Of a DNA stretch of 64,000 nt, positions 1 through 64,000 are shown one piece after another. The translations under genes were made by a program, and so were the position numbers. Position 1 is the stretch's first letter, and every line of letters begins with the position of its first letter. Origin of the DNA: Anadara kagoshimensis (lineage: Eukaryota; Mollusca; Bivalvia; Arcoida; Arcidae); contig CM037857.1 of assembly GCA_021292105.1 (NCBI GenBank), forward strand, positions 37,021,932 to 37,085,931. Direction: 5' to 3'. A model generated the notes under the pieces. It was given only the letters and a program-made list of their open reading frames with translations, was not told where the DNA came from and did no database searches.

Positions 1-612
1 TTTTAGGACTTAATGAGTGAGTGATGGAAGAAGTCATGTTGTTATCGTTGTGAGAGTGATGGAGGAAGGGAGTGAGTGAATTAGTGAAAATAAGAGTGAG
101 TCAAACTATTTTATTCATTTGACAGCTCGAAATTTGGTGATAAGTTTTAAGGAATTTTATTAAGAAATAACATTCTATTTGAGTGAATACATTCATAATA
201 TTCAATGAATACACTCAAATAGAATGTTATTTTTTATATGTACAATCATAAAAAATAATGTTAGCATGACAGAAATGTAAAAATTATCACTACAATAATT
301 TATTTTATCAAAGATTCAGATAAACATATGGAATTGATGGAAGAGCCTTTCTTCCAAATAAGGATAGAAACATCGGCTTTTGTTGGAATGCTGATCTATC
401 AAACAATTCACCATAACAGGATGATATTCCTTGATGTAATTGGATAGTTGAAACTCGCATAACCAGAGGTCATGACTCGCACCATATCCATTAGCAACTG
501 AATGCCAGCAAAAACAAATGGGTTCAACTAAGTAAGGTCAAATCCAATTGTAAAAATATATGTAAAATAATATATAGAAACATTAAAACTTTATCTGATA
601 ATTTTTTTTCAG

Positions 613-817
613 TATGACATTGACACAGACAGAGAAAGGATACCCTCCACCTGTAGAACATGTTGGTACATCTAAATCTATTCTGGCAGAGAAAGGCTGG
701 GACTGGCAACCAAATCATACAAGACCTATACACTACCCCTGGGACAAAGCTCCTTACCTGGAGACTAGGAAGAAACAGTTACAGGGTCTGATAGAGGAAC
801 TAGACCCACACCAGCCT
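613..817 (+). CDS. MYCBPAP: MYCBPAP exon 1 of window
   Basis: The acceptor is a T-tract plus CAG at 603-612 and the donor is gtatgt at 818. The exon starts in phase 2, so the ATG at 614 is probably internal rather than the true start. It encodes 68 residues, including WDWQPNHTRPIHYPWDKAPY, an aromatic/Pro-rich stretch. Confidence 0.75.
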
Positions 818-3800
818 GTATGTTGTTATACTTTGTATATTTTTACCATTAAAGTATTATTTTTACCACTGACATGATAGTATTACGATACCATTTAAGC
901 CAATCTAATCAATTCATTATAACTTTAATAAAGCATCAACTTTAGAGCAATGTATGTATAAAAAAATAATCTGATTGATAAATTTATAGAATAGTAGGAA
1001 AAAATAAATGTTCAAAATATTTTCTGGTATGAAATAAAAAAAGATATAATTGTTTAATGTCCTATTTTTCCTGTTTTGAAATGACAAAACATTTTTCCCA
1101 TAGGAAGGGGATTATTAGATAGGCAACTTTTCCATAACCAGTTGAAATAATGCCTTTGAACAAACTCATACCAACTTACTAAGTCACACATAGATAAAAT
1201 TCCACTTTATTGTGATGGATACATCCAGAGATTCTTTATGATTTTTTAAATATGTTTTTAGGAATTTGAAAGTTTGGAGGTAATTGGAACAGCCAAACCA
1301 CAACAAGGAGCAAGGGAACCGACTGAAATAGACATACTTCGTTTGGATGATAATGAACAGTTTATGCCAGAATGTGATGAGTATGATGAAGATGCTGGTC
1401 TGTAAGTACCTCTGCTGATAATCAATACATACAAATACAAGTATATCTAAGACTACAATTATATCCATTCCTGGTACCCAAAATCATGATTGACTTCTTT
1501 TTTCTAATTAAGATATTCTTTAAAAAAGTAACATACATGTATTTTTGAAAATATATGTGCACTTATAAAAGGATTATATTTTCACAATTTTGGAATTTTG
1601 ACTACTAATAATTTTAACTTTGTGAAAACCTAGGAATGTTTACTTTATGCTGTAAATATTTAAGTTACTATTTATTTTTGTGAATCTGTTGCAGAAGCAT
1701 TATTTGAGGATTTTTTAACTTGCATTTTAGTCATTTCCGAACCAAGAATAATTTTGATTAGATGATAAAAGTAAAAATGCCATTTTGTGTTTTTTTTTAA
1801 TTTAAATATTGATTAGAATTGCAATTCTCAACTATATTGTGAAAATTCTGAGAAAGTAAGTGGTCACATAAATTGTAGTGATTTACAATTATAAACATAA
1901 CTAATTATAGAACTCCTCAGAGGGAGAGAGAAGAGAGTTCATCTCCAGTATTTGGTCCATCAATCAACTTTGCTGGACAACCAGCTAGGTGGACTGGTGA
2001 TAGTACAACATTTGAAGGCCAGATTGGTATTGAAGCTAGAGTTACATTTGAGTCCTATGCCACGGATCGAGTCACGTCGTACCTGTACATCATCAATGAT
2101 GGAACAACCGCTGTGTATTATGATTGGAAGGTAAGAACTAATATTTAATAAGGATGAAATTAATTGATACTCTGTTGATTTTTATACCGTCTGTCTGTAT
2201 GTCCCTCCATGTAAAATTGTGTCTGGGCCATATCTCATAGTTGCTTTGGAAGGCTTTCATAAAACTTCACATGAATAATCTTCATGGTACATAGGTGTGT
2301 CATTACCTTGAACCAAGGTCATATCGGAAAGGTCAAGGTCATGGGAAAACATTTAATATGGGGGAGGGGGGTATTTGGCTCTCAAGAGACAGTTCTAGTT
2401 TAGCTTGTCTTTCATTGACATGAACAGACAAGCTTAAGTCATTCACTTCACATGTCTTGTCCAGTATTTGTTGCGGTATTAAATAGGGACTATAAAGACA
2501 TGTTTGTGTAGTTTGCAGTAGATTAGGCTGTCTGTGTTGGCTACATAGGATGTTTACGGTACTGAGTACCGGGTAAATAAAGTTAACTACTGGTAAACCA
2601 AGCGACATTTGATTCAAAATTCTCCATATCTTATGAATATAGGTTTTTATTTTGGCTTTGCCTTATCTATAGATACAGGTAAAATCCTTGAATTAATATG
2701 GCCGGCTTACAATTTTTTGTCTAACACAGATGATTGATGTCTACACGGTGGTTGTTTTAGGCAGTTTAATAACTAAGTAAGAATACTGTGATGTCTTTGA
2801 TGACAGGTTTAAGATCCAAATTGATTTTGGTGAAATCATGCTTCTGTGTAGTAAAACTTGTATATTTGATTGTTAATGTTGTTTAATTTTTATATTTTAG
2901 AAACTTCCAAAAGATAATCCATTTGACTTGGTCCATACTAATGTACAAAGATTTTACTTCAATAACAGTAGTGGTGAGTATTATTTTTATATGTCTGGAT
3001 AATTCAAACACTAATACTTTAAATGAAGTTGTATTAAGTGTCTGTCATAGATTATTTATTGATGATAGATACAAGATACTTCTTGATAATATTTAGAAAT
3101 GATTATTATTTTTTTCATTTGTTTAAATACATGTGTTTGTATTTTTTTCTTCTATGAACAGGGTACTATCAGGATTTAGGGACTGGTTGAAGGCATGGAT
3201 AGGATATGGACCACCATTCTGATATGGCCTAAGCCCAGGTGAGGGCTATATCAAAATAATGGTTCATATCCTGGCCCCGAGGACATTCCATAATCTTGAT
3301 ATTGCCCTGTATATATTATTCCATTAAACCAAGCCTAGTCTATATAAACCGGAATCACAAGGGCATATTATTGAAAGGATGTAACTGTGTGTATCGGTTC
3401 ATACATATCAGAAGTTTGTATCAAATGATACCATATTGCTCAATGTGAGTTTGAGTCCCGCTCAGACCACATGTGGGAAAGTGAATTTTCCTTGCCATTG
3501 GACTTTACTGTTCACCTGGTATCAGTATAATGGACATGGGGAGTTGTATGCTTGTCTGCAGCTGCAGCGTACAGACTGTGAGCTTTCACATTGAAGTTGC
3601 CCTGAGTGCACGCTAGTACAAAGCAGACCATACAACACACTCGCACTTCACATGCATACACAAAATTGTTCATAGATCAATCCATAGATACTAATATAAT
3701 ATTTCTTATTGCGAATAGCTGAAAAATTGCTGATGCGACGTTAAGCAACATTCAAACAACCAACCAACCTATTGCTCAATGACATTAATTGTTACAAAAC

Positions 3801-6800
3801 GGATATAAAATAATTGAGTTTGTTGTTATCTAAGTGGTTCATTTAGCCTTTAATTCAAGAGGTTCTGGGTTCAATTCCTTATCTGATCCTGGTTTTTTCT
3901 CTCTATTGTTATAATCTTAGTTTAATTTTACATTTTATTCATGATTTATTCACAGGTGTAATTTTACCTGGTGAAACAATGAAGTTTCCTTTTGTATTTA
4001 AATCACCAAATGCTGGAGTGTTTACAGAGCAGTGGAACTTTGAGACTCGGCCCACACTTTGTGGTGGTGCTTCTCTTATAGTCACATTACGAGGAATAGC
4101 GCTACAAGAAGATAAATACTTAAAACAGAGAGAAGAACTAGAGGTATCATCAAATACATGTATTATTATATACAGTATATAGAAGAATGGGGTGGAGTAA
4201 TAGAGTTTTATGCCCCAGTTTATGATTGTTTCACTTATATGGTCAGTTCTTGGATGATGGTGGACACTGGAATACCCAAAAAAAACCACTGCACTACAGC
4301 AAATGAACTGACAAACCTTTTCACTCTAGACCATATGGCCACTGAAGGCCCATATACAGTAAAACTTTTTGTTGTTTTCTTATTATACTTTCAGTAACTT
4401 GGGCATTATTTGCACTGAAGAGTTTTATTTTATTATTGATTCAAACTCATTGAATGAAGTACCTTGAATTCTCCATGAAAATCAAAAGTCTGATATTAGT
4501 AATTTAGTTTATCAAAATTACGCTGTATACTATAAAACCATGTTACTGTATATCACCATATTTGTTAGACAAATGTTGACATTTTAAAAGAATTTTGTAA
4601 TATTTTGATGAATGCTATTATGTGAAAAGAAATGGAATTGAGACTTGATTAGAACATGTTACACTTGAGGCATGTACGTTTGTGCTTTCCGATTTGCTCA
4701 CATGAACTCTTTGTGTGTCTCTTCAGCAGAAGTTACCACTGCGGTATCTCAGTTGCTCGCTCCATAAGTAGACGGTTGTGGGTTCAAATCCCGAATAAAT
4801 CTATTTCAAGACTTGAAATTGGGTATTGACTGTTCTTTTACCAAGCACTCAACATTACGAAATGAAAGTCACGGTTCTTTCAGAGGGGAACTAAATATAA
4901 AAGAGGTCCTGTGTCACGGTAGGCATGGCATGATAAAGAACCCTGCTGTATTATGCCATCAGCAGGCATAATTTCTGTACCTTTGCCTATAGCTGGCTAC
5001 ATCTCGATATAAGTGAAATTTTCTTGAGTGGGATGTTTAACACCATTACTCAACTCAACTCTTCAGCAGAAGTGAACAATGATATTATGATGATTATGTC
5101 CAGGCTACTGTTATCATCTAGATGCTGTATAAGTTATCTCCCTTAGATCCAGACACAGGCACAAATGTTAAAAAAACTCATATTGGACTTCTCTCAAGTT
5201 TTAATTAATTTTATTATCCATACCCCCATTCAGAATATAACATGTAAAGAGAATTGCATGTTGATTTCTGAATTCATTTTAGTCTCTGGGATGCCATCTT
5301 GAATCTAAGGCTTATATATTTAACTGATTATGATGTGTTTACATTTTGTAGAGTGAACTTCAACACAAACAAGCAGAACAGATAGCCAGACAAATTCTAA
5401 ATGAACTTATAAGTGGAATGAAGGTACCTGACAGGCCGTCATCTCCACTAGATGCTTATCTTACAGAGGAAGAAATATTCGCTCGTAATAATCCAACAGT
5501 AAGTTTCAATTTACAGTCAAACCTATATTTAAAGGCTACCTAAGAAAACCAGTAAAAGTGGCCTTTGTGGGCATGTAGTCCTTACATACTGGTTGAAATA
5601 ACATGAAATGAATAAAGACCAATTGAAATAAAATTTTACTAGCCTTTTTTGGCTATATAAAAGCATGCTCCTTTATATAGAGATAGGTTTGACTACTTTA
5701 TTTCCTGGGTTAATATGTTTTCTATTAACTCCTTATCTACTTAATTACAAGTTAGTTACTTTCCCCCACCTTTCCAAGAAAGAAAGGGATATTAAATTTG
5801 AGTTTCTACCCATCCCTCTGAAATTCCTGTCTGTTCTAATTCTCCAAAACTATGAAGCACTATTTAACAAAACTTGATACAAAGCATCAACATTCATAGG
5901 AGATACGCATATCATTAACCAGAGTTGGTTTGTTTATTTTCCTGGGAGTTTTCGCCCTTTGAACATAAGTGCAAATCACAAAAAACAGCCAGTTGGCGGG
6001 GATCCTAATTAAATGAATTTGCTTGTTACAGTCATGATTTTAAAGTTAATACTGTCATTGACAAATAGATGTCTCACTCTGTATGGTTCATGAACATCTG
6101 ATCATCTATGCATTTTTTAAGCTTATCACACTAAAACGGATGATTTTGTCATCTATATATAATTTATTTACTGCCTACAATCAAATTTGGTACTGGTATC
6201 TGAAACGGGTTTGGACATAATTCAAGAGACTGTTTTTGGTTTAAGATGTGGTGATAAAAAACAATGTAGTGAAGTGTAGGTGTTATATGCTGCAGTCATG
6301 ATACTTTTACTTATTTCGAGGTGGTCAGTTCTTGCATGGGGGAGGAAACCAAAGTGCCCAGAAAAAATTGCTGACCTTATGCAGGAAAACTGACAAATTC
6401 CTTACTCTTAAGATCTGCCAGAGTGGAATTCGAACCCAGACAGTAAAAGATGCTGCAATCTGCAAGTCAAACATTTAGACCTCTTGTCCACAGTGGAACC
6501 TCACAATGTTATCGAGGGATTTTATAACAAAGTTTTGTTAAATTTCAATGTTATCGAGGGATTTTATAACAAAGTTTTGTTAAATTTCAATGTTATCGAG
6601 GGATTTTATAACAAAGTTTTGTTAAATTTCAATGTTATCGAGGGATTTTATAACAAAGTTTTGTTAAATTTCAATATGTTTTATTGATTGTTATTTCATA
6701 TTTCAGCTGAAATATAACCATCAACTTGTCCAAGAATTGAAACAGCTTTACGTGGAAATCTTTGATGAAGAAGATAGAGAAGGCAAAATATGGGATCTAT

Positions 6801-9800
6801 GTGTAGAGGATTTGAAAGATGTAAGGATAAAAAAAACATTCTTTTAGAGAAATGTATTAAATTCTCAGTCAAAGTATCAGTAATAATTTATAATTTTTTT
6901 AGAGAAATGTATTTAATTCTCTGTCAAATAATGATTTCTTGTTTTCGTAATATAAAAAAATCCTAAAACTATTAGATCTTAGGCTGAAATTATGCAAAGA
7001 ATTTGCTTTTAATGATAGATTCTAAAACTGTTTTGGTACATGGTAAATATAGTAAGTCCTGTCTAAATTAAAAATTTCTAGGATTGAAGATTTTGTTTTG
7101 TAGACAGGTATTTAGTTTACACAGGCATGTTAATGTACAAATCAGTATTAATGGTTGTCTAAATAGAATACAGTAAAAAAACAAATAATAACTTGAAGTA
7201 TTGTCAGAGTTATCAGGGTACTTAATCATGAGTAATCAGATTGGAACAGGTGGCAAAAAGAATAATCAAAATAAATTGATAAATGATATTCAAGAAAACA
7301 GTGTTTTGAGTTATTAAAATATCTATAATCTACCATGACCAAGTGGTACTGTCACTGGCTTTCAAAGTCAAGGGTTGTTAGTTTGAACCAAATTTTTCTG
7401 AGATGATTTTCCAGGGATTTATCGAGGCCTTATTTAGGGCCGAAATTCGGCCCCTTTCCCAATGGAAAAACATTAATTTTTTCCCAAAATTGGCTGAGAA
7501 AATTCCCAATTAGAAAATTGTGTTGTTTTTAAATGAAAACTAAAGTTAACTAATCACTGATTAACACTTGACGTCAGAATAAGATTATTCTGATTCAACA
7601 AGTGATCACGAGAATTATGAATTCCCAATGGCTGAAAGTAACGATTTCCGTTCTGGGGATGCAGAGGCCAGTGATTTAATCATTAATGGCTTAAAAAATG
7701 ATGTCAAAGTTTTCCAAAAATGAGCAAAAAGTTGATAGTTTTTCCCAATTTTTAGTTAAGGGCCTTTTCCCAAATTACCCTGATAAATCCCAGTTTTCAT
7801 CTCCTGCCCATACTAGAGGTGTAAAAAGCTCAGTACTAGAATAGTCTTTTGGATGAGACTTGAAACTGAGGCCCCATGTCTCATTGCATGTTAAACACCT
7901 CTGTAGAATTCGAAAAAGAGTAGGCCACCTGTGGAAGCTACAGAGGACGTTAACTATTAGAGGCGATTGAAACAGACTGAACAACATAAACCAATTGTTT
8001 ATTCTAAACAGAATTTCTAATTATAGAACTAAGAGCAAGGTGTTTAGACAGATTGCACTTTATTTTGTATTTTTGATATTTTTTTAGGAAATTCTACAAT
8101 TGAATGAAGATGATGAGAGAAAGGAAAACTTTTTACACCAAATGAATACAGCAGTCACAAAAATGTCATTTATACCCAATAAACCAGTCAGTAAAAACTT
8201 ATATAAAGTTGGGTATGTATACTTTTTATCATAAAAAAAGGGTGTGTCAATAAAACAGGGTGGGTGTAGTGGTGGGGGCTAAATAGCTAAATGTCTGTGA
8301 GTACTGGATAATGGATCACAGGGACTCCTTGATTGTGTTTAAATACCGCCACTGTAGCCCCTACAGTGATAATAAAAATCTGTGTATCTACAGTAATCAT
8401 TCTTTGTTAATATTTACTATGACAAAGTTTGAGACATTACCATTCATAATTTGATAGATTATAATTTTACAAGTTTTTAACAAGTAATTTATATTTGTTA
8501 ATTCTCTTTTAGAAATGCCAAAGTTTTACATCATGGTATTATTCATATTTAAACCAGTCTCAGAAATTGCATTCCATCGAAGTTCTTAGCTCAATTGTCT
8601 ATATTCATCTGAGCTGATTGTATGGCAAAGCATGCATGAATCTGTGTATGGGTCTGTCTGTAAACTTTAATGTTCCTCTCTTAAACTGCCAAACCAAATT
8701 GACCTAAACTTGGTGAGGAATGTTAATTAAAATTGTGTACTACTGTAGCCATCTAAAAGACAAGATGACCACCATTACTATTAAAAAACCTGATAAATAA
8801 CCATTAAAGCTTTATTTTTGGACCAATTAAATTCAATTTTGATATATATAAAAAAGATGCATGGACATTTACCATATTTTTAACCAATTTCGTAACAAAC
8901 TATTCATTAACCCAATTTTACCAGTCTGAAATTGAGGTATTATTTTATTCCAATCTTTTAAAGTTCCCTTCTCTGAAAGTGAAACCACTAGATAGAATAG
9001 AACCAAATTTTTAAGAGCAATCTATAGTTAATTACAAATTGAAAATTATGTTTGTCAGTTTTCAGATCTCTATATTTCTATATTGTAACAATTTTATACT
9101 AAATAATCAACAGGTATCAGTTATTAATAGAAGCTGTTGATAACATTGTGGGACAGTCAGCATTAATACGTAATATAATGGGATTACCCGAGAAAGACAT
9201 GGACGATCTGCCAGATGATTTCAGTAAGTAGTGATTACTTATTTATTTCAGTATGCCTTAGCACATAAATAGCAAGGGTTCACCTTACCATTCACCAATC
9301 CATGCCTTCTACTTTGAATTCACATGCAAAAATATTTTGTTTTTTTTCCATCAAATTTAAAAAAAAAATTGTGATTTTGAAATATTTTGATAAAATACAG
9401 ATTGAGTTTGAAATTTGTTAGTTTGACACAACATTCGGTTATCAGCAATGCAATTCATTCAACAGCTAAAATTCAGTGCACTAGAAATGTATATAAATAA
9501 TAAAAACCCCACTGCTTTGTGATACTAATAGCTTGCATGTATACACACACATAGCAATATTATCTATGTACAACATGCAATATTATGAAGAAATGCAGTT
9601 TTTCAGATTTTTACAACAACACGCTTCCCTGTGGCACTAGTATTTGTCACCAGTACAACAACACGCTTCCCTGTGGCACTAGTATTTGTCACCAGTACAA
9701 CAACACGCTTTCCTGTGGCACTAGTATATGTCACCAGTACAACAACACGCTTTCCTGTGGCACTAGTATTTGTCACCAGTACAAGAACACGCTTCCTTGT

Positions 9801-12800
9801 GGCACTAGTATTTGTCACCTGTACAAGAACACGCTTCCTTGTGGCACTAGTATTTGTCACCTGTACAACAACACGCTTCTTTGTGGCACTAGTATTTGTC
9901 ACCAGTACAACAACACGCTTCCTTGTGGCACTAGTATTTGTCACCTGTACAACAACACGCTTCCTTGTGGCACTAGTATTTGTCACCTGTACAAGAACAC
10001 GCTTCCTTGTGGCACTAGTTTTGTCACCTGTACAAGAACACGCTTCCTTGTGGCACTAGTATTTGTCACCAGTACAAGAACACACTTCCTTGTGGAACTA
10101 GTATTTGTCACCAGTACAAGAACACGCTTCCTTGTGGCACTAATATTTGTCACCAGTACAAGAACACGCTTCCTTGTGGCACTTGTATTTGTCACCAGTA
10201 CAAGAACATGCTTCCTTGTGGCACTAGTATTTGTCACCAGTACAAGAACACGCTTCCTTGTGGCACTAGTATTTGTCACCAGTACAAGAACACGCTTCCT
10301 TGTGGCACTAGTATTTGTCACCAGTACGCACTAGTATTTGTCACCAGTACAAGAACACGCTTTTTTGTGGCACTAGTATTTGTCACCAGTACAAGAACAC
10401 GCTTCCTTGTGGCACTAGTATTTGTCACCAGTACAAGAACATGCTTCTTTGTGGCACTAGTATTTGTCACCAGTACAAGAACACGCTTTCCTTGTGGCAC
10501 TAGTATTTGTCACCAGTACACAGTTTTAGCACTTGGTATATATGTATATTATAATGATTTTGTCCAATCAAAGGAAATAAATACAAACACTTGAATTAAA
10601 TGTGGAAAGAAGTTCATTTCAATTTTTTTGCAGTCCTTACATATCTGGTGGAAGTTCACATGTTTAACTTAAATTGCCAGTTTCAGAGCTTTTACTTTGC
10701 TTTAGGATTGCGATTTGGACATAGATTAGTATGTTTGTTTTTGATTTTCATTATATACTCCCAGTTTTATTGTAATGAAATGGTAAATAATAGAACAATA
10801 AAATACATTTAATGGATCTCAACGCCAGGAGAAACTTTGATGATATCATTTTATTAATGGGTCTTCATGTTTTGGTAGCTATGCTACTACCTCATAATGA
10901 TATTCACCTGAAGAAACAATAACAGTTTTTATACCTTAGGGATGTTGATTTCATTGAACTATTCTGTAGTCAAACTGGTAAAATGTGATAAAGAAGATTA
11001 ACTAGGACACAATACATTTCGCAATAATCCTGATTTAATCAACTGATTACAGAGTTCTGTTGACATCCTCTAGTCTAAGGAGTATGGATTTGTGTCTACA
11101 CAGGGGTAATCCTGATACACCGTATTTCATTTACGTCGGAGTATTCCGTCGGTTTTAATTTACGTCCGAGTAAAATGATACATTTTTGGTAGTTACGCTT
11201 TACGTTAAAGAGCAACGAACACAGTTTTTCATATAACTTCACAAAAACGAAACTTTAACAGAAAGCAAAAGGTTATTCGCATTATATTTGATAGCATTCA
11301 ACTGCCTCGTATAAAATCTTGCAAGAAATAGTAATATTTTTCACGTACCTGTAACATTTTCATTTTTGGGCGGTCCTTTTGTTTAGCAGCTGATTTTAAT
11401 AAAACGGGTTTGGATTCAAATGATGTTTCTACTCAAAATTCTCAAGAAATGTCTATACTTTCATATACTTGCGAAGACAGAAGCTTTACTCTGCTTTTAA
11501 GCGAAATTTAATGTTTTGTTTAAGCGGAGTAGCATAAATGTGTTATGCTTTCCGTGAAGACATGTTACGCTTTCCGTTTAATGTGATTCGCAATTGACTG
11601 AGCACGCTCTTCATTATAACTTCGGATTGAACGTCTTTCTTGATTAAATCTTCACTGGTTGTTTCAGAAGTGATTCAGAAAGCATTGCAGAACAGACTTC
11701 AAATTTTGAAAGAGAACAGAACCATACACAGTTCGTAACTTGAACCAATAAAGAACAAAACAACATACAATGTACATGCTTTTATACAATGCACTTTTCC
11801 CTTTGTAAACCGACTTATAGATAGTTATACCAATTCCACAAATAAACTTAGTCAAACCCTCTGATAAAGGCCACTCAAGGGAACAAGTAAAAGTGGCTTT
11901 ATGGGCAGGTGACCCTTATATAAGTTTCAAATGACATGAATAAAGAGCAATTGAGATATAATTTTACTGGCCTTTAAAAGCAAGTGACCCTTATATAAAG
12001 GTAGTTTTTAAAATAGTGTCATGTGTCGTCCGTAAACTTTACATTTAAATCATCTCTTCCAAAACTTCTTGGGCATATTTGATGAAACTTTGTGATTATC
12101 ATGCCTGGGTAACAGGCATTTAGAATTGTGTTCAGGATTTGGCCACGCCTAACAAGATGACTGCCATTACTACATAAATCTTTTTCTCTGAAATCAAAAC
12201 GTGCAAGCAAATTTCGATTGGATATTTGGATTCAAGGAACATAAAAATTGGAAAAACATAGGTAACGCGTGTTTTGTGTAAAGTTCGTAATTTGTAAAAC
12301 TCAACAAGGGCTGCACTGTATGGAGGATTCACTGTTGATCTTGTCTTGCTATTTTCTTCGAATGATGTCAAAGATCAAGGCCATGTCCCTGTTTATGACC
12401 TTTGATTGAAATTGTTAATTTTTGTAAACAGTTCAGGTGATAATGCATGGGATTTTCAGTTTATTGTAGGTATTTACATGACGACCATTTTTATACATAA
12501 ATCAAGGTCATGGGTTCTAAAGTAAAATTCACAAATGCACAAGTAAACCAAAATGGTTAATTATCTGCACTGACTATCAACTTTTTGTACAGGCATATAT
12601 GTTAGAATATTGTAGGTATTTACATGGTGATCATATAGATCAAGTTCATGGGTTCAGAGTAAAGGTTACAGATATAGAAAGAATAAAGAGGGTTAGGGTC
12701 AAGGTTACAGATATAGAAAGAATACTGAAATGGATACAATTGTAATAACTTAAATATATAAACAGATAATGACAATCATTTTCTACATTTTATCCTACTC

Positions 12801-15800
12801 AACCTTTAAGCTCACACGTGTTATTGTGTTGGGACAGTCATTGATCCATTGTATATACTCAGGTGAGCGTTAAGGCCCATCTATCTATTATTTAATTTTA
12901 ACTTTTTGATCTAAGAATATATTTGAGTTTGGTAATGGTGTTTTACGCCCCAGTCAAGATTCTTCCACGGATATCGAGGCGGTCAATTCATAGACTGTGA
13001 ATGAAAATAAGTGTACCTAGAGAAGCCGCCGACTTTCGGCAAGCGAACTGACAAACTCCCTGACACTGTCCTAGGTGGGACTCGCGCAAAGGCGATGGGA
13101 GGCAATATGATCCTAAGCCCACCCTTTAGACCACTCGGCCACTTGTAAAACACCATTTCACTTCGCTGGGGCGTAAAACACAATTACCCAACTCAACTAC
13201 ATTCCTAGATGAAAAAAGTAAAAATTAAAAAAAAACCAACATAACAGAACTACATTGATCCTTTTCAAAATGGTATTTCTTACGTATACGAAAGGAGGTC
13301 AAAATGTTCATAAAACGGGGTATTCATTGCCGCAACAAACCATACATTTTTATTATTTTATTATTATATTTCAATATAGTCCCCATTTAACCCAATTCAC
13401 TTAGCCCACTTTTCTTTCGGGTTGGTCCTGAAACCATGCCTCCTCTGTGGCAGCCTTGAGTCTATCATCATCAGGAAATCTGATTCCCCGTAAATGGGAT
13501 TTCAATTTTTTAAATAGGAAATTATCACTGGGTGCCAAATCGGGACCGTAGGGTGGGTGATTAAGTCGTTCGAACTTGCATTCAAGAATCGCTGCTTGTG
13601 CAATCCTTGACTTGTGCACAGGAGCATTGTCGTGAAGAAGCAATACCCCTCGGACTCAACTTTCTCTTACTTTTTAATTAAATAGCAGCTGAACAGCTGC
13701 TTCATTAGATCAGCATAGTAAGCCCCAGTGATAGAGATTCCAGCAGGTTTATAATTGATTAACAGAACACCCTTAGAATCCCAAAACACAGTGGCCATGA
13801 CTTTGCCAGCTGATGGTTGGGTTTTGGATTTCTTTGGTTGGGGTGAGCCAGGGTGCTTCCATTGCATGGACTCCTTTTTGGTTTCTGGGTCCCAATGATG
13901 AATCCATGTTTCATCACCAGTTACTAAACGTAAATGGAAGCTCTCCAGGTTATCATTATAATGCCAAGAAGCTCCCGACTTGACTGGAGTCTTTGAAAGC
14001 GATCCTGCACATTAAGGTTTCTGGGGACCCATCTTGCGGATACTTTTGACATCCCAAGATGCTCGTGGATAACCGTGTATACACTTCCATGTGAAACGTC
14101 ACACTCCCTAGCTATGTCATCAATCCTAATTCGACAATCATTCATGATGAGGGTCTCCACAGACGTGACAATTTCCTTTGTGATGGCATCAGCTTGCCGA
14201 CCTGACCATGGGTCATCCTTCAGTGAGGTGCGCCCACGTTTCAATTCAGCTGACCATTTTGCCACTGTGGAATAGGCAGGACCACTGCCACTGTACACCT
14301 CGGCCATTCGCCGGTGAATTTCTTTGGCATTTGATCCCTCTACTACCCTAAACTCAACATTTTGATTTTCCATTATTGCTTGATGGTCACCAACTTTGAA
14401 TGCTTTTGAAAAATTACACAAATATGTTGTGACAAATTAACTTGATATGTTTAAAATGACGGAATGTTGTGTTGTCTAAATAAGTAAAGAAAATGTATGT
14501 TACGCTTGGCTGAATACGCTGTTCTAAATACGCTGTTCTATGAACTTTCTGACTTTCCCTCGTAGTTTTATTTTTTTCTGTAATTGGTATAACTATCTAT
14601 AAGTCGGTTCACACTTTCGCAAGTGTTTCCTTTTGGTAGAAGTGTATTGCTATATAAACATGTACATTGTATGTTGTTTTGTTCTTTATTGGTTCAAGTT
14701 ACGAACTGTGTATAGTCCTGTTCTCTTTCAAAAATTGAATCCTGTTCTGCAATGCTTTCTGAATTACTTCTGAAACAACCAGTGAAGATTTAATCGAGAA
14801 AGACGTTCGATCTAAAGTTATAATGAAGAGTGTGATCTGTTAATTGCGAATCATATTAAACGGAAAGCGTAACATGTCTTCACGGAAAGCATAACACAGC
14901 TGGTCGGAAAGCGTAACATTTATGCCACTCCACTTAAACGAAACATTAAATATCGCTTAAAAGCAGAGTAAAGCTTCTGTCTTCGCAAGTATATGAAAGT
15001 ATAGACATTTCTTGAGAATTTTGAGTAGAAACATCATTTGAATCCAAACCCGTTTTATTAAAATCAGCTGCTTACCAAAGGGACCGACCAAAAATGGAAA
15101 TGTTACAGGTACGTGAAAAATATGGCCATTTCTTGCAAGATTTTATACGAGACAGTTAAATGCCATCAAATATAATGCGAATAACCTTTTGCTTTCTGTT
15201 AAAATTTCGTTTTGGTGAAGTTATATGAAAAACTGTGTTCTTTGCTCTTTAACGTAAAGCGTAACGACCAAAAATGTATCATTTTACTCGGACGTAAATT
15301 AAAACCGACGGAATACTCCGACGTAAATGAAATACGGTGTATCAGGATTACCCCCGTGGTCTATAGAGGTGCACACTAGAGAGTAGTTGGTATTTCCTCT
15401 CCAAGACACAAGCCAGGGATTTCAAAATAAAAATGTACAAAAGCAAGGAAAATTTGTTTGTCTAAATCAGACAATGATTCTGAGCCATTTAGTGAAGCCT
15501 AATCAATCAAAATTGCATATGAAGAAAATTTCTTTATTTAAAAAAAAAATACACATGTACATTACATTAATGTTTGTGTCGAGTACAATAATTACACAAA
15601 ATTCAGCTCAGCAAAGGACAACATTGAGCCATAGTTTATATGACATAAATTTTATCTGTATGGATACTAAGTGTAAAGCTATGAAAATGCTTGATTTTTT
15701 GGAAGATAAAAAATATGGTAACATTGGGATTTTTATAACTTTTGACACAGTTTTGTGATCTGGGATTCCAAAAAAAAATGTAACCACTCCTACTTCATTA

Positions 15801-18800
15801 AAGAGTTGCAACTAGTTTTGATTATTTAAAATTCAGAATTTCTTATAGAAATGAATGAAAAATTAATAATAATTTGTTGTTTGAAGTTTTTATCTCATAT
15901 TCATTTTTTTTATTTGTGATTATCTCTGATTACTAGCTTTTAGGAGAGACATATCGTCCTTGTCGGCAGTGTCAGGCACCGACGGTGGTTAGTACATTTA
16001 ATGGTTAAGGGTTCTATGGATGTTTAGAAATACTTGATTTTTGTAATTATGGGTAATGGTTAACAATTAATGTCAAGGGCATACATTTTAACAAAATTCA
16101 TTGAATTTTAAATTGCTTTTTTGAAAAAAAGATTAAGATACATCAACAATCATCAAAAATAGGAATGATTTCTGATAACTGTGTGTGTTTTACTTATGAA
16201 CAATATTCTGATTTTTAACAATAGAATTTTTTTCATTATTATTATTATCACTTTCATCATGTGAGAAAAGTTAAAATTTGTAACTGGTTGGGGACTTGTT
16301 TTATTGTTTTATATATGTGGACATAGTAATAATAATCCTGTATTTTCAGTTACTGATTTACTGTGAATAATACTCAAATTTTAAGATACAGATGTAGATG
16401 TAATTGTATCATAAACATCACCATGACAACATTTACTTCACTTATGTCACCACTCAAGCAACTTGTGATTGTTTGAAAGAAATATACTTTAAGATAATTT
16501 TTATGTTTTTGTAATGTCATACTTATAAAATTATAAAACTATAATTACAAAAATACCTTACCTTAACCTTAATGCTCTCCTCGCCAGAAGGCGCATAAGG
16601 CTGTAAAACTATCTTTCCATTATAAAAATAAAATTGTTATAAATATTCATTATAGAAGATAACTTGAATGAAATAGTAAAAAAATTAGTATTTTTTATTT
16701 GTTTTTTATTTTAATTTTTTAAAAATATTATGGTTTTAAGTAAATGAACAGCAAACATTTTTAGACTTTTTTAGAGGTGGGGGATGATTGGGTTGGTGGG
16801 TTGTTTGATTGTTAACCATTACTGTCTGATATTTTAGGAGTCAGTACTAGTACTACATAATAGTAATTCTCTATTTTTGGAAGAACTTTACATATTATAT
16901 TTAATTAGATTCTTTTTTTTTCTCATAGAGATGTTGCTTTTCTCATAAATAAACATGTGTAAATACTAGTGTCTGGTACATGTATGTGTAACACTGTAAC
17001 CAGAACTCATTCCAGTTCAGATACATGTCTATATATTTCACATGTCCTATGAGAACTGACTCTTTAGGTGGATTTATTTTTAGTCAGAATTTATGTAGTA
17101 CTCTGAAATTTTGATGTGGGTGGAGGCTCATTTTTGTGTGTCAATTTTTTTTTATTTCGCTACATTGAAGGAGTTGAGAGGAAACAAAAGTGTTACTTTT
17201 ACTCTGGTGTCTTGAATGCTTTGATGTTCATGTCATTATCAGCTTTCAAGTTTGTGTCATGTTTTCAAAATGTAAATTTATTGGGTTTTTATTCTCACCG
17301 TAACAAAGGAACATAGACAACACACTAGTTTTACTTTTTCAGTTATGTCGTTAGTGACATCGACTTTACATTCAAAGAAGTAGTTATGGTAAGATATCTC
17401 AGTGCCCCTAAAATTTAAATATTATGCTTGTTAAAATAACTTAGTCATATAAATGATTTGCCAGATTTTGATTATGTTTCTTTGTGGAACAAAAATGCAT
17501 AAAACGGCAAAATTCTTATGATTTCCAGTCAAACTTGAAGAGGGCTTTATTTAATGAGTGAGCATAATGTCATATACCGGTATGATGGGAACTGATAACA
17601 CTTTAACTATAGCAATGAATTATATGGATATGTGGTTTAATAGTAAAAGATAGTACTTTTGGGGCACCTGCGGTACCTTATTGTATCTGTTCCTTTGTTT
17701 TAACCTTTTTAAATGTACCATACCTTCCTTACCATTACAGTAGAGAATGATGAAGCATGTCCCCACCCCCCACCCTACCCCACCCCAGTTATAGGCACAG
17801 CTTCCACTATCAAATAGTGCAGAAGTTCAATATTAATATGCCCATTTATGATATGAATATGGTTGTTTCTGGCGATAATAAGCTAAGTTTAAGATAATTT
17901 TAACTAAATAATGTGCATTTATTACCTCTTATCTATACCTTGCATTTGCACACAAGAATAATTGATATTATTATTACAGAATGAATTAGCATAATTTTAT
18001 CACATATAGTTTTACACATAAAGTAGTATAGCACTGAATTTTGTTTTGCATAACAGAATCGCTGGATGGGCGGAGCTTATATTCACGGACTAGCTCTAGA
18101 TATGATGATCATAGATCATTATCGGCACGTTTGACAACAGCTGATAGTGAGTGATAATGCGTCCTTATATTAACCCCTCTTTTGGTAGATATCACCTCCC
18201 TACATTGACCCTCTTTTTGTAGATAATGCCTCCATGTATGACCATCTCATTGTAGAATAGTAATTAATAATGACATCCATCACTAGTCTTGTCTGAAAAG
18301 TGTGTTTCTAAAGTTTAAACTTGATAATGATGATGATGATTCCACATGACTGCTATGTCTCACACTTTTCAGACAAGACAAAAAGAATTAAATATCTCCC
18401 CTTTGTAGATTTTAGCTATAAACTATCTTCACCTATGCTATAATCCTTTAAGAACTGACATTGAAGAAGAAATGCAATAATTTTCCTATCTCTGTGTTAA
18501 AATTTACAATATACTATAAGTTATACAGGGCTTTGGCAGGTTACACGGCCCCATGTACCCCGTCAAAGATTTATGTACCCTGAGCCGTTTTTGTCACCCT
18601 TCAAAGCGTAATCAGTTGGATCTTTTAACTTCCATTTCGAATTTTGTGTGACTTGCGTACGTTGTCGCCATGTTTGTTTACTGTAACTAGACGTCAGCGA
18701 TGTACGAGTTACTTCCCTTTTACCGCTAAACATCGCATGCGCTCATGTACCCCGGCAGATTTCCGAACATAGTTCCATGTACCCCGGCAAGTTAACCAAT

Positions 18801-19658
18801 CGCTATGCGAGAAATTTCTTTGAAGGGTGACAAAGTAAAATATGTCTGGACAGAATATTGTGTATACTGCATAACCTGTCAAAACTGAATACCTGCATGA
18901 CTTTGTTCTGATAAGAGAGTTGTTCAGTTTACCGATTAAAATAATCTAAATATATCACTGGTATACTGTATAAGAAGAAATATTCCAGAGGAAGAAATAT
19001 CCGTGATTCTCACGGTAGTACTTGGACTGCCAATATATCTTCTCAGCCAAAATTATTTATTTGCCTTGGTTGACTTTCCCTACAGTCAGAACTGTGAAAA
19101 CTACTTGCTGTGAAAAAGTTTAGAAGATCATAAACATGAAAGTTTCCTTCAGCTAATATTTCCTCTTATACAGTATTGTTATATAAAAGATAAGTTGAGA
19201 CATAGGAATTTTTATTCAGTCTACAGGTGATGCATAGCTGGTAATTTGTTTTGCAGATTTTCTGTAAGGCTGTCACAATTATCAAATTTTATTTTGAGTT
19301 TATTCCAGAAATGTTTTACTGTATATGAAAATACTATACAGTAATCAGTAAAACCTCCCTAAATCTGATGATATCTAGTTAACACAATTCAGAGGCATGT
19401 GTGGTTTTAGATGAATGTTGAGGAAAGTCTCTAACAGCAAAATGTCCGATTTAGACAGGTTTTGCAGTAAAACTGAATTTTGTTGCTTGTCATTTCTGGT
19501 GGTGGTCAGCCCATTTCAAATATAAATTTCCCATTTAGATATTTCCATAGGTTATTCCAAAACACTGAACATTTATTTAGTTATAAAATCCTTGTCTGAG
19601 TGTGTCTTTAGGAATGACTCTTTTTCTGCCTTGTTTTGTTACATTCAGGGTTATGGGT

Positions 19659-19701
<43 letters not shown>

Positions 19702-22700
19702 TAATATACAAATTAAATATTTTGATCTTTCAGAATAGTTTTTTTTTCAGCATAATACTTTTGATGACCTTCACACTTAAATATTAATCTTGTTTAAAAT
19801 TGTACTTACTTAAAGTACAGCCTATATGTTGATAAAAAACCTGAAAAAAACCCAAAAAACAAACAAACAGGATGAGGGTGTTTGGGTAAGACTGATCAAG
19901 AAACAGACTCTTTGTATATACAGTAAAACCTTGTTTAAATGCCCCTCTTTAACTTTGCCACTTACTAGATTATTGTTCAAAAGTTTTGAAGTAGCAAACT
20001 CCAGATTTTCTGTTTTTCTTTATAAGTCTCTCATGTTTTATCACCACACCCCCTGTTTTAGCACCAAAATTTGACTGAACAAATTGTGGTGATGAATTAA
20101 AGTTTTCCTGCGTTTTTTGAGAGTGGGTTGTTTAAAACTCTACCATTAAAACCTATAACAAGTGTAACATGATACTGAAAAGTATCCACTCTGTTTGAGT
20201 ACATCATAATAGTTAAATCAAACACCTCATTTACTAAGTTTCTGAGTGACTTGCTCTTTAATCATGGAGGTAGATAAATCAGCTACATCAGCGGGTACAA
20301 TGCTATAATTTCCAACACTGGAAAATGATATTTCAGTAGAATTTTGATGCAACGCTAAAGAAAATTTGATTTGTAAAGTGAACTTCATTTTTGAAAAATG
20401 ATTTTAATTTATTCATTTTGACATATTTTAATATTTTAGATTAAGTGAAATACATTTTATTTAACAACAATTTAACAAAAACTGGCTCATTTTACTAATT
20501 CTAAGAATTTAGACATGATTCTAAAGGAAAAGATAGTAAAAATAAATTAGATCCTAAAGAAAAGGATGGTAAAAGTAAGTTATCATTTGTGTTCAGGTTT
20601 TTTTTAATGAATTCTTAAAGTTTAAGATTTTTTTGTTTAGTAAGTTAAAAAGTTTATATTATTTGTTAAATTAATTTCAAAATGTTATTAATATTTTTTT
20701 CTAAGTATTTCTAACCATTTTTTTTATTAAAATGTTATGTATTTTATTTATTTATTTATTTATTTATTCATTCGAAGTTGTTCTTAACAATGCTACTTAA
20801 GTTGTTGGTGCCCTACAAAGTACACTGTCCTCCATAAATTGTCATACATGTTTAATACTGGTCCTATCATAACAGGCTCAAAATCTTAACAAAATTTAGT
20901 TTTTGAAAACATCATTATGCTACAGCTAAGTATTTTTCAGCTAAATTAGGGATTTTATCTTGAAAGATATAATATTCCCAAAGTTTTTTATATTTCCCCC
21001 AAAATTTCAGAAAATTCCAAGAAAACTGTTTTTCAAGAAAAACTTTATTACGTACATGTCATAAAGTTAAGATATTACTTTCAATTACAGAAACACTTCA
21101 ATATTTCAATTCTATGAACAAAATTTGATATGATGATTATAATGTAAACCTATGGTAAATATAAATTTATGAAGTTATTTATGGAGAGCAGTAAACACCA
21201 CTAAATAACATTTTACATTATAACTAGTACCTGTCCAAAGTCGGGAGTTTTATAATCAGTTGTCTGTCTCGATATTTGTTTACATTTTGTCTTGTTTTTT
21301 TTAAATGTTGTTTTAAATTTTTGGCTTCTATGACATTTGCCAAGGACATTGTAAATGTCTATATTCCGTTAAATTTTTTATAAATAATCACCAATTCAGT
21401 AAGTCCATTGATGTTCTATTTTGAATCTGTCTACAAATTCTCCACTAACACAAACCAAAACAACTACAACAGGTACCACCACAGCTAACATATTTAGTTT
21501 GTAACATTGGCAACATCTTCTGACATATCTTAGGTAGTCTACTCTTCATGGACACTACCGGTATGTAGGAATTGTTATGCAGCTCCATCTATATTGTAGA
21601 CAGGAGACTGAAAAATTATAGACCATAGTTTTGCAATTATTTCATATGGTTAACTAATCATAAAATACATTCAAAAAATGGTATATGACAATATTGTCAT
21701 TTACAGTTAGTTATTTTTGAAAGAAATTGTCAGTATACATGTAGTTTTTTTTCAGCATTTTGTTCAGTAAAAATTTAGTTTTATCTTAAATGAATATACA
21801 TACATTACTTCCTGTTGACCCAATCAGAATATATATATAACTTTGTTCTGCTTACCATATTTATTTTGATGTTGCTATTATTATTGATATTTGTCTATAA
21901 AAATACCAAAATTTTATGTTTTTTTATTAAATACTTTTACATTTTTATTTTACTTACAATATATTCCTAAAATTAGTCTATTTATTGTGTTTGCATTGAT
22001 GTTAAAACCATATTTACATTTATTTATTTTTATTCTATCTTTACCATGTTGGAAGTAAAACTAAACAGTTTTTTAATTTATTTTTTTATCTTCACCAGGT
22101 GATGCTAGAAGTAAATCAAAAGCAGAGAAAGCTAAACCAGCACCAGATAAGAAAGCACCACCACCAAAAGATGCCAAAGGAGGGAAAGGACAAGCTGTAA
22201 GGGTCACATTAAATATTATATCAAAGTTTGTCAAGGCCTGGTTTAATAAAAATATTTCTTAATCAGGGACCGAAAGCTAGGCCAATTCACTGTAATATTT
22301 CAGTCAGACTTGTAACATTTAAATTGAACCTGTAATTTTCTATAACATATCAGTCAGACCTGTTACATTTAAATTGAACCTGTAATTTTCTATAACATAT
22401 CAGTCAGACCTGTTACATTTAAATTGAACCTGTAATTTTCTATAACATATCAGTCAGACCTGTTACATTTAAATTGAACCTGTAATTTTCTATAACATAT
22501 CAGTCAGACCTGTTACATTTAAATTGAACCTGTAATTTTCTGTAACATATCAGTCGGACCTGTTACATTTAAATTGAACCTGTAATTTTCTATAACATAT
22601 CAGTCAGACCTGTTACATTTAAATTGAACCTGTAATTTTCTATAACATATCAGTCAGACCTGTTACATTTAAATTGAACCTGTAATTTTCTATAACATAT

Positions 22701-24566
22701 CAGTCAGACCTGTTACATTTAAATTGAACCTGTAATTTTCTGTAACATATCAGTCAGACCTGTTACATTTAAATTGAACCTGTAATTTTCTATAACATAT
22801 CGGTCAGACCTGTTACATTTAAATTGAACCTGTAATTTTCTATAACATATCAGTGAGACCTGTTACATTTAAATTGAACCTGTAATTTTCTATAACATAT
22901 CAGTCGGACCTGTTACATTTCAGTCACACATGTTTCAGACATGTAACTGTTTTAGTAGGAGTTATGGCCCTTTGAAATTTTCACTTTTATTATAGTTTTC
23001 CAAATTTTCCCCTTTTATCCACCCAAGACTTGAAAGCGGGTAGCGACTGTTCTTTCACCAAGCACTCGGCATTACGAAATAAAAGTCACGGTTCTTTCGG
23101 ATGGGAATCTAAAATAAACAAGGTCCCGTGTCACAGTGGGCTTGACACGATTAATGCCATCAGCGCAACACACAGGCAAAATTTCTTCACCTTCCCTAAT
23201 AGCTGGTGACGTTCAATTTAAGTGAAATATTTTTGACTGGGACCTCAAACATCATTACTCAGCTCAAGTTAGACCAAGCATCAATTTCAATCAGTTTTGA
23301 CAGAGTTATGGCCCTTTGAAATTTACATTTGTCACAGTTTTCTTTTATTTGTCGAGATATTGGATTCATATTTGTAATGCAACTTTCTATAGTTGACCTA
23401 CCAGTCAATTTTCAACTTAGCCTCATTTTCAACCAGTTTTGATACAATTATGACCATTTAAAATTTTCATGTATGTAACAGTCCAGGGATGGACATGATT
23501 CTGAATTAGCAGGATTTCTTGTTGGTTGAAATTTTGTAAAGTACAAGATGTGCAGTCAAGTAACACTCTTTTCTGATAACTTTTTTTATTTTATTCCAGG
23601 CGGCAAAACCAGATCCTAAATCCAAAACACCAGCACCTCCAAAAGCACCAAAGAGCCGTGGTCCATCTGCGACGCCAGCTGGTGACATGGCCAAGGAGCG
23701 AACAAAAACACCAACAAGTGGTCATGGTAGTCCTTATCCAGCTGATACTGATCCAGTTACAGAGAAAAAATACAGAGATAAATTATATTCTCAGGTATAG
23801 TTAAATGTTAAAGAATTTATCATTTTATATGAAAAAGTTAAAGCCTTGAATTGGTGAATTGGTTTTGCATCAAAATTTCCAAAATTTTGTTTTCAGCTAA
23901 AATGGTGTTTTTATCCTGAAAAATATATTTTTTCCAAATTTATATATTTTCCCAAATTTCAAAATTCCAAGGAAATAAATTTTCAAGAAAAAACAACTTT
24001 ATTGCATATATTAAGATTAATTAGTTAAAAATATTACATTCAAATACTGCACTTAAAAAATTTCAATATTTCAATTCTATGTACAAAATTTGACATGAAG
24101 ATAATATTGTAAACCTTTGGCAAGTATAAATTTCTGTTTATCAAATAACATTGACCTGTCCGTTTGACCTTTAATTTAAACATTTATTGTGGATCGCTTC
24201 ATGTATGTGTAGGAAACTCAGGTGTCCATTTGGTCTACTACATAATGAGTGATAATCACTTCATAGAGTAGGCATCCACTGTGTTTGTATTAACTTGAAT
24301 CCTAACACTACCATGTATTGGGTGAACCCTCCTATATGAATATTCCTAATGAAAGGTCAAGCAGATAGGTCAATGTTGTTTACCTACAGACTGTTTTTTA
24401 TTTTATTGGTTACATATTATGTACCGGTAGTTTCTTTCCCGCTTGCTAAAACTGGGCTTTTTTATAATTGCAGGCTTACTTAGTAATGAATGATACCCTT
24501 GCCAAGATGGATCGTGTTTTCAATGAAATTGTCTTAAATGAAGATCGACCACCTCTGATGCTGTAA
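613..24566 (+). CDS. MYCBPAP: MYCBP-associated protein, C-terminal ~638 residues, 15 exons
   Basis: This is a 5'-partial gene; earlier exons lie before the window. Exons: 613-817, 1262-1401, 1911-2130, 2901-2973, 3956-4143, 5352-5498, 6707-6820, 8088-8212, 9114-9223, 15937-15987, 18057-18146, 20506-20574, 22099-22196, 23600-23794 and 24474-24566. Every junction is GT/AG and the phases close without a stop, giving 1,918 nt ending in TAA. Residues ~145-260 look like an ASH/MSP-type beta-sandwich (NDGTTAVYYDWK, then PGETMKFPFVFKSPNAGVF, then SLIVTLRGIAL), as expected for MYCBPAP. Residues ~440-610 are Ser/Lys/Pro-rich and probably disordered. The human protein is ~950 aa, so about two thirds is here. 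In mammals it binds the MYC-binding protein MYCBP, is testis-enriched and has been linked to the sperm axoneme. The family call is from memory; another ASH-domain ciliary protein is the main alternative. Confidence 0.8.
1262..1401 (+). CDS. MYCBPAP: MYCBPAP exon 2 of window
   Basis: Phase 0 in, phase 2 out, donor gtaagt. It reads EFESLEVIGTAKPQQ and then an acidic stretch ending DEYDEDAG. It joins in frame to exons 1 and 3. Confidence 0.75.
1911..2130 (+). CDS. MYCBPAP: MYCBPAP exon 3 of window (start of ASH-like domain)
   Basis: Acceptor ATTATAG, donor gtaaga. It encodes 73 residues: INFAGQPARWTG, then beta strands VTSYLYIINDGTTAVYYDWK, a pattern typical of ASH/MSP domains (hydrophobic strand, N-x-G-T, aromatic strand). 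Confidence 0.8.
2901..2973 (+). CDS. MYCBPAP: MYCBPAP exon 4 of window
   Basis: Acceptor TATTTTAG, donor gtgagt, phase 0 in and phase 1 out. It encodes the loop and strand NVQRFYFNNSSG between the two larger domain exons. Confidence 0.8.
3418..3778 (+). mobile_element. Dispersed short element, family S3
   Basis: It shares with 54014-54352 (inverted) AAGTGAA, the block GTTCACCTGGTATCAGTATA, and the distal end TTGCTGATGCGACGTTAAGC. It is probably a third SINE-like family. Confidence 0.7.
3956..4143 (+). CDS. MYCBPAP: MYCBPAP exon 5 of window (end of ASH-like domain)
   Basis: Acceptor TTCACAG, donor gtatca. It encodes PGETMKFPFVFKSPNAGVF, then EQWNFETRPTL and LIVTLRGIAL, the closing strands of an ASH/MSP fold, followed by a charged helix. 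Confidence 0.82.
4735..5062 (+). mobile_element. tRNA-derived SINE, family S1
   Basis: The A-box-like GGTATCTCAGTTGCTCGC and B-box-like GGGTTCAAATCCC are followed by the same body as the copy at 25242-25553. It lies in a MYCBPAP intron. Confidence 0.85.
5352..5498 (+). CDS. MYCBPAP: MYCBPAP exon 6 of window
   Basis: Phase 0 at both ends, 49 residues. A Gln/Glu-rich helix (HKQAEQIARQILNELI) is followed by a Pro/Ser turn and LTEEEIFARNNP. Confidence 0.8.
5514..5695. mobile_element. CAGTCAAACC-family palindromic MITE
   Basis: Begins CAGTCAAACCTATATTTAAA and ends TAGGTTTGACTA; the interior has AAGTGGCCTTTGTGGGCA. Same family as 27831-27992. Lies in a MYCBPAP intron. Confidence 0.75.
6502..6675. 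repeat. 42-bp tandem repeat, 4 copies
   Basis: Four near-identical 42-bp units (starts near 6505, 6547, 6589 and 6631, containing TTATCGAGGGATTTTATAAC) end about 30 bp before the acceptor of the next MYCBPAP exon. The short open frame over them is a product of the period, not a gene. Confidence 0.95.
6707..6820 (+). CDS. MYCBPAP: MYCBPAP exon 7 of window
   Basis: Acceptor ATTTCAG, donor gtaagg, phase 0/0, 38 residues. It encodes an amphipathic acidic helix with KQLYVEIFDEEDREGKIWDL. Confidence 0.8.
8088..8212 (+). CDS. MYCBPAP: MYCBPAP exon 8 of window
   Basis: Acceptor TTTTTTTAG, donor gtatgt, phase 0 in and phase 2 out. It encodes EILQLNEDDERKENFLHQMN and FIPNKPVSKNLYKVG. Confidence 0.8.
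9114..9223 (+). CDS. MYCBPAP: MYCBPAP exon 9 of window
   Basis: Acceptor CAACAG, donor gtaagt, phase 2 in and phase 1 out. It encodes YQLLIEAVDNIVGQS and LPEKDMDDLPDDF. The very large next intron carries the 42-bp array and the transposon nest. Confidence 0.8.
9613..10520. repeat. 42-bp minisatellite, ~21.6 copies, in a MYCBPAP intron
   Basis: A unit of 42 bp containing CACGCTTCCTTGTGGCACTA and TTGTCACCAGTAC repeats with few substitutions. One rearranged copy lies at ~10321-10335 and one frame-changing copy near 10020. Because 42 is divisible by three and the unit has few stops, several long frames stay open on both strands. I do not call them genes. Confidence 0.95.
11849..12012. mobile_element. 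CAGTCAAACC-family short palindromic element, diverged copy
   Basis: AGTCAAACC, AAAGGCCACT and ACCCTTATATAAAGG match the better-preserved copy at 27831-27992. It lies inside the long inverted-arm element. Confidence 0.6.
12016..12886 (-). mobile_element. HINE/Pearl-like element, inverted diverged copy (copy A)
   Basis: Read on the minus strand it starts GGGCCTTAACGCTCACCTGA and ends near a GTCGTCCG-type tail, with the same order of conserved blocks as the copy at 49178-51377. It is nested in the inverted-arm element. I did not count its internal cores. Confidence 0.65.
12915..13197 (-). mobile_element. tRNA-Leu/Ser-like SINE (family S2)
   Basis: On the minus strand it carries an A-box-like TGGCCGAGTGGTCTAAAG and a B-box-like GCGAGTCCCAC. 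The distal end contains TTACGCCCCAGTCAAGATTC, shared with related copies elsewhere in the window. Confidence 0.6.
13287..14564 (-). mobile_element. mariner element, 1,278 bp, decayed
   Basis: Imperfect terminal inverted repeats begin TACGAAAGGAGGTCAAAATG (left) and, in reverse complement, TACGAGGGAAAGTCAGAAAG (right); TA dinucleotides occur at both ends. The length is typical of mariner (~1.3 kb). It carries a broken minus-strand transposase and lies inside the long inverted-arm element, close to its right arm. Confidence 0.85.
13401..14421 (-). pseudogene. mariner transposase, frameshifted and with stops
   Basis: Three segments in different frames make up one mariner transposase read 14421 to 13401. 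The N-terminal part (14421-13924) has paired helix-turn-helix motifs (AEVYSGSGPAYSTVAKW and IARECDVSHGSVYTVIHEHL). The middle part contains GDETWIHH, the first catalytic Asp (~13900). The C-terminal part has HDNAPVH and YGPDLAPSD, with 34 residues between the second and third Asp, i.e. the D,D34D signature. Frame breaks near 13920 and 13650-13670 and a stop after a Lys-Lys end the middle frame, so no intact enzyme is made. A SETMAR-type host fusion is not supported because no SET domain is present. Confidence 0.9.
15937..15987 (+). CDS. MYCBPAP: MYCBPAP exon 10 of window (small exon)
   Basis: A 51-nt exon. The acceptor TTACTAG at 15930-15936 was preferred over the TTTTAG at 15943 because only it keeps the frame into the next exon. 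It encodes TFRRDISSLSAVSGTDG. Donor gttagt; phase 1 at both ends. Confidence 0.55.
15988..18056. other. MYCBPAP intron, nothing definite
   Basis: AT-rich intron. A possible skipped exon at 17341-17388 (acceptor TTTTTCAG, donor gtaaga) would introduce an in-frame stop. No repeat family or RNA gene was recognised. Confidence 0.5.
18057..18146 (+). CDS. MYCBPAP: MYCBPAP exon 11 of window
   Basis: Acceptor CATAACAG, donor gtgagt, phase 1/1, 30 residues. It encodes the Ser/Arg-rich SLDGRSLYSRTSSRYDDHRS. Only the chosen phase is free of stops. Confidence 0.75.
18966..19173. mobile_element. CTGTA-tipped MITE, 208 bp
   Basis: The left tip CTGTATAAGAAGAAATATT and right tip AATATTTCCTCTTATACAG form a terminal inverted repeat flanked by TA on both sides. 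The interior (CTTCTCAGCCAAAATTAT, AAAAGTTTAGAAGATCATAA) recurs at ~55090-55287. Confidence 0.8.
19661..19698. repeat. (CT)n microsatellite
   Basis: About 19 CT dinucleotides in a MYCBPAP intron. Confidence 0.98.
20506..20574 (+). CDS. MYCBPAP: MYCBPAP exon 12 of window
   Basis: Acceptor TTCTAAG (20499-20505) was chosen because the nearby TTTAG puts a stop in frame. Donor gtaagt, phase 1/1. It encodes the Lys-rich FRHDSKGKDSKNKLDPKEKD. Confidence 0.65.
20937..21177. repeat. ~240-bp dispersed repeat, first copy
   Basis: It shares several blocks in the same order with 23894-24137, for example TTTTCAAGAAAAA, CAATATTTCAATTCTATG and AATTTGA..TGATTATAATGTAAACC. Identity is moderate and the family is unknown. 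Confidence 0.65.
22099..22196 (+). CDS. MYCBPAP: MYCBPAP exon 13 of window
   Basis: Acceptor TTCACCAG, donor gtaagg, phase 1 in and phase 0 out. It encodes a Lys/Ala/Pro-rich linker (KAKPAPDKKAPPPKDAKGG), probably disordered. Confidence 0.8.
22301..22920. repeat. 50-bp minisatellite, ~12.4 copies, in a MYCBPAP intron
   Basis: Unit of exactly 50 bp containing TGTTACATTTAAATTGAACC and TGTAATTTTCTATAACATAT, with rare substitutions. It starts ~105 bp after the donor of the preceding exon. Confidence 0.97.
23021..23271 (+). mobile_element. SINE family S1, 5'-truncated copy
   Basis: It contains AAGACTTGAAAGCGGGTAGC, AAAAGTCACGGTTCTTTCGG and ATTACTCAGCTCAA, the non-tRNA body of the SINE seen complete at 4735-5062 and 25242-25553. 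Confidence 0.8.
23600..23794 (+). CDS. MYCBPAP: MYCBPAP exon 14 of window
   Basis: Acceptor TTATTCCAG, donor gtatag, phase 0/0, 65 residues. A Pro/Lys-rich linker (SKTPAPPKAPKSRGPSATP) leads to a conserved-looking helix VTEKKYRDKLYSQ. Confidence 0.85.
23894..24137. repeat. ~240-bp dispersed repeat, second copy
   Basis: Direct-orientation partner of 20937-21177, about 3 kb away in the same gene. Confidence 0.65.
24474..24566 (+). CDS. MYCBPAP: MYCBPAP terminal coding exon
   Basis: Acceptor ATTGCAG. It encodes AYLVMNDTLAKMDRVFNEIV and ends NEDRPPLML followed by TAA. The 3' UTR follows with no further exon needed. Confidence 0.85.
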   Translation, partial: AYLVMNDTLAKMDRVFNEIVLNEDRPPLML

Positions 24567-24699
24567 CATATTAATACTGGACTTATGATTTGTTATTGTG
24601 TATGTGTATTCTGCAACCAGTCTGTGATAAAACTACAAACCTTAAGAGGAAATTTTGATAAAAATGTTAAATATTTACTAGTACAACTACAATATGACA

Positions 24700-24705
24700 A
24701 TTAAA
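24700..24705 (+). promoter_or_regulatory. Candidate poly(A) signal ATTAAA for MYCBPAP
   Basis: ATTAAA lies 134 bp after the stop codon in AT-rich sequence. It is only a plausible hexamer. Confidence 0.3.
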
Positions 24706-25241
24706 ATTTAAAAGGTGAAATGCCATTTTTTCGTCTTCAATGTTGATTATATTTAGGAGATAACTATGTTACATTTGACTGTGAAACGTAGATTTTACTG
24801 TGGTTGGGGTTTAATCAAAATCCTGTTAACAAAATCTTTGCATTAGAATATGGATTATAATGCTAATGTAATAATTAAGTTTAATTGCATTTAAATAGAA
24901 AAATGATTGTTTGTACCAATTTTAAAACATTCCAATCCATTTCTGTGATATATAATGCATATCAATAACTTGGTATTTTCAAGGTTTTTTTCAATACTTT
25001 GTTTTAATGAAGAGATTCTACATTATACATTCTTGATATATTTATTACTATTTACAACTTATTCAATACTAAAACAATTTTTATAAGAATGTTTGTAAAA
25101 AGACTCTTTAATTTACACATGAAAATCCGTCCATTAAGAAAAATCTGTACAAATTTGATTTTACTAAGGCATTATATTTATTAAAAATATTTTACTTAAA
25201 AGTTAAGTTTTTATTTTATATCTCTTATTGAAAACAAGTAT

Positions 25242-25553
25242 GTGTTGAGTTGAGTAATGGTGTTTAACGTCCCAGTCAAGAAAAGTTCACTTATATCGAG
25301 ACATTGCCAGCTATGGGCGAAGGTGCATTATACAGCAGGATTCTTTAGTGTGCCAAGCCCATGGTGCATTGAACCTCGTTTATTTTAAGTTCCCATACGA
25401 AAGAACCTTGACTTTCATTTCGTAATGCTTAGTGCTTAGTGAAAGAAAAGTCACTACCCACTTTCAAGTCTTGGGTAAGACCTGGTTGGGGTATGAACGC
25501 ACGACCTCCCACTTATGGAGCGAGCACTCTACCAACTGAGCTACCGTAGTGGT
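25242..25553 (-). mobile_element. tRNA-derived SINE, family S1, near full length
   Basis: Reverse complement begins ACTACGGTAGCTCAGTTGGT, a pol III A box (TAGCTCAGTTGGTAGAG), followed about 35 bp later by a B-box-like GCGTTCATACCCC. The body ends TGACTGGGACGTTAAACACC. Other S1 copies are at 4735-5062, 23021-23271, 25620-25913, 36947-37185, 51856-52185, 61630-61945 and the split copy near 62.4-63.6 kb. Confidence 0.85.
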
Positions 25554-25619
25554 GAAAACAAGTATGAGATATTTATGATGATTAAATAAGTACAGCGACA
25601 CTATTCAAGGTTTGATTGA

Positions 25620-25913
25620 TTGAATTGAGTTTACATCCCAGTCAGGAATATTTCAATTTATATTTGAAACATCACCCTCTATAGGTGAAATGACAAGAAA
25701 TTTTTACCTTTGCAGTGAACATAGGACAATGTGTAGGGAATGTTGTTTAACTTGCCACATGGGACATTGGGTTTTTAAGGTCTCTTCAGAATGTCTTTTG
25801 ACTTTTTTCAAATGCTGAGTGCTTGTCTTAGTCAGACCCAAGTCGGGGTTCAAATTCCAATCTTCAAATATCAAGCCAGAACTCTATCAACTTAGTTACT
25901 ACAGTGGTCCACA
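25620..25913 (-). mobile_element. SINE family S1, diverged copy
   Basis: It matches the S1 order of blocks (CATCCCAGTCAGGAATATTT, CATCACCCTCTATAGGTG, GTTCAAATTCC) with many substitutions. It sits ~70 bp from the previous copy in the same orientation. Confidence 0.65.
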
Positions 25914-27830
25914 ATTCAAGGGGCATCCAAGTTCCAGTTGGGGTGGATTCACTCACTGGTTAAAATAATTATGAGCCTCTCTCTCTTACACACACTTACC
26001 TGTATTATACACAGTGTATTGTATAGTGTTTCTAAACTTTATCATATCAAGTTGTAAGTTATGAAATGGTTGAGTGTAGAAAACCAGGCCTTGTTCAATA
26101 AACTACCAATTTCTTACAGTAGTATCTTCCCTTTGTTAAAATGAAATCTGTTCAGTGAAAGGTTTGATCTATAAATAAATATCTTGGACAATAGACCCTG
26201 GCAGGTTTAGGTTATAGACTTGAGGTAAAAATGATTGAGGCAGCAACAAATGTGCAGTTCCATACACATCACAAAAGAGAGACACATTATATTTAGTTCA
26301 GGACAAAGTAGAGAGAAAAATCACAGGTGGTCCGGGAATAAAATCTCTTGCTCCAGTTTCACAATCAATCCTTAACAAATATTTTCCTTAACTTAAATCA
26401 GGCAAATTTGAAATCTTAACAATTTTCAGGAGTTTAAGGTGTGATTTTGAAGATCACTTCAAGATGAAAACTTTAGTTTTGTAAAAAAAAATTGGTTATT
26501 TATATACATTGTAGTTCCAAAAAAGATTGTCAAAATTACTCAATTAAAATTAAGAAAAATCTTGGGTAAGAAATGATTGTGTAACTGGGTCCTGGTCGGA
26601 CATAGCTTTTCTGACCATAAAAGATTTTCCTGTTCAATTCCTTCATATTTGAAAAAAGTGAAAAAATTGATAATAAATACAATACTTTAATCGGATTTGA
26701 ATAAGGTTTTGTCTATGCACATGGAAGTTCTGAAGTATGATCCAGATTCAAAAAACTTTGTAAAATTATCTTGATTGGATTGTTCATTTAACATATATTT
26801 ACAATTGCAATATCTTCAATAAAGTATTTGACATCGACTATACTTTGCAACTTCAAAGAGACATTGCTCCACATGCTGATATGATGAAGTCAGATGTCAA
26901 ATGCTCTCGTTGACTGACAAAGGATGACCCATTTTTATGAGAAGATGCACCAACATTGTATTTCAAAATTGTTTTCAAATTAACCTGAAAATGTGAGATG
27001 GCGTTATATAGAAAATAGATTATTTTTTATAAATATTGTAAATATAAGAAAAAAGGTAATTTTCCAATGTCTTTATGAACTGCAAAGTGTAATACACTGT
27101 CTCAAATTTTCCCACAAAAGACTTTGCCTTTTATGCAATTTGAGACAGCCCATTATACTTGGCAAGTTCATAAAAACATTGGAAATTTACGTTATTTCTT
27201 AAAGAGGGATGCGATTTAATGAAATTATTGCTGAAATATGTGTACTTTGTTATTGCAAATGCACCCAAGAATACAAACAAGACAACAAAGGAAGAACCAA
27301 CCAAAAGACCAGTAATTATAAAACTCCTGACTTTGGACAGGCACTGGATAGAATGAAAATAGTGCCCAGTACTAGTGGAAGATCCTCAACTATCCCACTT
27401 ACTTTACAATCAGAGGCCAATAGTACTACTGTAAACTGCTTAATATTTTTGTTAAGGCCTCTATGTATATAAAAATATATAAGCATTTACACAGATGCTA
27501 TTAAAGGAAACAGGGTTCTATTTATACCAAACTTTGCACACAAAGCCACAAATTAATACTAAAACAAACCCATATCCCCAAAACATAAAGTTTTAAGGCA
27601 AGACAACTGCTACCAGTTTCAGTTTATTAACAGAGCTAGATATCAAGATGTTATCTTTATATATTTAATTTCTAAATAAGTAAATCTTTTAATTTTTAAA
27701 GAATTCTGCATTTAAAAGCACCACATAAAATCTAAGCTCGAAGTTCATTCTGTGACATCACAGTACTTCCACGCAGTTGCATTTTTGTAATTTTCAACCT
27801 TTTTATGCACATGTAAAACACAATGTAATA

Positions 27831-27992
27831 CAGTCAAACCTGCCTTAAAGACCACATCTCTATAAGGGCCACCTGGTTATAAAGGCCAATAGAATTGTAT
27901 CCCAATTGTTATTTATTCAAAATATTTGAACCTGTATATAAAGGCCAATTTTACAGGTTCCCTTGGGTAGCCTTTATAGACAGGTTTGACTG
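27831..27992. mobile_element. CAGTCAAACC-family palindromic MITE, best copy, 162 bp
   Basis: Ends CAGTCAAACCTGCC and GACAGGTTTGACTG are inverted repeats flanked by TA on each side. Internal blocks alternate CCTNTATAAAGGCC-like motifs. Copies: 5514, 11849, 32114, 46868 and 59050. Confidence 0.85.
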
Positions 27993-28940
27993 TAATGTCA
28001 TATAACATCACCATGGAACCATTTAAAGATTATGTAAACTTGCCTTAGCTAAATACAAACCATGTGTACATGTGGAAGCCTTCATTGTTGTATACTTATT
28101 TCAGACATTTAGGTATGTCATTTGTATTAGCCAGTAACCGTTGCCTTTTAAATGGGAAAATTTGAATACAGCAAACTGCATAATGACATGCAGGAACAGC
28201 TTTGGATCCTCATTGCAAAGATGTTATATTGTGACAACATCTAACAATTTGTGGGTAAGGACAATTAGATTTAATTTGCTAGTATATCGCTTATTTGCAA
28301 ATTATATTTGTCAAATTGGGAAATTTTGGTCATTTTCCCCAGGGAAACTACCTTTATTTGGTAGTAATTCTAGGGAAACAAAATCACTGTTAACACTCAC
28401 AGTTCTTGAAACATAACATAAATTCTAGATTTTAAAATATTTGATTAATGTAGATTAATCATGTTAATACGTTTTCAGACAACAAAATTTGTGATTCATC
28501 TGTGCATATAACAATAAAATGTTACCCGCTAATGTTATCCTAGTGCATGGGAATCACTCATTCTTAATTTAACACTGACATTGTCACCTATCATCTGATC
28601 AAATTACAGGAAAATTAACATTTGGTGTGATAAACTCAAATGACGGATCGCCGGCCATGCCCACAATCTTCTGACAAAGGTCTGGCATGCTTGATTTACA
28701 TGCAAAAAGAATGAAAGCTTGACCTGAATTGTGTTTTTTTATGACGTCACTGACACTAGTACATCATAAGTTTCCGTGACGCTGCTTTCGTACTGTGATG
28801 GCGGTCAGTGTTGGAACATAATAGGTATGGACGGCGATACGTCAATTACTACATCAAAGTTTGTTTAGATTGTTTAATCTCTGATGCAAAGTAAAACAAT
28901 ATGCAACCCAGATGTGTGTCTATGGTTTAAAACAAAACCT

Positions 28941-31249
28941 TAGTTGATGTAAAATATGCAGTGAACCAAACATGTCACATTTCACCTCTATGTTGTGAGC
29001 CAAACATGTGACATTTCATCTTCTAGTTGATGTTAAGTGAGCCTAACATGTCACATTTCATCTTCTAGTTGATGTTAAGTGAGCCAAACATGTCACATTT
29101 AATCTTCTAGTTGATGTTAAGTGAGCCAAACATGTCACATTTCACCTCTATGTTGTGAGCCAAACATGTGACATTTCATCTTCTAGTTGATGTTAAGTGA
29201 GCCTAACATGTCACATTTTGTCTTCTAGTTGATGTTAAGTGAGCCAACACGTCACATTTCATCTTCTAGTTGATGTTAAGTGAGCCAAACACGTCACATT
29301 TCATCTACTAGTTGATGTAGAATATCTAGTGAAACAGACATGTCACATTTCATCTTCTAGTTGATGTTAAGTGAGCCAAACATGCCACATTTCATCTTGT
29401 AGTTGATGTAGAATATCTAGTGAAACAGACATGTTACATTTCATCTTCTAGTTGATGTAGAATATCTAGTGAACCAAACATGTCACATTTCATCTTCTAG
29501 TTGATGTAGAATATCTAGTGAACCAAACATGTCACATTTCATCTTCTAGTTGATGTAGAATATCTAGTGAAACAGACATGTTACATTTCATCTTCTAGTT
29601 GATGTAGAATATCTAGTGAAACAGACATGTTACATTTCATCTTCTAGTTGATGTTAAGTGAGCCAAAAATGTCACATTTCATCTTCTAGTTGATGTAGAA
29701 TATCTAGTGAACCAAACATGTCACATTTCATCTTCTAGTTGATGTTAAGTGAGCCAAACATGTCACATTTCATCTTCTAGTTGATGTAGAATATCTAGTG
29801 AACCAAACATGTCACATTTCATCTTCTAGTTGATGTTAAGTGAGCCAAACATGTCACATTTCATCTTCTAGTTGATGTAGAATATCTAGTGAACCAAACA
29901 TGTCACATTTCATCTTCTAGTTGATGTAGAATATCTAGTGAACCAAACATGTCACATTTCATCTTCTAGTTGATGTAGAATATCTAGTGAACCAAACATG
30001 TCACATTTCGTCTTCTAGTTGATGTAGAATATCTAGTGAACCAAACATGTCACATTTCGTCTTCTAGTTGATGTAGAATATCTAGTGAACCAAACATGTC
30101 ACATTTCGTCTTCTAGTTGATGTAGAATATCTAGTGAACCAAACATGTCACATTTCGTCTTCTAGTTGATGTAGAATATCTAGTGAACCAAACATGTCAC
30201 ATTTCATCTTCTAGTTGATGTTAAGTGAGCCAAACATGTCACATTTCATCTTCTAGTTGATGTAGAATATCTAGTGAACCAAACATGTCACATTTCATCT
30301 TCTAGTTGATGTAGAATATCTAGTGAACCAAACATGTCACATTTCGTCTTCTAGTTGATGTAGAATATCTAGTGAACCAAACATGTCACATTTCGTCTTC
30401 TAGTTGATGTAGAATATCTAGTGAACCAAACATGTCACATTTCGTCTTCTAGTTGATGTAGAATATCTAGTGAACCAAACATGTCACATTTCGTCTTCTA
30501 GTTGATGTAGAATATCTAGTGAACCAAACATGTCACATTTCGTCTTCTAGTTGATGTAGAATATCTAGTGAACCAAACATGTCACATTTCGTCTTCTAGT
30601 TGATGTAGAATATCTAGTGAACCAAACACGTCACATTTCATCTTCTAGTTGATGTAGAATATCTAGTGAACCAAACATGTCACATTTCATCTTCTAGTTG
30701 ATGTAGAATATCTAGTGAACCAAACATGTCACATTTCATCTTCTAGTTGATGTAGAATATCTAGTGAACCAAACATGTCACATTTCATCTTCTAGTTGAT
30801 GTAGAATATCTAGTGAACCAAACATGTCACATTTCATCTTCTAGTTGATGTAGAATATCTAGTGAACCAAACATGTCACATTTCATCTTCTAGTTGATGT
30901 AGAATATCTAGTGAACCAAACACGTCACATTTCATCTTCTAGTTGATGTAGAATATCTAGTGAACCAAACATGTCACATTTCATCTTCTAGTTGATGTAG
31001 AATATCTAGTGAACCAAACATGTCACATTTCATCTTCTAGTTGATGTAGAATATCTAGTGAACCAAACATGTCACATTTCATCTTCTAGTTGATGTAGAA
31101 TATCTAGTGAACCAAACATGTCACATTTCATCTTCTAGTTGATGTAGAATATCTAGTGAACCAAACATGTCACATTTCATCTTCTAGTTGATGTAGAATA
31201 TCTAGTGAACCAAACATGTCACATTTCATCTTCTAGTTGATGTAGAATA
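28941..31249. repeat. 2.3-kb minisatellite of mixed 42- and 49-bp units overlapping the RDM1 stop codon
   Basis: About 48 units share CATGTCACATTTCATCTTCT and AGTTGATG. Long units (49 bp) add TAGAATATCTAGTGAACC; short units (42 bp) have TTAAGTGAGCC instead. Short units are common at the left end and pure 49-bp units dominate from ~30.2 kb to the right end, where variant sub-blocks (TTTCG versus TTTCA) are homogenised. The rightmost unit contains the last codons and stop of RDM1 (minus strand). Confidence 0.97.
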
Positions 31250-31335
31250 TGTAAGTTAACAGCATCTATATCCTCTTCATCATTATTATCTATGTTTATG
31301 TCATCATCTGGTGGTGTTTCATCTAACTCATTTAT
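31219..31335 (-). CDS. RDM1: RDM1 exon 6, terminal, ends in the minisatellite
   Basis: Acceptor TTTTTAG, phase 0. It encodes INELDETPPDDDINIDNNDE and DIDAVNL, then ILHQLEDEM and TGA. The final nine residues and the stop are read from the first repeat unit. Confidence 0.75.
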   Translation of the reverse strand: MNELDETPPDDDINIDNNDEEDIDAVNLHILHQLEDEM

Positions 31336-34327
31336 CTAAAAAGTAAACAAAAACAAAAATAAATAACTTAAGAGATCTGTGTTTTAAACCCTAATTATCT
31401 ACAGTAAAATATGTTCACAAAGTCCTTGGGTCTCTATTTTTAACTTTTTTATATTGTTATAGAGTTATATAGACTTATATAGAGGAGTGGTCTGGCCAAA
31501 TATTTGACTTCCTACTATCCATGTATTTTTCGTAAGCCTGTTCATTATATTGGTGTTTTACTGTATAATTATAGCAAAATGAGTAAACTTGATCAAGCAG
31601 TATGTTGGTGTTACAGTCAATGTAGATATACAATATGTATAAGACGAAACCTTGACTGGGGGAGGGGGGAGGAAGAGCTCTGTGGCTTAGTGGTCTAAAG
31701 CCTACACTCATGGATACATAGTGTCTCTCAGCATTTAAGTTCAAATTTGTCATTTTACTTGCCACAGGTAAATGGTTTTCTATGAGCACTCTGGTTTCCT
31801 CCACCAATCATAGAATGAAAGTTTCCATATATCGGTAAGTGAAAGAATCTTGAATGGGGCGTAAAACTCCATTACTTTACTCCGCTTAAACCCTGACCAT
31901 AAATGACAAAAAAAAACTAAGTTTTAATGCATTTCAAACATTTCAAAATGAGTTTTTACAAGCAGACTACACATACAAATTTATCTCATTGGCCCATATT
32001 TTAGCACATACATGGAAGAGAAACAAAGTATCCAGTACCCGTTCAAAAAGGTGATCCCAAATCGTCCCTTTAACAACTTAGTAATCAAACAGTAACAGAT
32101 TGGTGTCCCCATACAGTCAAACCTGTCTATAAAGGCCATAGCAAGAAACCAGGAAAAGTTGTCTTTATGAGCAGGCAGTTTTTATATACAGGTTCAAACA
32201 ACATGAATAGAGAGCAATTGGGATTAAATTTACTGGATTTTAAAAGACGGTGACCCTTATATGGAGGTGGGCATTTAGTGGGTTTGACTGTAAAGTGCTA
32301 ATCACTATGCCAAATGACTGAAGATAAATTAATAAAGAATTATTTAAATTTTGTATTTTAAGCTCACCTTAAGAACTGGCGTGTCATCAAGTTTGTTTTC
32401 TGAGAGTTGAATCTCTGGTTTCACGGTATTTATTTCCACCATCACTTTACCATTAGACAAAACAATCACCAACACCCGGGAAAACGCATTTTCAATAGCT
32501 CTCTGATATGCTAGTTTTTTACACTTACACAAGGCCTTTGATCGGCTCTGTGGATCTGTAGAACAGAAACAATTATATAAATAAAAAAATAATGTAATAG
32601 TTGTCAGTAAAAAGCAGTCGGATGGAAGAACAGTATAGTCTGCCTGTATGTCTACCCCATACAGAGCATCAGTCTGATACTACACTACATGTATACAATT
32701 ATTGACTTTTGATGAGGTAGGCATAAGGATTTATCAACCTCAAAAATATTATATTCAGAGGCCGTAGGTTGACGTGAATACATGTATTATGTTTTTGAGG
32801 TTGATAGATCCTACTGTCTGCCCAATTGAAAGACAATACAGTGAAAACTGTGAAATACGGACCTTGAAAAAAAAAAAAAGGATATTGTGAAAACCGGACA
32901 AAATGTTCTGTCCCAAATTTGACCTTCTATTTTCTAAGCATTGTGAACCTCTATAAACTGGAACCTGTCTACTCTGGAAACCAGACTAGCTTTCTGGTAC
33001 AAAATAAACATATACAACACAACAAGAGGCCCATGGGCCTTAACGCTTACCTGAGGGTATATACATATCTCATGCAGAGGTCCAATGGTCAATGATATTG
33101 ATTAAAGAGAATGTCCAAATTTTCAGCAGTTAAATATCTGTTTTCAAGGATTTTTGCAAATTAATTATAACTTGTCCTGAGAATGCTACATAAAAATGTC
33201 TAAAGTCTAGCTGCAGTATATCATTTATAAACAGCTAAAACAGTAAAAACAAAAGTACAAACATAAAAAACTAGACCATTTCAGTTAGACTTTTGAATCC
33301 ATGACCTTCATTCAAATATCAAAATGGCATCATTGTGCCAATACTTACAATATTCTAATATACATGCCTATACAAAAAGTTTATAATTTTTTAGATAATT
33401 AACCATTTTAGTATTCATTTGCATCTGTGACATTAGCCTTTGAACCTATGACCTTTATTCATATATCAAAATGATCAAGATTTGATGTATGGTACGTGCC
33501 TTCCTTATACAGAGATATATTTAAGTTTTAATCATTGGAATGATAAAATTTAATGAAATGGTTATTTGGAGTAAAAATCTTTGGAGTCGCGAAACAGTTT
33601 GCCTTCAAGTACACAAATATCACAACTTAAAAAAATTTAATGCTTCTTCCAATTAAATATATAGAATTTATATATACATATTTTCCAAAAGATTGTTAAT
33701 TTAAGTGTATTTTAGAGTATTAAATAGGGTAATAAAACTTTCTTATTTGATAGTATTATTTAAATTGTTTCTGTTTATCTAAAATCAGATGAGGAGGGGT
33801 TTGATGTTTAATTGTTAAAATATGTTTTTTATTGCATTTCTGTTTTTTTGTACACTATTAAAAGCGGACTCTGAATCTCTGACAAGGTAACTCTGTATTT
33901 ATCTATCAAAAGCCTGGTTACTCAGGCCTCTCACCACCTAGGTTCAAATCCTACTCAGAACAGACCCCTATCATATGAGAAAGTTAGTCAGGTCCATTGC
34001 AGAAGGTTGTGGTTTTGCCTGGGCACTCTAATTTCCTCCACCATTTCTGAACTAACCACCATGGTATCAATAAACAGATCTTGACTGAAGCCTTCAACTT
34101 TATTTAAAAAAAAAACAAAAAGAAAACAAAACAAAAAACAAAAGAAAGCAATAGTAGGCCACCTACCTTTTAAAGCATACATCTCTTCCCATGCACCTAT
34201 TCCTTCAGCATAGAGATTTTGTCGTGTAATGTCCAGTTTTGTCACACAGACATATCTGACTTTCTGTAACTGACCAACTGGTTCTTCTGTATCCTTCTTT
34301 AACTAGAATTATAACAACAGTTAATAA

Positions 34328-34380
<53 letters not shown>

Positions 34381-37217
34381 TAATAATAATAACAATAATA
34401 ATAATAATATAATAATAATAATAATAAATTAATAAAAAAAAGAGTTGGAAGTATGAAAACTAAGGAATTTGCAAATGTACCATGTATGTCCTATTAACAT
34501 TTGTATGGATCTATCCTTTTTAATGGTTGGGTAAAAATAAATTATGCCACATGTTCCCTAGATAATGTCAATACTATGAGAGAATATATCGAAATATGGG
34601 ATCAAACAATATCAAACGACTACAAGAGATATATGGGTATTGAATCACTCAAGGTCATCCAACTTTACAAACTTAAAAGGGATGGGGAACGTCCCTGTAA
34701 AACTTAATTTCCACTGATGATCATCACGCCAGGGTTTTACTGACATGTTCTGTAGGTTGTTTTGTATTTATTACAGATAAAATACATGTGTAAATACTGT
34801 AGATTACCCCGATTTCACGAGTTTCACATTTCACGCACCAACCCCTAAGTGTCATTTTGCGAATATGTGAATTCATAAGCACAATCCATGTAAATATTAA
34901 AATCCGCAATCATTAGGCAATTATCTCCCTTTCTTAGGATGTTTTGTCATGTTATATATAGCTTCCACCGTCATAAACCATTGCCGGCATGTTTTGCAAT
35001 TCAGGTTTTTTATTTTCGCCATTCTTGGAATATTTGTGAAATTATGCAATAATAAACCCCTTGTGATAAACAAGAGGCCCATGGGCCTTAACGCTCACCT
35101 GAGGAAGAGTACATATCTTATGCAGAGGTTCAATGGTCAATGACATTAATAAAAGAGAATATCAAAATTTTCAGCAGTAAGGGCCAATAATATGCAAGTA
35201 TTTTTGCAAATTAATTATAATAATTATTATATAAGTATGCTATATATAACATATTTAAAGTCTAGCTACAATATATTATTAGCCTTTGGCTCAGGTGAGC
35301 TAAAAATAATCTACAGTACATTGTTAAAATTACTGGTATACATCAATATACAACACAACCTGAAGCAATCAAAAACCTGTGTAACCTGAATACCTGTTTA
35401 ATCTGAACACAATCCTCAGCCATGAAGGCAGTGGTCAATCTAGAAAGGACCCTTGCACAATTGGCTCCCAAATAATAGTTACCGTACAGCGGGTTATTTT
35501 GGCAGCGCTTAATTTTGGCGTTTTTGGTAAGAAAAAGTCAGTGGCATATTTTGGCGTCTTTATTTTGACAATAAGACAAAATGCTAAGTTTTTATTTTGG
35601 CGATTAGAAAACATGCTATGGCTTAATTTTGGCAATTATATTTATTATTCTAAAATATATACAGTCATATATTATAAAACAAATTTGAAGAAGATAAAAA
35701 GCTTACCACAATATTGTAGGTTACTAATTGTAAAAGTAGTTAATATGTCATTATACACGCAATCATCTTGCAGTCAGTATTATAAATGACCGTGTTACTG
35801 TTCATGGTGCAATACTATCTGCTAACTGAAAACAACTCACTAGCTCACTCACGGTTGACAGGTCAGTACATATAATTATGGCATACAATTGCTGCCATTA
35901 ATTTTTGCAAACATAAATTTTAACTGCCATAATTTTTCACGATTTATATTTTGGCGATTTTCAATGTCACCACCAAAATATGCCAAAATTTCACCCCGCC
36001 AAAATAACACGCTGTACGGTATGTCCCACAAAATACTGTCTGTGGGTCAACTATGGCTCATATTTTTTAGTCTTAGCTGAGTAGTTCTACCTTTATTTCT
36101 TTGTTACTTTTTTAAACTTAATACTGAACTTTTCAGATAAAATGGATAAAGTTATGTTATAATTTATACCCAATTTATGAAAATATAGCCATGGATTTTT
36201 TTAAAGCTTGGACCAGGATGACCAAGCCAAATACTTTAAACGTATTTATCTTCGCAACGTAATAATTTTCACTTATTTCATGGTCATTTGTTTAGCGCAA
36301 AAATTAATAGAGAGTGAAAACTATATTTTGGATTTTGGTTATTGTGTTATAGTGCATCTTCAAAAAACGCAAAAATTAAACTATGCGGATATGTCTAAAT
36401 TTCATCTACCTCAAAAATAAATACACACAAAATTCAATACGTTTACAGCATATTTCTGGATTGAGTCTTGTGGAAGCTTACTACTTAGACAGGTTCCACT
36501 GTATAAAATAAATCAAAGTTATATTGCCTACTTACCAGTTTTACAGACAGAGACCATCCATTGAATCCCAGATAATAATTGGCTAAATCTTGACATTTTA
36601 TGAAGTGTAATGGAGGAGGAGGTTCCACCATTTCTTTCTTCCTTTTTGCAAAAGACACCTAAAACAAAGAAGTGAAAACATTCTGTAAACTGTAACAATA
36701 CTTGATTCAGTATAAGGCCATGTCAGTTGTTTTCTTCGTTAAGCATTCACTGGCGAAAAGGTGGTCTTGGGGTTTCAAATGTAAAAACAATCAGATTTTT
36801 TATCCAATTTATTCTGTAAAAAGTTTTTATCGCATTTATTATGTTTTTGTTTATTTTTGGGGAAAGCATAAATCATTTTAAGATTTAATTTGTTTTTTGT
36901 TCTTTTTTAAATTACAGTTTGTATTTTACCCTGTTTTATACTTTGTTACCTTTGCAGTGTGCTCAGGGCTATGTGTAGGGAGGATTCTTTAACAAGAGCC
37001 ATTGGTTTTTAGGTCCACTTCGAACTTTCGAAGGACCCTGTAATTTTCATCACAGTCACTTTGACTCGCTACCCATTGAAATGATTTTCAAGTCTTGGGC
37101 AGACCACAGCAGGGGTTAAGCAAGGGTTAGAACCCATAATCTCTTACACGTGAAACACACATTCTTACAACTGAGCTATTCAAGTCGTTCCCACATAAAC
37201 AATGTCACATATACACA

Positions 37218-37259
<42 letters not shown>

Positions 37260-38704
37260 AAAGAGAGAGAGAGAGGGAATATCATTCTATTTCATGATCA
37301 CATCAGACCCCCCTTTGAATCTGCCTTCATCAGATAAGAGTTTGGACCACAGTCATATTTATTCATGTAACTGTACCTTACACATAGACCCTTTAATAAA
37401 AATTGTATTTCCTGTAGAATCTTTTGCAGTTTTGGCATTCATTGCCAGATAGTATGTTACAAAGGCATAATATCCACTGGGTATTTCAGCTTGATCTTCA
37501 GCTGTTGTTTTATCATCAGCATTAACAGGTCTCTTCTTCTTGTTTACCAGTGGGTATATCTGTACTCCATATAAAAGTCCATATTTGGAAAATTTATCAT
37601 GTAGGATTTCCTAAAATTTGAATCAAAAGAACGAAAGTACTCGTGAGATAAAAAAACAACAACACATTTTTCTAGATCTGGACACAAAATTACACATTTG
37701 ATATCTTGTTGCATGTACCTACTTGATCCAAAAAGTCGTAAATACCAATATACTTATTATACTGTGTCAAGTTTGACGGTGACCTAGCCTTTTGACCTTT
37801 AATAAATAATAGATTGCCATTGGGTTAATAAACTGTGTGATTAACACTGTATGTTTTATAAACACATGATACCCAGTATTACTATGTTGTATCCTTATTT
37901 ATCAACTTTATATTGCCCCTAAATCACACAATGGATATTATGTCTTTTTCAATATTCAAATAACAATGTATAGGTCAAATGACCAGGTCAAACTTGACGC
38001 ACTGTACTAATATATTTTATTGCTGGAATAAGTAAACATGTTGATCTACTCTGATGCCATATCTAATTTCCAACAAACAATCGGTATATCAATGGACACA
38101 AACTGTAAACATTGCTTGCTAATTTGCTTCTTTATTTGTATGAAGCACAAATTTATGCAGAACCTTATTAAATATGGAGAAGACTGTTGTCAAATCATTA
38201 ACTTGAAACACAGATATATAGAGGACATTCTATTTCAGAATTCTTAATAATTTTTGAATGCCCTCCATCCTAATTAGATTGAAAATACGATACGACTGAA
38301 TATTCAAATTCTGCTTCATATTTAGACTTATATCTCAATTATTACAAAGGCTACACTTGAAGCTGTAAGACAAACGTGACAACTTCAATTTTTCTATTGT
38401 CAACTTTTCTTTTCTATTCAGCAATATACCAAATTCTCCTGTTTATTGTGTATTTCACACGCGGTGGGCGAAGCAAGAGGTGTTTAACCTTCCGGAGCAC
38501 CCGACCTCATTTTCCCGGTAGAACTTCACGTTGTCAGTTTTCAAAGTTGTTACGTGTACTCTCTTTTTGAACACGGATCGGTTTGTGTTAGATTCATACC
38601 GTTAACTCGTCTTCCGGAATGACTGGTATACCACTAATAAATATGTTTTTCCTGTTCCCCTCAGGTCGCACAAACTCCAATATTTCTATCCCATTTCTTG
38701 CCAT
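31219..38704 (-). CDS. RDM1: RAD52 motif-containing protein 1, complete, 6 exons, 300 aa
   Basis: Exons in coding order: 38704-38600, 37610-37377, 36658-36536, 34302-34167, 32555-32368 and 31335-31219. They sum to 903 nt (300 codons plus TGA); human RDM1 is 284 aa. All introns are GT/AG with matching phases. Residues ~15-113 form an RRM-like domain (FSKYGLLYGVQIYP, GYYAFVTYYLAMNAK). Residues ~130-155 (KCQDLANYYLGFNGWS) and ~210-240 (KLAYQRAIENAF, VLVIVLSNGKVMVE) are the two blocks I recall as the RAD52-like motif of RDM1. In vertebrates RDM1 binds nucleic acid and acts in the response to cisplatin-type damage. The start is the first ATG after an upstream region with no competing frame. The C-terminus is acidic. 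Confidence 0.88.
31672..31893 (+). mobile_element. SINE family S2 (tRNA-like) in an RDM1 intron
   Basis: It starts GAGCTCTGTGGCTTAGTGGT (A-box-like), has AAGTTCAAATTTG, and ends TTGAATGGGGCGTAAAACTC. Relatives lie near 4186-4345, 6290-6490, 12915-13197, 33905-34105 and 52340-52510. Confidence 0.55.
32114..32290. mobile_element. CAGTCAAACC-family palindromic MITE in an RDM1 intron
   Basis: CAGTCAAACCTGTCTATAAA at the left, GGGTTTGACTG at the right, and TA flanks on both sides. Confidence 0.85.
32368..32555 (-). CDS. RDM1: RDM1 exon 5
   Basis: 188 nt, phase 1 in and phase 0 out, acceptor TTCTACAG, donor gtgagc. KKLAYQRAIENAFSRVLVIV and LSNGKVMVEI match the RAD52-like second block. Confidence 0.88.
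33021..33495 (+). mobile_element. HINE/Pearl-like element, fragment (copy B)
   Basis: Starts AACAAGAGGCCCATGGGCCT; one decayed core near 33420-33465 (ATTAGCCTTTGAACC); no 3' end recognised. Confidence 0.75.
34167..34302 (-). CDS. RDM1: RDM1 exon 4
   Basis: 136 nt, phase 0 in and phase 1 out, donor gtaggt. It encodes KVRYVCVTKLDITRQNLYA and EGIGAWEEMYALKG. Confidence 0.85.
34329..34427. repeat. (AAT)n microsatellite in an RDM1 intron
   Basis: About 100 bp of ATA/AAT triplets with a few CAA interruptions, 27 bp from the acceptor of RDM1 exon 4. Confidence 0.97.
35069..35303 (+). mobile_element. HINE/Pearl-like element, core-less copy (copy C, 235 bp)
   Basis: It has both ends, AACAAGAGGCCCATGGGCCT and TTTGGCTCAGGTGAGCTAA, but no ~145-bp core. 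Lies in an RDM1 intron. Confidence 0.85.
35482..36019. mobile_element. CCGTACAGC MITE, 538 bp, TA target site
   Basis: Left tip CCGTACAGCGGGTTATTTTG, right tip AAAATAACACGCTGTACGG, each flanked by TA. Subterminal AATTTTGGC-type motifs recur on both sides. Predicted short proteins here come from these repeats. In an RDM1 intron. Confidence 0.88.
36234..36448. mobile_element. CTGTAAACG-type MITE, copy 2
   Basis: Left CTTTAAACGTATTTATCTTC, right TTCAATACGTTTACAG; the interior GTTTAGCGCAAAAATTAATA matches 58660-58869. Confidence 0.75.
36536..36658 (-). CDS. RDM1: RDM1 exon 3
   Basis: 41 codons, phase 0/0, acceptor TTTTAG, donor gtaagt. It contains HFIKCQDLANYYLGFNGWS, close to what I recall of the vertebrate KCQELANYYFGFNG block. 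Confidence 0.9.
36947..37185 (-). mobile_element. SINE family S1, diverged copy in an RDM1 intron
   Basis: It contains GGAGGATTCTTTAACAAGAG, TTTTCAAGTCTTGGGCAGAC and the tRNA-like ACAACTGAGCT at its right end. Confidence 0.65.
37218..37275. repeat. (TG)n followed by (AG)n microsatellite
   Basis: About 42 bp of TG repeats and then ~14 bp of AG repeats, ~100 bp downstream of RDM1 exon 2 in gene direction. Confidence 0.95.
37377..37610 (-). CDS. RDM1: RDM1 exon 2 (RRM core)
   Basis: 78 codons, phase 0/0, acceptor ATTTTAG, donor gtacag. It encodes FSKYGLLYGVQIYP, a Lys-rich loop, GYYAFVTYY and AKDSTGNTIFIKGSMCK. Confidence 0.85.
38600..38704 (-). CDS. RDM1: RDM1 exon 1 (start codon)
   Basis: ATG at 38704-38702; 35 codons ending IPVIPEDELT; donor gtatga, phase 0. 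The first RRM strand is NIFISGIP. Confidence 0.8.
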
Positions 38705-38823
38705 TTTTATGTTTTGACAAAGTGAAAGTTGAACGTTCGAATTTTCCGCTTTATGTTTACTTCCTGTTTGTTGAAACTAATTTCTAAATCGGAAAGAGCA
38801 ACGCGGATTATTAGTTTTCCCGC
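38705..38823 (-). promoter_or_regulatory. Candidate RDM1 promoter with E2F- and ETS-like sites
   Basis: TTTTCCCGC at 38815-38823 fits the E2F consensus TTTSSCGC, and ACTTCCTG at ~38760-38767 fits an ETS core. The stretch is locally richer in CG dinucleotides than its surroundings. No TATA box was seen. The role is inferred. Confidence 0.3.
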
Positions 38824-39045
38824 TGTTTTTGCTTTTATCTTACTTAGTGAAGCATGATCGTCTACTTTATTATTTCAGTTTTCTTTATTTTAAGTCGTAC
38901 GAATACGAAAAATACAGATGTAAAAAGTTAAAAGAAAGAACAGAAAACACACACACATTATGATGAATCCTAGTAGTTTTACGAGAACGGTTTTTAATTT
39001 CAACAATAATCCCGATGATAAAATATCAATCAGTAAGCATATTCA

Positions 39046-40150
39046 TTCAACTACGGAAGCGTATTAGGGCCACATTTTTAATTTACTTTTTTTATTTTTC
39101 ACACTTTAATCTGTAAAATTTACACTTTAATCTGTAAATTTTACACTTTAATATGTAAAATTTACACTTTAATGTGTAAAATTTACACTTTAATCTGTAA
39201 AATTTACACTTTAATGTGTAAAATTTACACTTTAATCTGTAAAATTTACACTTTAATCTGTAAAATTTATACTTTAATGTGTAAATTTTACACTTTAATC
39301 TGTAAATTTTACACTTTAATCTGTAAAATTTACACTTTAATCTGTAAATTTTACACTTTATTTTGACATCTTGTAGAAAGAAGCATGGATTCATTCCTAA
39401 GGAGAAGAGGCGTTCACGAAGACACCTTAAGAGTTCTCAACCTTTATATAAAGACCAACTATGGACCTTAGAAATAAAGTTAAACCTGTATATGAGGACC
39501 ATTGAACCTACAAAATATAGTAAAACCTTTATATAAAGACCAACTATGGGACCTTAGAAATAAAGTTAAACCTGTATATGAGGACCATTGAACCTACAAA
39601 ATATAGTAAAACCTTTATATAAAGACCAACTATGGGACCTTAGAAATAAAGTTAAACCTGTATATGAGGACCATGTATTTCTTCCAAACATTTTATTATT
39701 TCACTATATCTAAGTCCCCGTTTGAAATACTCCCCGATTAAATACTCCCGATCCATGACCTAATAATGGAATCTAAACTAAAAATTTTCAGATTAAAGTG
39801 TAAATTTTACAGATTAAAGTGTAAAATTTACAGATTAAAGTGTAAAATTTACACATTAAAGTGTAAATTTTACAGATTAAAGTGTAAAATTTACAGATTA
39901 AAGTGTAAAATTTACAGATAAAAGTGTAAGTTTTACAGAATAAAGTGTAAATTTTACAGATTAAAGTGTGAATTTTACAGATTAAAGTGTAAAATTTACA
40001 GATTAAAGTGTAAATTTTACAGATTAAAGTGTAAAATTTACAGATTAAAGTGTAAATTTTACACATTAAAGTGTAAATTTTACAGATTAAAGTGTAAAAA
40101 ATAAAAAAAGTAAATTAAAAATGTGGCCCTAATACGCTTCCGTATTCAAC
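39046..40150. mobile_element. 1,093-bp palindromic element with tandem-repeat arms and 6-bp target duplication
   Basis: TTCAAC at 39046-39051 and 40145-40150 flanks an element with tips TACGGAAGCGTATTAGGGCC and its reverse complement. Each arm (39052-39365 and ~39790-40144) is mostly 21-bp units with ACACTTTAATCTGTAAA. The loop has ~2.7 copies of an 85-bp unit (39440-39680). Small proteins predicted on either strand are the 21-bp repeat read through, not genes. Confidence 0.93.
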
Positions 40151-42510
40151 ATCCTAAGTAATTATAATGCCACATTTCATCAGCTGTTCTTAAAACTTTC
40201 TGTTTTTTGAAAGCTTGCCCAAAAGGTCAACGAAGCCATGTTTGATGGACATTTTTGACACTGCAACAACAAAAATCCACCACCAATCCTTCCGACTGAA
40301 TATGCATTTAACTTACAATATTAACAATTGCAATATCTTTCTTTCAGCAGAGTAATATGCTATGGATGCCCATGACTAATATAATTATGCAGAGACTTGA
40401 TCAATTGACACTTTCAGTCAATGAGACTAATATAACCGTCTCAAAAAGCTTCGCCTTTTATGCAATTTGAGACAGCCCATTATACTTTGCAAGTTCATAA
40501 AGACATTGAATATTTACTTTATTTCTAAGTACAGTCAGAAACAGTTACGCACTTCATTTTACTGAGTTATCCCGTAAACGCATCTAACTGGACTCCGACG
40601 GAGGGATCATCATGCAAATTCCACAAGATACTTGATACTTGGGGTGCTCCTTAATTGTTCTTACTGCTTATCTTTTTTGTACTTTTATGTCACAATGTTT
40701 TACATACTATGATCTAGTGCTTTGCTTTATACAGTTGTTATATGTATCATTGTATTTAAAATATATAATGCATATCATTTATCAGCTGTTTGTCTATATA
40801 GAGTCGATATTTTGTATTTTATTAGATTTGACTAGAAAAATAGCTCTTTCTTCGTTTTGCACAGGCCAGCTAAAACGGGCTACAAAATACCAGCGATTGC
40901 CAAATTATAAAGTTGTAATTTCCCCACAATTTTATAAGCAGTGGCTCCATTGTGTGTTTTTCTTTTCTTTTTATTTTATTGTTTAGTTGTTTTATCACTA
41001 ATTTACGGTGGCTGAATAAGGCCATGCGATTTTTTTTTATTTTGTTCCCTCAAGATTGTCATCAACTAATTGTTGTTGTCCTTGGTTACGTTGACTGTTG
41101 CTAAGTGCAAGTAAAAGATTTCCTTCTTTTACACATTTTCCTTTTTGGGCCCCAGTCAGATTTGTGAAAATTCGTCATTATTTGTGTCGTAACTTAGTAA
41201 GTAGGGCTTCATGCAAATCGGGAGATGTGAAATGGTTCAGTTCCTATTGAAGGTCGCTGTGACCTACAAAAGAATGTAAAAGACAACTGCTACAGTTTCA
41301 TGGCTTGATGCTATACATGTATGAAATTATAAAATGTATGGCGTTTGATTCATGACAAAATGTTATTTTTTCACTATTTAAAGTAACGCGAGGGCTTGAA
41401 TGAAGCTACACAAAGTGCTGATGCTAGTTCCTTACATCCTGTACATATAATATGTAAGTTAAAGAATTTTGCTTCAAGTCAGTAATTTTTATAGATTTTA
41501 CCATTTCAGATAATTTTGACCTTGAAACCTCTTCTCTGCATCTTGGTTGGTGACAAGATGTTTAAAGGTTTTCTATTAAGACTACTATGCCCTTGAATGA
41601 AAATGCTTAACAAAATTAGTGTAGCTTTATTCTCTAATGCCATATATGATGTTCCAATTTCTTATGCTTTTAGTTCATGAAAAGATGTTGATCGTAACAA
41701 CACTTCAGACTACTACAACTTTGACTATCAAGGTCACAGCTACACAAAGGTTTTAGAGCTTCATTTGTTAATGTTATATATACTTTGTGATTATTCAGGA
41801 AGAGCATGCAGGGTAAACCATTTTTGCATACTTGGTATCAAGCTTCAAAAATTTTCAGGTTATGACAAGATGTTGAAAAGTTGTATTGTTTCTAGTCGCT
41901 GTAGAGCTTCAAATCATGTTGCTATATACATGACAATTCAAACTTTTTCAATCTTTTATGGTTTCCCCAAGATGTTTAATGTTCACATCATTCAAGGTCA
42001 ATTTTGCATTGAAAGGTCAAAGTCAAATAGCTGAACCAACTTCAAACAATCCCTGCCATGTATCAGTCATTGGATTACTGGTTTTTCAGAATTAAGCATT
42101 GCAATAGTCCATCTTGAGCACACCTGCTCAAGAAAATAGTTTTGTTGAACATGTACATCTAGTAGGTAGGTACAGAATTTTTAAAGCAAAAATATAATAT
42201 TGTAAGCAAAAGATCTTGAAACTTTTTTAACACATCTTACACAAGACAGAGATGGATAAAGGATAAAATCTTCTAGATGTAAAACACAAACATACACTGG
42301 TAAGAGTAGGTATAAAGCTGTGGGCCTGTGGATATTATTTCACTTAAATATTACCAGCCTATGGAAATGTTGCTGAATTTATACTTATGGCAAAGGACAT
42401 TGAGAACTACTTGGCAAAAAGCATTGGTTTTGAAGTTCTCACCAAAATCAAACAAACCATCCATGTCCAAATGCAATCCCAAAGCAAATAAAAACATTGA
42501 ATCTGGCAAA
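40151..42510. other. Intergenic, nothing definite
   Basis: A half copy of the 27055-27200 palindromic repeat lies at ~40438-40525 (TTTATGCAATTTGAGACAGC). Diverged AAGGTCA-bearing repeats lie at ~41500-42010. No coding structure found. Confidence 0.5.
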
Positions 42511-42590
42511 TTAGGTTAACACACATGAACATCTAGTAAACAGCGAGGCTGGGTGTTCTAAAGGGGTAAGCACCTCCTGATTATCATCAT
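42511..42590 (-). CDS. Orphan terminal-exon candidate
   Basis: After an acceptor TCCTTCAG, the minus strand reads DDNQEVLTPLEHPASLFTRC and a few more residues to TAA, entering in phase 1. Phase 1 is the phase of several upstream Tudor-gene introns, so an alternative 3' end is possible, but no donor was established. Could be chance. Confidence 0.15.
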
Positions 42591-42699
42591 CTGAAGGATA
42601 AAAGCCCCCCCCCCACACTTTCTGTCTCATACAAAAATAAACAGACTGCACATTAAACTAAAGATTAAGCTTTATTTGTAATGATTAAAAAGAAGTTAC

Positions 42700-44190
42700 A
42701 GAGTATACATGAACCTAAATTAGACATGTCAGCAAAACAAGGAAGTAAGTGTAATTGTCTCGTAGAATAGTTCAATAAAGTAACAATAATATTCTTATAT
42801 ATGTATCCGTATAATCTACATTTTGACCTTTATATTAACCAATATATACCTATATATGCAAGATCAATGAATCAACAAACAATACAATCTCTTTGCAACT
42901 CTCCCAAGAGTTTCTAAACCTGGAACACAAAATAGTCACTTGCTATTAATTTCTGTAAATTTTTGGTGAAAAGTATTGTTTTCTTAAATTTGTTTAATGA
43001 ATGCCATAAGAGCTATATGTGAACAATTTGATGTGTTAATAATTTATTTCAGAAAGGATAGAGGGGACTCTGATATCATTGCCAAGGGAATATTACTGAT
43101 TTTTACTCCACATTAGCAAGTTTTCATTCATTTTATAGCTACAGATGACTCTTTACAATGAAATACAGGTCTACACGTGTAGTTAACTGCTGTAAACCAA
43201 GAATTCAAAGAGTAGCACCTTGCAAACGAGCAACAATACCAGCATCAAAATGAACATTCATCATATTTAAGATTCAACATGTGCTTGTTGATAAACAGAT
43301 TCGGGTTAAAGGATTTGTAATTTAAAAAAAAAAATTCTTAGCAAACTGTTGTTACTTGCATTTATGAAACAAATAAAAGTTTTGTATGGCTTCTAAAGAC
43401 TGCAACAGATAACTCATTATGCTGAAAATAGGACAAATTTATGATTCACTGTGAACACTATTATTTATGTCAAATATTTGAAGAAAAGAAAATAACAAAA
43501 ACTTTTGCAAAACAATTATCTTTTAAACTCCTTGGAGTCATAATTCATAAAACAAAAATTTAAAAAGCTGTAAAACATTTACAATTTCTTAATATGTGAA
43601 AAATTCTTATAAAAATTACACAGGAACTAACAAATATCTTTTAACATTTACCATAATCCATAATTATTAGCATTATATATCTTATAAACAAAACTTCACA
43701 AGTACAACTAATGTATTATCTTAAAACAAATAATAACAATGTACAGGTAAAAGGAAAAACAAAATCCTCGGGTATATTCAGCAATCTTATCTATAGTTAC
43801 ATCCAAAAAAGGGGAAAAAACTTGTTTCAATAATAAAATTGTCCTTTCAAATGTTACAAAAATTGTTGAAAAAAAATATCCAAAAAACGACAAAAAATCA
43901 GAACCTTTATATTCATATACTGTTAATTTGCATTAAAATTTTCCCTCATCATTCAAACAAAAGGTGAGGAAAATGTACTTTCACCTCGCACCATACACAT
44001 TCTTGTTTTACAAATATCACTCACCCTCTGATTTAGATAACTACTATGTTTGCCGCTGTAATATGGAGAAGGTAGAGAGGCCCATACAATGTATACTAAT
44101 GTATATTGTTCCTAACATGATGTATCCCTGCACCTGTTGTATAGAATGTTGACTCTACCACAACTCTATATTATATCTACACTGTTTATA
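42700..44190. other. Intergenic, AT-rich, nothing seen
   Basis: No repeats, RNA genes or splice-consistent frames were recognised. Confidence 0.5.
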
Positions 44191-44227
44191 CATGGTTGTT
44201 CAATACCCCAACTTTATTACACATAGT

Positions 44228-44465
44228 AAATAAAATAAATCCAAATTATACCACTCGAAGCCAGCTTTCCCCAACGTACATGTTCAAAACATTACATCAT
44301 CTCCAAGTACACATGGTCAAAACATTACATCAAAATTATACCACTCGAAGCCGCCTCTCCCCAACTGTACATGATCAAAACATTACATCAAAATTAGACA
44401 ATTCAAAACCGAATTTCCCCAACTATACATGGCCAAAAACACCACTTCTAGATTATAGCACTCAT
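44228..44465. repeat. Degenerate ~60-bp tandem repeat, ~4 copies
   Basis: Units share AAAACATTACATCAAAATTA and TATACCACTCGAAGCC and diverge from each other. Confidence 0.75.
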
Positions 44466-45117
44466 ATAGAGTAGTTTGTGTTTACAAAAACATAATTATG
44501 AAGATAACATTTACATGAATATAAGACTAAAATCACAAAATATATCAATCAATACAAACATGTAGCAATATAAAATACTTAAAATTTACAATAATTTTAT
44601 ATCAAATACAACTTCTAGCATTATTTTAGCATTGATTGTAACATTTAAACTTAATTATTTCACTTTTTGTTCTTTTCCTCTCTCTGAGAAAATCCCATAT
44701 TATTAACAAAATGGCTCATGTGTCAAACATAGAAATTATGTTCTATATATTTCAGATTTATTCATTATTCAAGGTAATGTACTTCTGTTCCAAGTTAAAT
44801 TGCTTAACTTACAGCATCTACAGAAAATCCACATTAATTTCAAAGTGAATAAAAAAAGGTGTTTTTTTGTGTAAAATTTGAGTGGATCATATATAAAGTA
44901 GTTTTATTTGCATAAATGTATGTGTGCCACAGATACAATGTATCATTAAACCCATTCTATATATTAGACAATCAGTCTGGAGTAGTTCTCTGTACAAACA
45001 GTAGGAAGCGATCATCTACGGACAAACCATAATAAGACAAACTAAGGTTAGTCTTAAATAAGACATGGAATATTATTGTATACAAGTACTGAATCGAACC
45101 TTGATATGATGGTTGTT

Positions 45118-45274
45118 GAGGCCTTGGAGAACATGTTCCTCTGATGAGGCCTTGGAGAACATGTTCCTGTAATGTGGCCTTGGAGAACATGTTCCTCTGA
45201 TGAGGCCTTGGAGAACACGTTTCTCTGACGAGGCCTTGGAGAACATGTTCCTCTAATGAGGCATTGGAGAACAT
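45118..45274. repeat. 28-bp tandem repeat, ~5.6 copies
   Basis: Unit GAGGCCTTGGAGAACATGTT plus CCTCTGAT. Each unit holds the palindrome GAACATGTTC (one copy reads GAACACGTTT). Confidence 0.95.
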
Positions 45275-45630
45275 CTAATATCTATTATAATCCAATTGGT
45301 TTATTAAGCATCTTTGGATACAATAAAATCATCATTGTGACATTGTCACATGTTAAGATGAACACACCCTACTTTCATTTTACAATCTCAAAAGAGACAT
45401 GGTATATCACAAAGTCATGTGGACCATACAGCAAAAAATGGAACCACAATGAACTTGTTAAAAGTATTCATGAACATAAATTTATATGTAGATTGAAAGT
45501 AGTGGGCAAGTTTCCTTAAATATTTTTTTTTAATTTGTTGTGTTGTAAGCTTCTATATAAAAGTTGTGTTGGGTAAGTAAATAGGGTTTTGTTATGTTTT
45601 TTTTTTTGTTTGTTTTTTAAATACAAATAA

Positions 45631-45822
45631 ATGTATGAAGAAATATTTGAAGTGATGAAGTATCTGGACAGCTACTTCAGGTAACCTGTTGATTCTCATG
45701 GGGAATCTATCTTTTCAGCTTTCTGGGATATTATGATGTGGATGCATTAAAAGTGACATCATCAGAATGTGTAAAAATCTTCAGCCATCCAGATGTGAAT
45801 GTTGTTACTGTTCTGTGTACAG
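45631..45822 (+). CDS. Orphan exon candidate(s)
   Basis: 45719-45822 is bounded by CTTTTCAG and gtaata and open in one phase: FLGYYDVDALKVTSSECVKI, then FSHPDVNVVTVLCTG. Just upstream, 45631-45680 reads MYEEIFEVMKYLDSYF and could join in phase across a 38-bp gap with GT/AG ends, unusually short for an intron. The HPDVNVVTVLCTG end faintly recalls Gfo/Idh/MocA oxidoreductases. No compatible next exon was found; it may be a gene relic. Confidence 0.25.
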
Positions 45823-46456
45823 GTAATATATGTGTTTGATGATGTTATTAAACATCCATAAAGCTTTAGCCAAATGACCTGTATATCCACAACCGGTAGT
45901 ATGTTCTGTTAGTATTGTAAAATATTGTATCAAACCATATGGGTGGAAATTATTTATTTATTTGTATATAAAATCAAATGGCCTGTAAAACATAACTTTT
46001 TTTCTTGAATGACCTTTGAACTTGTTTACTGATCATGAATGACCTTTGAACTTGTGTTCTAAATTGGTTGACCTTTGAACTTGTGTTCTAAAGTGGTGTG
46101 TACCGTTTATTATTTCTTCATGGTTTCATGTCATATTTTATTTTTGTTTGATTTTAGTATAACAACAGGACAATTGCCAAGTGCAAAGTTGTCGATACTA
46201 TGCACCAAATTCTGCATGACTGCAACACTCTGCAGACAGAAAATAAATGCTTCTCTATTTGATGAAGCAAATGTCTTGTCGAAATGGCAAGGGTTAATAT
46301 CAAAATCAAATATAAAGTTGGTGATAAAAATGGTTAAGTTTATCATACTATATGTTGTGGTTACCATGACACTTATTATTGTTGAGTTATTTTATTACAT
46401 ACCATGTGGTAACTTATATTGTTATTTGATAATAATACACCTATCTACTGTTAACT

Positions 46457-46600
46457 GACAAATTATTATAAAATAACCATAATACACTATATTGCAACTT
46501 TGACAAATTATTATAAAATTATCATAAGACACCATATTGCAACTGTGACAAATTACATAAATAATCAAGTTACATTTTTATCATAATATACCTTGTAGTA
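46457..46600. repeat. ~45-bp tandem repeat, ~3 copies
   Basis: TGACAAATTATTATAAAAT-type units start at 46457, 46501 and 46546. Confidence 0.75.
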
Positions 46601-46867
46601 ATTTTGAAAAATTCTTGAATTTATTCATTCTGAAAACCTTGTTATCCTATATTTGTATAATTGACAATCACATGTTGCTCAGCAGTGAGAAGTTTTCAGT
46701 GTATTATTGTTATTTATCGTATGAATCAAAAACAGGTTCCATCCTGTCAAAATTTAAATGTTTTTTCTTCTATTTTCTTTTTTATTCCCATAAACACTAC
46801 AAATACTTTGTATACATGTATAATTCTCTTTTTTCAATTAACAACACATTTTTGATATGTACATGTA

Positions 46868-47046
46868 TAGTCCAACCTGCCTTAAAGGCCACCTCTATAT
46901 AAGGGCCACCTGCTTATCAAGGTCAGTAGAATTGTATCCCAATTGTTCTTTATTGGTATTAGTTAAACCTGTATATAAAGGGCACTTGCCCATACAGGCC
47001 ACTTTTACTGGTTCCACTGAGTGGTCTTTATAGGCAGGTTTGACTG
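46868..47046. mobile_element. CAGTCAAACC-family palindromic MITE
   Basis: TAGTCCAACCTGCCTTAAAG at the left and GGCAGGTTTGACTGTT at the right, with the family interior. Confidence 0.8.
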
Positions 47047-48311
47047 TTCGTAGTATGAACACCTTTTTTAAGTTTTTATATTATAAAAATAGCAGTAAAT
47101 TGTCATAATTTGAAATATGATGATTATTTTCCTTCTAATCATTAAGTTTGATTACTATCAATATATCATTCATTGTTGAAAAACAGTTTTGGTCATTCTA
47201 ACACAGAGTATATCTTTTTTTCACATGCATCATGTACATTGTTATATTCTTTGATTAGATCTCTTTTCTGAGCAACAATATTTTGAGAGATTGCATTTGA
47301 ATAGGACACTCCTGGTGACAGCATAGCAATACACATAAAACTACAATGTTAGCATTTGTTATTTCAGGTACCAGTATGTCAAATGTCCTTAAAATGGTAA
47401 AAAGTGTTTTCAGAGAGCCTACCATTAAGTTCTATACATTTGATACAATGTATTTCAATATAATGTATACATGTAGTCATTTTTATCTGTACCACTGAGG
47501 AGATCCAACTTGACTTAAATGCTATATAAATCTGCTGAACACAATATCAAAGCTCACAATGAAGCAATATTGTCATAAAACAAGGTATTGAAACAAAATG
47601 CTTGTTAAGTATGTATAGAATCTAGTGATTTATCTAAATGTAACCTAAAAATAAGCTGCAATAGATATTGTTTTCTACATCTACAAGTGCAATTTGTTTT
47701 TTCATGTCGATTTAGTCAGGTGTTCAAAATTTGGCTGAAATTCCAACTGCCCTGAATTTGAAAATTTCAATGGTTCCTGCTGAAGCATGTAAATGAATTA
47801 AAAGAAGCACATGTCAGGTTTTGAACTTTAGGACTGGCGCCCAATGGGCACTACTACACTCATGTAGTGTACAGTTTGATAGCCATGATATCCCGATTTT
47901 TGGACTCTTAATTCAGAGCTCAATTTAGTCATTTTTTACATCATATATGCAACCGTAGCTTAAAAATACAAGACAAGTGATACATCAAAAAAGCATCTTA
48001 AAATACAATTTGACAATGACTAACAGAGTAGTCAATTGTTACCAGTATTTATAGTAGTGGATTGATTACAGTACTTATTAATACCAATCTTAAGACAAAA
48101 AGTGTACGATTCATAATCCAATAAAACATGGATTACCTCATTAACAAAATAATCATGTAACAAAGAAAGAAAAGATAAAATTAATATTATAATAAACTGT
48201 AACATGTTGATGTAATAATCAATAACATACTTAACAAACACTTAAATATTAGAAAGGATTCAATAGAATATTACCAGGAAAATGCCAATTGCACAAATAA
48301 AATGTATGTAG
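47047..48311. other. Intergenic, nothing definite
   Basis: No coding structure or repeat family recognised. Confidence 0.5.
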
Positions 48312-48455
48312 TCACTTAATCATCTTTTCTGATGTTGTGTCTGTTATCTTTAATGTTATTGTCCCAAAAAATGTGGAGGTATCAGATAATGATGTATCCG
48401 GTATCTTTATTGCATCTTCAATAATGTTGTATCCAATATCTTTCTTTTCATCCAG
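48312..48455 (-). CDS. Orphan terminal-exon candidate, 47 codons
   Basis: After the acceptor ATTTTGCAG the minus strand is open in phase 0: LDEKKDIGYNIIEDAIKIPD, then LSDTSTFFGTITLKITD and a short tail to TGA. The residue mix looks protein-like. Tudor-gene introns upstream are in phase 1, which would give an immediate stop here, so it cannot join the Tudor gene without an unseen linking exon. Confidence 0.25.
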   Translation of the reverse strand: MDEKKDIGYNIIEDAIKIPDTSLSDTSTFFGTITLKITDTTSEKMIK

Positions 48456-48851
48456 CTGCAAAATGTATCAACAGTTTACATAAATACAAACAAGATGTAC
48501 ACGTTTACTACAAAAGAGCTTTTTATGTTTGAGAAAAGATGCAAGTGTAACTATGTTTGATAATAGATGCAAAATGTAACTAACATGCATTGATATTTGA
48601 AATATTCTTTAAGTGGATTTTCAGAAACCCCAAGTGCTCAGAGAAAACTGGTGGCCTTCTGCATATTGTTTTACTGTCTCATGCTATATACAATGTAACC
48701 TTTTAACTTAACTACATATATATGAATTATATCAAGGCACACAGTTATTTCAATATCAGAAATCCAATGAAAACCACCAACCTCTGACAGGCAAACGACC
48801 AAAGTTTTTGCAAACTAAAATCTGCTGAGTGAGGAGGAATAGGACAACTGT

Positions 48852-51445
48852 AGAGCTGTCATTGATACAAAATTTGAATATCGATATATCAACTGAAAAA
48901 TATATCGATTTATTGAAATATTGGAAACATGATTAAAATAGTTTATTTTTTGTTGAATCTTTTATAGACAAATTATTTTCAACCAATATTTGACATGTCT
49001 GGTGTGATCTTTATTGTTTCTAATATATGCACTCTGTTTTGTATCTCAGATGGTTTTGAGATACCCTAAAATCATGGGTTGTAATTATAATACATTTACA
49101 ACCATTATAATATATGTCATTGACTACTTCAACCTTGGCCATGAACTGGCAGCCATTTTTGTTGATATCGATACTCAAACAAGAGGCCCATGGGCCTTAA
49201 CGCTCACCTGAGGCTAAGTACATATCTCATGCAGAGGTTCAATGGTCAATAACATTTATTAAAGAGAACTCCTAATTTTCAGCAGTAAGGCAGAATTAAA
49301 TGCAAGGATTTTTGCAAATTAATCATACCTTGTCCCGAAATTGCTACATATAATATATGTATAATATATTAATATATATAATATATAGTCTAGCTACAAC
49401 ACATTATTTATAAACAGCTAAAAAAGTAAAAACAAAAGTATGAAACTATGACCTTCATCTATATATCAAAATGATTGTTAGGCCATTCATTACCTACAAT
49501 ATTGAAATATGCCTATACAAAAAGTTAATAGTTTTCGAGATAATTAACCATTTTAGTATTCTTTCGCATCTGTGACCTTGACCTTTGAACCCATGACATT
49601 AATCTATATATCAAAATGATCGTTAAATCAAGACCTACAATATTCTAATATACATGTCTATACAAAAAGTTAATAGTTTTCGAGATAATTAACCATTTTA
49701 GTATTCTTTCGCATCTGTGACCTTGACCTTTGAACCCATGACATTAATCTATATATCAAAATGATCGTTAAATCAAGACCTACATATTCTAATATACATG
49801 TCTATACAAAAAGTTAATAGTTTTCGAGATAATTAACCATTTTGGTATTTTTCGCATCTGTGACCTTGACCTTTGAACCCATGACCTTAATCTATATATA
49901 AAATGATCGTTAAATCAATTCCTACAACATTGTAATATACATGTCTATACAAAAAGTTTATAGTTTTCGAGATAATTAACCATTGCGGTATTCTTTCCCA
50001 TCTGTGACCTTGACCTTTAAATGCATGACATTAATCTATATATCAAAATGATCATTATATCAAAACCTACAATATTTTAGTATATATGTCTATACAAAAA
50101 GTTTATAGTTTTTGAGATAACTAACCATTGCGGTATTCTTTCCCATCTGTGACCTTGACCTTTAAATGCATGACATTAATCTATATATCAAAATGATCAT
50201 TATATCAAAACATACAATATTTTAATATATATGTCTATACAAAAAGTTTATAGTTTTTGAGATAATAAACCATTTCGGTATTCTTTTGCATCTGTGACCT
50301 TGACCTTTGAACCCATGACATTAATCTATATATCAAAATGATCGTTAAATCAAAACCTACCATATTCTAATATAAATGTCTATACAAAAAGTTAATAGTT
50401 TTCGAGATAATTAACCAATATGGTATTCGTTCGCATCTGTGACCTTGACCTTTGAACCCATGACCTTTATCTATATATCAAAATGATCGTTAAATCAAAA
50501 CCTACCATATTCTAATATAAATGTCTATACAAAAAGTTAATAGTTTTCGAGATAATTAACCAATATGGTATTCGTTCGCATCTGTGACCTTGACCTTTGA
50601 ACCCATGACCTTTATCTATATATCAAAATGACCATTGTGCCATTACCTACAATATTCTAATATGTATGCCTATACAAAAAGTTAATAGTTTTGCAGATAA
50701 TCAACTATAATGGAAATAGTTGTTCATCTTTGACCTTGACCTTTGAACCCATAACCTTGATCTATATATCAAAATGCTCCTCATGTCAATAGGTACAATT
50801 AACTGAAAATCCCATGCCATTATCACTTGAAATGTTTAAAAAAAAAAAAAGCATTTTTTTCAAAGGTCAAAAACAGAGACATGACCTGGACCTTTGACCT
50901 TGACATCTTTTGGAAGAAAATAGCAAGACAAGATCAACAGTGAAAACTCCATGCAATTATCTTCAGCCGTTATTAAGTTATAACAATAAATGTCTCATTT
51001 TAAAAATTATGTAATTTTATGCAAAAAACGCGTAACCTATTTTTCGTCTAATTTTCATGAAAAACACAATTTTAATGTTCCCAGGTATGCTGAATCGAAA
51101 TATCCAATCAAAATTTGCCTGCACCTTCTGGTTCCAGAGAAGAAGATGTTTTTGTCTTTTTGCTATTTTTAGTAACGGCGGCCATCTTGTTGGGCGTGGC
51201 CAAACCCCGAACACAATTTTGAAAGGCTGTTACCAAGGCATGATAATCGCCAAGTTTCATCAAATTTGGCCTAGTAGTTTTGGAGGAGAAGATTAAAATG
51301 TAAAGTTTACACACGACAGACGACGGACGGTGATAGATTGCAATAGCTCATCTGAGCCTGTGGCTCAGGTGAGCTAAAAATGTATCGATATATCATATCA
51401 ATGGCTTTTATCCATGATATATCGATCTATCAATGACAGCCCTAG
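48852..51445. mobile_element. hAT-like MITE (~394 bp) split by a HINE-like element
   Basis: The left end AGAGCTGTCATTGATA and the right end TATCAATGACAGCCCT are inverted repeats. Outside them are ACAACTGT (48844-48851) and TCAACTGT or ACAACTGT in the three right-end copies, an 8-bp duplication as hAT elements make. Removing 49178-51377 leaves a ~394-bp element. Confidence 0.7.
49178..51377 (+). mobile_element. HINE/Pearl-like element with nine ~145-bp cores (copy D, 2.2 kb)
   Basis: Starts AACAAGAGGCCCATGGGCCT and ends with a hairpin (CTGAGCC..GGCTCAG) followed by GTGAGCTAA. Nine cores start their TGACCTTGACC motif at 49573, 49718, 49861, 50005, 50150, 50295, 50440, 50585 and 50731. A 3' hairpin before CTAA and variable tandem cores recall bivalve Helitron-like HINE/Pearl elements. 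The left end lacks a clear Helitron TC start. No protein is encoded. Confidence 0.8.
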
Positions 51446-51752
51446 TCAACTGTATCCCATGAATATAACTTGTATGTACCTTATTTCTTGGTTTTCATAC
51501 ATGAAAGTTTAGTTTATAAATGGCTTTTATCCATGATATATCGATCTATCAATGACAGCCCTAGACAACTGTATCCCATGAATATAACTTGTATGTACCT
51601 TATTTCTTGGTTTTCATACATGAAAGTTTAGTTTATCAATGGCTTTTATCCATGATATATCGATCTATCAATGACAGCCCTAGACAACTGTATCCCATGA
51701 ATATAACTTGTATGTACCTTATTTCTTGGTTTTCATACATGAAAGTTTAGCT
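51401..51752. repeat. 119-bp triplication containing the Tudor-gene stop codon
   Basis: Copies start at 51401, 51520 and 51639. Each carries the right end of the 48852 MITE, then ACAACTGTATCCCATGAATA and, on the minus strand, the last nine codons and stop of the Tudor gene. Identity is very high. Confidence 0.93.
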
Positions 51753-51804
51753 TGTAATGCTAGTATTTGTCTCTGGAGTTCTTCTTCATCATTACCATCG
51801 TTAT
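51719..51804 (-). CDS. Multi-Tudor terminal exon
   Basis: Acceptor TATTTTAG, phase 1. It encodes DNDGNDEEELQRQILALQAK and then LSCMKTKK with TAA. Its last 33 nt lie in the 119-bp triplication. An alternative donor at CAT|gtatga inside it is possible. Confidence 0.65.
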
Positions 51805-54800
51805 CTAAAATAATAATAATGAAAGTATAGGTACAAAATCATTGTTTTAGTCTTTTGATTGAATGGGATTTTATCTCCCAGTCAAGAATATTTCACTTAT
51901 ATCAAGACATCAGCAGCTACCAGTATAAGTGAATTTATTACCTTACATTGAGTTCAGAGTAATTTGCAGGGAGGGTATTTTAATATGTCATGCCTGCACT
52001 GACAAAGGGCATAAGTGTTACTCTTCTGGATGACACAGTGGCTTTCTAAATGCTGAGTGCTTGGCAAAAAAACAGTCACTACATATTTTCAAGGTTTGGT
52101 CAGACCTGGTCTAGGGTGCGAACCGGGTTACTGTGAACCTGACCTCCAACATACAAAGCGAGCACTCTACCAACTGAATGAAACATTATTGACGAGTCAT
52201 GATTATTTTACTTTCATTATGGTAGCAAGCTGAAATTGTGAAAGAACCTGGAGAAGCGAGGTGGAAAAACCATACACTTTTGTCAAACTAACATACAAAT
52301 TTTCTCAAATTAGGTAGGATCTGTTCTAAGAGAGATTTATAAGGAGTGGAGTGGAGTAATAATGTTTAACATCCAGTCAAGATTCTTTCACTTATATCAA
52401 GGCAGTAAGTTTTGGATGGTTGAGGAAACTGTAGTACCCAAAGAAAAAACAGACAAATTTCTCACACTATGAGTGAAATTGGAACCTCAGTAATATAAAA
52501 AGTTATTGATGAAGGTATAGACCCCAACTTGTAAACAAAAGGCCCATGGGCCTTAACGCTCACCTGAGGACGAGTACATATCTTATGCAGAGGTTCAATG
52601 GCCAATGACATTAATAAAAGAGAATATCAAAATTTTTAGCAGTAAGGGCCAATAATATGCAAGTATTTTTGCAAGTTAATTATAATGATTATTATATAAG
52701 TATGCTATATATAACATATTTAAAGTCTAGCTACAATATATTATTTATAAACAGCTAAAACATCTGTATATTAAAATGTGCATTAGGCCAATACCTACAA
52801 TATTCCAATATACATGCCTATACAAAGAGTTTATAGTTTTTGAAATAATTAACCATTTAAGTATTCGTTTGCATCTATGACCTTGACCTTTGAACCTATG
52901 ACCTTCATTCATATATCAAAATGATTGTTGTGCAAATGCCTACAATATTCTAATATACATGCCTATACAAACAGTTTAGTTTTTGAGATAATTAACCATT
53001 TAAGTATTCATTTGCATCTATGACCTTGACCTTTGAACCTATGACCTTCATTCATATATCAAAATGATCGATAGGCCAATACCTACAATATTCTAATATA
53101 CATGCCTATACAAAAAGTTTATAGTTTCTGAGATAATTAACCATTTAAGTATTAGATTGCATTTATGACCTTGACCTTTGAACCTATGAACTTTATTCAT
53201 ATATCAAAATGATCATTGTGCAAATGCCTACAATACTCCAATATACATGCCTGTACAAAAAGTTTATAGTTTTTGAGATAATTAACCATTTAGGTATTCG
53301 TTTGCGTCTTTGACCTTGACCTTTGAACCTATGACCTTCATTCATATATCAAAATGATTGTTAGGCCAATACCTACAATACTCCAATATACATGCCTATA
53401 CAAAATGTTTATATTTTTTTTAGATAAATAGAAGAAGATTTTTTTTGTCTTTTTGTTATTTTTAGTAACAGCGGCCATCTTGTTGGGCGTGGCCAAACCC
53501 GAACACAATTTTGAAAGGCTGTTACCTAGGCATGATAATCACCACGTTTCGTCAAATATGGCCCAGTAGTTTTGGAGGAGAAGATTAAAATGTAAAGTTT
53601 ACACACGACGCATGACGGACGACGGACGGTGATAGATTGCAATAGCTCATCTGAGCCTTTGGCTCAGGTGAGCTAATAATGTACCTGCTGCATCACCACC
53701 ACCAGCCACATGTTCTGTTCCATCACCACCGCCAGCCACATGCCCCACTCCATCACCACCGCCAGCCACATGTACTGTTCCTGATCTCTGTGCCACACCA
53801 TTATTTATCAAGTAATCAGCTATGTTTATATCATTGTCATAGTCTACTAGTCTTAAACTACACACTTCAGCTGATTGATCCATCAAGATAGCATGTAATC
53901 TCTTTTCAAAGAATAATTTCATCATTCTAGCGGCTTCAGGATTCCATGTGGAGCCAACTGGTTCAATATCTGTAAATAAAATGTATATATATAATAACGA
54001 GTATTATTTGTTGTTGTTGAATGTTGTTTAATGTTGCATCAGCAATTTTCCAGCTACTAGCGACAAGAACTACTTAATTAATTCCCATGGATTAAGCTAT
54101 GGACAAGTTTGTGTATGCTTTTGAAGTGCAATTGTGTTTTATGGTCTGCCTTGTACCAGTGTGCACTCAGGGCGACTTTAATGCCACAGACAAGCATACT
54201 ACTCCCCCAGTCACATTATACTGACACTAGGTGAACCAATAAAGACCAACAGCAAGGAATGTTCACTTCCCAACAAGTGGTCTGAGCCGGACTTGGAACT
54301 CACAGCTGTGAGAGACCCTGAATTTGTAGATTATCCACTGTGACCTCAAGTATTTATTATAATGGATTGATTAATTGAATGGGGTTTTACATCCAAGTGA
54401 ATATTTCATTTATATTGAGACATCACCAGCTATAGGTGAAGTGGCAGAGGTGAGAGAGAGAGAGAGAGAGAGAGGTTTTTTTTTTACTGTATGTACTTAC
54501 CAGCTAATCTACATCTAATTGCCATTATTGGGAGTTCTAAAAACTCTGGTGTAATAGGACGTAACTTATCAGCTGTGACAATCTCTTTGTTACCAAAGTC
54601 TATGTAATGTACTTGGTATGTACCATTCTGGTATGTTTGTGTTACAACTCCTCTGTACCAGCTATCATCCTCTGTTAAGTCAAATACAAACATTAAAACC
54701 TTCATTCATTACCACAATTTCAGGAATTAGGGTAAAAAGGACCCAAGGGCTGTGACCCATGACTCCTAAATATAAGTCTGGGCCCCTAAATTTTGCAACT

Positions 54801-57800
54801 TTTAGTTATTTATTACTAATTCAACTTCACCTCTGAGGTGAGCTGGGTCCCAACTCAAAGAGTTAAGCTTTATCTCACAATTTGTTGTCAAATTTTGCAT
54901 CTAAAAGGGGTTTGGTGGTAAATTGAGGATGGCTTATAAAGAAAAACATAGAAGAAACAGATTTTGGGATTTCTAAAAAAGGTTGGCAGTAAGTGAGGTG
55001 GCCAAGTTACAACCACATTTATATAATAACTACATATATAAATATTATTATATAAAATGTCATAATGAAAAAGATGATAAATTATAAACTATAAGAAACA
55101 TTCGCAAGGAAGAAATATTAGCCATTTTTATGGCGAAACTTGTACTGCAAATATATTTTCTCAGCGAAAATTATCTATTTCCCTTTTTTTATTTTCCTAG
55201 TCAGTCCGGTGAAAATTTCTTACCTGAAAAAGTTTAGAAGATCATAACCCCGAAAGTCTCCTACCGCTATTATTTCTTATTATACAGCAATACATGATTA
55301 AGGGTACTGATTTATGATATAAGGGACATACAATGATCTTGTCTGTCTAAAATTACTACCAAATGAGGGTAGTTTCCCTTGGTAAAAATGACTAAATTTT
55401 TCCAATTTGTATAATTAAATTCCCAAAACAAGAGTGATATTCTAGCAAATTAAATCCAGTTGTCCTTTTCCATAAAATGTTGGATTTTGTAACAATTTAC
55501 AGGGCTCCAAGTAGCGAGTAAATTACTCGCATATGCGACTAAAAATCAGATATGGCTAGTAAATTGCACTCGCCAAACGGCGATCAATAAATACAGAGGT
55601 TGCGACCGAAAATTTATTTTTTGTACTGAAAAGATTGTTTTATAACCAGGAGATGATCATGTAAACATCGTTTTTAGCCAAAAGATGATCATGTAAACAA
55701 TGTAATTTGGTACACCTCGGCCGCTAGTGATGTATACAGTTTGTTTATAGCCCCTGCTCATATACACAGGAACCCCGTCTGTGTTATGCAGGTCACACGA
55801 ACGCTTGTAACTTATGATAATCCTTGCTAATATACAAACGTACAACGGATTGCACATTGCTATAGAAAACAACATGGCCAAACGAGCCAGCAGGACATAA
55901 GGGAAATTGTCCTCATTCGGTTTCGGCACACCATCCATTCCGAAATCAAAATGTGTTGCCGATAATGAACAATAAATGCCCACTGCCGCATCAAGCGAGC
56001 GAAAGTTTTTAGCAAAATGGTGTAATGAATTTTCTCGGTTGTATGTATAGAATGCGGGAATGTTTTCAACAAAAATGAACATGATGAAGGTGGCCTACAA
56101 AGAATGGCCAGAAGACTTCTGATCTGGATCTTGATGACAGTGATGATATGCGACTTCCGCTGGCACACAGTTATTTGTCAAATTTTATTATGCTTTCAAT
56201 TTGAATTAAAAGTTTTAAAAATTCAGCTTTTTTGTATCATTGCATGATCACGGGGAACTTTTGTTTTGGCGACCAAAATATTTAACCCTGGCTAGTAAAA
56301 ACCAAATCCTACTTGGAGCCCTGATTTAACATCTTTGCATTGAGTATCCTAAGCTTTTGCAAGCATGTCATTATGCAGTTTACTATATTTTAGTACTTCA
56401 AATTTTCTAAATTTAAAAGGTAGTAGGTAGTTTTTTTTTTTTTTTTTTTTTTCAATACGCAGTTTCTCAGATACAAAGTTCCGGACGAAGTGTCACGTGA
56501 CTTTCATCACCACGTGACTTAATTTAGGGCACTTTTTTACCGCTTCAATTGTAAACAACGATGGCGATATTACATGGTGAAGGATATGGCATCATTTTCA
56601 GTGATAAATTGAAAATGATAATTTGGCGTCTAAAATGTCATTTGGGAATCTTTTAAAATTTTGTAAAAATGATATAGACAATTTAAAAAAGATGATTAAA
56701 TACATTTTATTCACTGAATTTGGTGGACATGGCACCGCATGTTTTGAGCATTGATCGTTGCATACGGAATCCAAGATTTTGCGTCACTTTCAGATGTATT
56801 TTTGTAAATTATGTATTTTAATAAATAAATAAATTTAAATTAAAGGTAAAATCGAGCAGTCTGGAGTTAAGAATAGCAATGTACCTCCATCTAACTTCTC
56901 CTTGACTGGAAGAGGGCTCAGTTCAGACTAAAATGTCCAATAAATCTTTATGAAGTATATTTAGATGTTGAAATGTCATTAAATCTACTGTGAATTCATT
57001 AATTTTCGTGGTGTTCCAATTTTCGTTGTTTTCGTGGATACCTTGAGCCACGAATTTACATGTCAACGAATATATATGTACAGTAGAACTTCGATGGCTC
57101 GAAGTCCATGAGACTTTGGCCAGGTATTCGAGCCACCCAACATCGAAAGGCGATCTTCATTAGATTTTGGTTTCAGTCACTATGAAAATATTAAATTCAC
57201 GATGATATCTCGAAGTTTTCAAACTTCGTTTGTAAATAAAATGTTGAACTTCGAACGGCAAATCTATCGATATCGACACTTCATTTGAATTAAATAAATT
57301 TGATTAAAAGTAAAAGTAAATAACAACAACTGACGATATAAAATAAACTTACTTTATTATCGTTATAATACAGAGCACATGGTATTGCCGGTTATTAATA
57401 ATCACTGGAACTACCGGCAATACACATTGCCATGCGCATTCCAATGAAATGTAAATAACAGAATCTGAATATTCTATAATCAAGTAAAAAGTCACTCATC
57501 TAGCGTGGACTCAGGTGTTTTACCGATCAAGCACCGCGGGTCGTAATCGGATTAAGAGATTACTGAACTGATCACGGTTAATTACTAATCTTGAGTAACA
57601 CTCCATGTTCCAGACGAGTTATTTCGTTTCGCTCTATTACTTTCAGTGAAATCTGTATCATGGCTTCAGCTTGTGTTTTGTATACAAGGACTGGTCACAT
57701 GTCATTCTGATAAAATTGTATTCGAGCGAAAGAAGTTGAATTTTCACCAAATTTACACTTTAGAGAAATATTTTTTTGATCGGAAACCAGTTAAATCTGG

Positions 57801-60800
57801 AGTCAACTTGGCTCAATGAATGAGGTCATTTTTTATTCTACCTTTACGTAAATATCTAATGAAGAAATTGATTCAATTTTTTTTTACCCGGGTGCCTGAT
57901 TATCAGCTCAACTTAATGATTAATTTTGACTACTTTTTGCACAAGACTGATTTTACTCACCTGTTTACATGAATGTAGAGTCGTCAACGGTTCGCCGATC
58001 TTCAAAGGAAGTAACGGACAATAGAAGAAGATATTAACAGGTGCTTTATCCACGAATTTATCATCCCACGAAATGGTATTTTTTCTCAGAACCACGAAAA
58101 TTGGAGCCCACGAAATTAAATGTATTCACAGTATTCATTTAAAGTATTTTAATTATTTGAGGCAGATAAAAGTTCGAAAATATGAGCAATAGGTGTTAAA
58201 ATACAGCCCATCATAACCACCCTTCAGCCGATCAATGTTGACATTTCTGTTATGCCCTAAATAACAGGCCAGTCACGTGATTTAGGTCAATACTTAAATC
58301 CAAATCGGCAAGGAATGAATGCATCCAAGAAACGGCGTATTGTAACAAAATCCCTTGCTATATGATTATCATTCAGATCCTACATAACATTTTCATTAGT
58401 GGTCTCAATATTACTATTTAGATATAAAGATTTTAGTCACAAACCATGATAAAAACCACAACATAAAGTGTCAATATTTGGATTAAAACTTGGGTCTGGT
58501 CCTTGAGTTTCACATGTATTCATCATCTCCCGCATGAAAACAGCTAACTGCTGAACTGCTGAAATTAAAGTAAGAACACCAATGAACATGCAACAAAACT
58601 TAAAGGGATTATATGAAGCTGATATTGGCAATTGCTTCCCATCCACCTGACCCAAAATACTGTAAGCACATTTATTTTCGCGATGAATTAATTTTTGCTT
58701 ATTTCGCGGTCGTTTGTTTTGCGCAAAAATTAATACAAGCAAAAATTATATCATGCTTATTGTTTTAAAATGCACGCTTCAAAAACTCGAAAAATTTAAC
58801 TACGCGAATATGTCTTAATTTCCTATACTGCTAAAAAATAAATACACACGAAATTAAATACGTTTACAGTACTCAAATTCTAACATGGCATAAGGCAAAA
58901 GGTTCTATTGTCCACCATGTGAACCAAATGTGGTCAGGAGATGAACATCACCTCAAAAACATTCATATCAATCAACAACTCTTGTTTCAGAAGCCAGTTA
59001 TTAACAGTACACTCTGATTCAGCTTAATGTCCAACTGAATTTATGACTTGTTTCCATGCCCCAAAGGCCATCTCTATAAAAGAGCCACTTGCTGTTAAGT
59101 CGTTAAAATTTTAGTCCAATCATTCTTTATTCAGTTATTGAACCTGTATGTAAGGAACACCTGACCGTAAAGATCACTTTTACTGGTTAAATTGGATGGA
59201 CTTTATAGACCGGTTTGACTGCAATACTAAACTTGCAAATATGGACATACATGTATATAATTTAAGCTTATAACACTCACCCTCTTGATCACAAATCTGT
59301 ACATAAAACTCTTCAGGACTGACAGCGAATGTTATAATCAAGTCAAACTCTCTTCCTGGTGGAGTAGTTCTTGTCATTGAAGTTATGTTGGGTTGAAGAG
59401 AGGCTGCAGCACCATCGATCGGCATGTTGGCATTTGGCAGTGGTTGTAATTGTTCATTGATATTTACACCATCATTTGAATATATAATGACTTCATATTG
59501 TGAGCCCGTCTTCCTTACTGCCTCAGTTTTGGAGGCTACATTTACAGTACTTGCAACAAAAGATGTTAATGTTTCCTCTGTTTGTGCTTCTAATCCCACA
59601 CCAGACAACCGACAATGAACAGCCTGGACAGGAACAGTTGCAAAGGATTGTGGGAGTTTTCGTATTGAATCAGAATCAACAGATTCTGAATTTCCAAAAT
59701 CTATATAATGTACAACATAATATCCATCTATGATATCCATAACACAAGCTCTATACCAAACACCTTCATATTTAGCACATACTAACTCTCCAACTATGGG
59801 ACAATGAGGGTTCTCATCAGACATACAGTGCTCACCTATATTCAACATCAAATTACGAAGGTCTATTTGATCGTCTGCAAGAGGTTGTAAATAAAATGAA
59901 TGAAAGTTATTAAAAGTCACAACAACACTATCAACTCTCTGACCTAAAGATAAATCCATCTTAGGTGCAGAAAATATTGAAGCTTGAATCTGTGCAGGCT
60001 CTGGTGAGGCTGAAGTTCTTGGTTGCATAAACAAATTGGACATAGAATCACCAGACCCTGTTTTTATATCAATATACACTGTACGTCCCACAATTCTTTT
60101 TACATGAGCTTCTTGACCATCTGACCCTGGACTTGTCTGACTAATAATCAACTGAGTAAATAATTCTGTGTCTTCACGAGTCCAACTTCCTGAACTAGGC
60201 ATAGTTACATTATCCAAGGCACATATCATAGCTTGTGCTGGCAACCTTGTGGATGCCTCAAACGCTGGACGAACCATAGAAAAATCTACTTCTTCTTTGT
60301 TACCGAAATCAATGTAAAACACCCCACACTTTGTCTGTCCTATATTCAAAACTTCAGCTCTAAACCATTGTCCAGAAAATAAGGCAATTACCAATTCACC
60401 AATTACTTTAGGCCTGAAAGAACAATTTGTAAAGTTTGACCTGGCCGTTTTGCCTTTAATTTGAATATTCAAACAGACATATTCATTTTTTAATTTAGGG
60501 GCTATATAAATTTGATATATAAGGTTAGATGATTGTAATACTTGATAGCGGGTGTTTAAAGTAATAAAACATACTGTCTTCCATAAATCACAGAGTCTAT
60601 TAGTCCAATTTGATATTCAAATTAAAGGTCAAACAGTCAGGTCAAACTATACCTCTTCTTTTGACAAACACAATGTCATATCCTGGTAATCATATACAGT
60701 ATATCAAGTTTAGTAAATATGTTTTCAACAGTGTTGGAAGAGTCAGTCAGACAATTGTTGGTCCTTTTCTAGAAATGAGCAAATATAAAAAATTGAATTT

Positions 60801-62145
60801 GAAAAAGAGTAACTAAGGTTAAATACATCAGATCTCATTATATCCAGAGTTACTGTATCTATGCCACAGACCTGTATTCTTTTTCTGTACAATTAACTGC
60901 CATGTTGTCCAATTCTTTTTGTAACTCGGAGTAGGTAGCTATTCTGGCATCGTCATTAATCTGGACATAGAAATGTGTCGGGGACTCTATCTCAACAATC
61001 AGAAGCTTTAAGACTTCTCCTTCTCTCACTTCTGTAGCCAGGCAACCAATATCAGTGGTCATGATGGTTTTCCTAAACAAAGTTCAACATCATTTATCAT
61101 TTAGTTTAATGTGTTTAAATTAGAATCTACATTCAGAGTAAATCATTAACATGTCTTACTTGAACATTTCAATTAGGTCACACCAAGCTTCAATATTTTT
61201 GAGATCATTTGTATATATATGTAAACTTGGGAAGACCCAATTTTAAGAAAATTGGTCTGGGTCAATGGTGTTCTCTGGGCACTCCAGTAGGAGTGGGTAT
61301 TGAGAAGAAAATCGTATTGCAATAAATTGCAATATTTCAGAAAGTATTGTGTATTGCAATATACTGCACAGCTACACAACTTTTACATTCTGATATACCA
61401 AAATAACCAATAAGGACCATTGAAAGAGAACGCAAGGAACTAGGTTACAACTCATGGACTGAGACAACAAAAGTAGCAACAGAGAGAGGAAAATGAAGAG
61501 AACTTGTAAATGGCCCGATTCTACTCATGGAGAGACGGAAAGAAGTCAAGTAAGTCAAACTAAAATAACAAAGAGTCATACACATCTGAAAAGTGAAATC
61601 AAAGTCTCACTAATCAAGTCAATATAATTGTCTTGGTAGAGTGCTCGCTTCGTATGTGGGAGGTACTGGGTTCAAACCCCAGGTGGGGGTCTCACCAAGA
61701 CTTGAACATTATTATTGACTGTTCTTTTTACAACCACTTGCTTGGCCTTCAGAAATGAAAGTCACAGAGTCCGTTGGAAGAGCCCTTAAAAACCAATATC
61801 TAATGTCAACTCAGGTGTGGCACATTGCCCTGAGCACATTAAAAAGGCAAAAATTTCTGCCACTTCATCTATAGCTGGTGACATCTAGAAATAATGAATT
61901 ATTCTTGACCATGATGAAACATCCAATTCAATCAATCAATCGCAATAATGTTCAGACATCTCACCATATATGGCTTACAACAGCCAATTACACATTAAAC
62001 CATGTACAAACACCAAAAATATATTGTACTTACAGTTGTTTGGCAGCTTGTGGAATGGATTGTGGTGGTACAGGTTTTGAACTGGGTGGAGCTGCTACAC
62101 TTAAAGCCATTCCTTTTTCTACCAGCCTCTGACTTAAGTCAACAC
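51719..62145 (-). CDS. Multi-Tudor domain protein (TDRD1-like), C-terminal ~700 residues, 7 exons
   Basis: 5'-partial gene. Exons in coding order: 62145-62034, 61072-60872, 60413-59281, 58558-58445, 54671-54501, 53969-53685 and 51804-51719. Phases close with no stop until TAA. Three extended Tudor modules are visible, each with the W-(F/Y)-R strand and a YIDFGN core: SGQWFRAEVL..FYIDFGN (~115-140), EGVWYRACVM..HYIDFGN (~320-345) and EDDSWYRGVV..HYIDFGN (~520-548). Each is flanked by SN-like strands (THFYVQIND, HSFYLQP, EEFYVQICD). The aromatic cage positions are present in all three. Such proteins bind symmetrically dimethylated arginines on PIWI proteins in germ granules and support piRNA silencing. 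TDRD1, TDRD6 and TDRD7 have related layouts, so no symbol is given. The C-terminus is a short coiled coil (EEELQRQILALQAKL). Confidence 0.88.
51856..52185 (-). mobile_element. SINE family S1, in a Tudor-gene intron
   Basis: It contains TCCCAGTCAAGAATATTTCA, the interior body, and the tRNA-like end AAGCGAGCACTCTACCAACT. Confidence 0.75.
52534..53676 (+). mobile_element. HINE/Pearl-like element with four ~145-bp cores (copy E, 1.14 kb)
   Basis: Starts AACAAAAGGCCCATGGGCCT and ends TTTGGCTCAGGTGAGCTAA. TGACCTTGACC cores at 52878, 53021, 53166 and 53311. It ends 8 bp before the exon 6 donor of the Tudor gene. Confidence 0.88.
53685..53969 (-). CDS. Multi-Tudor exon 6 of window, with 10-residue repeats
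   Basis: 285 nt, phase 1/1, acceptor TTTACAG, donor gtacat. It encodes the SN-like end of the module (FFEKRLHAILMD, VCSLRLVDYDNDINIADYLI, NNGVAQRSG) and then three copies of HVAGGGDG from a 30-bp tandem repeat. The donor lies 8 bp from a HINE-like element. Confidence 0.82.
54014..54352 (-). mobile_element. Dispersed short element, family S3, inverted copy
   Basis: Partner of 3418-3778. The terminal GAATGTTGTTTAATGTTGCA is the complement of that element's distal end. It lies in an intron of the Tudor gene. Confidence 0.7.
54451..54474. repeat. (AG)n microsatellite
   Basis: About 12 AG units followed by a T tract, ~25 bp from the exon 5 donor of the Tudor gene. Confidence 0.95.
54501..54671 (-). 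CDS. Multi-Tudor exon 5 of window (third Tudor core)
   Basis: 171 nt, phase 1/1, acceptor TTAACAG, donor gtaagt. It encodes EDDSWYRGVVTQTYQNGTYQ, VHYIDFGNKEIVT and LPIMAIRCRLAG. Confidence 0.9.
55090..55287. mobile_element. CTGTATAAG-type MITE, diverged copy
   Basis: CTATAAGAAACATTCG at the left, TTTCTTATTATACAG at the right; the interior AAAAAGTTTAGAAGATCATA matches 18966-19173. Confidence 0.75.
55500..56323. mobile_element. CAGGGCTCC-tipped TIR element, 824 bp (hAT-like, non-autonomous)
   Basis: Perfect 15-bp inverted tips CAGGGCTCCAAGTAG and CTACTTGGAGCCCTG; ATTTA on both sides (55495-55499 and 56324-56328). CAGGG..CCCTG tips are common in hAT elements, although those make 8-bp duplications. 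Open frames inside show no transposase motif. Confidence 0.82.
56998..58131. mobile_element. CTGTGAATTC-tipped TIR element, 1.13 kb, TA target site
   Basis: Left CTGTGAATTCATTAATTTTC and, reverse-complemented, right CTGTGAATACATTTAATTTC; both continue into CCAATTTTCGT and are flanked by TA. Another CAGTAGAACTTCGATGG-type repeat seems nested near 57080-57180. Confidence 0.82.
58445..58558 (-). CDS. Multi-Tudor exon 4 of window
   Basis: 114 nt, phase 1/1. It fills the gap between FYVQICDQEG and EDDSWYRG with QLAVFMREMMNTC and PNIDTLCCGFY, as expected in a Tudor module. The acceptor is CAGCAG (NAGNAG), so one residue may be optional. Donor gtttgt is weak. Confidence 0.8.
58660..58869. mobile_element. 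CTGTAAGCAC/CTGTAAACG MITE, 210 bp
   Basis: Left CTGTAAGCACATTTATTTTC, right AATTAAATACGTTTACAG, TA flanks. The short frame overlapping Tudor exon 4 is unrelated to it. Confidence 0.82.
59050..59221. mobile_element. CAGTCAAACC-family palindromic MITE near a Tudor exon
   Basis: The left end is degraded; the right end reads GACCGGTTTGACTG. It ends ~60 bp from the donor side of the large Tudor-gene exon. Confidence 0.7.
59281..60413 (-). CDS. Multi-Tudor exon 3 of window (large, nearly two modules)
   Basis: 1,133 nt, phase 2 in and phase 1 out, acceptor CTTTCAG, donor gtgagt. It holds two YIDFGN cores, a linker FMQPRTSASPEPAQIQASIF, and the start of a third module, FDLIITFAVSPEEFYVQICD. Confidence 0.92.
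60872..61072 (-). CDS. Multi-Tudor exon 2 of window
   Basis: 67 residues, phase 2/2. It encodes LKLLIVEIESPTHFYVQIND and YSELQKELDNMAVNC, the N-terminal part of a Tudor module. The donor gtctgt is weak but is the only one that keeps the frame. Confidence 0.75.
61630..61945 (+). mobile_element. SINE family S1, in a Tudor-gene intron
   Basis: A-box-like TTGGTAGAGTGCTCGCTTCG, B-box-like GGGTTCAAACCCC, then ACCAAGACTTGAACATTATT and the usual body. Confidence 0.75.
62034..62145 (-). CDS. Multi-Tudor exon 1 of window
   Basis: Acceptor AATTAG, donor gtaagt, phase 1 in and phase 2 out. It encodes VDLSQRLVEKGMALSVAAPP and a Pro/Gln-rich linker, the tail of a preceding Tudor module. Confidence 0.75.
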
Positions 62146-62423
62146 CTAATTAATAAAATAAAATAATTGTATGTTAAAATAATTTAAAAGGAGGAAATAG
62201 CTACAATGACTACAAGCACATCTAGTCCATCCAGAAACCATCAAGAATTGTCAGAAGAACACTGTGGCAGCTTGCCTGAATATGTAATGTATCAAAATAT
62301 TTAAACCAACAAGAGTTGTTGGAACACTGTGGCAGCTTGCCTAATCATGGATCCATCTAAGTATTTAAACCATCAAGGATGGCCAAAAAACACTGACAGC
62401 TTGCCTGCATCTAGACCATCAAA

Positions 62424-63650
62424 GAGTTGAGTAATGATGTTTAACGTCCCAGTTAAGAATGTTTCACTTATATTGAGATGTTGCCAGCTATAGGCGAAGG
62501 TACAGAAATTTTGCCTGTGTGTTGCACTGATGGCATTATATAACAGGGTTCTTTATCATGCCAAGCCTACCGTGACACAGGACCTTGTTTATTACTGTAA
62601 ACCGCTTTATATTAGCGCATACTTATTTTAGCGATTGATGACTGGTAAACATATTAGCGCAGTTTAATTTTAGCGTAATCAATTCCAGTCTGAACTGTTT
62701 AATTCGCCTAAAACCTACAAGTTTTAGCCAAAAAAATAAAAAAAAAGTTTGAGAAGGGGATGCCAGGTTACAAGAAAACATATAATGTTTATTTTTACTA
62801 AGAGAAAATCTCCGTAACTGACCCATGAAGTCACTAGACAGACAGATGTCTGCAGGAAGCTTCCATCATAATTTGGCCCTCTCGTCGATTAGACATTTTA
62901 CTGAATGAATATTTAAATCAATAATAACCTATTTTGGTTTTATTCATTTAAATACCAACTGTTTTTTTTAAATACAAATGTTTCGACACATTGTCGATGT
63001 ATCCCGATAACAGCCGCTTAGATCATTATGGAGGTCAATAATTAGGATTTATATTATGTTGCCGACATCACAGAAAAAATAAACAATTTTCGCATAACGG
63101 GTCTAATTTGTTGATATAATTGTTAATATTTTAATGATTGAAGCCAACTACTGGTAAATTAAAATTAATCACTTGTACAGGACACTTGTCAGATTGTACT
63201 GTATCACATACAATGGCCAGTAATTATAATTAACAGCTATGCCAGTATTCCCTGATTTATCCGTTTGTCGGTGGTCAGTCTACCGGGTCTGGGTAATTAT
63301 TCCCTAATTACTTATCATAAGCGGGTACATTGATGGAAGCCATACCAGTGTCATTCAGAACTATTATTATTTTAACACTGACTATATAACCATTTAACGT
63401 GCGTCCATACCCATTCATAGTCACAGCAGCGCTGAACAGTACTGACCTTTTTTGTTGTAATTTTAGCGGCAGTTTTATTTTAGCGCTGACACTCTTATCG
63501 CCAATTGCGCTAAAATAAAACTGCCGCTAAAAAAACACGGTTTACAGTATTAAGTTCCCATCCGAAGAAAAAACGCAAGTTTCATTTCGTAATCCACGAC
63601 CTTTCACTTGCGGAGTGAGCACTCTTCTTCTGAGCTACCGAATGGTTCTA
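62424..63650 (-). mobile_element. SINE family S1 copy split by the 953-bp element
   Basis: The distal body (GTTTAACGTCCCAGTTAAGA to GACCTTGTTTATTA) lies at 62424-62594. The rest (AAGTTCCCATCCGAAG to CTTCTGAGCTACC, the tRNA-like end) lies at 63553-63650. Removing the insert and one TATTA restores the S1 order. Confidence 0.88.
62595..63547. mobile_element. CTGTAAACCG-tipped TIR element, 953 bp, inserted in a SINE
   Basis: Tips CTGTAAACCGC and CGGTTTACAG; TATTA on both sides (62590-62594 and 63548-63552). TATTTTAGCG motifs occur inside both ends. No coding capacity seen. Confidence 0.9.
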
Positions 63651-64000
63651 GGCCATCAAAGAGATCAAAATAGTGCCTGCCTCACACTACATGTATTCTA
63701 TCTATAACCTTTAACCTTAAACTTTAAAGGACACATATGATTGTGATGTCAGTAAGATTGGATTATAAGTGCTTCAATCCTTATTTGGTATATGTGAACT
63801 ATGAAGGTTGGAGTGCCATGAGATATGTCATTCATAAGTGCTGAACTTTTACAAAACATCTTAATTTTTGTCTATTTTCTTGACAGACAAGATAAATGTA
63901 TTTTGTACCAGACAAGAAATCTATTGAAGTACAAACCACTTGCGTCTTTTAGTATCACAAAACAAACATTATCCTGTTTTTTGATGGCTGTAACTTTATA
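63651..64000. other. Intron or intergenic, nothing seen
   Basis: No coding structure or known repeat recognised. It may be an upstream intron of the Tudor gene. Confidence 0.4.

Follow-up and report, generated by a model that had tools for sequence, protein, structure and literature searches.

How does a gene come to end inside a minisatellite, and did the array grow out of the gene itself? A sequence-only reading of the 64,000-nucleotide stretch of Anadara kagoshimensis DNA analyzed here (the window, whose coordinates are used throughout) had placed the stop codon of an RDM1 gene within a 2.3-kb array and proposed that the coding tail had seeded that array. Our analysis assigned a six-exon RDM1 gene to the minus strand at positions 38704-31219 (Table 1), with GT..AG at all five introns and a single open frame of 300 codons followed by a stop. 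The identity of the product was borne out by two Pfam matches above their curated cut-offs, DSRM_RDM1 (PF25517; E value of 2.3e-19, 70 bits versus a cut-off of 26.5) and Rad52_Rad22 (PF04098; E value of 3.4e-5, 24.2 bits versus a cut-off of 20.3). An N-terminal RRM domain is a feature of RDM1 (RAD52 motif-containing protein 1); no RRM model of Pfam matched the product at E values up to 1, a search that a distant RRM could escape, and no solved structure matched it at E values up to 1. When the protein was searched against the genome at E values up to 10, six of the seven matches fell on exons of RDM1 itself, and the remaining one had an E value of 8.8. RDM1 is hence single-copy within the reach of this search, in which no processed copy, of the kind that would show the mature mRNA, was found either. 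Among the literature matches listed, no title dealt with a mollusc RDM1 gene or with the present locus.

The minus-strand frame 31335-31219 encodes INELDETPPDDDINIDNNDEEDIDAVNLHILHQLEDEM, followed by TGA, and it does run into the first repeat unit. Identity with the array starts at 31250, and unit 1 supplies both the nine codons of ILHQLEDEM and the TGA, exactly as had been proposed. The exon is preceded by an in-phase AG acceptor with a T-rich tract. Vertebrate RDM1 also has an acidic C-terminal tail, of similar length. The edge of the array inside the exon is abrupt: similarity to the array does not clearly continue upstream of 31250, and the score of an anchored upstream extension was equaled by 296 of 5000 control positions and was thus not clearly above chance. 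The frame ends after 32 nt of unit 1, and translation across several units, as in a coding VNTR of the CEL type, was not found.

Table 1. Positions in the window of the RDM1 exons, the minisatellite and its parts, and the candidate poly(A) signal.
Feature	Positions	Strand	Basis or remark
RDM1 exon 1	38600..38704	-	ATG at 38704; frame, splice sites, protein match
RDM1 exon 2, N-terminal region	37377..37610	-	AG acceptor and GT donor
RDM1 exon 3, DSRM_RDM1 domain begins	36536..36658	-	splice/frame model; PF25517 covers protein residues 132-228
RDM1 exon 4	34167..34302	-	splice/frame model
RDM1 exon 5	32368..32555	-	donor AAG/GTGAGC, top score among the gene's five real donors
RDM1 terminal exon, coding part, acidic tail	31219..31335	-	last 32 nt (31250-31219) in repeat unit 1
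Minisatellite, 49 units and a 17-bp partial unit	28941..31250	-	TRF, anchor-word splitting, genome search; 49-bp minus-strand unit ATATTCTACATCAACTAGAAGATGAAATGTGACATGTTTGGTTCACTAG
Gene-proximal block, units 1-20	30271..31250	-	3 different unit sequences, one of which fills units 1-6
Distal diverged block, units 34-49	28958..29661	-	13 distinct sequences in 16 units
17-bp partial unit ATATTTTACATCAACTA	28941..28957	-	one mismatch to the beginning of unit 1
Candidate poly(A) signal ATTAAA, just beyond the array	28873..28878	-	position only

From 31250 to 28941, the array spans 2310 bp, of which TRF called positions 29279-31250 with a period of 49 and 41 copies. Splitting the array at an anchor word yielded 48 further full units after unit 1, close to the roughly 47 further copies of the earlier reading. 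The two unit classes noted then were also recovered, with 49 bp in 35 and 42 bp in 9 of the 49 units and lengths of 46, 41, 39, 37 and 37 bp in the remaining five. Head-to-tail units of 37-49 bp over 2310 bp make the array a minisatellite, a class defined by head-to-tail units of about 10-100 bp extending over hundreds of bases or more. The full type starting with ATATT accounts for 30 of the 49 units, among which 5 of 49 columns are variable. Together, the beginning of unit 1 and the partial unit bracket the array as a 17-bp direct repeat with one mismatch.

The units are not uniform along the array. Besides the gene-proximal and distal blocks of Table 1, units 21-33 comprise five distinct sequences, and the edit distance from unit 1 grows away from the gene with a Spearman coefficient of 0.80, for which the nominal P of 6e-12 is too small because neighboring units are not independent. 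Adjacent units differ by a mean edit distance of 4.9 versus 7.0 after shuffling, and none of 2000 shuffles gave a value as low, in keeping with the local homogenization suggested earlier. The TTTCG and TTTCA blocks on which that suggestion drew are real as well: the GAC variant, which is synonymous in the coding frame, is present in 10 of the 49 units, which form two runs of consecutive units, 14-19 and 23-26. Collectively, these data revealed a polar, locally homogenized minisatellite. Since the units on the gene side are the most uniform, unit 1 lies within the most recently homogenized part of the array; it is identical to units 2-6 and does not resemble a preserved founder. The polarity may have come from gene conversion without growth.

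A genome-wide search with a 45-mer, allowing up to 3 mismatches, returned 34 matches, all of them in the array, and none with the reversed control; similarly, all 22 genome matches to a 301-base piece lay inside the array. At the search sensitivity used, the array therefore appears private to the RDM1 locus, and diverged copies elsewhere are possible because the 45-mer pattern overlooked 15 of the array's own 49 units. A transposon origin of the unit was rejected, as no copy was found outside the array by a search that diverged copies would escape. Relatives were sought among viral contigs, where six pattern matches were obtained and none was confirmed, and no inverted or direct repeats were reported in positions 28500-28960. 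A dispersed element of about 210 bp lies at positions 28637-28848 and stops about 93 bp short of the array. It has at least 39 further copies with 84-88% identity, a lower bound given that 40 of 5308 first-look candidates were scored; on visual inspection, its ends look like short inverted repeats, and it is perhaps a MITE. The 41 hits of the search for this element all lie on 17 contigs, numbered 19 or lower; together with lengths of 38-76 Mb for 12 contigs, this might, as a guess, fit about 19 chromosomes, a number found in many bivalves.

The probable explanation, in our view, is a locus-private minisatellite that arose by tandem duplication at the 3′ end of RDM1 and whose gene-side edge lies in the terminal coding exon. 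It is likely that the array grew from DNA at the end of the gene, and local seeding of this kind is supported by the failure of the searches, within their sensitivity, to find copies of the unit in other parts of the genome. According to this explanation, DNA at the 3′ end of RDM1 would have been tandemly duplicated, presumably growing by slippage or unequal exchange, so that unit 1 would supply the ILHQLEDEM codons and the stop, with the other 48 units downstream. Recent amplification or homogenization would have taken place mostly on the gene side, and unit 1 would share in the turnover of the array. As to whether the seed was itself coding, the unit may have had a coding role from the outset or, equally, may have been drawn into the frame later. 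These are two versions of the seed's origin, and both fit the explanation given above.

In the first version, the gene was already using a coding end that spanned the stop when the first duplication carried a copy of it outwards; we hold this to be nearly, though not quite, an evenly balanced proposition. It agrees with the failure of the 45-mer search (up to 3 mismatches) to find unit copies elsewhere. The segment ATATTYTACATCAACTA is present at both edges of the array, and once the edges are joined, the frame stays open and ends six residues past HILHQL, reading ...VNLHILHQLRFCFKP before the stop, so that the sequence on the exon side could have had a coding role that predates the array. Yet an open frame of a few codons is weak evidence, and unit 1 bears no sign of greater age than its neighbors. 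Of the earlier proposal that a coding tail seeded its own array, the local seeding is supported, whereas the coding status at the start of the array does not gain support from a unit 1 so unlike a founder.

In the second version, which we regard as tenable and somewhat improbable, the array first lay in the 3′ UTR or just downstream of it, and its expansion or the loss of an earlier stop put unit 1 in frame, so that the ILHQLEDEM tail would be a late, array-derived addition. The sameness of units 1 and 2-6 within the most uniform block speaks for this version, and the abrupt edge in the exon, with an extension score that so many control positions matched, is consistent with it. Against it, the length of the RDM1 tail is close to that of vertebrate RDM1, and overwriting without homology would need an extra illegitimate event.

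Both versions place the end of the gene in unit 1. On a hand-entered donor matrix, the GT sites of the terminal exon that lie ahead of the stop scored -5.7 and -7.4 and the one overlapping the stop -1.1; the scores of the gene's five real donors ranged from +0.9 to +7.6. Given these poor GT sites, the exon is best read as terminal, by a test that is weak because two of the real donors score as low as +0.9 and +1.8. That RDM1 truly ends elsewhere, with splicing that skips 31219 and leaves the array intronic or intergenic, is very unlikely, since the weak GT sites of some array units (at best +2.5, at 29145 and 28985) are set against an in-phase acceptor with a T-rich tract, an exon that is acidic, like the tail of vertebrate RDM1, and the absence of a good donor before the stop.

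A scan for 13 poly(A) hexamers from the stop to position 28640 found exact matches at 29103 (ATTAAA, unit 46), 28931 (TTTAAA), 28878 (ATTAAA) and 28743 (CATAAA). The array contains no AATAAA and a single ATTAAA (29103-29098, in the variant unit 46), and none of the other hexamers scanned occurs in it as an exact match. Because the last exon has no good donor and the array holds only one AATAAA or ATTAAA, the array most likely constitutes the 3′ UTR of the predicted RDM1 transcript. The 48 downstream units would probably be transcribed as a 3′ UTR of about 2.3 kb ending near the ATTAAA at 28878, and the UTR up to that signal would measure 2341 nt. The earlier expectation for a transcript using the TGA at 31219, a 3′ UTR that includes the array or a 3′ end inside it, is supported. 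Four units showed no unusual RNA folding (z of -0.52), and scans of the window against Rfam at the gathering threshold and for tRNAs gave no matches.

A change in array length has different consequences for the UTR and for the protein. When each unit was placed directly behind the exon, 34 of the 49 gave the same protein end. The 15 that alter it comprise unit 22 and, in the range 30-49, 14 of 20 units; eleven of the 15 begin with the short-type TCACTTAAC, and units 39, 41, 45 and 49 are variants. The gain or loss of whole common units is protein-neutral because the coding sequence extends no further than 32 nt into a single unit, and a change in their copy number would alter the length of the UTR and leave the protein unchanged. 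The idea that length alleles could alter RDM1 mRNA thus holds for the UTR and, with the common unit types, not for the protein.

The sequence-only reading had called the arrangement unusual, which overstates the case. We drew random positions on contigs 1-19 up to 43 Mb (19 of 57 planned 10-kb stretches, on 12 contigs; 1000 of the 190,000 bases are N) and found 13 arrays that were 500 bp or longer and had a period of 10 or more, or about one per 15 kb. They cover 15.8% of the bases, a figure dominated by two long arrays of 8,962 and 6,583 bp, both cut by the end of their stretch; in the window, five arrays of this kind cover 8.6%. A rough hand estimate from 13 arrays in 190 kb puts array edges at about 1.4e-4 per base, which corresponds to about 0.7% for a 50-bp stretch, and yields some 170 gene ends touched by chance, an order of magnitude that assumes 25,000 genes and random placement and ignores selection. 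With arrays this dense, overlaps with gene ends are expected by chance and a single case is unremarkable. The overlap of RDM1 with the minisatellite is tidy and fairly ordinary for an array-rich genome.

Two 21-bp minisatellites at 39101-39360 and 39782-40098, whose consensus units are exact reverse complements, flank an array with an 86-bp period (39439-39674) and form with it a large inverted repeat some 400 bp upstream of where RDM1 starts. A TAA microsatellite of about 39 copies (34322-34435) ends about 20 bp before exon 4. The 42-bp minisatellite at 9612-10520 keeps several frames open on both strands; its period equals 14 codons, and the long reading frames are therefore probably spurious. 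On the minus strand, 53650-54003 holds an in-frame 30-bp repeat encoding HVAGGGDG-like units of 10 residues; this frame itself matched nothing in Pfam, and a Tudor-domain frame lies near it at 59183-60616. A frame of the MYCBPAP family (PF14646, E value of 4.4e-22) occupies 3847-4179 of the plus strand. At 13670-14436, a mariner-like transposase is apparently split over two minus-strand frames, one matching Transposase_1 with an E value of 3.6e-20 and the other giving only helix-turn-helix matches below the cut-off.

Most likely, the array is a by-product of mutation rather than an evolved device, and no observation suggests a biological role for it. If the stop is used, coding and non-coding copies share one array, and conversion would be traceable at the very end of a protein. 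We put forward as a speculation, unlikely as it stands, a concerted evolution of a non-coding array with the C terminus and stop of a DNA-repair protein: copies would pass repeatedly, in both directions, between unit 1 and the other 48, the protein end would be both buffered and rewritten by conversion from the 3′ UTR, and the length of the UTR would vary between individuals without a change in the protein. For annotators, the locus illustrates that gene ends sometimes fall in repeats, where 3′ ends built from short fragments are unreliable.

Several known systems resemble this locus in part. SLC6A3 (DAT1) carries a VNTR of 40-bp repeats in its 3′ UTR, and the likeness to RDM1 lies in a last-exon minisatellite in the 3′ UTR, which for RDM1 is a predicted one; unlike in SLC6A3, the first unit of the RDM1 array also contains the last codons and the stop. 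The 49-bp unit of RDM1 is not a multiple of three, and the copy number of common units is protein-neutral, in contrast to CEL. The variable last-exon minisatellite of human CEL, with 33-bp units, shapes the C-terminal part of the protein (PMC8692231), as the last-exon minisatellite contributes a C-terminal part in RDM1. Each CEL unit corresponds to 11 residues and unique C-terminal sequence follows, whereas 32 nt of one unit are translated in RDM1. Polar mutation has been described at the human minisatellites MS32, MS205 and MS31A, and the D1S80 study in which this is recounted itself places changes near the center of its array (PMC3356730). The human polarity refers to observed mutants, while that of the RDM1 array was read from unit divergence in one assembly. 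Finally, the edges of the RDM1 array resemble the birth of minisatellites from short direct repeats in the model of Haber and Louis, where flanking repeats of 5-10 bp initiate the duplication (PMC6947457); here the repeat is 17 bp long.
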